The position numbers and the translations under genes are program-made. From Dipteronia dyeriana (lineage: Eukaryota > Streptophyta > Magnoliopsida > Sapindales > Sapindaceae): DNA of 64,000 nt. Below the pieces are notes generated by a model. That model worked only from the letters and a program-made list of their open reading frames with translations, did no database searches and was not told the DNA's origin. The stretch is from positions 63,919,687 to 63,983,686 of the forward strand of contig CM065295.1 of assembly GCA_032871835.1 (NCBI GenBank), given 5' to 3'. This document shows, in pieces, positions 1 through 64,000 of this stretch (position 1 is the first letter of the stretch; each line of letters begins with the position of its first letter).

Positions 1-2630
1 GTCAACATAATACCATCACTAGATTGTTTCACTTACATACTAAGAAAGTAATTTAGTTCACCCACCATACTCATTTCAAACTCACTTGACATTATACTAA
101 CAAACTTATCAACCTTGACATTACAAGTAGAGCCAAAAATAATATCGTCAACATATATTTGTGCAAGAAAAATGTCATTATCATGATGGTTGACAAACAA
201 AATTCTATCAATACCACCTTTCACATAGTTGTTCACAACAAGAAATTATGTCAACTTATCATACTATGCTCTAGGAGCTTGCTTAAGGCCATAAAGAGCC
301 TTTTTCAATGTATACACATGATTAAGAAAGTGTGGGTCTACAAAACCCTTAGGTTATTTAACATACACTTCTTCTTGAAAGTATCCATTAAGAAAAGCAC
401 TTTTGACATCCATTTGAAACAATTTAAATTTCTTAAGACATGCAATGGACAAGAAAAGTCTAATGGACTCAAGACGTGCAATAGGTGCAAATGTCTCATC
501 AAAATATACACCCTTAACTTGAGTGTAACCTTAAGCCACTATTTTAGCTTTAAGTCTCATAATCTTGCCACTCTCATCGGTCTTATTCCTAAACACCCAT
601 TTTGTGCCAATCATATTAATGTCGGAACTAATGACCACAATTCATTCCTCTCAACCTCAGCCCAAAACTCATCAACTATAGCCTTTTTAATGTTTTTTGG
701 TTCAATTTGAGATGCAAAACAAGCATAGGAAATTTGGTTAGCTAGTTTTCTTCTAGTTCTAACCCCTTCATTCGAATCACTTATGATGTCTTCTTTATAG
801 TGCATGTTTCTTAGCCTAGAGTTAGTGTTCTCAATAGTTTGTTCATTTTGTTGATTGTTAGGAATATCATTTTCTAATTCTTGACCTCCTTCTTCAATCT
901 CACTATCATTGTCACCATTTTGACTAGAATCACTATGAGAATCCTCATTAGACTCACAACTAGTCATATCAATTGGTGTCTTAGTATCATTTAAAAAAAT
1001 TCCTTTAGGTTCATTAACATTTTTATCATCACACAAATTTAGCATGCTAAATTCATCTATCTTCATATTGATAAATCCATAATAATCTAGACAAGTTGAA
1101 AACTCTATAAGCACAACTATTCGTAGCATGCCAAAGAAAAAGACCAACATTACTTTTGGCATCAAACTTTCCTAAATGATCTATATCATTCGAAATGAAA
1201 CACTTACTTCCAAAGGTATGAAAGTAACTCACATTAGGCTTCTTGCCCATCCAAAGCTCATATGAGGTTTGTTTTGTGATGGGCGTTCTAAAAACTTTAT
1301 TAGAGACATAACAAGTGGTATTGACCGCTTCGACCCAAATATTCCTAGGGAATCTCTTGTTATTAAGAATGACCATTTCCATCTCTTACAAGACACGATT
1401 ATTCCTCTCAACAACACCATTTTGTTAAGGAGTTATAGGAGCTGAGAACTCATGAGATATACCTAAGTCATCACAAAACTCAATAAATTTGGCATTTTCA
1501 AACTCACTCCCACGATCACTCCTAATGCGACATATTCTCTTAATTCCAAGACCTTTTTCATTTTTAACTTGAATATAAAATTTCTTGAAGTAATCAAAAG
1601 TTTCGGTCTTATTTCTAAAAAAATAAACCCAAGCAAACCGAGAAAAATCAACACATAAAAAAATGTATTTCATGACATTAATGCTTTTGGTTTGGATTGG
1701 CCCCATTAGGTCCATGTGTACAAGTTCTAAGGGCTTCTTGGTAGCAATATCAATGCTCTTTTTATGAGACACTTTAGTTTGTTTGCTGAGTTGACAAGGT
1801 TCACAAACACCAACAAGCTTCTTACCAAGACAATATAGACCTCTAACAATGTTATATTTTTCAAACTTCTTTAAATCTGTAAAATTCATGTGGCCTAATC
1901 TTTCATTCCATAATTCAAACTTGTTGCATTCTTGAGTCATATTGCAAGTTAGAGGGTCTATCTCAAGACAACAACAATAGTCGAGAGACATTTTAACTTT
2001 CAAAACTATTTTGCCCTTTTTATCAATTACAGTACACATATCCTTGTTTAAACTAAATTCTTGAAACATTTCACACAAGTGAGTAATAATAATCAAGTTT
2101 GCTTGTAGACCATCCACATACAAGGTGTTTTTAAGTTTAGGCAATCCGGGATACAAATTGTTCCTTTACCTAGAACTTGCATTTTGGTGCCATCACCAAA
2201 ACTAACCCAACCACCATCCTCTATAACAAGTTTCACGAAGAACTCCTTGTTATCGATCATATTCCTAGAGCATCCACTAACTAGGTACCATGAATAGGAT
2301 GAGTTGGCTCTAAATCCATATTGTGCAACATGACTTTGTGTTGTGTCTTTCCTAATCCAAACTTTCTTAATATGTTTCTCACTCTTACTTTCATTAGCAT
2401 GCTTTGACTTGTTTTTATGCACTTTGACTATATTAGTCACATTTTTAAACAAATAAAACAAAGCATTATCAACTTTCTTATGCATAGTATAATAAGGCAC
2501 AACATAATTTTTCACAAGCAATTCATCAACCGCATTTTTCTCAACATGGTTGTCCAAGGTCTTCTTGCTTCTAAGTCTAGATCCATACATGGGTGATTGC
2601 CTAGGACGATTCGTCAAAGACATATTATAT
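1..2630 (-). pseudogene. Ty1/copia pol polyprotein, decayed (protease, integrase, reverse transcriptase)
   Basis: Minus-strand remains of a copia polyprotein in copia order: protease, integrase, then reverse transcriptase running off the left edge. Protease (about 2210-2340) reads WYLVSGCSRN, so the catalytic Asp of the usual DSG is Val. The integrase zinc region has LWNERLGHMNF with the first His replaced by Asn, followed by C-x2-C (CEPC). The core shows HMDLMGP and RSDRGSEF. A TAA stop near 1426 interrupts the conserved TPQQNG motif, after which VVERNN continues in frame. RT motif A (MDVKSAFLNG, about 385-415) and motif C (YVDDIIFGS, about 125-155) are both visible. Several stops and frameshifts make it inactive. 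RNase H and the 3' LTR would lie beyond position 1. Family assignment is firm; lineage (Tork/SIRE-like) is inferred. Confidence 0.93.
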
Positions 2631-2639
2631 AAGTCATTC

Positions 2640-3475
2640 TCATATTTGCGTTTACAAATGTACTCATAATATCTAGGTCTTATATGTCCTATAATATTAC
2701 AATAATGACAAATAGGTACAAATTTGATAAGGTTACCTTTAGCTTGAACATTTGAAGTATTATACCTTCATTTATTGTTACCTTGTTGATGTGATTTCCT
2801 TGACGCTTTGCCTTTTGCAATTGAATATGAGAGTTGTTTTCTTTGATCTTGTTGAGATTTTCCTTTGACATTCCTTGTTGATGTTGAGGCACCTCCGGTA
2901 GCATTCATGGCTTTACCGTTAGAGAGAGTATCTACATAAACTTTACCACTAGCTTTGACAAAAGTAGAAGTGTTAGACAAAAGTGTAACCTTTTTATTTA
3001 CATAACCTAACCATCTTTAGTCACTAGGATGCTTGCCAATCTTGATGAGATTTTCTACTTTATTAGCACTAGATGACATCTTACTTATCATCTTATTGAA
3101 CCTATCAAGCTTGTCACTAAGCATATTCTCTTGAATTTCATGCTTACTAATTTTGACTCTAAGCTCATTTTCAAGTCTCTTAGCACTATCAAGAGAATCA
3201 TCTCTTAGCTCAATTTCATGTTTCAAAATTCTTAGTCTTTCATCACTATCTTTCAAATTATTTTCTAAACTAAGGATTTTGCCATTAAGCTCTTAGTTTT
3301 CTTTTAAGCAAAGTTCATGAATTTCTTCTAGCTCCTTTTTAAGAGACCTATTCATTCTAGAGATTCTTTCATTCTAGAGATTCTTTCATTCTCTTGAACA
3401 AGATCTTTCATCTTTTGATCTTTTAGAATAATAGGCTCATTTTCAACACTAGAAGCCATGAAAGAGAAAACTTCC
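2640..3475 (-). pseudogene. Ty1/copia gag, decayed, same element as the pol to its left
   Basis: Minus-strand gag remnant. A zinc knuckle at about 2655-2710 reads CHYCNIIGH and then has Tyr where the last Cys should be, so the CCHC motif is incomplete. Upstream (3017-3475) is a charged heptad-like region (for example ERLRILKHEIELRDD) typical of the coiled-coil part of copia gag. Its first visible Met, MASSVENEP, lies near 3460. Stops and a 17-bp duplication (3351-3392) break the frame. No 5' LTR follows on the right; instead plus-strand retroelement sequence begins at about 3540. Confidence 0.8.
3351..3392. repeat. 17-bp tandem duplication inside gag
   Basis: The unit TTCATTCTAGAGATTCT occurs twice in full and then partially. 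Because 17 is not a multiple of 3 it shifts the gag reading frame, so it is a clear inactivating lesion of the minus-strand copia. Confidence 0.9.
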
Positions 3476-3539
3476 TTAATCATGATTAATCCACAATTAT
3501 TATAAAAACTACCTATCTAATTACTTCTAGACACATATC

Positions 3540-3555
3540 GGTATCATAACAGGTC
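3540..3555 (+). promoter_or_regulatory. Degraded primer-binding site of a plus-strand LTR element
   Basis: GGTATCATAACAGGTC resembles the tRNA-iMet-complementary primer site (TGGTATCAGAGC) that follows the 5' LTR of copia elements, with two changes in the core. It lies just before plus-strand gag, as expected. The 5' LTR that should precede it is missing, because minus-strand copia sequence starts about 60 bases to the left. Confidence 0.6.
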
Positions 3556-3559
3556 ACTT

Positions 3560-4763
3560 AAATTAATTAGTGTGATTCGGGGATCTACAAGGTTATTTAC
3601 TAATTATGGATAACAACCTTGAGTCTTATATTATGTGTGTTGATTATCCACCTCTTGTTGATTAAACAAAAACGGTATGGGATATTCTTCAAGCTATCTA
3701 TGAATATGATTATTTATTTCTTCTTGGTATTTGTCTACTAACAATTTTGTTGATAAGCTTAAAGAGAATATTAGTGACAAAAATGAAGATAAGGAGGAAC
3801 TAGATTCCTTGGAAGATAATGTTTATATAGGTAACTACCTATGTGTCACGACTTCACATCAAAAAGAAATTTAAGAAGAAGATGAGAATTTCCTGATAGA
3901 CAATCAAGCTAGACATGTTCACTTGTCATTGCAACTCAATGATGAGAATTGTGAATCAAAGACCACCAACTTCAACTTGATGGCAAGAGTTCAAACTCTT
4001 GAGAAGGGAAGAGATGCTGCTTTAAAGGAAGTTGAAGTGAAGAGTGAAGTGATCAAATGTCAAGAAACGAAGATGGTTGAAGACTTTCATATGTTAGAAA
4101 ATTAATAAATGATTTTGCTAATTATTTATTTTTCTTAAAGGAAACAATCAAAGGCAAGGAAGAGGAATTGGAAATTATGAAGGCCAAAGAGCTTGGTATA
4201 CTTCATGGAGATTCTACTGACTTAGGCTTTGTAGATGAACAAGTGGAGTCTTCTACAACTAAAAGCAAGTCACTAAGGAATAAGAAGATTTCAAAAGTCA
4301 ATCCTTCGAAGGTCAAAACCAAAATCAAGAAGATAAAAGAGCCTTCAACGTTGGTACACTCTCACCTAAATAACATCTCCAAACTTATTCCGGTTTGCCA
4401 CTTTTGCAATGTTGTCGGGCATATTAAAACTAGATGCCATGACTATATGAGACAATGCAAACTATGGAATGAGATGCATGATAGTGAGATAAGAAAATCA
4501 TCTATGAATGTTTCTAATCATGATAACACTTTCAATATAATCATGTGAAGAAATTGTCATGAGTGAAAAAAAGTGTTTCATATGATCATATGCATAGTCT
4601 TGATGATATCTTTGTTGATGACAATAATAATATGTTGAACATGAGTAATATCTTTATAGAGAAAATTGTTAATGATTTATCTTCTAGATATAATATTGCC
4701 ATAAGAAATGATAATGATGGTTTATGTGTTTGTGCACCTAAAGACCAAATGGGTCAAGGGTGA
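3560..4763 (+). pseudogene. Copia-like gag, decayed, plus strand
   Basis: Plus-strand gag remains in three open pieces (3923-4105, 4168-4548, 4563-4763) separated by stops. The order is an N-terminal stretch, a charged coiled-coil-like segment (LMARVQTLEKGRDAALKEVE), a basic linker, and an intact C-x2-C-x4-H-x4-C zinc knuckle (CHFCNVVGHIKTRC, about 4399-4440). The knuckle resembles the minus-strand one at 2655-2710, so the two gag relics are related but inverted to each other. The reading frame ends where a TRIM element is inserted (TSD at 4776). No protease or pol follows on the far side of the insertion, so this element is pol-less or internally deleted. Confidence 0.75.
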
Positions 4764-4780
4764 GTGCTCTTACCATTAGT

Positions 4781-5054
4781 TGTTGTAGGACCAGAAGGAA
4801 ATAGAACCAGAAAAAGGGATTGGAAAACACAGCAATTCAATTCTTTATTCAATTTATCAAGTCTGAATACAAAAAGGCTCTGAAGGTGCCTTTTATAGCT
4901 AACAATATAAAAAGATAAACATTTAAATCCTGATAAAGATAAATAAAACATGATAATGATAAATAAAATCTAAACTTATCTCTAAAGGAGGTAATTTATT
5001 CTCAAGATAATAACTCCTAATAACACCCAATAAAGCTTATCTAATTCCCCATCA
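4781..5054 (-). repeat. TRIM 3' LTR (left copy)
   Basis: Nearly identical to 5451-5708 apart from small indels and point differences; ends in CCCCATCA on the plus strand (TGATGGGG on the element's strand). Confidence 0.9.
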
Positions 5055-5450
5055 TTCTCCTCCACTAAGAAGAACTTGACTCCTGGCGAATCAAATGGGT
5101 TGCAACCAACGAACAAGAAATCTGGATATATTCAAAATCTCCATAACAGTATGGATGATTATATTCTAATTCTTCATCGGAATAATCAAAGCTATGGAAA
5201 TAATCTGGATATTCTGACATAGCTGCAAAGCCTGCAAACAGTACGAAGCATATGGAAATTTGGATCGAAGTGAAATTTCCCACTAGTGGCCTGCAACAGC
5301 GTGTGGAGGCGGCGGCACTTGGGCGCGTGGACGATTGAAGGTGCAAACAGTGAGTTGCTAAGTTGTTTTTTTTTGTGGTTTTGGTAATTTGTGAGTATTA
5401 GTTGTGGAAGTGTGTATGTAAAAAAGATATTAGGCTCTGATAACAATTAA

Positions 5451-5708
5451 TGTAGGACCATAAGGAAATATAACCAGAAAAGGGGATTGGAAAACACAAC
5501 AATTCAATTCATCAAGTCTGAATACAAAAAGGCTCTGAATGTGCCTTTTATAGCTAATAATATAAAAAGATAAACATTTAATCCTGATAAAGATAAATAA
5601 AACATGATAATGATAAATAAAATCTAAACTTATCCCTAAAGGAGATAATTTATTCTCAAGATAATAACTACTAATAACACCTAATAAAGCTTATCTAATT
5701 CCCCATCA
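5451..5708 (-). repeat. TRIM 5' LTR (right copy)
   Basis: Partner of 4781-5054. The primer-binding site lies immediately on its inner side, which fixes the element on the minus strand. Confidence 0.9.
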
Positions 5709-5713
5709 TTAGT

Positions 5714-6143
5714 GTAAGGTGCACATGTGAGTTAGCTTTAAAATTAGTGTCAAGTTGTTAAGAAATTGAGCTAGCAAGCTTTGTTTCTCTATAACTTGAC
5801 ATGAACATAGCTATCTCATATATTTGTTATGATAGTCGAAATCTATTAATTAACTTTATGAGAAGTTCAATTTTATATGTGTTTGAGTTGAGATGTTAAG
5901 TTTTTATTCTCTTGGGATGACACACCAACAACTTATTGTCATGAGGATAAACAAGCCAAGGGAGCTCATAAAAAGAGCGAAGACTTTACACTACATCAAC
6001 TCATTATTTGCACTACATCATGTAACATGTCATATTAGAGAACTAAGTACAGTGTTCGTATGGTTCTCATTGACATTTTCTTTCTAAAGATTACTTAGTG
6101 ATGTTGTTCACAAAGTTCTTGAACAGGATGTGTGAATTGTTTG
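5714..6143. other. No gene seen; likely interior of the plus-strand LTR element
   Basis: AT-rich sequence with no convincing coding signal. Both target-site duplications on its flanks (TRIM on the left, LINE on the right) show that it belonged to the host sequence into which those elements jumped. Confidence 0.5.
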
Positions 6144-6642
6144 TTTGAATGTTCTATTTTAAAAAAAAAAAGGCAAACTACAACTTGTAGATTTATTGAA
6201 GAAACAAACAGGTGCCAAAGACCATTACAAACAGGGGAAAGGCAACCTCTGATACACAACGCACACAGCAGCAACACAACCCAAAAAGGAAGAGGGATAA
6301 TTACATTGATGGCCATCAACTCTTGCCACCACTATCAAAATGGCCACCGGATGGGGAATTGGTTTCAAAATGACCATTTTTGGTAAAAAAAATAAATGTT
6401 ACACTAATGGCAATTCCATCCAATTCCATCCAAATCATTTTCATCCAATTACATCTATTTTCATCTAATTCCATCCAATAAGTGGTATTTTGGTAAATAA
6501 GGGGATGTCATTAATTTATTTTAGATTTTTTTTGGAAATCAATTTTTCTTTTGTTTGTTTGAAACAAATAATTATATTTATTGTATGTATATACATAAAA
6601 CATATATATCAAACATGTATATATATATATATATACCATTTT

Positions 6643-7410
<768 letters not shown>

Positions 7411-7784
7411 CATGTTTGATATATACATTATATGTATATACATACACTAAATATAATTATTTGTTTCAAAAAACAAAAGAAAAATTGATATCTAAAAAAT
7501 ATCTAAAATAAATTAATGGCATCCCCTTATTTATCAAAATACCACTTATTGGATGGCATTGGATGAAAATAGATGGAATTGGATGGAATGACCATTAGTG
7601 TAACATTTTTTACCAAAACTAGCCATTTTGAAATCAATTCCTTATCCGATGGCCATTTTGATAGTGGTGGCAAGAGTTGATGGCAATCGGGGTAATTATC
7701 CCAAAGAAAACACAAAATAGAATAACAAGACCACCACCACTACAACACCACGACAAAACAAGCCAGAGCAAACAAGGAATCAAA

Positions 7785-10700
7785 AATCACTCAAAATAAG
7801 GAGCTCATTCCTGCCATCAGAACCTTGTTTAGCCAACGTATATGCAAAGGAATTCGACGCCCTTGAGCAGTACACCACACTAGCTTGTCCAATACTACTA
7901 ATAAGACTTCAAATATTGTAGATCGTTTTAATATGCTTTAAGCTCCCAATTCCCGGACCATTAATCCACAAAACAACCACCATAGAGTCACTCACAAATT
8001 CAATGTTTCTATCAAGTAACTCTGGTTTTCCCAAGCATAAATTGCAAGCCTTTGCAAGAGCCAAAATTTCAGTTGTGACAACATCTTGGATCCCCACATT
8101 AGTCGAAAACAAGCATAACACTTTACCTCTATCATCCCTTAATACTCCACTAATTCCGGAATTAAAAGGGAAGCCTCTAGCCGACCCATCCACATTAAAT
8201 TTGAAAGAGCCGATAAGGGAGTCACCCACTCCATAGCCTTCCTACTCTTTGTTTTACTGGAGTCAGTACACCCATCTTTGATATTCTATAGAACAGGTGA
8301 GATGGAATCCGAAAAACCTTTCCCTAAACTCTTGAACCACCACGCCACTCTGAAACGTACCATATCCTTCGCTTGAGACAGATGTGTGTCCCCGTCTTTG
8401 AACACCTTTTCGTTCCTAGTTTCCCACATGGTCCAAACCACAGCTGAAAACAAGGATGTCCAAGCCAAAACAAACATTTTCATAGGGCATAAGTCATGCA
8501 AACCTTTCCACCATTTAGATAGCGACGACGCTGGACAAGAATTTGTTTCCCACCAGGTCATGCATCTATGCCAAAGCTTTCAGGACCATTTACAGTGCAA
8601 GAAAAGATGGTCCACTATCTCCATGTTGCCAACGCATAGTTGACAGTCAAGGTTGGATCCCACAAGCACACCACGTTTATTCAAAACTTCCTGCACCAAA
8701 ACTGTACCATGAATGAGCTGCCACACGTAAACCTGCACTTTTGGAGGACAACAACCCTTCCAGATTTTACTGAGATCAACTGCACTCTTCCGTTGATTAC
8801 TTTCTAGAGACTTCCAAAATGACTTGACTGTAAAAACTCCATTTGAATTAAAAGTCCAACCAATTATATTTGAAATCATCTCACCAATTTTAATATTATC
8901 CAAACACTACTGAAAGCAATCCCAATGGTCCACCTCCCAATTAAACATAGACCGCCACAGAGAGACCTCCTAAATCCACTTTGAATTCTCTAATCTCCCA
9001 TAATCTCTAACCAGGCCTTCTTGTTACAAGCCAAAGCGAAAAATTTAGGGAATGCAACCTTCAAAGTGATATTTTTCCATTTAACATCAGTCCACAATTT
9101 TGGCTATATTTCCTCTACCTATGACCACAGTTAAACCAATTTCCAAAATTTTCCAGAAGACTTCTCCTTGATCACTTATTCTGCCAATAGTCTTAACAAA
9201 AACAGAGATTTTAGAAACCCCCCATTCCAATCCCATCTAAGAGAGTTCAAATGAGCCCTATATTTAGCACAAATAACCACACAGAGTTATTCTCCACACC
9301 AAATCTCCAAACCCATTTAGCCAAGAGGCCTCTACTTTTAGCAATGACAGTGCCAATACCCAAGCCACAACTAGTTTTGCTTCTACATAATAAATCCCAC
9401 ATTAACATGTGAATCTTCCTTTTTTCAACTCTATCACCCCAGAAAAAACTTTGTTGTAATTTCTCAATTTTTTGAGCCACCCACGAAATAATTCGGAATG
9501 CTAGACATTACTACCTTAATGAGAACAAGTCTGCCACCCTTATTAAGAAAGTGTTTCTTCCACGGAGTGAGGCGATTTTCTATTCGTTGAATTAAATTCT
9601 GCCAAAATAATTTTGTGCCTGGCTTGCCTAACATGAGGCCCAAATACGAAATTGGAAGATTAGCTTTCAGAAACCTAAACTTGGTCACCCATTTCACCTC
9701 ATTCACTCTCGTCTTTCCAACTTTGACAACATAACTTTTATGGAAGTTAATACGAACTTCTGAAGACAACTCATAACACCTCAAGATACATCTTGCATTG
9801 AGCAAGTAATCTACGTTTGGCTATAAGAAACGAATAGTATAGTCTACGAAATGCAAGTGAGAAATATGCACCTCTTCACTCTCAAAACACGCCCCTTTCA
9901 TCAGGTTGAAGTCTTCCACTTTTCTAAATAAAGCACTAAGCCCTTCCACTGCCACATTGAACAAAAATGGTGATAATGAGTCCCATTGTCTTAAACCCCT
10001 CTCTAACCCAAATTGCCTAGTCGGCTTTCCATTCACTAAAACTGATAGCATTGGAGAGGAATTGCAATGTCTAATCCATTGTCTCAATTTCTTACCAAAC
10101 TCTATTCCTTCCAGCATATTATCCAAAAAATTATGGTACAGACTGTCATGTGTCTTCTCAAAATCAAGTTTCACCACTAGACCTCCCTCCTTACATTTTT
10201 TTTCCAATGATCAATAATCTCCTCGGCAATAACAAAGTTATCTAAAATTTGACTATTGCCAACGAAGGCCATTTGTGATTCCCCAATAACTGTATCCATC
10301 ACTTTCCTTATCCGAATGGCTAAAACTTTATTAAGGACTTTATACATGGAACCTACCAAACTAATTGGTTGGAATTCTCTAACATTTTTGGGATTCAAAC
10401 ACTTTGGTATCAAATCTATAAAAGGTTGATTTAGCTCTTTAACAACCTCAGCACTTTGGTAAAACTTGTCCATGAACCTCATAAATTCATCTTGAATGTA
10501 ATCTCATTTTTTCTTGATGAATTTCAAATTGAAACCATCCAGACTTGGAGCTTTACTACCATCACAACCTGACAAAGCGAACCACACTTCCTCTTTGCTA
10601 AAGCTTTCCTCTAAAGAATCCCTTTTCTACGGTAAAAGCCTTTTGAGGCCAAGACCAGTTATCGTTGGCCGATTCCATCTGACATTCTTGTACTGAAGTT

Positions 10701-11735
10701 CAAAGAATTCAGCTACCATATCCCTTAACTCATCCGGTGTTGACTTAACCACGCCATTAATAGAAATTTCCTCCAGCCAACTCCTTCTTCTTCTTCCTCT
10801 CGCAACACAATGGAAAAACCTTGAGTTCCTATCCCCATCAACTAACCATTGTAGTCTAGACTTTTGTTGCCACTTTTGTTCCTCATTCTGAAGAGCTTTC
10901 TAAAAATTCACCAGTAAATTCATCCTTTCTTCTCTCATGTCAGTCAACCATCCTTCAATAGAAGCTCTACTGTCTATATAAGCCAGTCTATCTTCCAGAG
11001 CCTTTGTGGAGGTTTAGCTGTTGTTCTTGGATCCCACCCAATTCTTAACCTTCTGCTTCAAAACCTTTAACTTGGATTGAAGAGATCGACTGCTAGAGCC
11101 TAAAAATTCTGCACCCGGTCCATCTTTGTTTCAAAACTGACATCGACTGTTTATCTTTTAAACAACAATTGAAAACGGAAGGGACTTGAACCCCATGTAT
11201 TCGATCTAACACCTAAAGAGATGGCACTGTGATCTGAAATAGATCTCAAAAGACCTCTTTGAATAATATTTGGGAATCACAAAAGAAAAATTGGAGACAC
11301 TAGAAAACGATCTAGTTTGCTCAAGGGTCGTCGAGACGATTGTTAGACCAAGTAAAAGAAATCCCTTGCATAGGCAAGTTTATCACCTTTGTTTGAAGAA
11401 CAAAATTGTTAAAACTCCTTACCAACCACCTATTAAAGACTCCTCATTTCCTTTCTGATGAGTGAAGAACCGTGTTGAAATCCCCCCAATGCATCATGGC
11501 ATAGTTAGCAATTGTTGAGCGTTACTACTGAAACTCCAAAGCTCTCTTCTTTCACTTTTCGAATTTGACGGATAAACATTGCACAAGACCACTTCTTCAC
11601 TTATCTTGTTCAAGATTCATACCAAAATAACACACCACTTATTCAAAATACCACCTTTAATCGACACCATATCCTCATTCTATAACGTGAACAAAACCCC
11701 AGCTGTCCTCATTGACGCCTCTAGTCAAACAAACA
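7785..11735 (-). pseudogene. LINE ORF2: endonuclease, reverse transcriptase, zf-RVT, RNase H
   Basis: Read on the minus strand, the domains are in plant L1 order. The APE-type endonuclease keeps HWGDFNTV (about 11470-11500) and the C-terminal ISDHSAI (about 11220-11242). RT includes QPISLVGSMYKVL (about 10330-10370), GLVVKLDFEKTHDS (about 10150) and PFLFNVAVEG (about 9950). The catalytic FADD box is changed to HFVDYT (about 9840), so RT is dead. A zf-RVT domain follows (PPKVQVYVWQLIHG to HLFLHCKW, 8580-8750). The last domain is RNase H with FNVDGSARG, TTEILAL and SDS (7909-8229), plus a C-terminal piece after a stop (SRASNSFAYTLAKQG, to about 7790). Many frameshifts and stops separate these blocks. 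Confidence 0.92.
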
Positions 11736-11795
11736 CCACCAATAATTCTAATAACTCTAAAATCAAAGACACTAAGTTTGGACTCTTTGAATGTT

Positions 11796-13220
11796 GAGTG
11801 GCATGTTTTGAAAAATATGAACTTTATATTCTTTGAAAGCTACTATCTTGAGTAGTAATGATCTTAAGTAAATCTATTTTTTTTGCTTTTAGATCATGTG
11901 CTTGTAAGCAATAAAAACTTGGTTTTCAAAATGCATTTTGCTTCTCTTGTATATTTTGTTGAGTAAGTTGAGTTTGCTAATATATAAGTTATGGATACAC
12001 CTTGAAGTCTTATGACTAGTACCTTTAAGATGACCTATGGTTAGTATCCATTTTGCTTCGGCAACTACATAGAACTCAATGAACACCTTCATGAAAAGGG
12101 CTACACATATTAGTTATGAAACCACCCAATGTAGGAAAGGGCTACACCATTACAATGAGTGAAAGCCATCATGAAGCGTATATGGTTAAGTTAGAAAAAG
12201 CAAAGAAGTGTTGAAAAAGAAATAATCAATAAAAAAACACTTCGATTCAAGCCTATAAAAAATGATTTAAAATGAGTATAGTTGAAAATCATGCATGCTC
12301 GGGTTCAAAAATAAAAAGGGATGATGAGCCACATGCATACACATGCTCATATGTTGAATTCTATTTTCTTAAAAGTAAAAATTCTAGATGATAATCGGTT
12401 TGACCTTTTATGGAAAAGCTTAAGATGAATATATATGGATGTGATTTGCATGTTGATTATCAAATTACTTCTATATATATGTTTGAAGTAAAATTTACAC
12501 ACACTTTTGTTTATAAGTATTTTGATAATCTAGCAGTTAAATAAGAATTATGAGAAAGAGGAAAAATCTTGGTGTATCTCTCATAGTTTGTGAAGCTTGT
12601 GTTTGATGGAACTCTTTGTAAAATTGCTTGAATGTATGAGTGTGTGATTATCGTTGTAAACAATAGGCTATCTTGATCTTAGATAGAGCGTTTATCAAGG
12701 GGGAGCATAGTATACTAATCTTTGTTCTCTTTTATAATATGCTCACATGTTTTGCACTGTTATTTGTTGATATATTGATTGATAATGATAATTGAATTAT
12801 GAGATGCATGATATCTATCTTGAAATAATTGCATGAATGTGTTGGCAATAAATATATCCTATTTTGAGGTTGATAGTAGTTGATATTACAATGAATTCCT
12901 TCATTCATAAGGTTGATTGTAGTTGTAGTTACAATCAATTCCTCATAGCTTGAATTTGATTAATTTCCTTCTTGCTTGGGGTTGATAGTAGTTATAGTTA
13001 CAACCAATTCCTTCATGTTTTGAGGTTGATAGTAATTGTGGTTGAAACCAAATCCTTCATTGTTATGATTGTTTTTGTTGTTAATTGCATTTATGGATCT
13101 TGGTAAAATTCACCTACGTGCTAGAAAAGAAAAACAACATTTATTCATTTGTTTTTCATTATCTTTATCATGTCTCTTTACGTTTTGTTTATTGTTTACT
13201 AACTCACTTTGATGTTTTTC
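11796..13220. other. Non-coding interior of the plus-strand LTR element
   Basis: I see no supported ORF. A purine-rich tract AAGGGGGAGCATAG at about 12698 resembles an internal polypurine tract. The region resumes the sequence broken by the LINE at 6143. Confidence 0.45.
12867..13069 (+). repeat. Four diverged tandem copies, 45-68 bp
   Basis: Copies begin GGTTGATAGTAGTT or a close variant at about 12868, 12912, 12980 and 13024 and end in AATTCCTTCAT-like sequence. Spacing varies because of small indels. Confidence 0.75.
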
Positions 13221-13244
13221 CACTCATGTTTTATTTTGTGTTTT

Positions 13245-14239
13245 AGTGAAGGTATAGGAAAAAACAAAGTTTCTAGAGCTATTCCATCTCCTAAACCCAT
13301 AGATAAACACAAACCTACATCTTCAACCTCTAAAAGGACCAAAACCAATAGGTTGAAAACTCTAGGTGTTATGGGTTCTAAGAAACTCATTCAAGATATA
13401 GGTGTAGATTTGTGTGAATGTTCCTACATTCATCATGTTATCTTTGAAAGGCAATAGGATAAATGGTTAAATACAATTGGGGTTGTCAATGAGAGCTTAA
13501 TTAGAGAATTCTATCTTGAGTACAAAGAAAGTACAACCTTCAAAAATGCCTTATGAGTGTTAGAGGGAAAACCTTTAGAGTCTCCTCGGATAGCATCAAC
13601 AAATTCCTTTGACTTTCAAATAAGATTGAGTCAGAATTCCTTGAAGTGGAGAACATAGAGCATTTAGATTTGTAGGGAGAACTCTTTGTGATGATTTTAG
13701 TTTTGAGTGGGGAAAGAGAGCTTACATAAGCCAAAGTGATTTGACCAAGGTAAGTGCATTTTTGGCATCTTTTTGGTATCTTTTTGTATGTGCGAATCTT
13801 GTTGGATCTACAAATGCTTCCAAGCTAAACAAGGAAAAGATCAGGATTCTGTACACCTTGGTTACCAACAAGCTCTTAAACCTTGGTGATCTTTTAATAG
13901 AACATATTGAGAGTGTGGCTAGGTCACCTAGATTGGACAAAAAAGCTAACATTTTTGGGGTTTCTATCACACTTTTGTATGGTGCATGGGGTTCCTAGGT
14001 TGGATGATGATGTGCTTTTACCTCCCTTGGAGAAATTTTGTGAAAAAGGGATATCTTATATGTCCTACAAAGAAAAGGGAAAGGTTAATGACACTTGTAC
14101 GATTTTGGGTGAAAATCAAGATTCAAGTACGGTGTCAAGTTCAAGCATTCTACCGGATTGGGCTATGCAACTACAAGAATGGCTTTTGACAAAGATTTAT
14201 GAGCTAAATACTAAGGTGGAGCAACAGAGCAAAGGATGA
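13245..14239 (+). pseudogene. Plant transposon protein domain (PF20167-like), decayed
   Basis: A plus-strand relic in several frames. The most telling part is 13741-14070: FWYLFVCANLVGSTNAS, KEKIRILYTLVTNKLLN and, after a frameshift near 13985, HGVPRLDDD. This pattern (aromatic W-x-F, R-x-LLY-x-I, GVP followed by acidic residues) matches the putative plant transposon protein domain common in the envelope position of SIRE-type copia and in related elements. The N-terminal part (13245-13456) is Ser/Thr/Lys-rich; the C-terminal part ends in a heptad-like segment (14170-14235). Its place just before a polypurine tract and LTR supports an env-position ORF. The assignment rests on remembered family features, not a search. 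Confidence 0.6.
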
Positions 14240-14807
14240 AACTGCAAGATCAAAGGATCAAAAGCTGAGGGGAAAGACTTTCTTCAAGCAAAACAACTAT
14301 CAAGCATTATGGAAGATCAACTAATCCGAGATTTTTCTTTGACGGCACTAGTGGCTAGAAAAGATTACTTGATCTTGATGTATCACTTTATTTATTTATT
14401 TTTCTTTTGGCTTCATTTCATATCAAAAAGGGGGAGCAAAGTAAGATATCTACTAGCTCATTTGATCAATTTTTTTATTTGTTGTTTTAATTGGTATCTT
14501 GAACTTGGGTTTGTAATATTCTAAACTTGATTAGATATGCTTGTATTTAGGGGGAGTATACATATATCCTCTTGGACTTTATTGTTTTATCTTAATCAAG
14601 TATATTTTGCCATATATTTTCTCTTGTATATATTGTTATTCATGTTGATTTTAGGTGCTATCAAGAGAAGATCAAATGAAGAAATTCAAGACTTGTTTAA
14701 GATTAGTCTAAGTTATACAAACTCATTGTAATGTGAGGGAGTGATTGTGACCAATATTCATTTTGTATGTATTAGTTTTTGTATAGGTGTTTTGATATGG
14801 AATTTAC
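14240..14807 (+). other. Non-coding stretch with repeated purine tracts
   Basis: No gene is seen. Purine tracts AAAGGGGGAGCAAAG (about 14427), AGGGGGAG (14549) and AGAGGGAGA (14811) recur before the LTR. Multiple polypurine tracts near the 3' LTR are known from SIRE-type copia elements. Confidence 0.5.
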
Positions 14808-14820
14808 CAAAGAGGGAGAT
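14808..14820 (+). promoter_or_regulatory. Polypurine tract of the plus-strand LTR element
   Basis: CAAAGAGGGAGAT directly precedes TGTTAGG, the presumed start of the 3' LTR. This arrangement primes plus-strand DNA synthesis in LTR retroelements. Confidence 0.6.
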
Positions 14821-16682
14821 TGTTAGGTTCTTGAGTCTTGTGTTGGCATAATTCCATATCAAAATAATATTTTAATTGTATTGATTAGTTGTCTAAGTAT
14901 CGAGATTTAAGCTTTAAGGAAGATTGGACAACAAATCAAGCAAAGTTGAAGTCTTCAAGAGGAACGGACTCCATTGCTTAATAAAGGTATCACAAGACCG
15001 TATTCCTCTTACAAGGCTTAGATGCAAACATACACATTTCATCCATATGTATCCCTACATCGTTGTGCCAAATTTATATTACACGTACACACACTTATTA
15101 AAGTATGCACGTGCATTAGATTTAATTTGACAATTGTTGAGAAATTGCATGTTATAAGAATAAATCTAGGAAATAGCATACTTGTGTATTATTATGTTTA
15201 TTTATTTGTATTTTTATAGTATTGAACTTGAATTTGTGCTTATTTTATACCTCATTGATTTTTGGTCATTTCAGTCATGAAGTTTCACGTTCTAATTAGG
15301 AAGTTATGAAAATTTCCGTGTAATTAACGTACATGGTTTTCATCCTTGTTTTTCAAGTTGAATTCCATATTATTTGTGAAAGTTTTATTGATATCCTTTT
15401 GCATGAGAGAGTCCCAGTTCGTAATTCGAAAACATATTCAAATTTGGAGTTCGAAGGCCGAAGAATGGTCTAAGAACACAAAGGTGTGCAGGGGAGTTGA
15501 AGTAGCCAACAAAGAGGGCCAAACATCTCTCCCCATGGAGGCACGTGGCCTCAAAGGGAAGAGATGCCCTCTGCCTCTATGGAGCTCATGTGCCTCCACG
15601 GGCTGTAGAGGTGGCAATTCTTGATTGGCCCTTCATTTTTGCTTTTGGGTTCCCTCCTTGAAATATCATTTTCCCTCTCATTTCATTCCAAGAAGAAAAG
15701 TGCATAAATTTTCTTAGAAAATTCTCCCAACTTACAAACACCATAACTTCCTCATTTCTTATTTAATTTGAGTGATTCAAGTTTGAGAATCTTTATAGGA
15801 GAGTTCTCCATCATCTCCAAGAGAGTTTGAGGTCATTTATTCATGTTTTTTAGTGGTCCTTCACCAAAAATCAAAACTGCACATTTTTCTAAAGGTATTG
15901 AATCTTCTCTTGAGTTTTGATCTTCAAAGTCTTCAATTACGTTGGATTTTCTTCTTCTATATATGTATGTTTGATGTGCATACCTTGATTAGAGTTTTAA
16001 ACTCTTTAGAAGCTAGATTGGATTTGATTAGAAACACGTATGTTGATTTTTTACTTGAAACCTATGTTTTCACATGCTTGTGTGATGTATTATGCTAGCA
16101 TTCTATTTAGGACTATTTGTGCTTCAATTGATTGATTTTGATGATTGATAGTCTCTTCTTGTGCTATGTCTTTTTAATTGATCATATTTAGAATGGGCAC
16201 AATTTCTTGTATATTTAGAGCCTATTAGGTTTCTATTGAATATTTCGTGAATATATGTTCCAAATAATTGCTAGATGATTTTATTGATAAGATCTATTGA
16301 TTCTAACGTTTTATGTTTTAGTACTAAAGACTTGAAAATATGTTTCAAGAAAATGTATTGTGTTTCAATCTCTAGTGACATAAATGAAATCTAGGTCTTA
16401 ATACATGTATTTGGTATTTTGCATGTTCTAGATTGTTATTCATGTTTAAAGAGTTAGGCTACATTGCTTTGGACATATTCACGCCTATGCTTAGTTCTTC
16501 ATGAAATGTAATTGATCCACGCATTTCACATGTGCATGCATCATTTGTATGAGTGCATTGTTTAGGGATTAAAAACTAGAATATCTTGAATTGTGTGCTC
16601 ATTGTTTAATTCTAGTTTCCATAGAATATGTTGATCATCATGTTCTATGTTGCGTGCTTGTTTGCATTTTATATTCATGATC

Positions 16683-16965
16683 ATATTTAGGAAGTCCTCG
16701 TTAAAGGCATGAAGTCTTGACTAGAGTTGGAAGGACTCGGATAGTTAAGCAATAAATTCTTGGTTAGAGTTGGGAGAACTCGGATAACCAAGTGAGAAAG
16801 TCTTAGCTAGAGTCGAGAGGACTCTCGACTCGGAAAGCTAAGAAAAAAGTCTTGCCTAGGATCGAAACGATCCGGATAGGCAAACAAGGAATCTTCCTAT
16901 ATGCGGGAGGTCTTGGATAAGAAGTTGCTTCCTGAAGGTGTGTTAGGCAGATCTTGGATAGAGAG
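16683..16965 (+). repeat. Diverged tandem repeats of about 43-50 bp in the LTR
   Basis: Four to five copies of a unit with AAGTCTTGACTAGAGTTGG, then GGACTCGGATA, then a variable AAG/CAA stretch. Similar repeats occur upstream of U5 in other long copia LTRs. Confidence 0.75.
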
Positions 16966-16969
16966 TAGG

Positions 16970-19956
16970 CACTACAAGAAAATTTGTATTTTGTAACTAA
17001 CTCCTTAGTCGCCAAAGTATGTTTTTAGTTAGTAAATACTTTTTGCAACTATTTTTTTTTGTTGTAAAATTAGTATCGCTAGACAAATTGCAGAAGGTTT
17101 TTGTAACCATCAATCATGTAGTTACAGAAAGATTTACCTTCCGCGACTAAATATTTTGTTGTAGAATGTGGTTGTTTTAGTTGATTAAGATCATTGAGAA
17201 TCAAAACAAATAGTTACTAATAATATTTTACAACAAAATATTTTGTTGTAGAAACATACATTTTGTAACCACATAAACTTAATAGTCTTTTGCATCTAAA
17301 CACAAATACACAATTAGTAGATAAAGACATATATTCACCACCAAATATTTTGTTGGAAAAATAACATTCACAACCAAATATGCTGTATTATTGTATAATA
17401 TATACATTCAAGACACATTTTTTCTTATGCAAAAACTTTATAAAATTTATTAATATCAACTCAAAATTCTTATGTTATTGATCATAATTAACATATACAA
17501 CTTTTAGGTATCAACAAAAAACGAGAAAACAATAAGATGGTGTCTTCTTAATTTGACAAGTTGAATCTCCAATACTAATTTGATAAGTTGAATTCCCTTG
17601 TTTCAGCATCTTCGGAATCCTCAACAGTACCATTCAATCACATTCTAAACTCTACCACTTGCCAAAGTAGTCTAAATACTCGAACTTTGAGTCTTTTGCT
17701 GTATAAATTTTTCAATGAACCAATATGTAAAAGTTAGTAAAAGATAAATAAATTAATGAAAAAAAAGCTATCAAAATTTGAAACATACCAAATTTTTATC
17801 ATTCGAAACTTTTTGTTCCTTATTGATCGATTAGAGTGCTTACAAAGCCAAAACCATTATCAAGGATCTAATAACACAAATTATTTATATAAAGGGATAA
17901 AATCATTAAAAAAATAATAAACTATAATCCAACATCTTAAAAAAAACATATCCAATTAGAAAATTAAATCAAACCAAATAACTATAAATTTAAAACAAAA
18001 AACAAAAGAAAAATACAAACATTAAGGAAATAAAATCAATCAATATGAAAAAGAAACATAAAACAAATGAAAATATAAAACAAATGAAATATATTTGCTT
18101 TGACTTACTTGCAAGAGAGATTGATGGTCATCAATTTCAACATACGTGTTGGGTCTATATCAAATAAGAAAAAAATTGAGTTTTTATTTGTGTTTTAGAA
18201 AGAAGAAAACATATGAACATAAAAAGGTGAATTTATGGAGTTTGTGTGTGCAGTCAATAGAAAAAGATAAGTAGTAGTAGGGTTTTTTTTAGTTCCATAT
18301 TTATAAACTTACCCTAATAAATGGAAGAAAAAAAATAGACTCCACTTAATATTTTTTTTACTCGTGTATCCTATTTCATTTTATTTACTAATTTTGTTTT
18401 TTTTTCATTTATTTATTTCCATTTACGCTTTATTTTTATTCATTACTCTTATTTCTTTTTTATTCTTTTTCCGTTTTCAATTTTATTCTTACAATTTTTA
18501 TCTTGTTTCCTCTTTTCTATTTTTGATTTCATTTTCTCTGTATTCCTTTTTTTACTATTTATTCATTTTGTCATTATTATTTATTTTTTCTTCTCTTATT
18601 TCTTTTTTTAAAATATTCCTCGCTTATTTCAATTGCGTAAAGAATAGTCACTAATAATTTAAAAAATTAACTTATATTTGTTTACATAGTTTTTATTTTA
18701 GTTAAAAATAATAACTTTTATTTTTATTAATAAAATTATTTTAAGGTTTTAAAACGATTTACAAAAAAAAAAAACAAATTAACTTATTTAATAAAACAAA
18801 AAATAGTCATAAATATTTTATTTCCTATTTATCAACTAAATGTATTAGAAATAAATAAAAAATCGTTTAATTAAGAAAAAAATAATTAAATTGCTAATTA
18901 ACTAAGGACCAGTTTGGTATTACTTTTGAAAAGTTAAAATCAAATTATTTTATAATTTTAACATAAAATAATGTTTGGTAAAACTTTCAAAAGTGATTAA
19001 TTGATAATCTAGCAAGTTTTGACAATGATGGGTTACTTTTTAAAAGTGATTATGGAATAATCTATTTCAGCATTTAATGCTTCTTTTAAAATATCGTTAT
19101 TATCCTTATGAAATCAATTTGAAATCAATTTAAAATCATTTATATTCCTTATTTCATCTCAAAATTAAATATTCTATTTAAATATTGATTTGATTTATAA
19201 AATCTGTTAAAAATATTTTTAATGTTCTTATGGATTTTTTTTTCCAATTTAAATATTATATTTAAATATTCATTTAATATATGTAATTAATGAAAAAAAA
19301 TGAAATATGGTCTAAACATATGTACATTTTTGTCATTGTAACTAATCTCAGCATTTTTGCAATAAAATTATCAGTCATATATATACTGCTTTTAAGCTAT
19401 ACAGTGATTTTTAAAATACAATTAACCAAATATATGCTAATTAATTTCACAGCTAATTATTCCTTCAGCACAACGGACAATGATTATTACAAAAGTTACA
19501 GCAATACCAAACTGACCCTAAATCATAGTTGCAGATTCTATATTTTAAGTTTCAATAAAAAAAATACATTTTTTGAAGGGAAAGAATGGCTCCAAAATGA
19601 TTTTTCTTCTTTGTCGACTTAAAATTTTGGCCGTAGAAAAATTCATTACCTAACTAAAATTATAATCACGGAATAATACATATTGATTGCAAGACGTGTG
19701 TATCTAGAGGGAAATGATTGCGCCAAAATATTAATCATTAACTTGCAATTAAATTAGATACATAGTTGGCAAATGAGTTATTTAATGACTAAATCTTTAG
19801 TCATAAAATCCAAAAATCTGATAGCAGAAGTAATCGAATCTCTGATGTGCATGATTGCAACTAACATCTTATTATAGCTTCCAAAAGTGATATTCCGTAC
19901 CCATTTATTACATGGTCATAAAAAGTTAGTTACCAGATATCAATTTTCTTATAGTG
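16970..19956. mobile_element. CACTA (En/Spm-type) element, non-autonomous
   Basis: A 2987-bp element beginning CACTACAAGAAAATT and ending AATTTTCTTATAGTG. The inverted ends stay alike for about 32 bp (to GTAACTAACT). It is flanked by the perfect 3-bp duplication AGG (16967-16969 and 19957-19959), as expected for CACTA. The subterminal region holds repeated TTTTGTTGTAGAA-like motifs (17050-17280). No transposase ORF was found; the longest ORFs are low-complexity translations of pyrimidine-rich sequence. It has split a copia LTR. Confidence 0.93.
18906..19518. mobile_element. Tourist-like (PIF/Harbinger) MITE nested in the CACTA element
   Basis: 613 bp, beginning GGACCAGTTTGGTATTAC and ending with the inverted form of GGGTCAGTTTGGTATTGC. 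Both sides carry TAA (18903-18905 and 19519-19521), the usual Harbinger-type duplication. No coding capacity is evident. Confidence 0.85.
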
Positions 19957-20633
19957 AGGTAAGGTTGTTCACTAGGCCTGAGGGTAGAATATAAGTGATA
20001 GCTTGGAAAGTGTATCATGAGATTTGGTCACTATTTTGAGTGTGTATCTTTGCTTTGTCATAGTGGATTCATTTTACCGGTGGTTGTGGATTCAACCCGT
20101 TGATGTTTCCTCTTCAGAGGTTTTACCATATAAAAATGATGTGCCAAATGTCTCTATCTCTATCTATATCTCTTTGTATTTTGTATATGTGATCGGTATA
20201 TCTTGTTTAAGATCTACATTTCATTACATCTTTGTAAACAAGATTATTGTAGAGAAAGAGATGCATACATTATTTGTTGAATCAACATTGGCCTCTCGTC
20301 TTTTGTAATGTGAGAACATTGTATCTTGTGATATTCTATATCAAGTGGTAAAGTTCTACTTAGTGAATTTACATTTTAATATTTGAAGTATAACTTGTGG
20401 AATTTGCTTTGTATTGAAAATACTTGTATATAAGATACATTGTTTCTTATTTTATATATGTGTTAAGTGTATTACATACTCTTACATTTATGTTTGTAGA
20501 CTAAGGGTGGTGTATTGAGCATACATGTGATAGTTGTTATAGATTGACAATCATGTTAATTGTTAATTTGTACATTCATCAAGTGTTGACAAGAGCATCG
20601 AAAAAGTTATAAAATTAGAGTGTTAACCTATGA

Positions 20634-20635
<2 letters not shown>

Positions 20636-20664
<29 letters not shown>
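20636..20664 (+). repeat. Pure C29 homopolymer
   Basis: Twenty-nine consecutive C residues in otherwise AT-rich sequence, at the place where copia LTRs often have a short C tract before CTCTA. It may be a slippage expansion or a consensus error. Confidence 0.95.
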
Positions 20665-20686
20665 GACCTCTAAGTTGTTTAGTTCA

Positions 20687-21440
20687 TAACCTTTTAAGAA
20701 TTTCACTAAGTCGAAATGGGAAAGAAGATGATGTATATATAGGGTCCAAATGAAACTATGTCACTTAAGTAGAAAAAATTGATTTCTGAGAATCAAAAGT
20801 GACTTGGATGAAAGTCACTTTTGTCTCGGGTATACAAAATATGATAACGCAACAACTAACATAACCAAACAATATCAAAACTTTTCGTATAATATATAAT
20901 TGAAAAGGTATGGATGACTATTTTTATCCTTTTTTTTTAATGAGGTTTTGATATCTATAGAAAGAGTTATGGTCATTTAAGTGACCAAATATTAGATTTG
21001 GACAACACCAAGATTACTCAAACTCAAGGTATAAGACCTTGAGACCTAAGACCAAACCAAGAGAAGAATGCATGTGCTGAAATTTTCCGATCAATCATTA
21101 GAAAACGAATTTCATCATACAAAACCATACTCAGGTCTAACAACAAAGTGCACATGTGAAATGTGTAATGGATGCACACATATAAACAATTAGTACACAA
21201 ATGCAAGATGAACAAATCATGTATGAAGTGTGTATATGCGTGTGCACCTAAACTCTTTAAGAGACAAAGTCAGGTGCATATATCTTTCGCTCTTAAAGTC
21301 ACAGAGATACTTGGATGATTGCTATCGGGAACCTAAGCTACCTATAACAAAATCATCCATAATGTGGTTTGTTATAAAATAAGTCAATAATAAAATAAAG
21401 GTCCTTATAGGTTAACTAGGTCCATCAATTTTATTTGGAA
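20687..21440 (-). mobile_element. Truncated copia LTR, minus strand, related to the solo LTR at 23616
   Basis: Read on the minus strand it begins GGACCTAGTTAACC and continues through AACAAACCACAT, GTAGCTTAGGTTC and AGTTTAGGTGCACA to TTGGTCACTTAAATGACC and a TATA box (CCTATATATACATC, about 20731). The same string of landmarks occurs on the plus strand at 23650-24120. It stops at about 20687 against the plus-strand LTR. Confidence 0.7.
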
Positions 21441-22220
21441 GTTATGAAGAACTCTTCCTCTTCCATCTTGAGAGTCTAGTATTGAGTTTGGAGGAACTTG
21501 AAGCTTGGACTCCTAATCGGTCTTTGTTTATATATTTTTTTCACTCTGATTTCTTATATGACACTACAAGAAAAATAGGCTTTAGGGACGAATTTTTTTA
21601 GGACGAATTTTATTCGTCCCAATAGAACATCTATTGGGACGCAAAAACAAATTCGTCCATAAAAATTTCAAGCCTGAAGAAAACTATAGGGACGAAAAAA
21701 TTTATCCCAATATAACGTCTATTGGAACGAAATAAATTATCCTCCCTAAAAAGGACAAACCCGACGAGACTTTTAGAGACGAAAATATTTGTCCCAATAG
21801 AATGTCTATTGAGACGGAAAAAAAATCCCTAAAAAGTGTAAAAATATCAAGACTTTTAGGGACGAAAATAATTTGTCCAAATAGAATATGTATTGAGACA
21901 AAATAAATTATTCATCCCAATAGGATGTTTATTGGGACGAAAATTGTTCGTCCCTAAAAGTTTGATATTATTTTTTTTGAAAAAAAAAAAGAATTTATAG
22001 ACTTGGAAAATTATTAAAACAAAAATAATATATGTTGTTGATAATGATTTATCGGGATTATATATATATTTTATCTTTATTTTTTAATTTTTTTTCCTAA
22101 GAGACATAATTAAATTTGTTTCATTTTTTATATTAATTACTATAGATTAATTCAAAAATTATGAAAAATTATATATATATATATATATATTATAAATATT
22201 ATAATAAGAATCTAAAATGC

Positions 22221-22456
22221 AAAACCACTTTCCAGAAAATTTGTTGTATATTTATCCTTTTCTTCTGTGATAGAAATTCAAATCTTACATTTGCCCGTTA
22301 AATTGAAAAAAGTAAAGAAAGTCTCAATATTCCATGCAAACCACTTTCTAGAAAAGTTGTTATATATTTATCCTTCCATTTTGTGATAGAAATTCAAATC
22401 TTACATTTGTCTATTAAATTGAAAAATATAAAGAAAGTTTTTGTATTCCATGTACG
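22221..22456 (+). repeat. About 120-bp tandem duplication in CACTA copy A
   Basis: AAACCACTTTC and the following TTCAAATCTTACATTTG segment occur twice, at about 22222 and 22338. Copy B (about 42759) has only one, so the duplication arose in copy A. Confidence 0.85.
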
Positions 22457-22524
22457 ATTAAGGATAGACCATTTGATATAACAATATATGTTTTTTAAAA
22501 ATAGTTTAATTGCACATTATCTCT

Positions 22525-22640
22525 TAGTGAAGCTGGTAGTGTACCTCTCTTCCATATAAGTGGTGAGGGGTTCAAACCGGGAGTTTGCTTCCCAAGTTAT
22601 GGGAAGTAGTTATCTTCCATTAGGGACCTAAATATCTAGG
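22525..22640 (+). mobile_element. SINE-like tRNA-derived head inside CACTA copy A
   Basis: GGTAGTGTACCTCTCTTCC followed by GTGGTGAGGGGTTCAAACC (box B-like at 22569-22578) resembles the head of the minus-strand SINE at 43783-44012. No poly(A) tail or duplication was identified, so it is a truncated relic at best. Confidence 0.4.
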
Positions 22641-22647
22641 GACGAAG

Positions 22648-25600
22648 TGTTAGATGTTATTTTTGAGGAAAATGAGCTTAAATGAAGATCAATAGGGCAA
22701 AATCATCATTTTCCGCGGTTAAAGCTGCTGCCCATGCAAAAGTACCAACCAAGGCATAGCCAGCAGTGAATTCCATAAGGTTTCCTATTCTTTTGTGCCA
22801 CCAAGACCGCTTCTCTTGCACTTACCTCAACAGCGGTCCATACCGTGCAACATTGCAAAAGTGGCATCGCTTGACTGGTCGCGGCACATGCAAGTGTCCG
22901 TGTTGCGTAAAGGGAGCGGTCGTGCGAAATCCTTGTTTTCTCAGGAATTCTTGACCCTATTCTAAAGAAAACATATAAATACTTTCTATTCTATTTCAAA
23001 GAAGACTACCGCAACTTTTAATCATTAATCCTTCTTTCAAAAGCACATCCCAAAATTCTCTTTTCATCCATCTTTACATATAAAAGAATCGTATGACGAA
23101 GAAGGCTGAACATTAATGATTCAACATTGAAGATTTGAAGCATTCATTAGAGGCCTCAATGAGAATTATCTATCATTTCTCTTCTTTTGTTATTTTTGCC
23201 ATGTGTAACTAAATCCATACTAGGGAATTGATGTGAACCTATTTAATACTCTTGTTATGATTCAAACTTCCATAATTTATTTATCAAATCACATTCAGAT
23301 TTATTCAATTCATTATATGTCTTAATTCTTGACTTGTGTTAATCTATGGAAATTAATTGATACTTGATAATTTACTAATTGGGATTACGCTATAAGACTA
23401 TAGATACTCTTAATTACTTTTGAATTGAATGAGTATAATTGTTTTCAATATAGGAATATGCGAGATAATTTTGGTTCACAAATTCTTGCACGTAATGGGT
23501 TTTTGGTTATTGCTCACACCTTCGACAAGGGTGAGTAGTGGTTAAGAACATGTGGTTAAACCCCGATTAGGAATAATGGTTATACCATAATTAAGATGAG
23601 ATTGAACTCTGAATTTGGATTTAATCTTGTTAATGGAATTTGTACGGACCTCAATTTTATGAATGACATATTTCATGACAAACCACAGCACATTGAGGAT
23701 GATTATTTAATGGGTAGCTTAGGTCCTCGTTGGCAAGCTTCCAAGCATCTCCATGACTTCAAAAATAAAAGGTATATTCACTTGACTTTGTGAAGAGTTT
23801 AGGTGCACATATACACATTTTCACGTATTTTCATATTACTTTGCATTTGTACTTCCATGATTGTGTGCATCTATGTCTCAACTCACATAAGTACTTTTTT
23901 GTTTGTCTTTACGTGTGGGTGTTGTTTATTTTGTTTTTCATTTGTTGATCAGAATTGTCCTCGCGTGCGCGATAGTGTGCTTGTTTTAGTCGTTGAGTGA
24001 CCATTTGAGAAGGTCTCATTCTTCTCTTATTTTGGTATGTGGTCACATGGTTGTATCCCTGAGTTTGGGCATTGTTGTTGTTATCTAAATATGATATTTG
24101 GTCACTCAAATGACCATAACTCATTCTACAGTCATCCAAATCATGTTTAGTTATTTGGAGTAGAAAGTATACTTCCATACCTTTCCAACGGTATATTACA
24201 CGAAAAGTTTGGATATCGGTTGTTTTTAGACACTTGAAAATTGGGTTGAGTTGCTGAATTCCCAGTGTACGGGTTATACGTGGGTCCGACCCGTGTAGTC
24301 ACCCGTGCAATCTCCTACGAAGTCCTCTCGGGTGTTTTTCAAAGTCCTTATGCATGGGCACAACTGAGGTTAGTGTGTGGGTCATACCCTCGCATTACGA
24401 TGTGTTTGGGCCATGTTGCCTGTTGTGAACGGGTAAGTGCACGGGTGTCTGCGGGTCTTCCTACCCACTCACTATGCACTTTTTAGGGGCATTTTTATCT
24501 ATTCCCATCAGCTCGTTACACCCACTATAAAAACCCATCTTTCTCTTCTTCTACCTCACCTCTACTATATTTACAGAAAACCTAAAGAGAGAAAAAGATA
24601 GTCTTATGAGAGAAATCTTGTTCAAGCTTCATTAACTCTCAAAACCCCAAACCCATCTTCATCTTACATCTCTAGCATCATTTAAAGCATGGGTCTTCAT
24701 TAATTGTTAAGTAGAACTATCAATGATGTCATTTATTGTTCTAGCTTATCAAGAGATGTCATTTATTGCTTTGGTTAACAAATCTTCATATTTATTGTAT
24801 ATCTTTTGAAGTTATGATATGTTTGAGGTTTTTATTGTGATAGCTTGCATCATTAGGTCAGATTTGCCTAAATAGCTAATCCATATTTGTTCATGTATGT
24901 TAAATTGATGATTATGATGGTCTAGTGCATCTAGTCTAGTTCATGAACATTTATGTGTATGCCTCATCAATTGCATTTCTTGATTGCATGTTAATTGCCC
25001 TTGATTATATGTTGTGACAACTTATGTTGGTTGGACTTTTATTGACAATTAGGTTGTAATATTGTATCTATAAACCCAATTGAGTCCTTATATATAGGCA
25101 TGTAGGCATTGTTTGATAACTAGGTTGTTTGATTGCATTATAACATATAGTTAAGCATTTTGTTTTTGGTCTTACACATTATTGCATTTGAGCATAGTGT
25201 CATATATACACTTAGACTATATAATCTTCATAAAGTCAAAGTCTTGTGGCTTCTAGGTGAAGTTATACAATAAAGTCAAGTCTAGCAATCAAGGGTGGGT
25301 GGTTGGTAAGCAATTGGTCAAGTGCCATTATAAAAGGCCTAATGGGTAAAGTAAGAGGTACTTACGCCAACGGTAATGGATAAGGGGATATCACTAGAGG
25401 TTGAACCAAGAGTGGCGAATGGTAGTGTCCATAGCCTGAAGTTGTCGAGAGTGAGAGTGAGAGTGAGAGTATCACTTAAGGGTAACCTTTTATTCATATA
25501 GTGGATTTCTGTGATCGTGTGTGGCTAGTGTAATAGCCCGTGGTTTTTCCTATTTAGAGGGTTTCCACGTGTATATCAAGTGTTCTTTATATTTCCGCAC

Positions 25601-26015
25601 TTTACACTTGATTTTGTATGTTTGTTTGTTGGGTGAATCTTTAATATTGACTAATCAATAAAAAAATGGTAATTGACTTGATTAAATCCCCCTTCCCCCC
25701 TCTAGGTTTATTGGGCACACGCTTAGAGTTTACTTTCAGAATTAATTGATGAACATTAGGTAATGCATATGGGGAGCATCAGTTACCGTGTCTTTCATCT
25801 CTTGATCACAAACTAACATTCTTTTGTTAATTGATTTTTTTAGTTAAATTTAATTTAGCTTTAGTTTAATCAATCAACAACCCCTTTGTTACCTTTGGTT
25901 TAATTTGGATTAGAATTCGTTTTAATTGATAATTCACTTGTCCTCATAGGAACGATCTTTATTTGCTGTTGTACTTATCTCAAAATTTGTGCACTTGCGA
26001 GTATAGTTTTTATAA
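22648..26015 (+). mobile_element. Ty3/gypsy-type LTR, interrupted by a copia solo LTR
   Basis: Two halves (22648-23615 and 25739-26015) join at a copia insertion. A TATAAATAC box (about 22973) and U5-like text near the end (CATAGGAACGATC, then GTGCACTTGCGAGTATAG) resemble plant gypsy LTRs. No gypsy gag or pol flanks it. It may be a solo LTR, but terminal TG/CA and duplications were not proved. Confidence 0.5.
23616..25738 (+). mobile_element. Copia solo LTR, 2123 bp, with perfect 5-bp duplication
   Basis: Begins TGGATTTAATC and ends ACTTTCA. It is flanked on both sides by GAATT (23611-23615 and 25739-25743), the mark of a single insertion. It has a TATAAAAACC box (24536-24545), a GAGTGA microsatellite (25447-25470) and a C-rich CCCCCCTCTAGG near the 3' end. 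These features, its length and its relatives on both sides point to a SIRE/Maximus-type copia. A solo LTR forms by recombination between the two LTRs of a full element. Confidence 0.88.
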
Positions 26016-26037
26016 CACGTTTTTTCACATAAACTCT

Positions 26038-26262
26038 TTCACTGTTTGATTGGATGAGTTTATATTGTTTCTCATCCATTGCACAAAACAAAGCATGCAT
26101 TTTTTTGTTGTTCCACTTCAAAGCTTTAAATTCTTAGGCAATCCATTGAGCCATCAGCTTAGGCATTATGCTACCACCTTTTGTTGTCATCGTGGGTGGT
26201 GTGTATCCATCCTCAATCACCATCCAAAACATGTCATCAATTGGCAATAGAAACGACTCCAT
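26038..26262 (-). pseudogene. Copia gag N-terminus (UBN2-like), truncated
   Basis: From an ATG at 26262 the minus strand reads MESFLLPIDDMFWMVIEDGY, then MPKLMAQWIA, a TAA stop, and EFKALKWNNKKMHALFCAMD. The spacing W-x-VI-E-D-G, W-x-x-(E) and K-x-L-x-x-N-x-K matches the start of copia gag (UBN2 family). It follows a primer-binding site and 5' LTR on the same strand, then is cut off at about 26040 by the gypsy LTR. Confidence 0.65.
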
Positions 26263-26450
26263 CTTTTTTTTTTCATGAGGAATAATTAACACCGGTGAGT
26301 AAAAGTGATTTTATACTCGAGGCTCCCTCTTAATTCATTGCATTACAACTCATAGAGTTTGAAAAAATGGATGCAAATTAATGCAATGATCAAAATGCAC
26401 ACAAATGCAATGCACACTAAATGAGAGCAAGGATCACCTATGTATGTCAA

Positions 26451-26468
26451 GGACCCCGCTCCGATATA
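26451..26468 (-). promoter_or_regulatory. Degraded primer-binding site of the minus-strand copia
   Basis: The minus strand reads TATATCGGAGCGGGGTCC, close to the tRNA-Met type TGGTATCAGAGC followed by GGGGTCC. It lies between the LTR end and the gag start, which orients the element. Confidence 0.6.
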
Positions 26469-26485
26469 AATCAAAAATATAAGAA

Positions 26486-28495
26486 GTGCGTCTAAACAAC
26501 CTAAAGGGGTGGTGAATGGGTTGTTAATCAAAATTACCAAATTTTTTTGATTAGTCGATATTAATCACAAAAGTCAATTCACAAACAAATAACAAAAATC
26601 AAATGTAAGTCGGAAATTTAAAGACACTATTTGAATAATTGAATACATCCTAAGTTGACACCCTAGTCACACTTCTCAAGGATCGTATCTCAATCTATCT
26701 AACCTGCAAGTCTTTAATAGTGAGCCTTGACAATACTCGCCAATCAACCGAGTCGGCCCAGAGGGAAGGCCAACATTGGCGCCCGCCTAAGGCTCAAGAA
26801 AAAAAGGCCCAAAAAAGGGCCGAAGTTTTTATGTTTAGTGTTGAATTGAATGATTTTGATTTAGATAAAAACGGCCCCAAATATTTTTTTAAAAGCCCAA
26901 ACATTAAAAATAATAATAATAACAACAAATGGTCCAATTATATGGATTAAGATCCCATATCTAGGTAATTAAAGTTTTTTTTTTCTTTTACGAAATGATT
27001 TAAAGTTTTTTTTTTCTTTTTTGATTCAATTTCAAAATTTCTTTTTAGTTATGTGTTATGTACCATGTAGGCTCAGCCCCTCACAAGGGCCCCATTTTTT
27101 AGATTTTGCCTAGGGGCCTCCGAAAAGTCAGACCGACTCTGCAATCAACCATTGGTTACAAGACTTCACTTGCTTGTGAAACTCCACCTAAAAGCCACAA
27201 GGCTTTAACTCTATGAAAAGATTAAGTCTAAGTGAATATGTATGAATATTCAAGAAGCAACATAGTGCAAGACCACACACAATATGCTTAACTAGAGATT
27301 AAGAAGCAAATCTAACATTCCTAGTTATCAAAGTGTCTACATGAACTTATATGTAAACTTTACTAACAAGAAAGTGAAACGTAGTCACTAAGCAATTAAA
27401 CAAAACTCAATCAAGTTATGACAACATAGATAATATGTATATGCAAGCAACATGCAATTACTTAACACATAAGCAATCTATATGCCAAAAAGAACCAATC
27501 TTGGAAACCAAGAATAAAAGATGAAGTTAGATATGAGTTCTACTTACCAAGTCATGGCTCAAACAAGACCCATGAATGAATGATGCATGATGAGGTTTAT
27601 CAAGTCATGTATTTGAGGTTTGGTGAAACAAAGATGAAGTTTTTGAGGCTTCTCTCATTAGGAACTATGTATCTCTCACAAGGGAGTCAATAAACCAGAG
27701 TCCGTGATGAACAAGAAAATATATGGGCTATATATAGGGGACGTCAAAACAGTACCGTTTTGGACAAAAATACACTGTAGCAGTTTCGTATGTCACGGTT
27801 GACCAATACAGCAATTAGCCGCAACAAAGGCAATTGAAGCATTGCCAACGTGCAACAGTCCCCTTTTTATGGTGGTCCATAATGACACATTGACCATGAA
27901 AATCATTGGAGACAAATAACGTGCCAATTTCACGGTTCTCCAAGATGCCACATCAACTGTGAAAACCTCTAGTAAGATTGTCGCGGTCGATTACTGTGGT
28001 TGGCCAAGATGGCAAAAGTTCCCCAAAAACCTTTGAAGTTAGTGTCAGGCCCATTGTCACGGCTATCCAAGGTGATACATGGACTGTGCAAATCGAAAGA
28101 AAGCAATCTACGGTTGATCACAACGACGCCACGATCGCGACAAAAAGAAATGAGGCCTTTTCATGTTGTCTAATACACTAACATATATGCAGTGTACAAG
28201 TGTGTGAGTGGTGACAATGTACATATGAAAAGGCAATAAAAGACACAAATGGATGTCATGCAAGTGTGTGTGTGCACCTAAAACTTTTCAAGAATCAAAG
28301 TCAAGTGTTATACCTTTAAGCACTTGATCCTGAAGCTCTGAAGATGCCAAGGGAAACTTGATCACGAACACTTCAAGCACCTAATCTACCCTTACATTAA
28401 AATCCTCATTTGTAGTTTGTCATTGAAATAGGTCAATCATAAAAAGATGGCACTTACACACCCATTGAGGAAAAAAATTGTTGCAGATTAGTATT
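26486..28495 (-). mobile_element. Copia 5' LTR, minus strand, inverted relative of the solo LTR
   Basis: Shares the landmark series of the solo LTR on the opposite strand: AAACTACAAATGAGGAT, AGTTTTAGGTGCACA, a TATA box (CCTATATATAGCCC, 27725-27740), CATGGGTCTTGTTTGAG, GCTTTTAGGTGGAGTT and CCACCCCTTTAGGTTG. A hAT-type MITE (26750-27141) splits it. The U3 block is GC-richer than the rest and differs from that of the solo LTR. The outer end near 28495 is approximate. Confidence 0.7.
26750..27141. mobile_element. hAT-type MITE with 8-9 bp target duplication
   Basis: CAATCAACC occurs at 26741-26749 and again at 27142-27150. The ends are GAGTCGGCC and, inverted, CAGAGTCGGTC. Blocks such as GGGGCCC and GCCCCTAGGC are typical of hAT-type non-autonomous elements. 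A short ORF inside has no recognisable domain. Confidence 0.82.
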
Positions 28496-29100
28496 GTTGC
28501 AAGCGAATGATCCTTTAGACTTCAGGTTCATATAATTTTTACAATGAACAAGATATGATGTGTATGCTAACTGTAATTTCACGTCGTTAATTTTTCTAAT
28601 TGTATCTTTCTCCACCTAACAACATGAATTTATTTGTTTGTTGACCTTATTTTGCTATCCTTCATGGATTTATTTACATCATCAAAATGTCATTTTCAAG
28701 CATATTTATATTGTCTTATCGTTCTTCATGGATATACTGTACTATCATATTTTCCTTCAGAGACTAATTTGTATTGTCATATTGTCCTTCAGGGACTTGC
28801 ACTAAAGAATCTACAGATTCTATAAAGGATATCCATGTTACTTCCAATAATTTGATGCATCATAATTTTCTTTAAATAATGAGATTGAAGAATTTAAGTT
28901 CATGACAATTTCTGATCATATTGTTCTAATGATCATATGATAGACTCAAGTGAAAGAATGAGATTACATGTTTCTAGCATGAGACATATAAAATAATACA
29001 ACATTTATTAATGATGTATATTTTTATAACTAAATAGATTCTTCATGATCTATTAAAATGAAAAGTGTCACATATATATTAGTCTGTGTTTCACTTTGTA
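28496..29100. other. No gene seen; decayed retroelement interior
   Basis: Contains imperfect repeats (28650-28800) of a unit like TATTGTCATATTGTCCTTCA, roughly 40 bp apart. No coding domain can be supported. Confidence 0.4.
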
Positions 29101-29870
29101 ACGTACAATCAGCTCTTCTGGAGATTTTATATTTACTTAGTAAAATATCAATATGATATTTATGTTTACTTTAGATATATCACTATTTTCATTTAATATC
29201 CCACAAATAGTAAGCATTTTTTCTTTGTTTTTGGTGTTATTCCATTTATGGTGGTTAGGTTTTCTTATTATGATCACTAAGACCATATAATTTTTATTAA
29301 CCAAAAACACCTCCAAGACTTTTAGATAACTTAACATTCACTTCATGGAATGATATCAAATAATTAGTCAGGTGAGATATATGGATTTTGTTAAGACAAA
29401 ATATATAGTATCTACATTTAATCATTTTAAATTAAGCATTCTTGATCTTGTTTCTTCAAGAACAAATTATGGATTGAAACCATAGAAAATTGCTAATCCA
29501 AGAGCAAATGGATTGTTAAAATATTCTTCAATCACGTCGTTTCATGTATTCAATGATCCAATATGAAAAATATTCATTTACCATAAAGTATACAAATTTT
29601 AATTCTTCTAACAAATAACGAGGAAGAATATGTCTTTTATGTGTTAAGAATAGATATATAATTTAAATGAATTAATACTAAATATTTGATAATTAAGCAA
29701 TGTGATATGTATAAAATAAAATACATATAACGCACATGATTTCTATATCTTGCAAGAAGGAAGGAAGAAAGATAAAAGTAGCATATCATCTGCTTACGTC
29801 TAGTCTGATTATGCGACATAAGCAATTCAAAGTTTAAAGAATAAAATGTGAGAAAAGGTAAGAACATTTT
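29100..29870 (-). pseudogene. Very decayed copia gag (tentative)
   Basis: Two minus-strand fragments resemble the C-terminal half of gag from a common plant copia group: NFELLMSHNQTRRKQ (29637-29867) and RKPNHHKWNNTKNKEK followed by CG (29137-29337). In the family these motifs come in this order before the zinc knuckle. Stops elsewhere destroy the frame. A primer-site-like sequence and LTR lie upstream on the same strand (31850-32191), which supports the reading, but the similarity is from memory and weak. Confidence 0.35.
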
Positions 29871-29879
29871 AACTTTTCA

Positions 29880-31720
29880 CTTTTAGAACTTCAGATTCGT
29901 ATAACGATGATGATGAATTTTAACAAAACTCATGTTATTTTAAGACGTTAGGTACATCTATGAACTAATGATTCATAATTATACACAAGTCTAATAATAA
30001 TTTTCAATTAAAATTATTTTTTCAAGTTTTGATTAGCTCAAAACTTTGAACTTCAGTTTCATTTTCTTTATATATATATTTAGAATTTCAATTCATTATT
30101 AAACTTCAGGTTTATAAATGTAAATTTTATATCTAAAACTTCAAGTTCTAAATAATAGAAATCATGTTCTATTAAATTAAAGGTATTGTTCATGTATGAA
30201 CTTCAGGTTCATAAGTGAACTTTTTTCCTTCAAGATTTTGGATCCTAATTAAATAGCACTTTTTCTTGTTAATTTTCAGATAATTAAAACTAAAGAGTTT
30301 TTGGATTAATACCGTTCATCGGGAATCTGAATTACGGAAGGGAAATCGCCTAGGGTATCACCGGTCGGAAGTCAAACATGAACTCAGAAAGTCTTCTCAT
30401 TTCACGAATATAAATCCCTAAAATATTCTAATAAAGATGTTTTTTTCCACCTCTTCCCCTTATTTTATAGATTCTAGATTTTATGTGTTTTTATCACACA
30501 CATCACACAACACAACAACACACATATTCACTGTCTGTTTCTCTTGGCATCAAACATCCTGCCTTCGACACAACTAAATGAGTTGTTTTTCGACTGTTGT
30601 CAAGCAAGTTACGCACATACTTTTCCTCATAAGTATACACACAATTTGAAGTGCTTATGGTGTTTTAGATGAAAATATACCCATGAAGTTGTGATTTTAA
30701 TTCAAGTTAAAATCATCTTATAATGAGTGTCATATGCCAACGTCTGTTTTAGGACTCAAAGCTTCAGGTTTTGATATAACTGAGATTTAAATCTCTATCG
30801 ATTAGATTCAGAATTTCAAGTTCTTATTATATTGAAATTTTATGTTTAATTCTAAACTTCGGGTTCAGATTTAAATTTATTTAAAAAATATTGAATCATT
30901 TGCCATGCTTGATTCATATCTTATAATCAAATTAAATTAGAATCGAGAACATCAAGCTCTAATTAATTAAATTGGAATCGAGAACTTCATGTTCTGAGTA
31001 ATTATATGGGAATTCAGAACTTCGGGTTCTGATTAATTATATTGGAATAGAAAACCTTGGATTCTGATTAATTATATTTGAAATACCGAACCTCGGGTTT
31101 CGATTAATTAAATTGGAATACAGAACTTCGGATTCTGATCGATTAACTTGGAATCTAAAAAAGGTTTTGATTGATTAAATTGAAATTTAGAACTTCAGGT
31201 TCTGATTCAATTAATTTTCAAAATATTGGATCAATAAGTATGCTTGCAGAACTTGAGGTTCTGATTAAAATTGGGATCCATATATATCTAGAACTTTATG
31301 TTCTGATTGAATTGGAGTACAGAACTTCGGGTTCTGATGGAATTGGAATTCAGAACTTCAATTTCTGATTAATTAAATTGGATTCTAGAACTTTAGGTTC
31401 ATTTTAAATTAGAATACGAAACTTCTGGTCCTGATTAAATTGGAATATAGAACTTTTGGTTTTGTTTTTCAATCAAGAACTTTTGGTTCTAATTTTTTTT
31501 TAATCAAAAACTTCTGATTTTTTTTCCAAATCAAGAACTTCTAATTCTGATGTTTATCGAATACAAAACTTCTAGTTCTGATTTTTTTTTCAAATAAATA
31601 ACTTCTTGTTCTGATTTTTTTTGAATCAAGAACTTCTGATTCTGATTTTAAAAAAAAATTAAAAACTTTCGGTTCTGATATTTTTTTTTTTTTTTACATT
31701 TACAAACTTCAGACTAAATA
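29880..31720 (-). repeat. Long diverged minisatellite, GAACTTC-GGTTCTGATT units
   Basis: Dozens of imperfect units of about 35-45 bp built on GAACTTC, GGTTCTGATT and a spacer of AATTAAATTGGAAT or T-rich sequence. Regularity is highest at 30950-31680. In the orientation of the copia relic they lie in the leader between primer site and gag. Short ORFs across it, such as 31171-31368, are repeat translations. Confidence 0.85.
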
Positions 31721-31863
31721 AATGTACCATCCTTTTTCTTTGAAAAAGATTCAGGGATACTATAAATAAGAAAGTAGAAGTAGAGATTACATAAAATATT
31801 ATGGAACCACAAATAAGTTTATGGAGATTACCTTACATACTAGCTAGCTTCGTGCTGATAAAG

Positions 31864-32191
31864 TGTTATAAATTAAAGCCTAAAAACAAGAATATAGAAT
31901 AATACAATAAACAAGAGAAAAAACAAGAGGGAGAAAACACTTCGGTCAATCTTATTGATTCTCATGAATGATCTCATAATAGGCCTATATATATAGACAT
32001 ATGGAGGATTATCTCTACTATTGATATATATTAAATTACATTATTATAACAAATAATTATCTAAGTAGTGATAAGTCTATATTATCACAATAACAAAATC
32101 ATTTTATTACGATTTTAAATTTTCGGTATTTTTTAATATCATTTTTATTTTATTTAAATACCTCACCTCGTTAAAATTTTTAGGTCCGCCA
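31864..32191 (-). mobile_element. Partial copia LTR (R-U5) with adjacent primer-site motif
   Basis: The minus strand shows a TATA box (CTATATATATAGGCC, 31982-31996), then U5 ending TTTATAACA, then CTTTATCAGCACGAAGC just inside. The series TAACA followed by TTATCAGCACGA is familiar from a large group of plant copia elements. The U3 part is missing or replaced by the neighbouring LTR at 32192. Confidence 0.55.
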
Positions 32192-32865
32192 TGTTAGAGA
32201 ATTTTCGGAACCGATAATCGCGGAATAATCGTGTCTAATATAGGCCTATAACTCATAGTAATTAATAACGTCAATAGCAGAAAAAATAGACGAGAGAAAA
32301 TAAATCAATCACAACACAATATTTACGTGGAAAACCCAAATCGGGTATAAAACCACGGGCCATCAGGACGACAGAGAAAACTCCACTATATGATAAATTG
32401 TTACAACCATATATTCTAGGATTCTCTCTCACACACAAACCTCAAACCATGCTCACAAGATTCTTACCAAGAACCCCACAATATCCCCTAGGTCTCCCAT
32501 GAATATCACCACGGATCTCTAATTTGATCCACTGATATTCTCTTAGATCCCTCCCCGGATATTCCCACGGGTCTCTCACCCGGATCTCTCTACTACTCTC
32601 TGATGTTACATGATGTTCTTTTTTCTCCACCCAAAATAACCTAGATACAAGGTCTATTTATACTAGTTACAGGGAGTTTAACATAAGAGGAAATCCTACT
32701 CCTAAACGTACACTAATTACTTGTTCCACATAAATACTATTTCCTATTTATAACAAGTCTTCTTGTTACAGGACTTTCCTATTCATCATGACGACAAACT
32801 CTTTCTTTCTCCGATTAGTACAAAAACTTCAAGAAGAAAACACTTTCCTATTTCCACGCCCAACA
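32192..32865 (-). mobile_element. Copia-type 3' LTR, minus strand
   Basis: 674 bp from TGTTGGGCGTGG (plus-strand end 32865) to CTCTAACA (32192). A purine tract CCAAAGAGGAA abuts its start, as for a 3' LTR. The TATA box TATAAATAGACC maps to 32651-32662, and the U5-like stretch contains TTTTCCACGTAAATATTG. No primer site follows. Confidence 0.7.
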
Positions 32866-33360
32866 TTCCTCTTTGGGTAAAATAAGTTGTTCCCGCGGTC
32901 TAGGTTGCGGTGTGCACCCCGCTTCTTATACCGCGAAAAGTCACTGTCAACTACTGCTCTCTGTGCCGCGGTCCATGTCATTACCTCCGCCGCGGTCCAC
33001 GCCCCGTAATCTCACAGGCATTCGACCGCTCCCTATGCCGCGTTCTGTGCGCTTGTCTTTACCGCAGAACCCACCAGACTTCATTTCTTCAGTTCTTTCT
33101 TCATCTTCAAACCTCCCTCAAACACATCAATTGGTCAACTTGAGAATACGAACCAAAACTTAACACGCCATTAGCCTGATCGACCTGGTTTTCTAATCCA
33201 AATCGTGGAGGACATCCATTACCTAATTTCCCAGACCGTCCACGATTTTGGAACTGATTGTGGATGCAGCATGCGCCTCCATGATCTGGTCCAGATTGAA
33301 CCAATTAGACAAGAAGAAGTGACAGAGTTCATGGACTCACAAGCGTATAAGAACAAGAGG
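32866..33360 (-). other. Unidentified 3' interior of the element owning LTR 32192-32865
   Basis: Unusually GC-rich for the window, with repeated CCGCGGTCC and GCCGCGGT (32890-33060). A minus-strand ORF (33107-33304) contains GRSGKLGNGCPPRFG but no domain I can name. It could be gag-like spacer or captured sequence. Confidence 0.35.
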
Positions 33361-33764
33361 GCAAATTCCAGATTTATTGAATAACTATTAATTCATCCAT
33401 TATGCTAATAAACTTGTTGATTAATTGTTTTATATCCAATTAATTGATGTGGACAACGTAATATGTTTGTGGCTCAACTCTTTGTAGCAGAGTTGGAAGT
33501 TGGAACATATCATTACAGTCTGGGTGGTAAATATTTCTTTTCTAACACAAGCCTCTCAAAGCCTTGGTAAATGAACCATAATGGAAATTATATTTTCTTG
33601 TAATGTAAGCAATATCAAACAATATTACAAGAGTTTTTTTTTTTTTTTTAACGAGTATGAGAACCCCAATCAAATATTAAAAAAAGGGTAATTGATTTTC
33701 AATCCACACATAAACCCATCTTATTATGTTGAAGAATGAAGACCGTGTATTGTATATATGTGGG
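33361..33764. other. No gene; likely 3' flank of the small membrane-protein ORF
   Basis: AT-rich with a T16 tract at about 33635. I see nothing codable. Confidence 0.4.
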
Positions 33765-34103
33765 TTATACATATGATCCAAAGAAATTAAAGCACCACGT
33801 GAAGCCTACCGAAGCAGCAACCCAGAAGAGAACAAAAAGACTTGACGCCATAGAAGTGATAGCAAAAGCTCTGTAAAACCTTGCTATCTTCTGCGATTTT
33901 TCTCGGATAAGTACGGAGCAAGAAGAACCAATACAGGCTCCTAAAAGGCCAACACTGAAGAACACATAATAAGAAGATGGCTTATCATCGTCAACGGTGA
34001 TGCTCTTCATATTTAGCAGAAAAAGAACCCTTGCCATTACGCATGTTGAAGTGAAGATCAATTCATCCAGTTGCATTCGTTGCGATAATTTCATGGATTG
34101 CAT
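33765..34103 (-). CDS. Hypothetical small membrane protein, 112 aa
   Basis: A complete uninterrupted ORF on the minus strand starting MQSMKLSQRMQLDEL. It has two clear hydrophobic helices: about residues 45-67 (YYVFFSVGLLGACIGSSCSV) and 80-105 (TSMASSLFVLFWVAASVGF). A polar, basic loop lies between them (REKSQKIARF) and a weaker hydrophobic segment near residues 15-32. A TATA-like ATATATAATC lies about 90 bases upstream of the ATG (near 34190). It has no repeats, no transposon motifs and ordinary codon use, so it is the best candidate for a host gene here. I do not recognise the family. It may be one exon of a larger gene or a gene fragment moved by a transposon. Confidence 0.5.
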   Translation of the reverse strand: MQSMKLSQRMQLDELIFTSTCVMARVLFLLNMKSITVDDDKPSSYYVFFSVGLLGACIGSSCSVLIREKSQKIARFYRAFAITSMASSLFVLFWVAASVGFTWCFNFFGSYV

Positions 34104-34340
34104 TCTAATTGTAACACCAAATGGACTGAAAATGTAAATTCAGATGGATGTATAGACAAATGCTTATAGAAAGAAAAACAATCTTGAGGGATTATATATG
34201 AGGTTGTGATAGTCACTGTCACGGTATTAAGAAACTTCGAGGATGTAGTTTTGAAAGCCTTTTACCGAGACACAAGAATGATTCTTGCTCGAAATTTCCC
34301 TGCACTTGTCTAGTATATGCATCCAAGTTTCCAACGCAGC
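34104..34340 (-). promoter_or_regulatory. Possible promoter and leader of the 112-aa ORF
   Basis: Read on the minus strand it has CATATATAATCCCTC about 90 bases before the ATG and a pyrimidine-rich leader (TTTTTCTTTCTAT) between. This is compatible with a short plant promoter, but only from sequence composition. Confidence 0.3.
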
Positions 34341-34349
34341 CACAAATCA

Positions 34350-35275
34350 GAAGAGGACCCGACCCCTTGTTTGTTTTTCCTGTCAAGTGTCCGGAAGTTA
34401 ACCATGGGTTAATAAAAAAAATATTATATATTTCAGGTTTTGTTTTATCAATTTTACCCTTGTTTTCTGTTTTTTATTTTCAAAACAAGAATTCTCAAGG
34501 TAAAAAACAAAGATCAATTAAAAAACCGGAAATTGAAATAGATTTTCAGATTGAAAATTAATTAAAAAACCAAAAATTGAAATAGCTTTCCAGATCAAAC
34601 CAGAAGGTACAAACCCAATACACGCCCATTTTACATCGGAAAACAAATAATAATCAAAACTTAAGAACACAGCAGAGCAAAAAACCCTAACCCACCTCTA
34701 CCCACCAGTCAAAAAATTTACAAGCCTAATCACCACCCTCCATCGCACTACACCATCACCCACCAGGCCACCACTCCACCAGTCAAAATTTACAGACCCA
34801 GCGGCCACCACTCTCTAAATATTTTTTTTTCCATTCAAAAACCACCATCTACCCCACTCAAAACACCCATAAACAAACCCAGCCACCCAAAGCAGCGGCC
34901 AACCAAACCCCACCATCGATGGTCCGTTTTCTGACTTGGGAGTTCACTGTGCCGGACAAAACTGAAGAAGACGGTGGTGGTGTTAAAAATAACAGAAGAT
35001 CGCCGCTGGAGTAGACTGCCGGAATTCGTCGCCGAAGAGAGAGGACCGCTGAAGGCAGACGATGAGAAGAAAGGGAAAGCGGAGGGAGAAAGAAAATAAT
35101 ATGTTTTGGTTTAAGTTAGGGTTTGGTTTAATTGTAATATTTTTAAATATTTTTTATATTTATTTTTTTATTAATTTACATATTTACCTTTATAATTATT
35201 TTTTCATCTAACTCTAATTAACTTGTGGACACTTGGTGGCTTTTGGGAAGGGGTAAATGCTTACCCTTTATGAAT
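34350..35275. mobile_element. Possible MULE-like element with decayed TIRs
   Basis: TCAAGTGTCCGGAAGTTAA at about 34382 matches, inverted, CCAAGTGTCCACAAGTTAA at about 35220-35240; both ends also carry ACCCCTT. The interior is exon-like: CCA-rich on the left, then a purine-rich block with CGCCG motifs (34920-35090). No duplication was found. It may have captured a gene fragment. Confidence 0.4.
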
Positions 35276-35281
35276 TCATTA

Positions 35282-36134
35282 GGCTATATCCAATCGTTCT
35301 TCAAATTTATCTTCGTTTTGGAGATTAAAAATGGAATATTCTATAAATATTTTATATTTATAAATTTATAACTCCAATCGATCTCTATTTTATAATCTTT
35401 AAATAATAAAATATTATTATTTTACTTTATTTTTATTAACTTACTATCTCCTATACCTGATTTTTTTTATCCTTATAACTTTTTAACTTTCTACTACACA
35501 TAATAGAACTGGAACCTAACCGAACCGTGCGGTTTCGGTTCCTATTCAAGTTTAGGTTCCCTAAAAGAAACTTGAACCGAACCGTGGATACCATACTTTT
35601 AATTTTCAATGTATTTTTTTATTATATTTTTTGTGGTAATATTTTAACTTGAAGATATTAATGTTATTATTTTGTTTTATCGAATTATTTAAAGTTGATT
35701 ATTACAATATATTTTAATTATATATAATAATCGATGAATTGAAAATATTTGTTTTAAATTAAAATGTCTATTATTTATTGATTAATATTAATAATAAAAG
35801 GTGTAATAAGTAAAAAATTATTAAATTATTGAAATATAGCCAATATTATATTCGATTGAAAAATATCAATAAAATATTTTCAATGATATAATTTTTATAG
35901 TAATTAGATATACGAATAAAAAGTTATAATAGATTATTTGATTTTTATTGAAAATATAAAAAGGGAATAATGATGAAATAAGAATAAAAAAAAGTTAATA
36001 GTGAATTGAAGATTTGCTTTTTAAGTCTAAAAAATTGAATCTATTGTTTTTTATCTTACATAATGTGAATCGAAGAAACGTCGGAGCTCCTATAATCCTT
36101 ATTTTAGATTTTTAAAGACATATCAGAGATGGTC
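35282..36134. mobile_element. Possible Tourist-like MITE
   Basis: TTA flanks both ends (35279-35281 and 36135-36137). The ends are GGCTATATCCAAT and, inverted, GACCATCTCTGAT, which agree only moderately. The interior is very AT-rich apart from an AACCGAACCGTGCGGTTTCGG palindrome-like patch (35520-35590). Confidence 0.45.
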
Positions 36135-36137
36135 TTA

Positions 36138-37283
36138 GTAGGGTTTTTTTTTTTTTTCTCAACGGCTGAAGTCTGGAAACCTGTCAAAAACGTCTGGGAA
36201 AAAAATTTAGAAAACTTGGCTTTTATCTGAATTGAAAAGCAGTGAGGGGAACTTTTAACCTTTATTCCAAAGTGCCCTCTTAAAATTAATCTATTCCCGG
36301 TTTTAACCCTAAAAGAAAAAGAAGAAGACTTCGTTTTACATCATCGGCATCCTCTTTGGAAATTTAATTATTTCTTCAACAACCACTAGCGTATCCATCA
36401 AAACAAGAAACACATGATTTTAGGAGTTCAATCCATTGGCAACTCAAACCCTTACATGTTTAGATTAAAGTGAAAGGAAATGACGGAAAGGTCAAAGAAT
36501 GAATTAAATCCGGATTCTGCTGCAGGTTATACATAGACGGTAAAAGATACGATTATGTGAGATATATTATCTGAGTTGTGCAATTAACACATTCCCTATT
36601 GGCCTGTTTATACCTTATTGTTTAAAATTTTGATTTTATTAAATAAAATTAAATGTTTTTTTATTATTATTATTATTTCAAAACTACCCTGTTACTTATT
36701 TTTAAACTTGATACAACCATATCTAGTCTCTCTATTTATGATCTCTATATACATCCATCTCTCACCTCATTAAACAATTTATTTTTATTCTCTTTTTTTA
36801 GTTTTTTTATCTCCTTGTTTCACGATGAAAAAGAAAAAAGAATATATTTATTTTAACGTAACGACAGTTTGATATCATTACAAAAAAAAAATCAAACTTA
36901 TTTTTAAAAAGAAATTGTTTTCAGATACATGATATTATTATCACACAATTTTTATAAATATAGGTTTTGTTAGGTTTACTAAATAGAAGATTTTTTTCCC
37001 CCTTAAATTATATATCCCTTTACGTAATTTTGATAAAAAGAAAAAAAAGAATATTACATAATCGAAAATATGGGATATAAATAGTTTAGTAAATGAGTAC
37101 CAATAACACTACTCTATCTCTAAATTTAATTTATATTTTTAAAATCCATTCATTAAATTATATTTTAAAAATCTTTAATTAATTCAATAATGCTTTCAAG
37201 TTGAACGAAACTTTCAAATATTTAATTAATTATCTTAAAATAAAAATATTATAAATACATTATTAAATATAAATACATAAAAC
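36138..37283. other. No gene seen; AT-rich intergenic
   Basis: Low-complexity A/T tracts with no ORF supported by domain or codon pattern. GGCTGAAG near 36167 is shared with about 39090 in inverted form and may mark an old MITE. Confidence 0.4.
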
Positions 37284-37292
37284 CATTAATAA

Positions 37293-38981
37293 GGGATATT
37301 AAGATTTTAATCTCTAGTTTACGTTTATTTAGATTTGATCCACTAGTTTTGTTGTATTACTAACTTTAATCCTTCCAATAGAATTTCTATAAAAATATAT
37401 ATAATGGCATTGTCAGATGTTATAATAACCAAAATACCCTTTGAAGGTTTCAGATAAACGACAGTTTGGTAATTTTATATTTAATTAAATAAAAATTAAA
37501 AAATGAAAATTAAAAAATAATTAAAAATTGATTTAATAAAAAAAATAAAAATCTCTCATTCATGCCACGCCTCTCTCTCAATCACCAGATTCACCACCCA
37601 TCATTCATCATCTACACCACCACTAACACCACCACCACCATTCAACCATTCAACATCATCAACAAAATTCCCCAGAACCCAGAACTTCCATTCATCATCA
37701 TCATCATAATCAAATCAATTCAACATTAGACAAATGCACCAAACAAACAAAGACAAAATAATCCACTAATCTCCTGACATTGTTTTATGAATGCTTCCTC
37801 AATCGATTCACATGTCTCCCAGTACAGTTTCCAAAAATCAAAATCAGAAAAAAAAAAATTAACAAATCATGAATTGGTAATTTAGTAAAAACATAAACAA
37901 TTTTTTTTTAACAAAAAAAGTTCCCAAAATAACCTTGAGAGCTTTAGAGATTATATCCATGTCTGCCAAGCTTTGAAACAAATCAACCCGTGACTCTTCA
38001 GACTACAATTTTGATAAATAAAAAAAGTGTGCAAAATTTACACAGCCAAATCAAAAACAAAATCAAACCCAATAAAAACAAAATCAACAAATTAAAATCT
38101 TTAAGAAGAAAATAAACCAAACCAAACCTGATCAAGATCTTCAAGATGTTCATTGATAACAAGAATTCTTTATGTTCATTCTCAAACAATCCTCCGCACG
38201 GATCCACCACATCATCATCATCACCGTCGTCGTCTCCATTAATCGATGCTGGTTTGGATTGAAGATGAAGATATAGGTGGAAAGTAAATCCGAAAAAAAA
38301 ATGAAAAAAAAAATCATCATAGTTCGATCCACGCTTGAACGCTGATCTGGTGCGAGATCCCCACACCGTAGGAGATCGGCGCTCCTCGCCAGCGGCCAAG
38401 TGACAGGAGAGAACGGGCGACAAAGAAGAGAGAGATGAGAGAGAATGGTTTTTTTTTAGAGAGAGAAGATGAAGTTCGTTTGAAGAAGAAGATCTGGATT
38501 AATTTAGAGTAAATATTTTTTTAATTCTTTTAACAATTGTTTTTATTTTTACTTTTCAATTTCGTTTTTTAAATTTAACTATTATTTAACTTTTTTAAAT
38601 TTTTAATTTATTTATTTAATTAAATTTATTAATATTTTTAAATTTATTTATTAAATTAAATTTATTAATTAAAATCATTTAATATTTTAATTTTTAAATT
38701 TATTTATTTAATTAAATTTATTAATTTAAATGCATTTAATATTTACATTATTAAATACCATTTTTACCCTTATTCCAGACAAGCTTCTAGAAGCTTTCGT
38801 CACATTTTCCTATATTGCCCTTATTGGCCTAACGGAAGTTAATGAAAATCTAGCGGAATTGAACGGTAGAGACTTGAATTTGTATAGTTATAGAACTAAT
38901 GGACTAAAGTTAGTCATTCTAAAAATTAGTTGACTAAACCCAGATAAACACAAACTATATGGACTAAAATCATAATAACCC
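37293..38981. mobile_element. Non-autonomous MULE with perfect 9-bp duplication
   Basis: 1689 bp flanked by CATTAATAA (37284-37292 and 38982-38990). The TIRs are at least 80 bp: GGGATATTAAGATTTTAAT at the left and, inverted, GGGTTATTATGATTTTAGT at the right, continuing through ACTAACTTTAATCC and ACTAACTTTAGTCC. A 9-bp duplication with long TIRs is diagnostic of Mutator-like elements. No transposase. The interior (37560-38480) has CCA/CAT-rich and GC-richer exon-like stretches and a minus-strand ORF (37998-38423) with an acidic run; it may be captured gene sequence. Confidence 0.9.
37998..38423 (-). other. ORF inside the non-autonomous MULE, possible captured fragment
   Basis: 141 codons on the minus strand: an Arg/Ser-rich start (SPVLSCHLAAGEERRSPTVW), a Phe-rich stretch, an acidic run (NGDDDGDDDDVVDPCGG) and a Leu/Phe-rich end. 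I recognise no domain. The GC-rich N-terminal block amid AT-rich DNA is what a captured exon could look like. It may equally be chance. Confidence 0.25.
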
Positions 38982-39159
38982 CATTAATAATTATAAGGGT
39001 AAAATTATATTGTTACTAGTTTTTAGATACTGATATTCAGACATCACAAACAAAAAACAAACATATCATTTAGATATCAGGCTTCAGCCACTTCTCAAAC
39101 TTCAGTCAGCTTCAGATATATTCTGTATTCAAATGAAAAGACAAACACTACCTTAGTCG

Positions 39160-40555
39160 AAAACGAGTTTGTTTTTTACACTCCTTAGCCTGTTACTTTT
39201 CTAAAATACATCAAATTGATCCCTTCGATCCTAATTTTAATGGATAAATGTGATAGAAAATACAAAATGATCATTTTACCCTTTATATTTAATTATTGAA
39301 TGAGAATGATATTTTTACCCTGCAACCTTTTACAATTTGATAACTATATAAACAAAACAAAGAAATTGCTTAATTGAGAGCAGTAGTATCACCGAAAGAA
39401 TTACAAGCAATTTTCATACAAAGCCCACTCATTAGAGCTCAAGTTTCACAAATAGAAACTCAAATAATATTACTATTTCAAGAAAATCACACAAACCCCA
39501 TCTCAAGAACTAACTATTGGATTGCAATAATCTAACAACAAACAAAGAAAAAAAAACCCACTTCAAAATTGAAGATAAATTGAACCAGCATCGATTCCCA
39601 AACTAAAAACTCACTTCAAAAGTTCAAATACACAAACCCTAGATGATCCAGATCAAAAAATAGACTCAAAACCAAAAAAAATAATACCAGAAACCAACGA
39701 AAAAGGAAAGAAAAAAAACTATGATATCAAAGCAGCATAAAGTGAAAGCACCTGTAAGCCTATGTTTCAGTTGAAGAGAGAGACATATAAAAGAGAGACA
39801 AAGAAGACACCGTTGGGTTTCTTACAGGTGACGTGAAGAGATTTTAAGAAGCCGCCGCTGGGTTTCGTTGGAGAGAGACGAAAAAGAAATGTTGGAGTGA
39901 GACGGAATGGGTTAGTCAAATGTTAAAGGAGACAAAATCGATTTCTGGGTTGAACACACAGAGAGAATATCTTATTTTGAAATTTTAGAAAGACAAAACT
40001 GAGGGTTTCGGTACTCATGAGAGAGGGAAAATTTGGGTGAAGTAAAGAGAAAAGTGGAGCGTATATTTGTCGGTTCAAGTCTAAAAATGATAAATATAAT
40101 AAAAAATAAGTTATTGGCTAAAAACAATAAACCAATAAACTTTTGAATCATTTCTTGTAATTCCCTCTAAATAAAATAGGATAATGTTTCAGGGCCAAAA
40201 TATTGACCCACTGATTGAATCGTGACATTTTTTCTTTTTCTTTTTACATTTTTTTTCTTTACATTCTTTATAAATTGGACCACGTGTTACAATTCAATTG
40301 GTGGAGTCAGTATTAGTCAGCACCTAAACATAATCTAATAAAATATTATTATTTTTACATGTGGCATTCTTTATGTTTAAAGATATAAATGCCCTTGCAA
40401 CTATTAAGTTATACTAACGGTTAAATAAAAGATAGACCGATTTGATATATTTTAAAAAGTAAAGAATCAAGTGATGTAAAAAAATAAACTTGTTTAAAAA
40501 ATTGATCATTCACCAAACCTTAAGGACTAAATTGATAATACCTCGATTTTTAATT
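39160..40555. mobile_element. Decayed long-TIR element (MULE-like)
   Basis: TACTTTTCTAAAATACATCAAATTGATC at about 39195-39222 matches, inverted, the segment at about 40435-40470. Similarity continues outward through GAGTTTGTTTTTTACA (39168) and its inverted partner near 40490. The outer left end is lost. The interior (39360-40070) is A-rich, then GA-rich leader-like sequence. Confidence 0.5.
40085..40167 (-). repeat. Relic TIR of the Ulp1-carrying MULE family
   Basis: The minus strand reads GAATTACAAGAAATGATTC and then TTATTGTTTTTAGCCA, with the same order and spacing as both ends of the unit at 44916-54683 (GAATTGCAGGAAATGATCAC, TTATTGTTTTTAGTCA). Adjoining sequence is GA/CT-rich, like the leader inside those TIRs. 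It marks an earlier insertion of the same family. Confidence 0.65.
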
Positions 40556-40635
40556 CATGTGATACGAATATCTGATCATTCTTTTGATTTCAGTTTCCAA
40601 TCTTTATGATCAAATAATGTTAAGAATTTGTACAT

Positions 40636-40742
40636 TTTTTTAATCTTTATGTTATTGATAAGGTTTGAACCGTTGACTTGAGAGTCATTTATTTAAACCC
40701 CAAACATATCCATCTACCAGCTGAGTTACATCTCTGGGGCAC
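40636..40742 (-). mobile_element. Complete short tRNA-derived SINE, 107 bp
   Basis: On the minus strand it starts GTGCCCCAGAGATG, has a box A-like TAACTCAGCTGGTAGA, a box B-like GGTTCAAACC, and ends in an A tail (40636-40641). It is flanked by a 17-bp duplication, GTTAAGAATTTGTACAT (40619-40635) and GTTAAGAAATAGTACAT (40743-40759), 15 of 17 identical. The tRNA cloverleaf is not intact, so it is a SINE rather than a tRNA gene. Confidence 0.85.
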
Positions 40743-41044
40743 GTTAAGAAATAGTACATCTTAAAGAAGAAATAGCTACAAATAACTAATTTTTTTTTAT
40801 GGTTTTCTATTTTTATTAAAGAGTAATGATAGGTTACAACTAATGATGTGTCAATCAATAAGTGAATACATTTGCTAACTTTACATTTGCTAAGTTATTA
40901 ATGTATATCAACTAACTGATTGTCAAGTCTATGTTGGAACGTAGGTGAGATACAAAATGGAAGGTGTCTAATATTATTGTTTATCAAACTCCAAAAACCG
41001 AAAACTTACCTATGAATGCAATTTCACTTAAGCTCAAAGAATGT

Positions 41045-41963
41045 CACTACTACAAAAGAAGTTGAAAGACATCGGTTTTTAAAAAATTTATAACCGATAT
41101 AGAGGATTTTAAAAACACAACCAACGTCGTATTAACTGATGTATTACAAAAATTAATCCTACCGTCCGACTGCCTACAACCCACTTCTGATGATAATGAA
41201 TTGTTATTATGAGGAATTGAACTTGAAACCTCAAGTCCAAGTGTGTTGTCTTTACCACTTGACTACAAAACTTAATTTGTTAACAATTGCAAAATAATTA
41301 TATATAACCTATATGAATTTGTAGAATTTTTTTAAAAAAACTTTTTAGATAAATTTAAATTTATTCAACTACTTAAAATTTTAGTAGACATATATTAAAA
41401 AATATTTATTGGAACTTTTAATAAAAGTATATATTTTAAAATACATATAGTCGAGTTATGGGTCTATACTCTGTAGAAGATTATTGACATCAATTGTAAT
41501 AAACATGATTTTGAATACAACTCTCACAACATGGAGATATTTCTCTACATGCATCTGGTAATTTAATAAACAAATGTAATACTTGGATTTCTAATTTATT
41601 TAGGTAATTGAATAATTAACGTGCCTTTTAGTATGAAATAAGAGGGTGCAAACTAAATAAACATTTTTTTTGAAATTATTTTTTTGATTTTTTTAGAAAT
41701 AAATGATTTAAAAGTAAATTTATTATATTTAAAATTTTACTTATCACAAAAAAATAATAATTTAATTAATTTAAGATATCAATTTTAAAGGAAACCAATA
41801 TTTTTATAAATTAAATCCATATCGATTTTTCCAAAAATCGATGTCTTTTCAAACTGCAATCTTTAGATATCAATTATTTTTTATGAACCGTTATCTTTTG
41901 TAAAATAAATCCATATAAATTTTTCTAGAAATCGATGTCTTTTAATTTTTTGCTTGTTTGGTG
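41045..41963. mobile_element. Degenerate CACTA element, GACATCGG subterminal type
   Basis: Begins CACTACTACAAAAG with AAAGACATCGGTTTT behind it. It ends with ATCGATGTCTTTTAA, then CTTGTTTGGTG, a worn copy of CTTGTAGTG. Internal copies of CGATGTCTTTT (41835, 41930) are subterminal repeats. No 3-bp duplication remains. Confidence 0.6.
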
Positions 41964-43782
41964 CTCCGGACCGGTCAAGGCAAATAGCCCGGATAATATT
42001 AAATTAATATTGTCTAATATTTGGCAAAAAGTTTTAATCATATTACATATTTCGATATATAGTTTTATTCGGCTCACACTAGAGTAATTAGTCCAGCCCA
42101 TCAATACCTAAAACAATTACACTTTGGCTTTGTGTCACCACTACAATAAATTTGGGTTATCCAATAGAACGTCTATTAGGATGTAATAACATATTCGTCC
42201 CTAAAAACTTCAAATTTAAAGAAAACTTTAGTGACGAAAAAATTCATCCCAATAAACTATTGGAACGAAACAAATTATCTGTCCCTAAACGAATAAACCC
42301 AATGAGACTTTTAAGGATAAAAAATATTTATTCCAATAAAATATCTATTATGAAAAAAAAAATCCGTCCTAAAAAGTGTAAATTTAATGAGACTTTTTGG
42401 GACAAAAATAATTTGTTCCAATAGGATGTGTATTGGGGCAAAATATGTTATTCGTTCTAATAGGATGTCTATTGAGACGAAAATTATTCATCACTAATAT
42501 GTTTGACATTTTTGTAGGGAAAGAAAAAAACAAAAAACGAAATTATAGAGGTTATTTTATTACGATAAAAATAATATTTTTTGGCGATAATGATTTATCG
42601 GGATTATATATATATATATATATTTATTTATTTTAAAGTTTTTCCTAAGAAACAAAGGTCATATATTTAAATTTGTTTCACTGTTTTATATTAATTACTA
42701 TAAATTAATTCAAAAAATTAGAAAAATTATATATATATATAATAAGAATCTAAAATGCAAAACCACTTTTTAGAAAAGTTGTTTTACATTTATCATTCCC
42801 TTTGTGATAAGAATTCAAGTATTATATTTGTCGATTAAATTTAAAAATAATAAAAAAGTCTCTATACTCTGTGTATGATTAATGATATATGATTTAAACC
42901 CTTGCATCTGACAATATATGATTTAAAAATAAACAGGGTTCCAAATGAACCAAGTTCTTATTTTCTAAATTTCATCCCTATAAATATTTTATAGGGATGA
43001 AAATATTATTTAAAGGGATGAAATACTATTTAAAGGGACGAAATATTTTGTCCATATATGTTGTCAAACAGGATGAAAAATTATTTAAAGAGACAAAATA
43101 TTTCGTCCCTACAGGTTGTCAAAGGGGATGAAAATGCAAATTCGGTCTCTACATGTTGTCAAATGGGAAGAAAAATTTCGTCACAATATATTATCAAAAG
43201 AGACGAAAAAAAAAATCGTCTGTATATTATTTCGTCTATATAGGTAGTCTTTAAGAATGAATTTTAATTTTCGTTACAAAGAACCTATTGCGACCCACCT
43301 GATGCGACGTAATTTGAGACGAATTTTTTTCGTCCCAATAGGTCTAATGGGACAATTATTTAGTTATTGAGACGAAAAAAATTCTCAATCATCTTTAGCA
43401 ACATATAGGGACAAATGTGGGGAAAAATATCTATTGAAGTGGGAGTTGCATTCATGATTCGTTCTTCTACCATTGATCTAATAGTTAAATAAAGTATTAT
43501 CTAATAAACGTATTTTAATAGTCATACAAAATAATTATAAAGATTATTGGAATCAATTTAAATTATTTAGTAATAATTTTTTAAAATTTGTTCAGTACAA
43601 TTTTAATTTTAATAAAAATAAATAAATTTAATAACATATTTATATTATACATAAATAGTTTTGCATTATTTATCAAAGTTGAAGTTGTCTAATGTAATTG
43701 TTTGAGCTCTACACCATCGAATGTAAAAAGATGAAAAATAATTGTCCCAATAGAAATTAAATTTTTATAATATATATGTCCA

Positions 43783-44012
43783 TTTTTTTTTTGAAATACA
43801 ACTACTATCGGGATCTGACGAGATTAATTAGACTCTACAAGCACAACATGGAATACTACTCCCACTATCGGGGAGAGGTTACTTATGGACTACAACTCTT
43901 AACACCGAAGAGAGTGTTGCTCCCATAAACCGGAGAAAACTTCCCACACATGCTTGAAAATGCATATGGTGGGAGTCGAACCCCTAACCACTAGGTGTGG
44001 AAGGGAGGTACA
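43783..44012 (-). mobile_element. tRNA-derived SINE inside CACTA copy B
   Basis: Minus strand: GGTTATGTACCTCCC head, box B GGTTCGACTCC (43972-43982), a unique body, and an A10-11 tail at 43788-43798. Possible imperfect flanking duplication of AAATTAAATTTT-like sequence. The head resembles the sequence at 22525-22580. Confidence 0.65.
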
Positions 44013-44163
44013 TAACCATTATTAAAATTAAAATTTTGATTATGGAATGAATTTTAAATTTATCAAACAATTGTTTTTTCCAATAAGAGTTTGATTTAAA
44101 ATTATCAATGAAAATTTAACAACCTATATAGGTTATGTATAAATATTATGTAACTATTAACAT

Positions 44164-44262
44164 ATCGAAACATGTGGTCCTGTGGCAAAGGCTACCATAC
44201 ACGTTGACCCATACTGGGTCATGAGTTCAAGATGTTTTTACCTCTCCCTTTCTCTATAGGGG
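44164..44262 (+). mobile_element. Possible SINE head (weak)
   Basis: GTGGTCCTGTGGCAAAGGCT followed by GGGTCATGAGTTCAAGAT resembles box A and box B spacing of a tRNA-derived SINE. No tail or duplication was identified. Confidence 0.3.
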
Positions 44263-44476
44263 TAAAATATTTTCAAATATATTGAGACGATTTATTTTGT
44301 CCCCTTAAAAAATCTATAGGGACGAAATAAATCGTTCTAATAGTAAATCTGTTTGGACAAAATTTAGATTTCGTCTCAAAGTGACATTTTTTTTAATGTA
44401 TTTATGTTTTGTTGCAATAGATACTCTTTATAGACGAATTTGAATTTTCGTCCCAAAGAGGCTATTGCGACCCACC

Positions 44477-44849
44477 TAGGAATGACAAAGGGCCGGGTTC
44501 AGACGGGTTTGGTAAAATCTAAACCCAAACCCGCGACAATTTGTGTCATCCAAACCCGCACGCGAACCCACGAAAATAAATGGGTTCGGGTTTTAACCAC
44601 GGGTTTGGAGGAAACCCAAACCCGCGCCACGAACCCATGAAACAAGCAGGTCCAGGGGTCAAACCCATGAACCCGTGAACCCACCAATTTTTTTTTTTAG
44701 AAAAATATTTTTATATTATTTAAATATATGAAAATTGTAATTTTAAAGACTATAAACATTTAATATAATGAAAATTTTAACTCATTTCAAATATATTTCT
44801 TAGTTCAAACAAGAGTCATAGGAGGCAAAAACACACACACACACACACT

Positions 44850-44915
<66 letters not shown>
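44477..44915 (+). mobile_element. hAT-like element, left half
   Basis: Starts TAGGAATGACAAAGGGC and is rich in GGGTTTGGGTT / AACCCAAACCC motifs (44490-44690). This is a familiar pattern for one group of plant non-autonomous hAT-like elements. It runs into a CA/TA microsatellite where the first Ulp1 MULE has inserted; matching sequence resumes at 54684. Confidence 0.55.
44857..44915. repeat. (TA)n microsatellite at the MULE insertion point
   Basis: TA run immediately outside the left TIR. A matching TA run (54684-54717) lies outside the right TIR. The insertion went into a TA repeat, so the 9-bp duplication cannot be told from the repeat. Confidence 0.8.
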
Positions 44916-44917
<2 letters not shown>

Positions 44918-45110
44918 TGAATTCATAAGTAACCTAAAAATTTATTGAGTTATTGTTTTTAGCCACAACTATATTTTTTATTGTTTTTATCAATATTGAC
45001 CACTTTTGGACATTATTACCCTTAGATTTGAAATGGATGGTGAAAAATACAATTCCAAAATTTTAACTTTTCTTATATCAAGTAAAAAACATTAGGGTTA
45101 CATGAAGTAA
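44916..45110 (+). repeat. Left TIR of unit 1
   Basis: Pairs with 54555-54683 on the other strand. The best conserved core, ATTGAGTTATTGTTTTTAG, is identical in both. Beyond it both sides share an A/T-rich block and then GAGAGA-rich leader. Confidence 0.75.
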
Positions 45111-45679
45111 AAAAACGAAAGTGAGAGAAAGAGAGAGAAAAAGAGAGAAAGGTATTCTCGCCGTCGCTATTATTGTCGTTCTCTGTCGCCATCGTTGTCT
45201 GTCGCATTTGTCATTACTGTCGGTCCCAGTAGCTGTCGTGTGTCACTGTCGGTGCCGCTCCTCGTCGTTGTGGCTCCCTCGCGTCGTCTTCCTAAGTTTT
45301 TTCTTTATCTGACCAGTTTCTTAAAATCCGAAACGTGAATCTTATTCTTCTTCGTCATTGCAATCTTCTTCTTCAACTCGCCAGGTTCTCGCCTGAGGTA
45401 ATTTTTGTGTGTTTTTATCTTCAGTTTTTATCGATTCCAATAGTCTGGAATTTGTTCATTTGAGAAATTTTGGTACTTATAAATTAAAATGAATTAATGG
45501 AGAGTTGATGATGATTGATACTTACAGTTTTGAAACTATAATTTTTATACGTGTTTTTTGGGTGATTTTGATTTTGATTTTGAACAAAGAAATTTTGAAT
45601 TTTAGGTCAATTGCGATGCTTGGTGTGGTTTGACCCGAAATTGTGTATCAAATTTGTATGTCACTTTTTTCCAATGCTT

Positions 45680-45736
<57 letters not shown>

Positions 45737-45856
45737 TGTTCAACTTCAAAATACATAGATTACTGTTATGATTAGAATAATACAAAAACAAAAACCAAGC
45801 AATTCATAATTATATAATAAATTATAATGTAATTTTTTATTTTTGTGCTTTTGTAG
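45111..45856 (+). promoter_or_regulatory. Leader and leader intron of the unit 1 protease gene
   Basis: A GAGAGAAA-rich stretch (45121-45153) and a GTCG-rich block (45160-45290) precede a likely splice donor GAGGTAATTT at 45396. The intron (to 45856) contains a (TA)n run at 45682-45731. Its acceptor TTTTGTAG ends exactly one base before the ATG at 45857. Confidence 0.5.
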
Positions 45857-46635
45857 ATGGAGAATATGAATTTTGAGGATTTCCTGATTAAACCTAGGAA
45901 TTTTTGGTTAAAAAAATCCACCACAAATTTGTACAGCAGTTTGAATGGGCTGCCGAAGATTGTTAAGGTTCTTAAACAAGTAAAACAATTGGGTGCGTTA
46001 CGGAAGACATGTTTCGGGCACCTACTTGCCATCCCGAAAGAGGTGACTTTTTCGGCTGGCGTAATGCATAACTTGATGTTGAGGCAGATATGTATTCCTG
46101 GAGTGACCCATAAGGATGAATTCCATTTCTTGGTAGGTAGTAAAGTGGCAAAATTCACGAAAAGAGAATTTTGTTTGGTCATAGACCTAAAATTTGGGGT
46201 GATGTCTGACATTTTTTTTGAAAACTTATCATGTCATTTCCGGTGGGAACCACGATAGATATTTCAGGGGGGGGGGGGGGGATGAGAATCTACAACTGAA
46301 ACATGTATGAGAAAAGTTTATGGGTGGTCAATTTGAACAACTAAAGGATTGTTTGAAGATGGCCCTGGTATTGATTGCCAATAATGTTTTGTTTGGACAA
46401 GATTTGAGGAGGAAAGTGTAATTATGGTTGTTTGCATTAGTGGAGGATCTAGAATCCTTCGATTCTTTTCCATGGGGAAGTTATGTGTATATGATGACAA
46501 TACACTACCTACGCCAAGGTTTCCGGTCTGCAAATGCATCAAGGAAGGTCGTCGCACACTATAACTTATACGGCTTCCCTTGGGCATTATCGGTGAGGTT
46601 TCAAATCTTATTGATGCATGTAACTTCATTATTAA

Positions 46636-47062
46636 CTAACATGTAACTTCATTTTGCACTGGCATGTAACTTGTAGCATTTAACATTACTGGAGTTGTGC
46701 ATTATATTAGTCTTCCAAATGTTGTGATTAAATGAACTAGCATGTAACTTCAATTTCAAATAGCATTTAACTTCATCCTAAACTAGCATGTAACTTCTAA
46801 CATGTAACATTACTGGAATTGTGCCTTAGATTAGTCTTCCAAATTTTGTCAACTAATGAACTAGCATGTAACATTGTTTTCAACTAGCATGTACTTTCAT
46901 TCTGAACTGGCATGTAACTTGTAGCATGTAACCTTACTAGAATTGTGCATTAGATTAGTCTTCCAAAATTTATGATTAAATAAACTAGCATGTAACTTTG
47001 TTTTAAACTAACATGTAACTTTATTCTGAACTGACATGTAACTTGTAGAATGTAACATTACT
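46636..47062 (+). repeat. CATGTAAC minisatellite, intron 1 of the unit 1 protease gene
   Basis: Units of about 20-25 bp starting CATGTAACTT, arranged in a higher-order repeat of about 137 bp that also holds ACATTACTGGA and TTAGTCTTCCAAA; three copies are visible. Confined to the intron. Confidence 0.92.
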
Positions 47063-47439
47063 GGAACTTGTGTAGTTAAATTGTTAAAAATTTGTGAAAT
47101 GTCAGTTCTGGACGATGGAAGCCTGTAGCTCATTAGTTCAATTGGCGTTTGAAGATCTGGAGGATTTTTAAGAGGCCTCACAATTTCTTTGCCAAATTTG
47201 CAAAGTATGAACAAGAAGTAAAGGAGGGAAAGGTATGTTTTTTTCTTTCCTAACCTAAAATTAAGTTTTCTTTATATTAGTACTTAAAAAATCATGACAC
47301 TTCTGTTAACTATATAGCATGTTGTGTTGGAGGTATTAAATCCAACTGGCGATGAGAAGATACAACCTTACTTGGTTGGTGTGGACACGGATTTATCTGA
47401 GGGTCCACAGTTTGTTCCACTCAATTATGATGATGGTGA

Positions 47440-47525
47440 GCAACAACCTAATGATGATGGTAATGATAATGATGCTGATGTTGATGTTGATGTTGATGAT
47501 GATGATGATGCTAATGATGGAGGTC
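47440..47525 (+). repeat. GAT-rich coding repeat
   Basis: GATGAT/GATGTT units encode the Asp/Val-rich acidic stretch of the protease linker. Coding repeats of this kind are prone to slippage. Confidence 0.7.
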
Positions 47526-47893
47526 AATCATGACCTAAACAGATGAAGAGGAAGATGTCTCCTCAGATAGAAAAAAAGGAGGAAGGACAAAAAGGATGCG
47601 TACATCTCGAGTCATGTCACCGGTAATTTGATTACTAGACGATAAAATCATTTCGTTAAGTAAACTAGAATTTGATACAGAAGCTCTTTTTCTTTGTACA
47701 CTTTAGGTGGGTGATGACTCGACGGACTCTTCGAGAACAATAAGGGAAGAAATGAATGCAATGTCAAAGCGCTGAAGAAGACATTATGAAGAAAGAGATA
47801 TAGAAGAAGGTTTCGGCAATGGAGAGGCACCTAAACAAAAGGCTTGATCGGGTGGACAAAAGGCTGGATGATCTTGTTCAGCCACGTCATCAG

Positions 47894-48150
47894 GTAACTT
47901 CAACTTACTGGCATGTAACTTGGTTTTCAATTCTCTTCCTTGGTTTTGTACTAGCATGTAACTTGGTTTTGTACTAACATGTAACTTGGTTTCTACTAGC
48001 ATGTAACTTGGTTTTGTACTAGGATGTACCTTGGTTTTGTACTAGCATGTAACTTGGTTTTCTACTGGCATGTAACTTGGTTTGAACTAGCATGTAACTT
48101 GGTTTGAACTAGCATGTAACTTGATTTTACTGACATGCAACTTCAATTTA
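47894..48150 (+). repeat. CATGTAAC minisatellite, intron 4
   Basis: About ten units of CATGTAACTTGGTTT with variable ACTAG/ACTGG linkers. The intron's own splice donor (CAGGTAACTT at 47891) has the same GTAACTT core as the repeat. Confidence 0.9.
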
Positions 48151-49344
48151 TGATATTTTTTTTTAAAAAAAAACACAGACTACCCCTGATTGGATGCCTC
48201 ATTCTGAGCCACATATGTTTGAACCTAACTACTCAATGCCAGTTCATCAACATTTTGAATCACGTAGAGCAGAGGATTCTCACGAAGTGCAAAGGGAAAA
48301 CGTTGGCAGTTATAATGCTGAGGGTAAAGGTAGCCATGGTGGGGGGGGGGGGGGGGTGATGCATCTCTTGTAATGGTGGTTTTTGGGTCGGATCATGCCC
48401 GAGAAAAGGGAATTGTTGGAGATGATGAAACCGATGGTGAGGTCCTTGAGCATTTGGTCCAAAACATTTTGGCCTAAGAGGGATTAAAGGTGCAGACCCC
48501 TTCCCCGTTGGTAGTTGACAGAAAAGTAGGGGATGCAACTACGCTAGAGTGCCTGGCTGTGCAGAATGAGCGGGAGCAGCGGTTGAAGATTAAGTCTCGC
48601 TATATGACTTCACCATACATTGAACCATTACAAGCGGCTGCGAGAGAGAAAAAAAAATTGAAAGCAAAGTATGCACGTTTTAAGAAAAGCAACACAGTGA
48701 CATTGTAAGATTTTGTAACATGTTCGTTGTTCCTTATTTTTGTAAAATATATTGTTATTAGTAACTTGTAAGTGAAATATTTCTACTTTTCTTCATAGGT
48801 TGAACGTCGGATCCGATTACTTCTCAACTAAGGAATTCTTTATCGAGTTGGAATCTACAACCTGTTGGTTATCCAATGAGGTTGGTTACAATTGCTAATT
48901 TATATAAATATTGATGTAGCATATTGAAAAAATCTCAATTTAATTTTACTTCATTTTGAACTAGCATATTGAAGCATATATGAGTCTACTATGTAAGCAA
49001 GGACAACTGAAACCAGAAGATTACAAATCAGATGTTGCTGTGCTATGTTCGAATTTCTTTGTAAGAAAACCTTCTTTCTTTTATAAATGTTTGGATGACA
49101 TAAATACGTACATATATTCCTAACAAACTTATACTTTGTAGGCAAAGTTATCAGAGGAATGGAAAAAATTCCAACCGTCGGAGGATGCACCATTGAGTTG
49201 TGAATTTGATGCACTAAAATATAAATGTCCAACGGATTGGATATTGTATGCTGCTGGAGACAAACCTTGGTGGGGAACTGCTTGGTCCACTGTTAAACAT
49301 GTAAATAAGGTTACTCATCTTTGAAAACCAGATATGGTTTTGTA

Positions 49345-49450
49345 CTAGAATGTAACAATGTTTTGAACTAGCATGTAACTTAGTTTTGTACTAGCATGTA
49401 ACATTGTTTCGTACTAGCATGTAACTTGAACTTTCTGTCATGTAACGTAC
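49345..49450 (+). repeat. CATGTAAC minisatellite, intron 8
   Basis: Four to five units between the exon ending at 49300 and the catalytic exon at 49493. Confidence 0.88.
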
Positions 49451-49914
49451 TGTTGAAGTTACTAATCGTAATTTGTTACTTCTTTTATTCAGTTGTTGGT
49501 GCCATGTGTTGTTGGTGATCCAACAGGACATTGGATATTGTGTGATGTTGATTTGGAAAAATGCAATGTCTGTATTTATGATCCATTGTACAAGACAACC
49601 AATATTCAGAAACGTGTGAAGCAGATCACCCCACTCTTGTGTTTAATTCTAGCAATTTTGCAAGCATCCGGATTTTTTGATAAAAGAGGCATAACACCTG
49701 ATGGGATGATGTTTGTTGTTGAACAATAAATTCCGAAGAAGCAACTAGCACAACTAGACAGCGATAGTTGTGGTGTCTTAACATGCCGATACGTAAACAT
49801 GTTGATGTGTCATAAATATTTTTGGGGATGGGGAACCAAAAACATCCCCGTCTTTAGAGAGGAAATGGCACTAGAAATTTATGCTAACAGTGTACCGGCA
49901 GATTCATAGGTTTC

Positions 49915-50880
49915 TTGACTTGACGATGTACACTACTGGAACTGTACGATTGAATTTGTACTGGAGTCCCATTTTGAAATGAATTTGTTAATGTAACTTC
50001 ATGTTTTTGCACTAGCATGTAACTTCATTTTGAACTAGCATGTAACATCATTTTGAACTGGCATGTAACTTCTAACATGTAACATTACTGGAGTATTCTG
50101 AAATGAAATTATTTATGGCCAATGATGTAACTTGGTTTTGCACTAGCATGTAACTTCATTTTGAACTGGCATGCAACATCTAACATGTAACATTACTGGA
50201 GTATTCTGAAATGAAATTATTTATGAATTATCATGTAACTTCATTTTCAACTAGCATGTAACTTCATTTTGAACTGGCATGTAACTTCTAACATGTAACA
50301 TTGCTGGAGTCTTCTGAAATGAAATTATCTATGAACTATCATGTAACTTCATTTTCAACTAGCATGTAATTTCATTTTGAACTGGCATGTAACTTCTAAT
50401 ATGCAACATTACTGGAGTATTCTAAAATGAAATTATCTATGAACTATCATGTAACTTCATTTTCAACTAGCATGTACCTTCATTTTGAACTGGCATGTAA
50501 CTTCATTTTCAACTAGTATGTAACTTCATTTTCAACTGGCATGTAACATCTAACATGTAACATTACTGGAGAATTCTGAAATGAAATTATCTATGAACTA
50601 TCATGTAACTTCATTTTCAACTAGCATGTAACTTCATTTTGAACTGACATGTAACTTCTAACATGTAACATTACTGGAGTATTCTGAAATGAAATTATTT
50701 ATGAACTATCATGTAACTTCATTTTCAACTAGCATGTAACTTCATTTTCAACTAGCATGTAACTTCATTTTCAACTGACATGTAACTTCTAACATGTAAC
50801 ATTACGGGAGTATTCTGAAATGAAATTATTTATGAACTATCATGTAACTTCTTACATGTAACATTACTGGAGTCATTGTA
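49915..50880 (+). repeat. CATGTAAC minisatellite between the two convergent genes
   Basis: The largest block. Basic units of about 22-25 bp are grouped in a higher-order unit of about 125-150 bp (ACATTACTGGAGTATTCTGA, AAATTATTTATGAACTAT and several CATGTAACTTCATTTT), repeated about seven times. It starts right after the protease stop codon and ends where the transposase ORF ends. Confidence 0.93.
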
Positions 50881-53622
50881 ATTCAACTATCAAATTCAAT
50901 AAGAGCTTCATAAAGTCTACATCACTGATACAGTAAAATCTAGGATGTACCAACTTCTTATTGTGCCAATGGACATTTTTGTGAATTGTGACCTTCATCT
51001 CCACACTTCCTGCATCTGTAAGGTCTACGTGGTGCTTCGATGTTGCGGATGTTATAGATGATGTGGATGGGCATGGTGGAGGAGCCTGACAATGCTGTGC
51101 ATTCCTGTAATTCTGTCGGTTGTGACCTGATTTTTTACAAATCGTACAATTTCTGGTCTTTCCATTACCATTTTCTTCGACAGATTTAAATATCTTCTTT
51201 CTTGGTCTTCCAACTTGCGCCAAAAAGGAGGCAGAAGAACAACCTTTGATCTCACATTTTCAAGAAAATTCCAATTACTAGGATGCCCAACATTGAAAAT
51301 GGTCTCTGCATATGCTTCAACCCAACTTGTGGTTTTGTAGCAATTCCCACAATAATCGGGTAAAGGTTTCTTTGCATACCAAAGGAAACAATTATGAGTA
51401 ATTAATTGAATCAAATAGGTAAGAAGACAAATTACAATGGAATAAGAGGATATTAACCTTATTACAGATAATGCATGTCGACATGGGAGTTTATCAACTT
51501 CAAATTTCGCACAGCTACAAGTCTTTTCATAAAGGTTTACCAAACCATCTTTATTTCCATTCTTAACATTGAAGTAAATAAAATCAATTGGACGAACCGT
51601 ATACTTTTCTGAATCAATGTTTCTTTCTTTTATTAATTCAGTGGCCCATGGAGTCAATTGTGTCCGAGTTTTTTCAGCCTTGGTCCGACGCTTATAAAAC
51701 CATTTCTGGAGCATATCTCTAATAAACTCAATCATGGTTGTTATTGGCATTTGACGAGCATGTACCAAACATGAATTCATCGACTCGGCAATGCTTGAGG
51801 TCATCAACCTATAACGCCTAACAGGAGAGTAAGCACGAGACCACCTTTCGGGACAAACATTCATTAATTCTTCGAATGCTACCCTATTAACCTTCATCAT
51901 CTCCAATATCATTTCCTTGAATTCAGATTTTCGGTATGCCTTCCATGCTTGTTTGAAAAGAAGGCTCACATCTTTCCTTTTGTAATCTTTTTTTATGTTT
52001 TGAGCCATGTGAAACACACAATATCCATGTGGTACGTTAGGGTACACTTTCTCCATTGCAACCTTGATACCGAGGTAGCGGTCGAATATGATCATACAAT
52101 CCTCAGGAATACCAATAGCATTTTTAAGCTCATTCAAAAACCATGTCCATGACATTTCATCTTCAACGTCGCCAAAGCCATATGCCAAAGGAAAAATCTG
52201 GTTGTTTGCATCCAAACATATAGCTACAAAAATAATACCAAAAAATTTACCTTTTAAATGAGTACCGTCAATGGCAATAACTGGTCGAATCACGGTACGA
52301 AATCCATGAAGTGATGCGGTATGAGCGATGAACATATATTCAAACTGACTTGCAACATTTGTTTTCAACGCCGTAATAGTCCCTAGATTTACTTCTTCCA
52401 AACGATGACAGTAAGCAGACAACAGCTTGAATGATTCTTCGGGATGACCAAAAACAGATGCCTCTGCATTATCCTTTGCTCTCCAAGCCTTTGAATACAA
52501 CAAATGTAGTCCATGTTCCACTTGCATTTCGACCATGATATCTTTGGGTTTTAGAGAGTGTCAGTGTACTTGCAACTTTGGTGCTAATAGTTCACCAACA
52601 GTCCATGAATTTGCTTGTCGAAGACGTGCGTGGAAACCATCGATATTGCACGTATGATCATTTACGAACATTCGAACCACCCAATATTCTCCTTTTTGTA
52701 TCTTAATTCCACGTAAATGGAAATCACACTCCCCATCCTTAGATTCAGCCTCATAACGTGTCTTGCTAGACCATCTAATCCGTACTTCAAATCCCTCATT
52801 CAATGCATACATATTCAAAGTTCCCTTCAGATCTTTCTTGCATTGAAATATTCTACCCTTGTATAATCGGCCATCATTTGAACAAGCTTCCTTCACGCTA
52901 ATGGGTTCAAAAGAATACCTTTCTGCTCCAGGAATAACCCAAGCTCGTGGGGAATCATGTTCAGAAGTTTGATCAACATCGTCACCCAAACCATCCTCTC
53001 GAAAGGAAACACCATTAAATGTAGCAAAACCCCGATGGACCAGCACATCCATGCCCTCCAACCTTCCAGAACCACAACCCACTTCATCATGCCAATATTC
53101 ATCATCGTGACTACCTCTGCCAACGTTGGGTATCGAGCTATCATCACTGTTATCGAAGTCCGGCCACTGATTGTTCTCTTCATCGTCAATGGATTCATCG
53201 TTACATACACTTGGGTCTACAATTGGAATAGACCCATATTTTGCCAGTTGCCGAAGAAACCTGCCATACACGGGTTGTGAAGTAGGTAGGTTACATAGGT
53301 TGTCATCTTGCATACAATCTGTTGTTTCCTTTGCAAAAACAGAGACAAAAACCTCAGGTAATAGCTTATCTACATTCATCATACATGACACGTCATTGTC
53401 ATTCTCAATTCTTGGACGAGCAGTACCACTAATTGTAAATGCCAAGGGCCATAATTGTAAGTTGTACCTAGCAACATCAACTTTGACAACATCTTCTACC
53501 AACTTCACCAAGCCATCATAACTTACACATCTAGGAACATTGACCCACGTTGTCATACCACCCTCATAACAATTACCCATCCAACTTCTACCATGATGGA
53601 TGGCCAATTTCGTTTCATCCAT
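50873..53622 (-). pseudogene. MURA (MuDR-type) transposase, nearly intact, unit 1
   Basis: The reading frame runs from 53622 (MDETKLAIHH) to about 51220 with one stop, a TGA at 52561-52563. An upstream in-frame Met (53664) lies in the leader intron, because acceptor TTGTAG sits 4 bases before 53622. Domains: MuDR DNA-binding region (FQCKKDLKGTLNMYAL, VRMFVNDHTC), MULE DDE core (AIDGTHLKG, IFDRYLG, SIAESMN), SWIM zinc finger (CSCAKFEVDKLPCRH) and, after a frameshift near 51220, a C-terminal CCHC knuckle missing its last Cys (CTICKKSGHNRQNY). About 27 extra residues just after the SWIM His (LISSYSIVICLLTYL) look like an unspliced intron. It would catalyse cut-and-paste transposition. Full length would be about 900 aa. 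Confidence 0.9.
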
Positions 53623-53659
53623 ATTCCTACAAGTCAAGTAATTGACATTAAAAGTATTT

Positions 53660-54110
53660 GACATGTAACTTTAAAATGAATTTACATGTAAAAAAATAGG
53701 ACTTGGATGGAATGTAACTTCACAAATCACTTGGCATGTAACTTCATAAATAACAGACCGTGTAACTTCATAAATAACCAAGCATGTGACTTAAAAAATA
53801 ACCTAGCATGTAACTTAAAAATTAACCTAGCAAGTAACTTCAAAAATAACCTAGTATATAACTTCATAAATAACCTACCATGTAACTTAATAATTAACTT
53901 AGCATGTAACTTCAAAAATAACTTAGCATGTAACTTCATAAATAACTTAGCATGTAACTTGGGTACAAAAAATAACCTAGCATGTAACTTTAAAAAATAC
54001 TGTCATGTAACATTAAATTGAATTGGCATGTAACATGTTGTTGAACTGGCATGTAACGTTAAATTGAAGTGGCATGTAACAATTAAATGGCCTATCATGT
54101 AACCTGAGAA
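53660..54110 (+). repeat. CATGTAAC minisatellite in the transposase leader intron
   Basis: About 18 units of CATGTAACTTCATAAATAAC or CATGTAACTTAAAAAATAAC type. It has the same plus-strand orientation as the other arrays although the gene here is on minus. The plus ORF at 53707-54021 is just repeat translation. Confidence 0.9.
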
Positions 54111-54680
54111 CAAAAATTGACAGTCCATGGGTTTCACTCAAAATCTAAACCATTCTATTTTTCTTCAAATTAAACTTGTTCATTCTTGTAAAAAATAAGT
54201 AGGAAAGGGATACATACCTTCAACTACTTTGACAAAGAGTTGAATGCTAGGTTTCAAATCTGGATCTACCTGAAAAGAGGAAGACCCATAAGTTTTAGAC
54301 CTGATTTGCAACCTCGGTTTTCAGAGAGATGAAGCTCGATTTTTCAGAGTGAGAGAACACGATTTGAGAGAGAAGAAGCAAAAGAGAACATGGTTTCAGA
54401 GAGAAAAAGCAAATCGGTTTTCAGAGAGATCACGGTTTGAGAGAGAAGAAGCAAAACAATTAGAGAACAAACAGAGAGAGCGAGAGAGAGAGAGAGCATG
54501 AGAAATTGAAAAACAAAGAACTGATAAGTGAAAACTTTGGGTGGGAAAATTTGGGACACATAAAACAAAAATGAGGGTATATTTGGAAGTTCATGGTTAA
54601 AGATGATAATTTTAAGCAAAAGTAAAGTTTTGACTAAAAACAATAACTCAATAAAAATTGTGATCATTTCCTGCAATTCG

Positions 54681-54683
<3 letters not shown>
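54111..54683 (-). promoter_or_regulatory. Leader exon and right TIR of unit 1
   Basis: On the minus strand, a CT-rich leader with repeated GAGAGAAGAAGCAAAA motifs (plus strand 54360-54480) ends at a likely donor, GAAGGTATGT (about 54218). The outer part (54555-54683) is the TIR. Confidence 0.5.
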
Positions 54684-54720
<37 letters not shown>

Positions 54721-54938
54721 TTAAGAATTTCAACTTAGAATGAGTGAAATGATTATAATTTATTCTCTATATAGTTAAAGGTGTTTTTTATTGGAGTTTA
54801 GATTTATTATATTTTAAATAATAAATATTATATAATTTTTATTTAAATGGGTTCGCGGATCACCCATGGATTTATTTTCTCAATTCAAACCCACACCCAA
54901 ACCCGTTGGGTTTTTACTATACGTGTTCGCGGGTTCGT
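54684..54938 (+). mobile_element. hAT-like element, right half
   Basis: After a TA run, the AT-rich interior and then AAACCCACACCCAAACCCG / GGGTTCGTGG motifs match in kind the left half at 44477. The expected terminal sequence is replaced by the GATCGAGC array of unit 2. Confidence 0.5.
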
Positions 54939-55745
54939 GGATCGAGCTGTTTTGAAACGGATCGAGCCATTTCAATAGGGTCGAGCTTTTTTTGAATTGG
55001 ATCGAGCCTTTTTGAAAGGGATCGAGCTTTTTTGAAAAGGAATCGAGCTTTTTTGAAAGGGATCGAGCTTTTTAAAAAAGAATTCTAGCTTTTTTCAATA
55101 GGTTCGAGCTTTTTTTGAATTGGATCGAGCGTTTTTGAAAGGGAATGAGCTTTTTTTAAAAGGGCGAGCTTTTCTGAAAGGGATCGAGCTTTTTTGAAAA
55201 GGATTCGAGCTTTTTTCAATAGGTTCGAGCTTTTTTTTTCATTGGATCGAGCTTTTTCATCATGACATCGAGGTTTTTTTAAATAAATATAGCTTTTCTT
55301 ACATAGGATCGAGCTTATTTGTTCATAGGATGGAGCTTTTTTCTAAATTTTCGTGAAATAATTAGGTTTTGGTGGGTCGAGCTTTTTATATATATAAGGG
55401 TTCGAGCGTTTTCTGAATAGGATCAAGCTTTATTGAAAGGGATCGAGCTTTTTTTACATCGGATAGAGCTTTTTTTTACATATGATCAAGTTGTTTTTAC
55501 ATATGATCGAGCTATTTTGTTATGGGATCGAACATTTTTTCATAGGATCTAGTTTTTTTTTAAAGGCTCGAGATTTTTTATCCTTGGATCGAGCTTTTGT
55601 GTTATGGGATCGAGCATTTTTGTCATAGAATAAAGTTTTTTTGAAAAGGGTCGAGCTTTTTTTGAAAAGGGTCGAGCTTTTTTCTCCTTGGATCGAGACT
55701 TTTTGTTTTAGGAACAAGCTGTTTTGACATTGGATCGAGACTTTT
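54939..55745 (+). repeat. GATCGAGC minisatellite upstream of the unit 2 protease gene
   Basis: About 30 units of GATCGAGCTTTTTTGAAAGG type, 20-27 bp, with variants TTCGAGC, GTCGAGC and AATCGAGC. They lie in the presumed leader intron, which ends at acceptor TTGCAG immediately before the ATG at 55803. Confidence 0.93.
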
Positions 55746-55802
55746 AATCTTGGTTACGAAATTTTTTCTGTTTAATGATGTTGTATTTCTGTTACATTGC
55801 AG

Positions 55803-58800
55803 ATGAGAATTAGGTTGAGGGATTCGCTTGAAACTGCAGAAGGAGACTGGTACGAGGGCAAATTGACTTGACATAACCATTTTGATGCCCTTGGCCATAT
55901 AGACGACGCGTTGAACCGTGTCCATGTAGAATTTACAGATGAAGATCAACGTCGGTTCATGGCGTCATGTTTCGGGCATTTCCTGACGATGCATCGGGAG
56001 ATGAAGTTTTCGGGTGGTATTATCCATCGGTTGCTTTTGAGGGAGCTGCATCATAACGGCCCAACAGATGAGATGCAGTTCATGTTAGGGAACCAGTCGG
56101 TGAGGTTTTCGAAAGTGGAATTTTGACTGATCATCGGACTACGGTTTGGAGTTGTACCAGACACGACCAAGTATGCAGCAGTGGAGAATGGCATACATGA
56201 GCGGTACTTTCCTGGAGCCGATGAGGTTTCGTTGGAGGAGATTAGGGGTGTTGTCAATGGCGTAGAGTTCATAAAGGTGTACGATGCTGTCAAGCTCTGC
56301 CTTTTATATATGCTGAACTGGATACTGATAAGGGTGGATAAGAGAGTCAAGATTCCAATTTGACAGTTTTGGCTGGTTAAGGATCTCGATGCGTTCGACG
56401 CGTTTCCGCGGGGTGCCCACTTGTACAGGCATTCTATTTACTCATTCAAGCATGCGCTTGATGGGCGACGAGACGGGTTCGAGCGACACCAGCAGGAAAA
56501 GGGCGCTGACGTACACAGAGTGGAGACCTACAACATATACGCTCTATCTCATGCTCTATTAGTAAGAACTTCGAACTACAAATTGTACTTTATTGTTGGT
56601 GTCCAAATATTATGGATACTTATCATACTTATCTTTGATGCAGATATTTGCTTTGGAGGTGATCCATGATTTGGCCAAAGAGGTCGGTGCCCGGAGGGTT
56701 ACTGATCTGACTCCCCGTATTTTGAAGTAGGAGTTGACCAAATAACCGAGAAGGACGAAGCTGGCAAAGATTTTCAAAGCCAGGGTATGTATTTGTTTTG
56801 TTAATGTTTTTATTAGTTAGTATTTGTACAATTACATTGTTCTAACTAATATTTTAGATGTTTATGAGGAAAGAACTGGTGCCGACACCAGCTGAGAGAT
56901 AGGCACCGTACTATGCCTGGCTAGACGAGAGGGGGGGAGCCTGTATGTAGAAGATTACATGGATGATATGCCACCTCCGGTCCCTGATCAGACTACCTTA
57001 GGCGGGATCAGTGGTACGGAGGGTGGGGGTTTAACAGACAGGACCATTGACAGTGTTGGATCTGAGCCCGTTGCTGAGGGTTTAAGGTCCAGTGACTGTG
57101 AGGGATATGAGACAGACCCTCAACGAGAAAGGCATAGGCAGAGGCGGGTTCGGTTTTCCACCCCTGGACATGGTACATCTGCAGAGGATTCCCGTGGGGG
57201 CGTTGGACGTGATGGAGAGGTAAGTTGAAAACAAAGTTGAGTGTTTTTTATTAACACGTGGTGATAGTTTTTTACTAACAATATAGACATGATTTCAATC
57301 TCCGTGGGCAAATATGTTGAACGATGTGTGTGAAGCCCTCCAGAAGAGTGATGAGGATCGACAACGTCAACACTTGGAGTTATTGGATATGATCCGAAAG
57401 AGTGATGAGGATCGTCAACAAGAACACCGATTGTTACTGGATATGATCCTAGGGCTTCAAGGGTCGACCATGCGTACACACCGGGATTCCTCATGATCTA
57501 GACTTTAGTCCCAAAGGGTCGACTGATAGGTATACGGGGGAGGGGGGGGGGGGGGACAGACATGTCAGCTCGATGTAGTCAGGACCCGTCTACCGGGGGG
57601 TAGGTCCGGAGTGGCAACTTCAGTCGCATACCAGCGATAGTAGGCTTGGTTCACGTACAGCAGTCGGGTCGGACCTCCCAACTGTCCTCTCTGGGTCCAC
57701 CCAGGCTCAGCAGTCCCCCCACCTCCTAGCACATCGATTCAGCCATAGTGCCCCTCCCCCACCTAGTATGTCTGTGGCGTTGGAGCGGTCCCTTTCGCCA
57801 CCCAGCACGACTGTGGCGTCGGAGCGGTCCCCTCCCCCAGCCATTACTTCAAAACGTTTAGTTAAGCACATATGGCAATTGATGAGCCCTTACATAGATC
57901 CATGCCGTCCAAAGAGGTTGAGGACACGACCCGAGTCCGTGGAACACATTTTTGACCCCCACGGACTAGTGGACGCTGACCAGCTTGCTGCATACAAAGC
58001 CTTCAAGAGGAACATCAACGGGGAACTGTGAGTCCAACTTTTTATAATAAAAATGGTTGTACATTTAATGTTTATTCAAATTTACGGAAAGCTAAGCTAA
58101 TTCAATCATTAAACAGACGTGATGTGGACGTTCTGGCACCAGTAGATACGGGATGGTTCGTGCGTATGCAGTCCAACTTTATGGACTTGGAGAACACGGT
58201 ACGTACTTACGTGATTTTCATATTAACGTTTGTATAAGTAATGTTGTATTGTTAACAATTACGGTGGTTTTATTATTTGTTAGCATATTGACGCATACCT
58301 CCATATTCTTTGCAAGCGTCAGCGAGGATTCCCCAATGTGTACAACCAGAGGATCAACGTGTTGGATACACAATTTTATGTAAGTAGTTATAAATTTTTG
58401 GAATCGAATCGTATTTTCTGGTTTTGTATTATTAATACGATATTGTCAATGCTTGTGCAGCCACTTATGTTATACATATGGAAGAGGATGATGCCTCATG
58501 ATTCGCACGGGGCTGTGACCACGACAAGGTGGAATGTGTTACAGTCTCGATGGTTGGAAGAGGACCTTCTGATAGTCCGTAGAGCAACCACGAGTGGAAA
58601 CCGCCCATGGCACGAGGTTGACCTGGTAAGTGTTAAATGATGGAGATGATTTAAAAAATAAACTGTTCATATATCCTGACCTAACACGGTATGCATACTA
58701 TTACAGGTGCTGATTCCGTGCAACGTTGGGGCCAACCTTGGCTGGTGGTGACCGTCGACCTTAGTCTCGGGAAGATTGACATTTTTGACCCCTGGAGACA

Positions 58801-59205
58801 GGAAGTCCCTTATCATATTAGGCACCAACAGGTCCGACCATTACGGTGGTTTTTACCCTCTATGTTGAGTGACGCGGGGTTCCACACTGCACGATGAGGT
58901 GGTCGTCGGGCGTTCCCTAGGGAAAATAAGCCCTTCTCGGTCAGGCTGGTGCCTACTTCTACAGTCCCCCAATAAAAAAAATCGTAAGACATTCTATTTC
59001 ATTCACGTGCTTAGATATTCTTTATGAAGGATTTCTAATGGTGTTTTATATGTCGAATTACAGAGGTAACTGTGGTCCCCATACTTTGAGACTTATCGAG
59101 TACTTACTGGCGGGTCGAAGGCCTTTTGATTGGTCAGAGGACGACATGAGGATCATTCGGGAGAAAATGGCTGTAGAGATTTTTTGTAACTCCAGGCCCG
59201 CCTAG
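55803..59205 (+). pseudogene. DUF1985 plus Ulp1-type cysteine protease gene, nine exons, unit 2
   Basis: Likely exons 55803-56561, 56644-56784, 56858-57219, 57287-58027, 58127-58198, 58284-58379, 58462-58625, 58707-58983 and 59064-59205. DUF1985 shows FGHFLTMHRE, HRLLLREL, QSVRFSKVEF, GLRFGV and LVKDLDAFDAFPRGAHLY. Exon 4 begins with a repeated heptad-like segment (KSDEDRQ twice, 57340-57420). The protease core has DIFDPW and, in the last exon, GNCGPHTL with Cys at 59071-59073. The catalytic His codon has lost one base (58737-58738), shifting the frame. Stops occur in exon 1 (about 55868, 56126, 56363), a TGA at 58895-58897 and a TAA at 58973; a G14 tract lies at 57542-57555. Clearly inactive. 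Confidence 0.8.
57330..57440 (+). repeat. Coding tandem repeat in unit 2 protease linker
   Basis: AAGAGTGATGAGGATCG and the following CAACA-rich stretch occur twice, giving KSDEDRQ-x-(E/Q)H-x-x-LLDMI repeats. The heptad spacing suggests a coiled coil. Confidence 0.7.
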
Positions 59206-59386
59206 TGATTGATTGTATATTACCATTTTTTATGTACAAAGACATGTAATTAATTCATGAATATTAATTCATTCATTATTCATTCATTAATATTAATTCA
59301 TTCATTAATAAGTAATTATTGCAATTCCAAATTATTACAATCTGATACAATTCCAAATGTTTACAATGTGATCAAAACTTTGTCAT

Positions 59387-62170
59387 TCATTCCTTATTAG
59401 AGTCAATATTAGGGCACGTTTGTTTGTTGTGTCCAATTGAATGACAGATGCTACACTTGCGGCGGTATTCATCGGGAACACCTCTGCTTGTACCTTCATT
59501 AATCATAGGTGGATTAGAAAATCTCCTGGAATTATGCTCTGGTTGTCCACATCTTCTACAGGATTGTGTAGTTGTCCTCTCCGAAGACGAGACATGGCGA
59601 CCCGCCCTCGGGTGTCCTGCTTGTCTCCTGGAGTTTGGATTCAAAATCACAATTTGAGCAATGTCAGATGGCACAACCCAAGTGGAAGGATAACCCACCG
59701 ACACAATAGGAACCAAGTACGCGTCAATAAGTGTCTGTTTCTTGTAGTAATCCGAACACAAAGTTGTCAAGTCCAAGTTTCACTCCCTGTAAAAAACATT
59801 GAAAACGATCAGATTCACGTTTCAGTAATAATCACCTCACAGCACAACTTGAAAGTAATGTACCGTGCCGCCGTAAGGGCGTGAGAACATGGAAAATGAT
59901 CCATTTGAAATTTGTTGCAAGTACAAGTCTTCTGGGCTAAGTCAACAGTCTAATGTTTTCCAGACCGTTTGATCGAGAAAATGTTCCAGTCTACTGGATT
60001 TACGGTTAAAAAACCACATTTACGGTTAAAAAACCACACTTCTCCACACGTTTTAATAGCACAAGATGTGTTGCATCGATCAACTGATGACGTATGGTTT
60101 GTGCAGCTCTATAGCGACCGTAAAACCACCGTTGCAGCATATTCCTAATGAACTCAGCCAGAGTCAACATAAGCAGCTGTCATGCAAATTTTAGGCATGA
60201 GTTTATGCATTTTGCACCATTTGTCGTCATCACCATGTACCTTCTTTTCGGGCAGTGTACACGGGACCACTTGTGTGGACCGGTATCAATTACATATTCA
60301 TATGCATTCTGGTGCAAGTTTCTTAACTCTTCCATATACCGGTTATATTCAAACTCGGTGTATGAGCGGGCTGCTTTGTCCATTATTGTGGCAACATCCT
60401 TCCTATGCAATCACTTTTTAATATTTTCAGCAAAGTGCCAGCAACATATGGTATGAGTGGCATAAGGGAACACTTTAGAAATCCCTGCTTCAATGCTTGC
60501 ATGCCTATCGAAAATGAAAACTAGCTCATCAATATGACCTAGGGCACCCTTCAAGCAATCCAAAAACCATTCCCATGAAAGGTTGTTTTCTGAGTCGCCG
60601 TACCCGAAAGCAATTGGATACACCTGTTCGTTGCCATCTTGGTTGTTGCAACAAACATTGTACCCCAGAATCGTCCCTTCAAATGGGTACCATCAACGGT
60701 AATGACTGGACGCATACACGTCCGAAATCCTCTAAGTGAGGCACCAATCGACATGAAGAAGTATAGAAATTTACCATCTTCGTCGCACTATAAGTCAGTG
60801 ATTGTACCGGGATTTTGTTGTTCCAAAACGTAACTAAATGATTGAAGCAGTTGGAAGGTTTCCTCATGCGTTCCATATGTCAGTGACAACGCATAATCGA
60901 GGGCGGCGTGTGCCTTACTGTACATGACTTAGATTCCATACATTGATTTAATGTCGACGATTATGTCATTCATGCGCATTAGTCGACCATCTTGTTGTTG
61001 TAGTCTAGGTGCAATTACTTCTCTAATTATGACTGCACTAGCTTACCGGTACCGGCGGTGAATTTCCTCTAACGGACAAGTGTTTTTGTTGACAAAACTT
61101 CTTACTTGAAAGTATGTGCCTTCATCTCTCCTTACCGCTCTTAACTTTCATGTACAATTTCCCATCAAACAAACTAGATGTAATTTTGTCTTATTGGACC
61201 TTTTCACCTCCCACTCGAAGTTCTGCTGCATTGCAAAATGGCCTACTAGTCTCTTCAAATCCTTTTTCGTTGGAAAAAATTGCCCTTTATTTATCATGCT
61301 TGTAGGTTCATCTTCAACCAAGTTTCTGCTTCCACCAATACCAAACGAGTATGATTTTGCTTCTGGAATAACCAATGTTGTGGCATTATCAGAATCATCT
61401 GGAGTTACATTAGCCCTCCCCTCGGAGGTCCCAACTATATCTGGTGCACTGGAACTAAATCTGTGTACATGTCTTACTCGTCTTTCCATTTCGACAGGTT
61501 TATCATCATCCTGATTGTCCTTTACATTTTCTACAGAATTGAAATTGCTCTCATTATCCACCTCATGATTCACCCCAACATTCAGTTTTGTATTCTGCTC
61601 ATTGTTGATGTCATTGTAGATCTCATTGTATTGGTTGTTGTACTGTCTACCATTCATCTCAATTTGACAACCAAATACATCGTCGAATTGAGGTCCCAGT
61701 CTATTATCATGGGCTGCTACTTCCGGTGGAACATCACATATGTTTTCCCGACCATCAATCCCACTTCTTTCTGTGAACAACTGGTTGCTTCCGCCTGACG
61801 ATCGAATTTGTTGGGTGTTATCACGATTAGGGATATCTTCACCAATGACACCTCCTGCTAGCATCTCGATTAGACTAACACATACTTGAGGGATCACCCT
61901 ATCTTCCCTTAGCATAAACTGAACATCATCATTGTTTCTTATAAATGTACGACATGTAGTCCCATGAACAATTGATAGAGACTATAGATCATCACAATAT
62001 TTGTTCTCATCAAACTTCACAATGGTTTGCACGATCGACACTAGTTTGTTGTAACTCAAATTCTTTGACACAAACAAACCTTGGTTATCGGAACTTATAT
62101 ACCTCTGATTTCCGTCCGATAATTGCTCCCATCCACCGTTGTAAGATATGACTATTCTCACCCTATCCAT
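59387..62170 (-). pseudogene. MURA transposase, decayed, unit 2
   Basis: Likely start MDRVRIVISYNGG at 62170, with acceptor TTTTGACAG 4 bases upstream. The frame runs to 61148 with one stop near 61983, giving an acidic/Asn-rich linker and the start of the MuDR domain (FFPTKKDLKRLVGHF). After a frameshift the DDE core follows in pieces (TVDGTHLKGRF, IFDRHASI, CCWHFAENIKK, 60180-60760), then SWIM (CTCNKFQMDHFPCSH, about 59890-59935), an intron (about 59787-59863) and two CCHC knuckles. One knuckle is damaged (CRRCGQPEHNSRRF), one intact (CSICHSIGHNKQTC, near 59450). The intron just after the SWIM His matches the position of the extra segment in unit 1. Inactive. Confidence 0.85.
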
Positions 62171-62291
62171 TGTCCTGTCAAAACCATCATGAAAAACCAT
62201 TATTAAGAAATAAATATTTAATATTAAATTTACAATTATAAAGGATTAAACAAAAATCAAAAGTGTAAGAGATGAAACTTTTTTTTTAACT

Positions 62292-62735
62292 GATCGAGCT
62301 TTTTTCGTACATGATCGAGCCGTTTTTGTACATGATCTAGCTTTTTCTAACGGGATCGAGTTTTTTTTGTTCAAGACTGAGCTCTATTTGTACATCATCG
62401 AGCTTTTTTTAATATGGCTCAAGCTTTTTTCAAATATGGCTCGACCTTTTTATTTTAGGGATCGAGTTTTTTTGTGAGGAATCGAGTTTTTTTGTGAGGA
62501 ATCGAGCTTTTTTGTGAGGAATCGAGCTTTTTTTGTGCGGTATCGAACTATGTTTGTGAGGGATCAAGCTATTATTGTGAGGGATCGAACTTTTTTTGTC
62601 AAGGATCGAGCTTTTTTTTAGGGATCGAGTCTTTTTTCGAGGGATCGAGCTTTTTTTTACGTATCCAGTATTTATTTTTTGGATCGAGCTTTTTTAGAGT
62701 TTGATCGAGCTTTTTTTAAATGTTTTCCAGCTTTT
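62292..62735 (+). repeat. GATCGAGC minisatellite in the transposase leader intron of unit 2
   Basis: About 20 units of GATCGAGCTTTTTT with variable spacers such as TGTGAGG and TGTACAT, in the same plus-strand orientation as the array at 54939. Splice donor on minus near 62958 (GAAGGTAAAT) and acceptor at 62175 bracket it. Confidence 0.92.
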
Positions 62736-63175
62736 ATGCGAAGATTATAAACTTGTTTGCACCATAACAACTCAACTCGGCCAAATATATATATATAAAA
62801 AAATGCATACATGTTTATTCATTATTTTTTCAAAGTTTACAACTCCCAGACATAAACATAAAAAAAATTGAGACAACATGTTCATAAATGTTCATACAGT
62901 GTTATACCACACAGAAATACAAGAAAAAATGGAAATGAAGATCAGAAATATTAATTTACCTTCTTGTGCAATATCTGGAATGGAGCTTGTTTTCTGAAGA
63001 AAAAAATGGAGTAGTTGATTGATTTTCAGACAACTTTTTTGGACGACAGCTTTTAAAGAATAAAAAATTGTTTATTTAAGGGCAATTTCGGTAGCTCACC
63101 ATAATAGGTGTCTTTTAAACTTAACTTATTATAACGGTGACATCACTGTAAGGGACAAAAAAAATGTGACATTCC

Positions 63176-63780
63176 TCACCATTTCCATAAAAGAGAAAGA
63201 GCATATCTCCATCTCTTTAGTTGTAGCCAATCTCAGATCGTCTCTCAATCCGATCTGACATTCAATGTCACTCGAAGATATTGATGTGAAGGCATTGAGA
63301 GAGATCAAATTAAATTTTAAACATAATGAGACAGAAATTGATAAATCTGAAAGTATGTAATAGACTGAGAAAGAGCGAAAAAATGAAAGAGAGAGATTAT
63401 ATATGCATTTAATTCATTTCTTTCAATTTTTTAACATATGTTTTAATTCATTTAATAATAAAAAAATAAGGGGTGCCGAACCTCCATCATATATGAAATA
63501 GATGGAGCCTGCATTGATGGACGCTTGAAGATATTGTTAGGGATTTACAGTGATTTGCATCTTAATTGCTATTTTACATTTGGTAACTTGTTATTTAATT
63601 TTGCATCTTAATTGTTATTTTATATTTGGTAACTTGTCATTTGATTTTGCTGTTAAGACCGGAAAAATTATTGACAATATTTTGGAGGTTGGTGTTGTAC
63701 AAATATCACAACTTTACTAATGTATGTTTAAAAGGCACCATTTAACGTAATCAAATAAAAATACTCTAAATCATTGAAAA
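63176..63780. other. No gene; possible MITE remnant
   Basis: AT-rich. CATATCTCCATCTCTTTAG (63205) and the inverted CTCCATCTATTTCATAT (63485-63510) may be worn inverted ends of a MITE. Direct repeats of ATTTTGCATCTTAATTG occur near 63555 and 63600. Confidence 0.3.
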
Positions 63781-64000
63781 ATAGGGAAAGTTGTCATTTT
63801 TAAAGTTAGAGAAAAGTAAAAATGAGAAAGAAACCGACGAAAAGCTAATCGACGGCGAAGTGACCAGATCGACAGTGCACCAATTTTTTTACGATCGACA
63901 GAGGTAAGTTGATTTTGTTTTTTTTCTCATTTTTGTTGTTGATAACTTGCATTGCATGTTAGACTTGTGATTTGTCAATTGAAATTGTAGATTAGGTTTA
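63781..64000 (+). promoter_or_regulatory. Possible 5' leader exon with strong splice donor at the right edge
   Basis: A purine-rich leader with CGACGGCGAAG and GATCGACAG ends in the near-consensus donor GAGGTAAGTT (63901-63910), followed by T-rich intron-like sequence and a possible acceptor ATTGTAG (63991). The design resembles the MULE leaders. Whether an ORF follows is outside the window. Confidence 0.35.

Follow-up and report, generated by a model that had tools for sequence, protein, structure and literature searches.

The genome of Dipteronia dyeriana (Sapindaceae) includes at least three private repeat families (CATGTAAC, GATCGAGC and GTGTTTAATT), the first two of which occur in adjoining MULE units within a 64-kb window, the whole stretch of DNA analysed here, each unit having its own short repeat. 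To judge by their sequence, both units are VANDAL-like MULEs with a second gene of the DUF1985/Ulp1 type. By analogy with Arabidopsis both probably carry VANC-type anti-silencing (a probability of roughly 0.82), each family having a private motif that would be bound by its DUF1985/Ulp1 protein. The observations computed directly consist of arrays that are private and confined to non-coding DNA, the conservation of their cores, DUF1985 and Ulp1-type genes, and arrays also in copies where no genes were detected; together with the rarity of mixed motif pairs, the agreement with transposase clade in all ten elements, and an anatomy that matches the published system (a MULE transposase gene and a DUF1985 gene, with tandem motifs in the introns of the latter, in the gap and before the transposase), they argue for the VANC-type reading. 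Weighing against it are the lack of a Pfam match to DUF1985 or Ulp1 in unit 1, an inverted array in the third class, helical spacing in the GATCGAGC class only, and some circularity in the core comparison.

Genes and arrays of the two units

Unit 1 has the following features:

44845..54721, no strand assigned: unit 1, VANDAL-like MULE, approximate borders
45857..49906, + strand: VANC-like gene, broken copy, with a DUF1985 start and an Ulp1-like end (tblastn)
46616..47072, + strand: CATGTAAC array in intron 1, 12 exact cores, 23-bp unit inside a 124-bp higher-order unit
47898..48143, + strand: CATGTAAC array in intron 4, 8 exact cores
49337..49446, + strand: CATGTAAC array in intron 8, 4 exact cores
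49991..50873, + strand: intergenic CATGTAAC array with a higher-order unit of 108 bp and 27 exact cores
51052..53670, − strand: transposase, vanA-like, frames 51052-52560 and 52561-53670 (Pfam)
53648..54103, + strand: CATGTAAC array in the leader intron before the transposase start, antisense to the transposase, 13 exact cores, 24- and 23-bp units

VANDAL MULEs have degenerate terminal inverted repeats and a 9-bp target duplication. Unit 1 includes imperfect terminal inverted repeats of 62 nt (44941-45002 and 54594-54655, 77%) and AT-rich arms (44845-44882 and 54684-54721), and relatives elsewhere in the Dipteronia genome align with both end regions. No target-site duplication of at least 8 bases was found around its guessed ends, which sit inside AT repeats. 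The second gene was matched by tblastn to the DUF1985 exon of L046 (46224-46595, 52%; 45839-46213, 34%; E 1e-46) and to its Ulp1 exon (49493-49906, 44%, E 1e-31); since Pfam found no match to DUF1985 or Ulp1 in the unit 1 pieces, tblastn is the basis of this assignment. The frame 51052-52560 matches PF10551 (MULE, E 5e-20) and PF04434 (SWIM, E 2e-8).

There are 67 exact copies of CATGTAAC in the window against 2.4 expected, and 64 of them, all on the + strand, fall within 46617-54103 in five blocks: the + strand gene has three of them in its introns, the intergenic gap has one, and one is in the intron before the transposase start. The remaining three are strays (6019, +; 32605, −; 45097, −). 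The five non-coding sites named in the preliminary description of this DNA are thus confirmed; its starting coordinate, 46636, is about 20 bases late for arrays that are themselves real.

Unit 2 adjoins unit 1, and its left end was not found. Its features are:

54939..55745, + strand: GATCGAGC array, left site, 13 exact cores, 20-21-bp unit
55803..58972, + strand: VANC-like gene, broken copy, DUF1985 in 55803-56669, Ulp1-like piece 58730-58972
59854..62242, − strand: transposase, vanA-like, broken copy (tblastn)
62278..62725, + strand: GATCGAGC array, right site, 6 exact cores, in the transposase leader intron (donor and acceptor chosen by eye)

The DUF1985 portion matches PF09331 (E 6e-15), the Ulp1-like piece shows 34% identity to the Ulp1 exon of L046 (tblastn, E 2e-6), and the transposase is 82-84% identical to that of L052 over the pieces 62242-60638, 60683-60012 and 60024-59863 (tblastn). 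GATCGAGC has 19 exact copies in the window against 0.38 expected, all on the + strand and in two blocks. Both blocks had been placed in leader introns: the right one does lie in such an intron, while the left one stops before an acceptor for which no donor was identified, as the left end of the unit was not found. Intron placement in both units relies on splice sites chosen by eye from the sequence. CpG ratios in the two GATCGAGC arrays are 1.57 and 1.50, compared with 0.84 and 0.76 for coding DNA, a difference that means little given that the core itself includes a CG.

Across the elements, Mutator-like transposases with a SWIM finger were recognized through PF10551 and PF04434 in unit 1, L051 and L052, and by tblastn in unit 2. 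PF09331 scored above the cut-off in unit 2, L046, L051 and L052 and below it in the L048 piece, and PF02902 (Ulp1 peptidase) was found at L046:4096-4527 (E 6e-17). For the DUF1985 exon of L046, AlphaFold gave a model with a mean pLDDT of 47, too poor for a fold search.

Repeat families and transposase clades

Tandem pairs were counted over the whole genome, with 5,838 found for CATGTAAC and 11,876 for GATCGAGC (reversed controls, 0 for each), and 7,133 (control, 27) for GTGTTTAATT, a third repeat that belongs to a third transposase clade; the three counts are not comparable with one another because their spacing ranges differ. Repeat type tracks transposase clade in 10 of the 10 elements with a readable transposase, and the three repeat classes separate on the transposase tree with support values of 1.000, 1.000 and 0.999. 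Mixed-motif pairs numbered 53, 2 and 0 genome-wide, counted in one order and one strand relation. Within that scope, the genome-wide repeat check that had been proposed shows almost no mixing between subfamilies, and the privacy described for the two repeats of the window extends to the sister clade.

Individual CATGTAAC clusters were taken among the matches listed, at the start of C1. Within that set the first seven clusters represent eight elements, all with both ends of the unit 1 family. Clusters C, D and G, from the same matches, retain the two ends together with 40-43 motifs, all on a single strand, and gave no transposase or DUF1985 match at E 1e-5.

Transposase-binding, subterminal repeats are a property of En/Spm-type elements, and the Dipteronia arrays could be of this kind rather than targets of a DUF1985 protein. 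In favour of this, every one of the three classes has arrays close to its two ends, and motif type follows the transposase clade. The unit 1 arrays, however, are also found deep inside the element, in introns and in the gap. Furthermore, in the published VANDAL system such arrays are read by VANC, and sequence-specific methylation loss occurs with the transposase gene being dispensable (PMC5735166), making a role as transposase-binding sites highly improbable.

Exon sparing and core conservation

Motifs are nearly excluded from protein-level conserved coding blocks, as had been proposed for the units of the window: over nine elements, 9 of 406 exact motifs lie in such blocks against 166 expected by length, and the two window units have 0 of 65 (27.5 expected) and 0 of 19 (6.3 expected). 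Eight of the nine exceptions are in element B and one in L049, and some of the tblastx blocks that hold them overlap arrays and may be spurious. Core positions are more conserved than spacers in all 27 arrays examined, a comparison that is partly circular since the core was first noticed through its frequency. Element borders in the exon-sparing test, and array borders in the core and spacer tests, were set by hand; L050 (8 motifs) and the non-autonomous clusters were left out of all three, and the arrays of B intron 8, L048 left and L051 mid were left out of the core comparison.

These properties could also belong to neutral minisatellites, a repeat that originated a single time in each family's ancestor and was then carried along with no protein reading it, where arrays that enter exons kill the genes. 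Tandem arrays do expand by themselves, exon sparing can be explained without function, and the arrays of each site are inherited across elements. Neutral repeats are nevertheless unlikely to account for one core persisting at five sites while spacer identity between most site types has fallen to 0.41-0.67, for the conservation of cores over spacers, for the retention of arrays by gene-free copies, or for the same arrangement with a different motif in each of three sister families.

Inheritance of the arrays

The occurrence of one repeat at several sites of an element had been put down to gene conversion or template switching, as a copying process internal to the element. Across 3 elements with 157 spacers (54 of them in one array of element B), spacers at corresponding sites of different elements share a mean identity of 0.744, and those at different sites of one element 0.555. 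The nearest spacer was at the same site of another element in 105 cases and at another site of the same element in 15, with 37 ties. Since spacers at the same site of other elements are closer than those at other sites of their own, the array of each site is inherited and evolves locally, and ongoing copying between sites is rejected. On the other hand, one spacer type is common to intron 1 and the gap (0.75 in unit 1) and another to introns 4 and 8 (0.65), so that an old seeding between sites of an element is likely. This is the part of the proposal that survives; as the explanation of the arrays, within-element copying is very improbable.

Relation to known anti-silencing systems

The preliminary description knew of no mechanism, but one has been described. 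In Arabidopsis VANDAL MULEs, VANC proteins bind to tandem motifs that are private to each family and lie outside coding sequence, and they strip the DNA of methylation; motif arrays that occupy introns, lie between the genes or precede the transposase are their known targets (PMC5735166, PMC10398659). Like VANDAL21 (Hiun) with VANC21 and VANDAL6 with VANC6, the Dipteronia elements combine a transposase gene with a DUF1985 gene and have a private short motif, densely repeated in tandem in intron, intergenic and upstream DNA, that differs between related families (PMC5735166). The motifs themselves differ, being YAGTATTAY and AGTTGTMC in Arabidopsis (PMC5735166), and so do the host, a member of the Sapindaceae, and the Ulp1-type end of the Dipteronia second gene; the units, known from their DNA, are likened by anatomy. 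By description, a DUF1985-type gene with an Ulp1 domain is also found in KIU (Kaonashi) MULEs; a review (PMC13317346) states that these Ulp1-carrying elements also use specific non-coding motifs, and describes strong conservation of the Ulp1 domain among eudicots.

Topic searches, in which the motif letters were not used as queries, found no literature on the Dipteronia repeats. To judge by its title, a paper by Sasaki et al. (EMBO J, 2022) deals with anti-silencing systems across eudicots, and given that scope the spread of anti-silencing beyond Arabidopsis has probably been described already. The Dipteronia families are further cases of a kind already described.

On the Arabidopsis model, binding, demethylation and motif-protein co-evolution in the Dipteronia units could proceed as follows. 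The DUF1985/Ulp1 protein from the second gene of each family would bind the 8-10 bp motif of that family (CATGTAAC, GATCGAGC or GTGTTTAATT), which would be amplified as tandem arrays with a period of about 21-24 bp where the element tolerates them, in introns, in the inter-gene gap and before the transposase gene. Once bound, the protein would act in cis to clear methylation from the whole element, and non-autonomous copies with only ends and arrays would also be demethylated by it. Arrays would grow and shrink locally, through slippage or unequal exchange, while selection would maintain a readable core and purge arrays from exons; joint drift of motif and protein would lead to private repeats.

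If this is true, the anti-silencing arms race of Arabidopsis extends to the Sapindaceae, where three specificities reside together and target arrays number in the thousands, and related proteins with differing target words could be material for finding how a DUF1985 protein picks its DNA and lifts methylation. As a practical rule, an unexplained private minisatellite spread across the non-coding parts of a MULE would point to a VANC-type gene in that element.

Array orientation and spacing

Helical periodicity of motif spacing has reportedly been described by Sasaki et al. In Dipteronia the vector strength of motif spacing on the 10.5-bp helical repeat is 0.71 for GATCGAGC, 0.23 for CATGTAAC and 0.13 for GTGTTTAATT; strict phasing holds in the GATCGAGC class alone.

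Motifs run in a single direction in CATGTAAC and GATCGAGC elements. In the third class (GTGTTTAATT) they have one direction inside each array, and the array on the right runs opposite to the other two, so that this class departs from a general rule of single orientation. VANDAL21 motifs, in contrast, are described as having one orientation, and in the available portions of the VANDAL/VANC literature no description was found of terminal arrays facing each other. There is perhaps an even chance that this one tree genome holds at least three mutually private anti-silencing systems, one class having facing terminal arrays, each with a DUF1985/Ulp1 protein and its own 8-10 bp word in phased arrays of 21-24 bp; three sister proteins with their own words would then be a natural key to which residues read which DNA word. 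The partly inverted arrangement of the third class is a minor new feature.

Private arrays in the two elements

Units 1 and 2, two adjoining VANDAL-like MULEs (unit 1 at about 44845-54721, unit 2 with its arrays and genes within 54939-62725), each include tandem arrays of a repeat core of their own, CATGTAAC and GATCGAGC respectively. Both array types were confirmed as they had been described, by Tandem Repeats Finder and by counting exact patterns: 64 of the 67 copies of CATGTAAC in the window lie at five sites of unit 1 and all 19 copies of GATCGAGC at two sites of unit 2, every one of these 64 and 19 on the plus strand, while the expectation for the whole window is 2.4 and 0.38 copies, respectively. 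The unit 1 repeats have a period of 23-24 bp and form higher-order units of 124 bp at intron 1 and 108 bp at the gap; in unit 2 the period is 20-21 bp. The placement of the arrays in introns and in the gap agreed with splice sites located by eye, save that this inspection found no donor for the unit 2 left intron. The by-eye donors of two array introns, at 47894 and 49299, resemble the motif itself (CAG-GTAACTTC and ACAT-GTAAATAAG); splice donors may have been the starting points of arrays, or may have been provided by them.

Distribution in the genome

Genome-wide searches returned 5,838 pairs of CATGTAAC spaced 23 bp (control 0), 11,876 pairs of GATCGAGC (control 0) and 7,133 pairs of GTGTTTAATT, the core of a third transposase clade (control 27), counts that were taken over different spacing ranges and are not comparable with one another. 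The first 100 CATGTAAC pair places listed form seven single-strand clusters on C1, named A to G, all of which were fetched and compared with the arrays masked.

CATGTAAC clusters on C1 and their strand counts
Cluster A, 0/50
Cluster B, 105/1
Cluster C, 41/1
Cluster D, 1/40
Cluster E, 1/28
Cluster F, 0/37
Cluster G, 43/0

The end regions of unit 1 are common to all seven masked clusters, which were read as eight elements (cluster A consists of two, one with a long inserted stretch), each with both ends; in cluster F the left end was recognised only because it matches cluster D. Element orientation matches the array strand in every cluster. A nearly full transposase is found only in B; A, E and F include fragments of its N-terminal part, and in C, D and G neither a transposase nor DUF1985 was matched at E 1e-5. 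Two more distant unit 1 relatives, with transposases 67% and 75% identical, carry 40 and 8 copies of CATGTAAC on one strand; the sample of this class comprises four elements with transposase and seven others. In the window, 143 bases at 40025-40167 share 75.5% identity with the right end region of unit 1 and may perhaps be a fragment of a relative.

The first 100 GATCGAGC pair places listed fall into 26 clusters, each on a single strand, and neighbouring clusters 2-9.5 kb apart share the strand in nine of nine cases. In a transposase listing limited to 150 matches, all three unit-2-like ones in that range have an array next to them, with the relative orientation that would be expected. The unit-2-like element L052 carries 34 copies of GATCGAGC on a single strand; this class was sampled by two elements and one partial. 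Nucleotides 63663-63995 of the window show a 77.5% match to sequence that immediately precedes the GATCGAGC array of one unit-2-like element in cluster A, and another element of this class may start there and run off the window.

A separate transposase search gave at least 95 matches (85 of 10,712 candidates scored), from which six elements were picked for diversity and fetched. Four of the six, with transposases 53-60% identical to that of unit 1, carry GTGTTTAATT arrays with a period of 23-24 bp at left, middle and right positions, the right array being inverted; these four are the sample of the class. Another tandem array in the window, at 30930-31649, has a repeat unit of 31-35 bp whose core is near-palindromic, as in AGAACTTC-GGTTCTGATT. 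Neither a transposase nor a DUF1985 match was found near this array, which might represent one more private repeat or else a satellite unrelated to the others.

Privacy and exon sparing

Single stray copies apart, the motif tracks the transposase clade in all ten elements with a readable transposase. Counted within 38 bp and in a single order, mixed pairs came to 53 for CATGTAAC-GATCGAGC (control 2) and to 2 (control 1) and 0 (control 0) for the other combinations; of the 53, 50 have a span of exactly 35 bases (e.g. G000:C1:6924830-6924864), as if they were copies of one fixed junction. Since the motif follows the clade and mixed pairs are rare, the arrays in the examined set, with individual inspection of those in the fetched clusters, are neither common outside these MULEs nor freely mixed, and the claim that the repeats are private stands for that set. 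The sparing of exons was also borne out: in nine elements, blocks whose protein is conserved between classes contain 9 of 406 exact motifs, against 166 expected by length. Eight of the nine are in element B and one in the related element L049, where some of the blocks holding them overlap arrays and may be spurious.

Copying and inheritance

The preliminary description attributed the spread of each repeat to copying within the element. We compared 157 spacers from unit 1, B and L049, 54 of them from one B array. Mean identity was 0.744 for the same site in different elements versus 0.555 for different sites of one element, and the nearest spacer came from the same site of another element in 105 cases, from another site of the same element in 15, with 37 ties. 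These figures do not support ongoing homogenisation between sites within an element. Spacer types are common to intron 1 and the gap, and to introns 4 and 8, in all elements having them; therefore seeding between sites probably predates the split of these elements. By wrap-around alignment, the core is more conserved than the spacer in every one of 27 hand-chosen arrays (weighted means 0.873 versus 0.727, 0.885 versus 0.781 and 0.905 versus 0.775), a result favoured by how the core was chosen; the persistence of one core across sites with differing spacers is the stronger point.

Relation to VANC target motifs

The minus strand of unit 1 encodes a MULE/SWIM transposase, whose best matches among named proteins come from Dipteronia. 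By tblastn the plus-strand gene of unit 1 is related to the DUF1985 and Ulp1 exons of the relative L046 (E 1e-46 and 1e-31), and pieces of this gene gave no Pfam match. In unit 2, Pfam identified DUF1985 (E 6e-15), a Ulp1-like piece matched weakly (E 2e-6) and the transposase is broken; like unit 1, unit 2 is a decayed copy.

The preliminary description knew of no described mechanism for such arrays, but one is known in Arabidopsis, where VANC proteins target tandem motifs in the non-coding DNA of their own families: VANC21 binds the motif YAGTATTAY, AGTTGTMC is the motif on which VANC6 acts, and both are densely repeated in tandem in the introns and in the intergenic and upstream non-coding regions of their own VANDAL families (PMC5735166). 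Motif repeats within one site evolve together, and motifs differ between related families (PMC5735166). The same non-coding regions are attacked by RdDM (PMC10398659), and according to a review (PMC13317346) VANC genes carrying Ulp1 have their own motifs and the Ulp1 domain is conserved in eudicots. By this analogy, the most likely role of the arrays is that of VANC-type targets, and binding, loss of methylation and co-evolution may extend to them.

VANC proteins combine DUF1985 with variable regions including tandem peptide motifs (PMC5735166). These are resembled by an in-frame 39-bp tandem repeat of 8.4 copies in the DUF1985 gene of L052 (5723-6049; reversed strand 3153-3479) and an in-frame 54-bp repeat of two copies in that of unit 2 (window 57344-57449). 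A structure model was of too poor a quality for use. G runs of 14-16 nt occur within or next to DUF1985-gene exons in both units (46267-46281, 48341-48356 and 57542-57555), and a run of 29 C lies away from these genes at 20636-20664.
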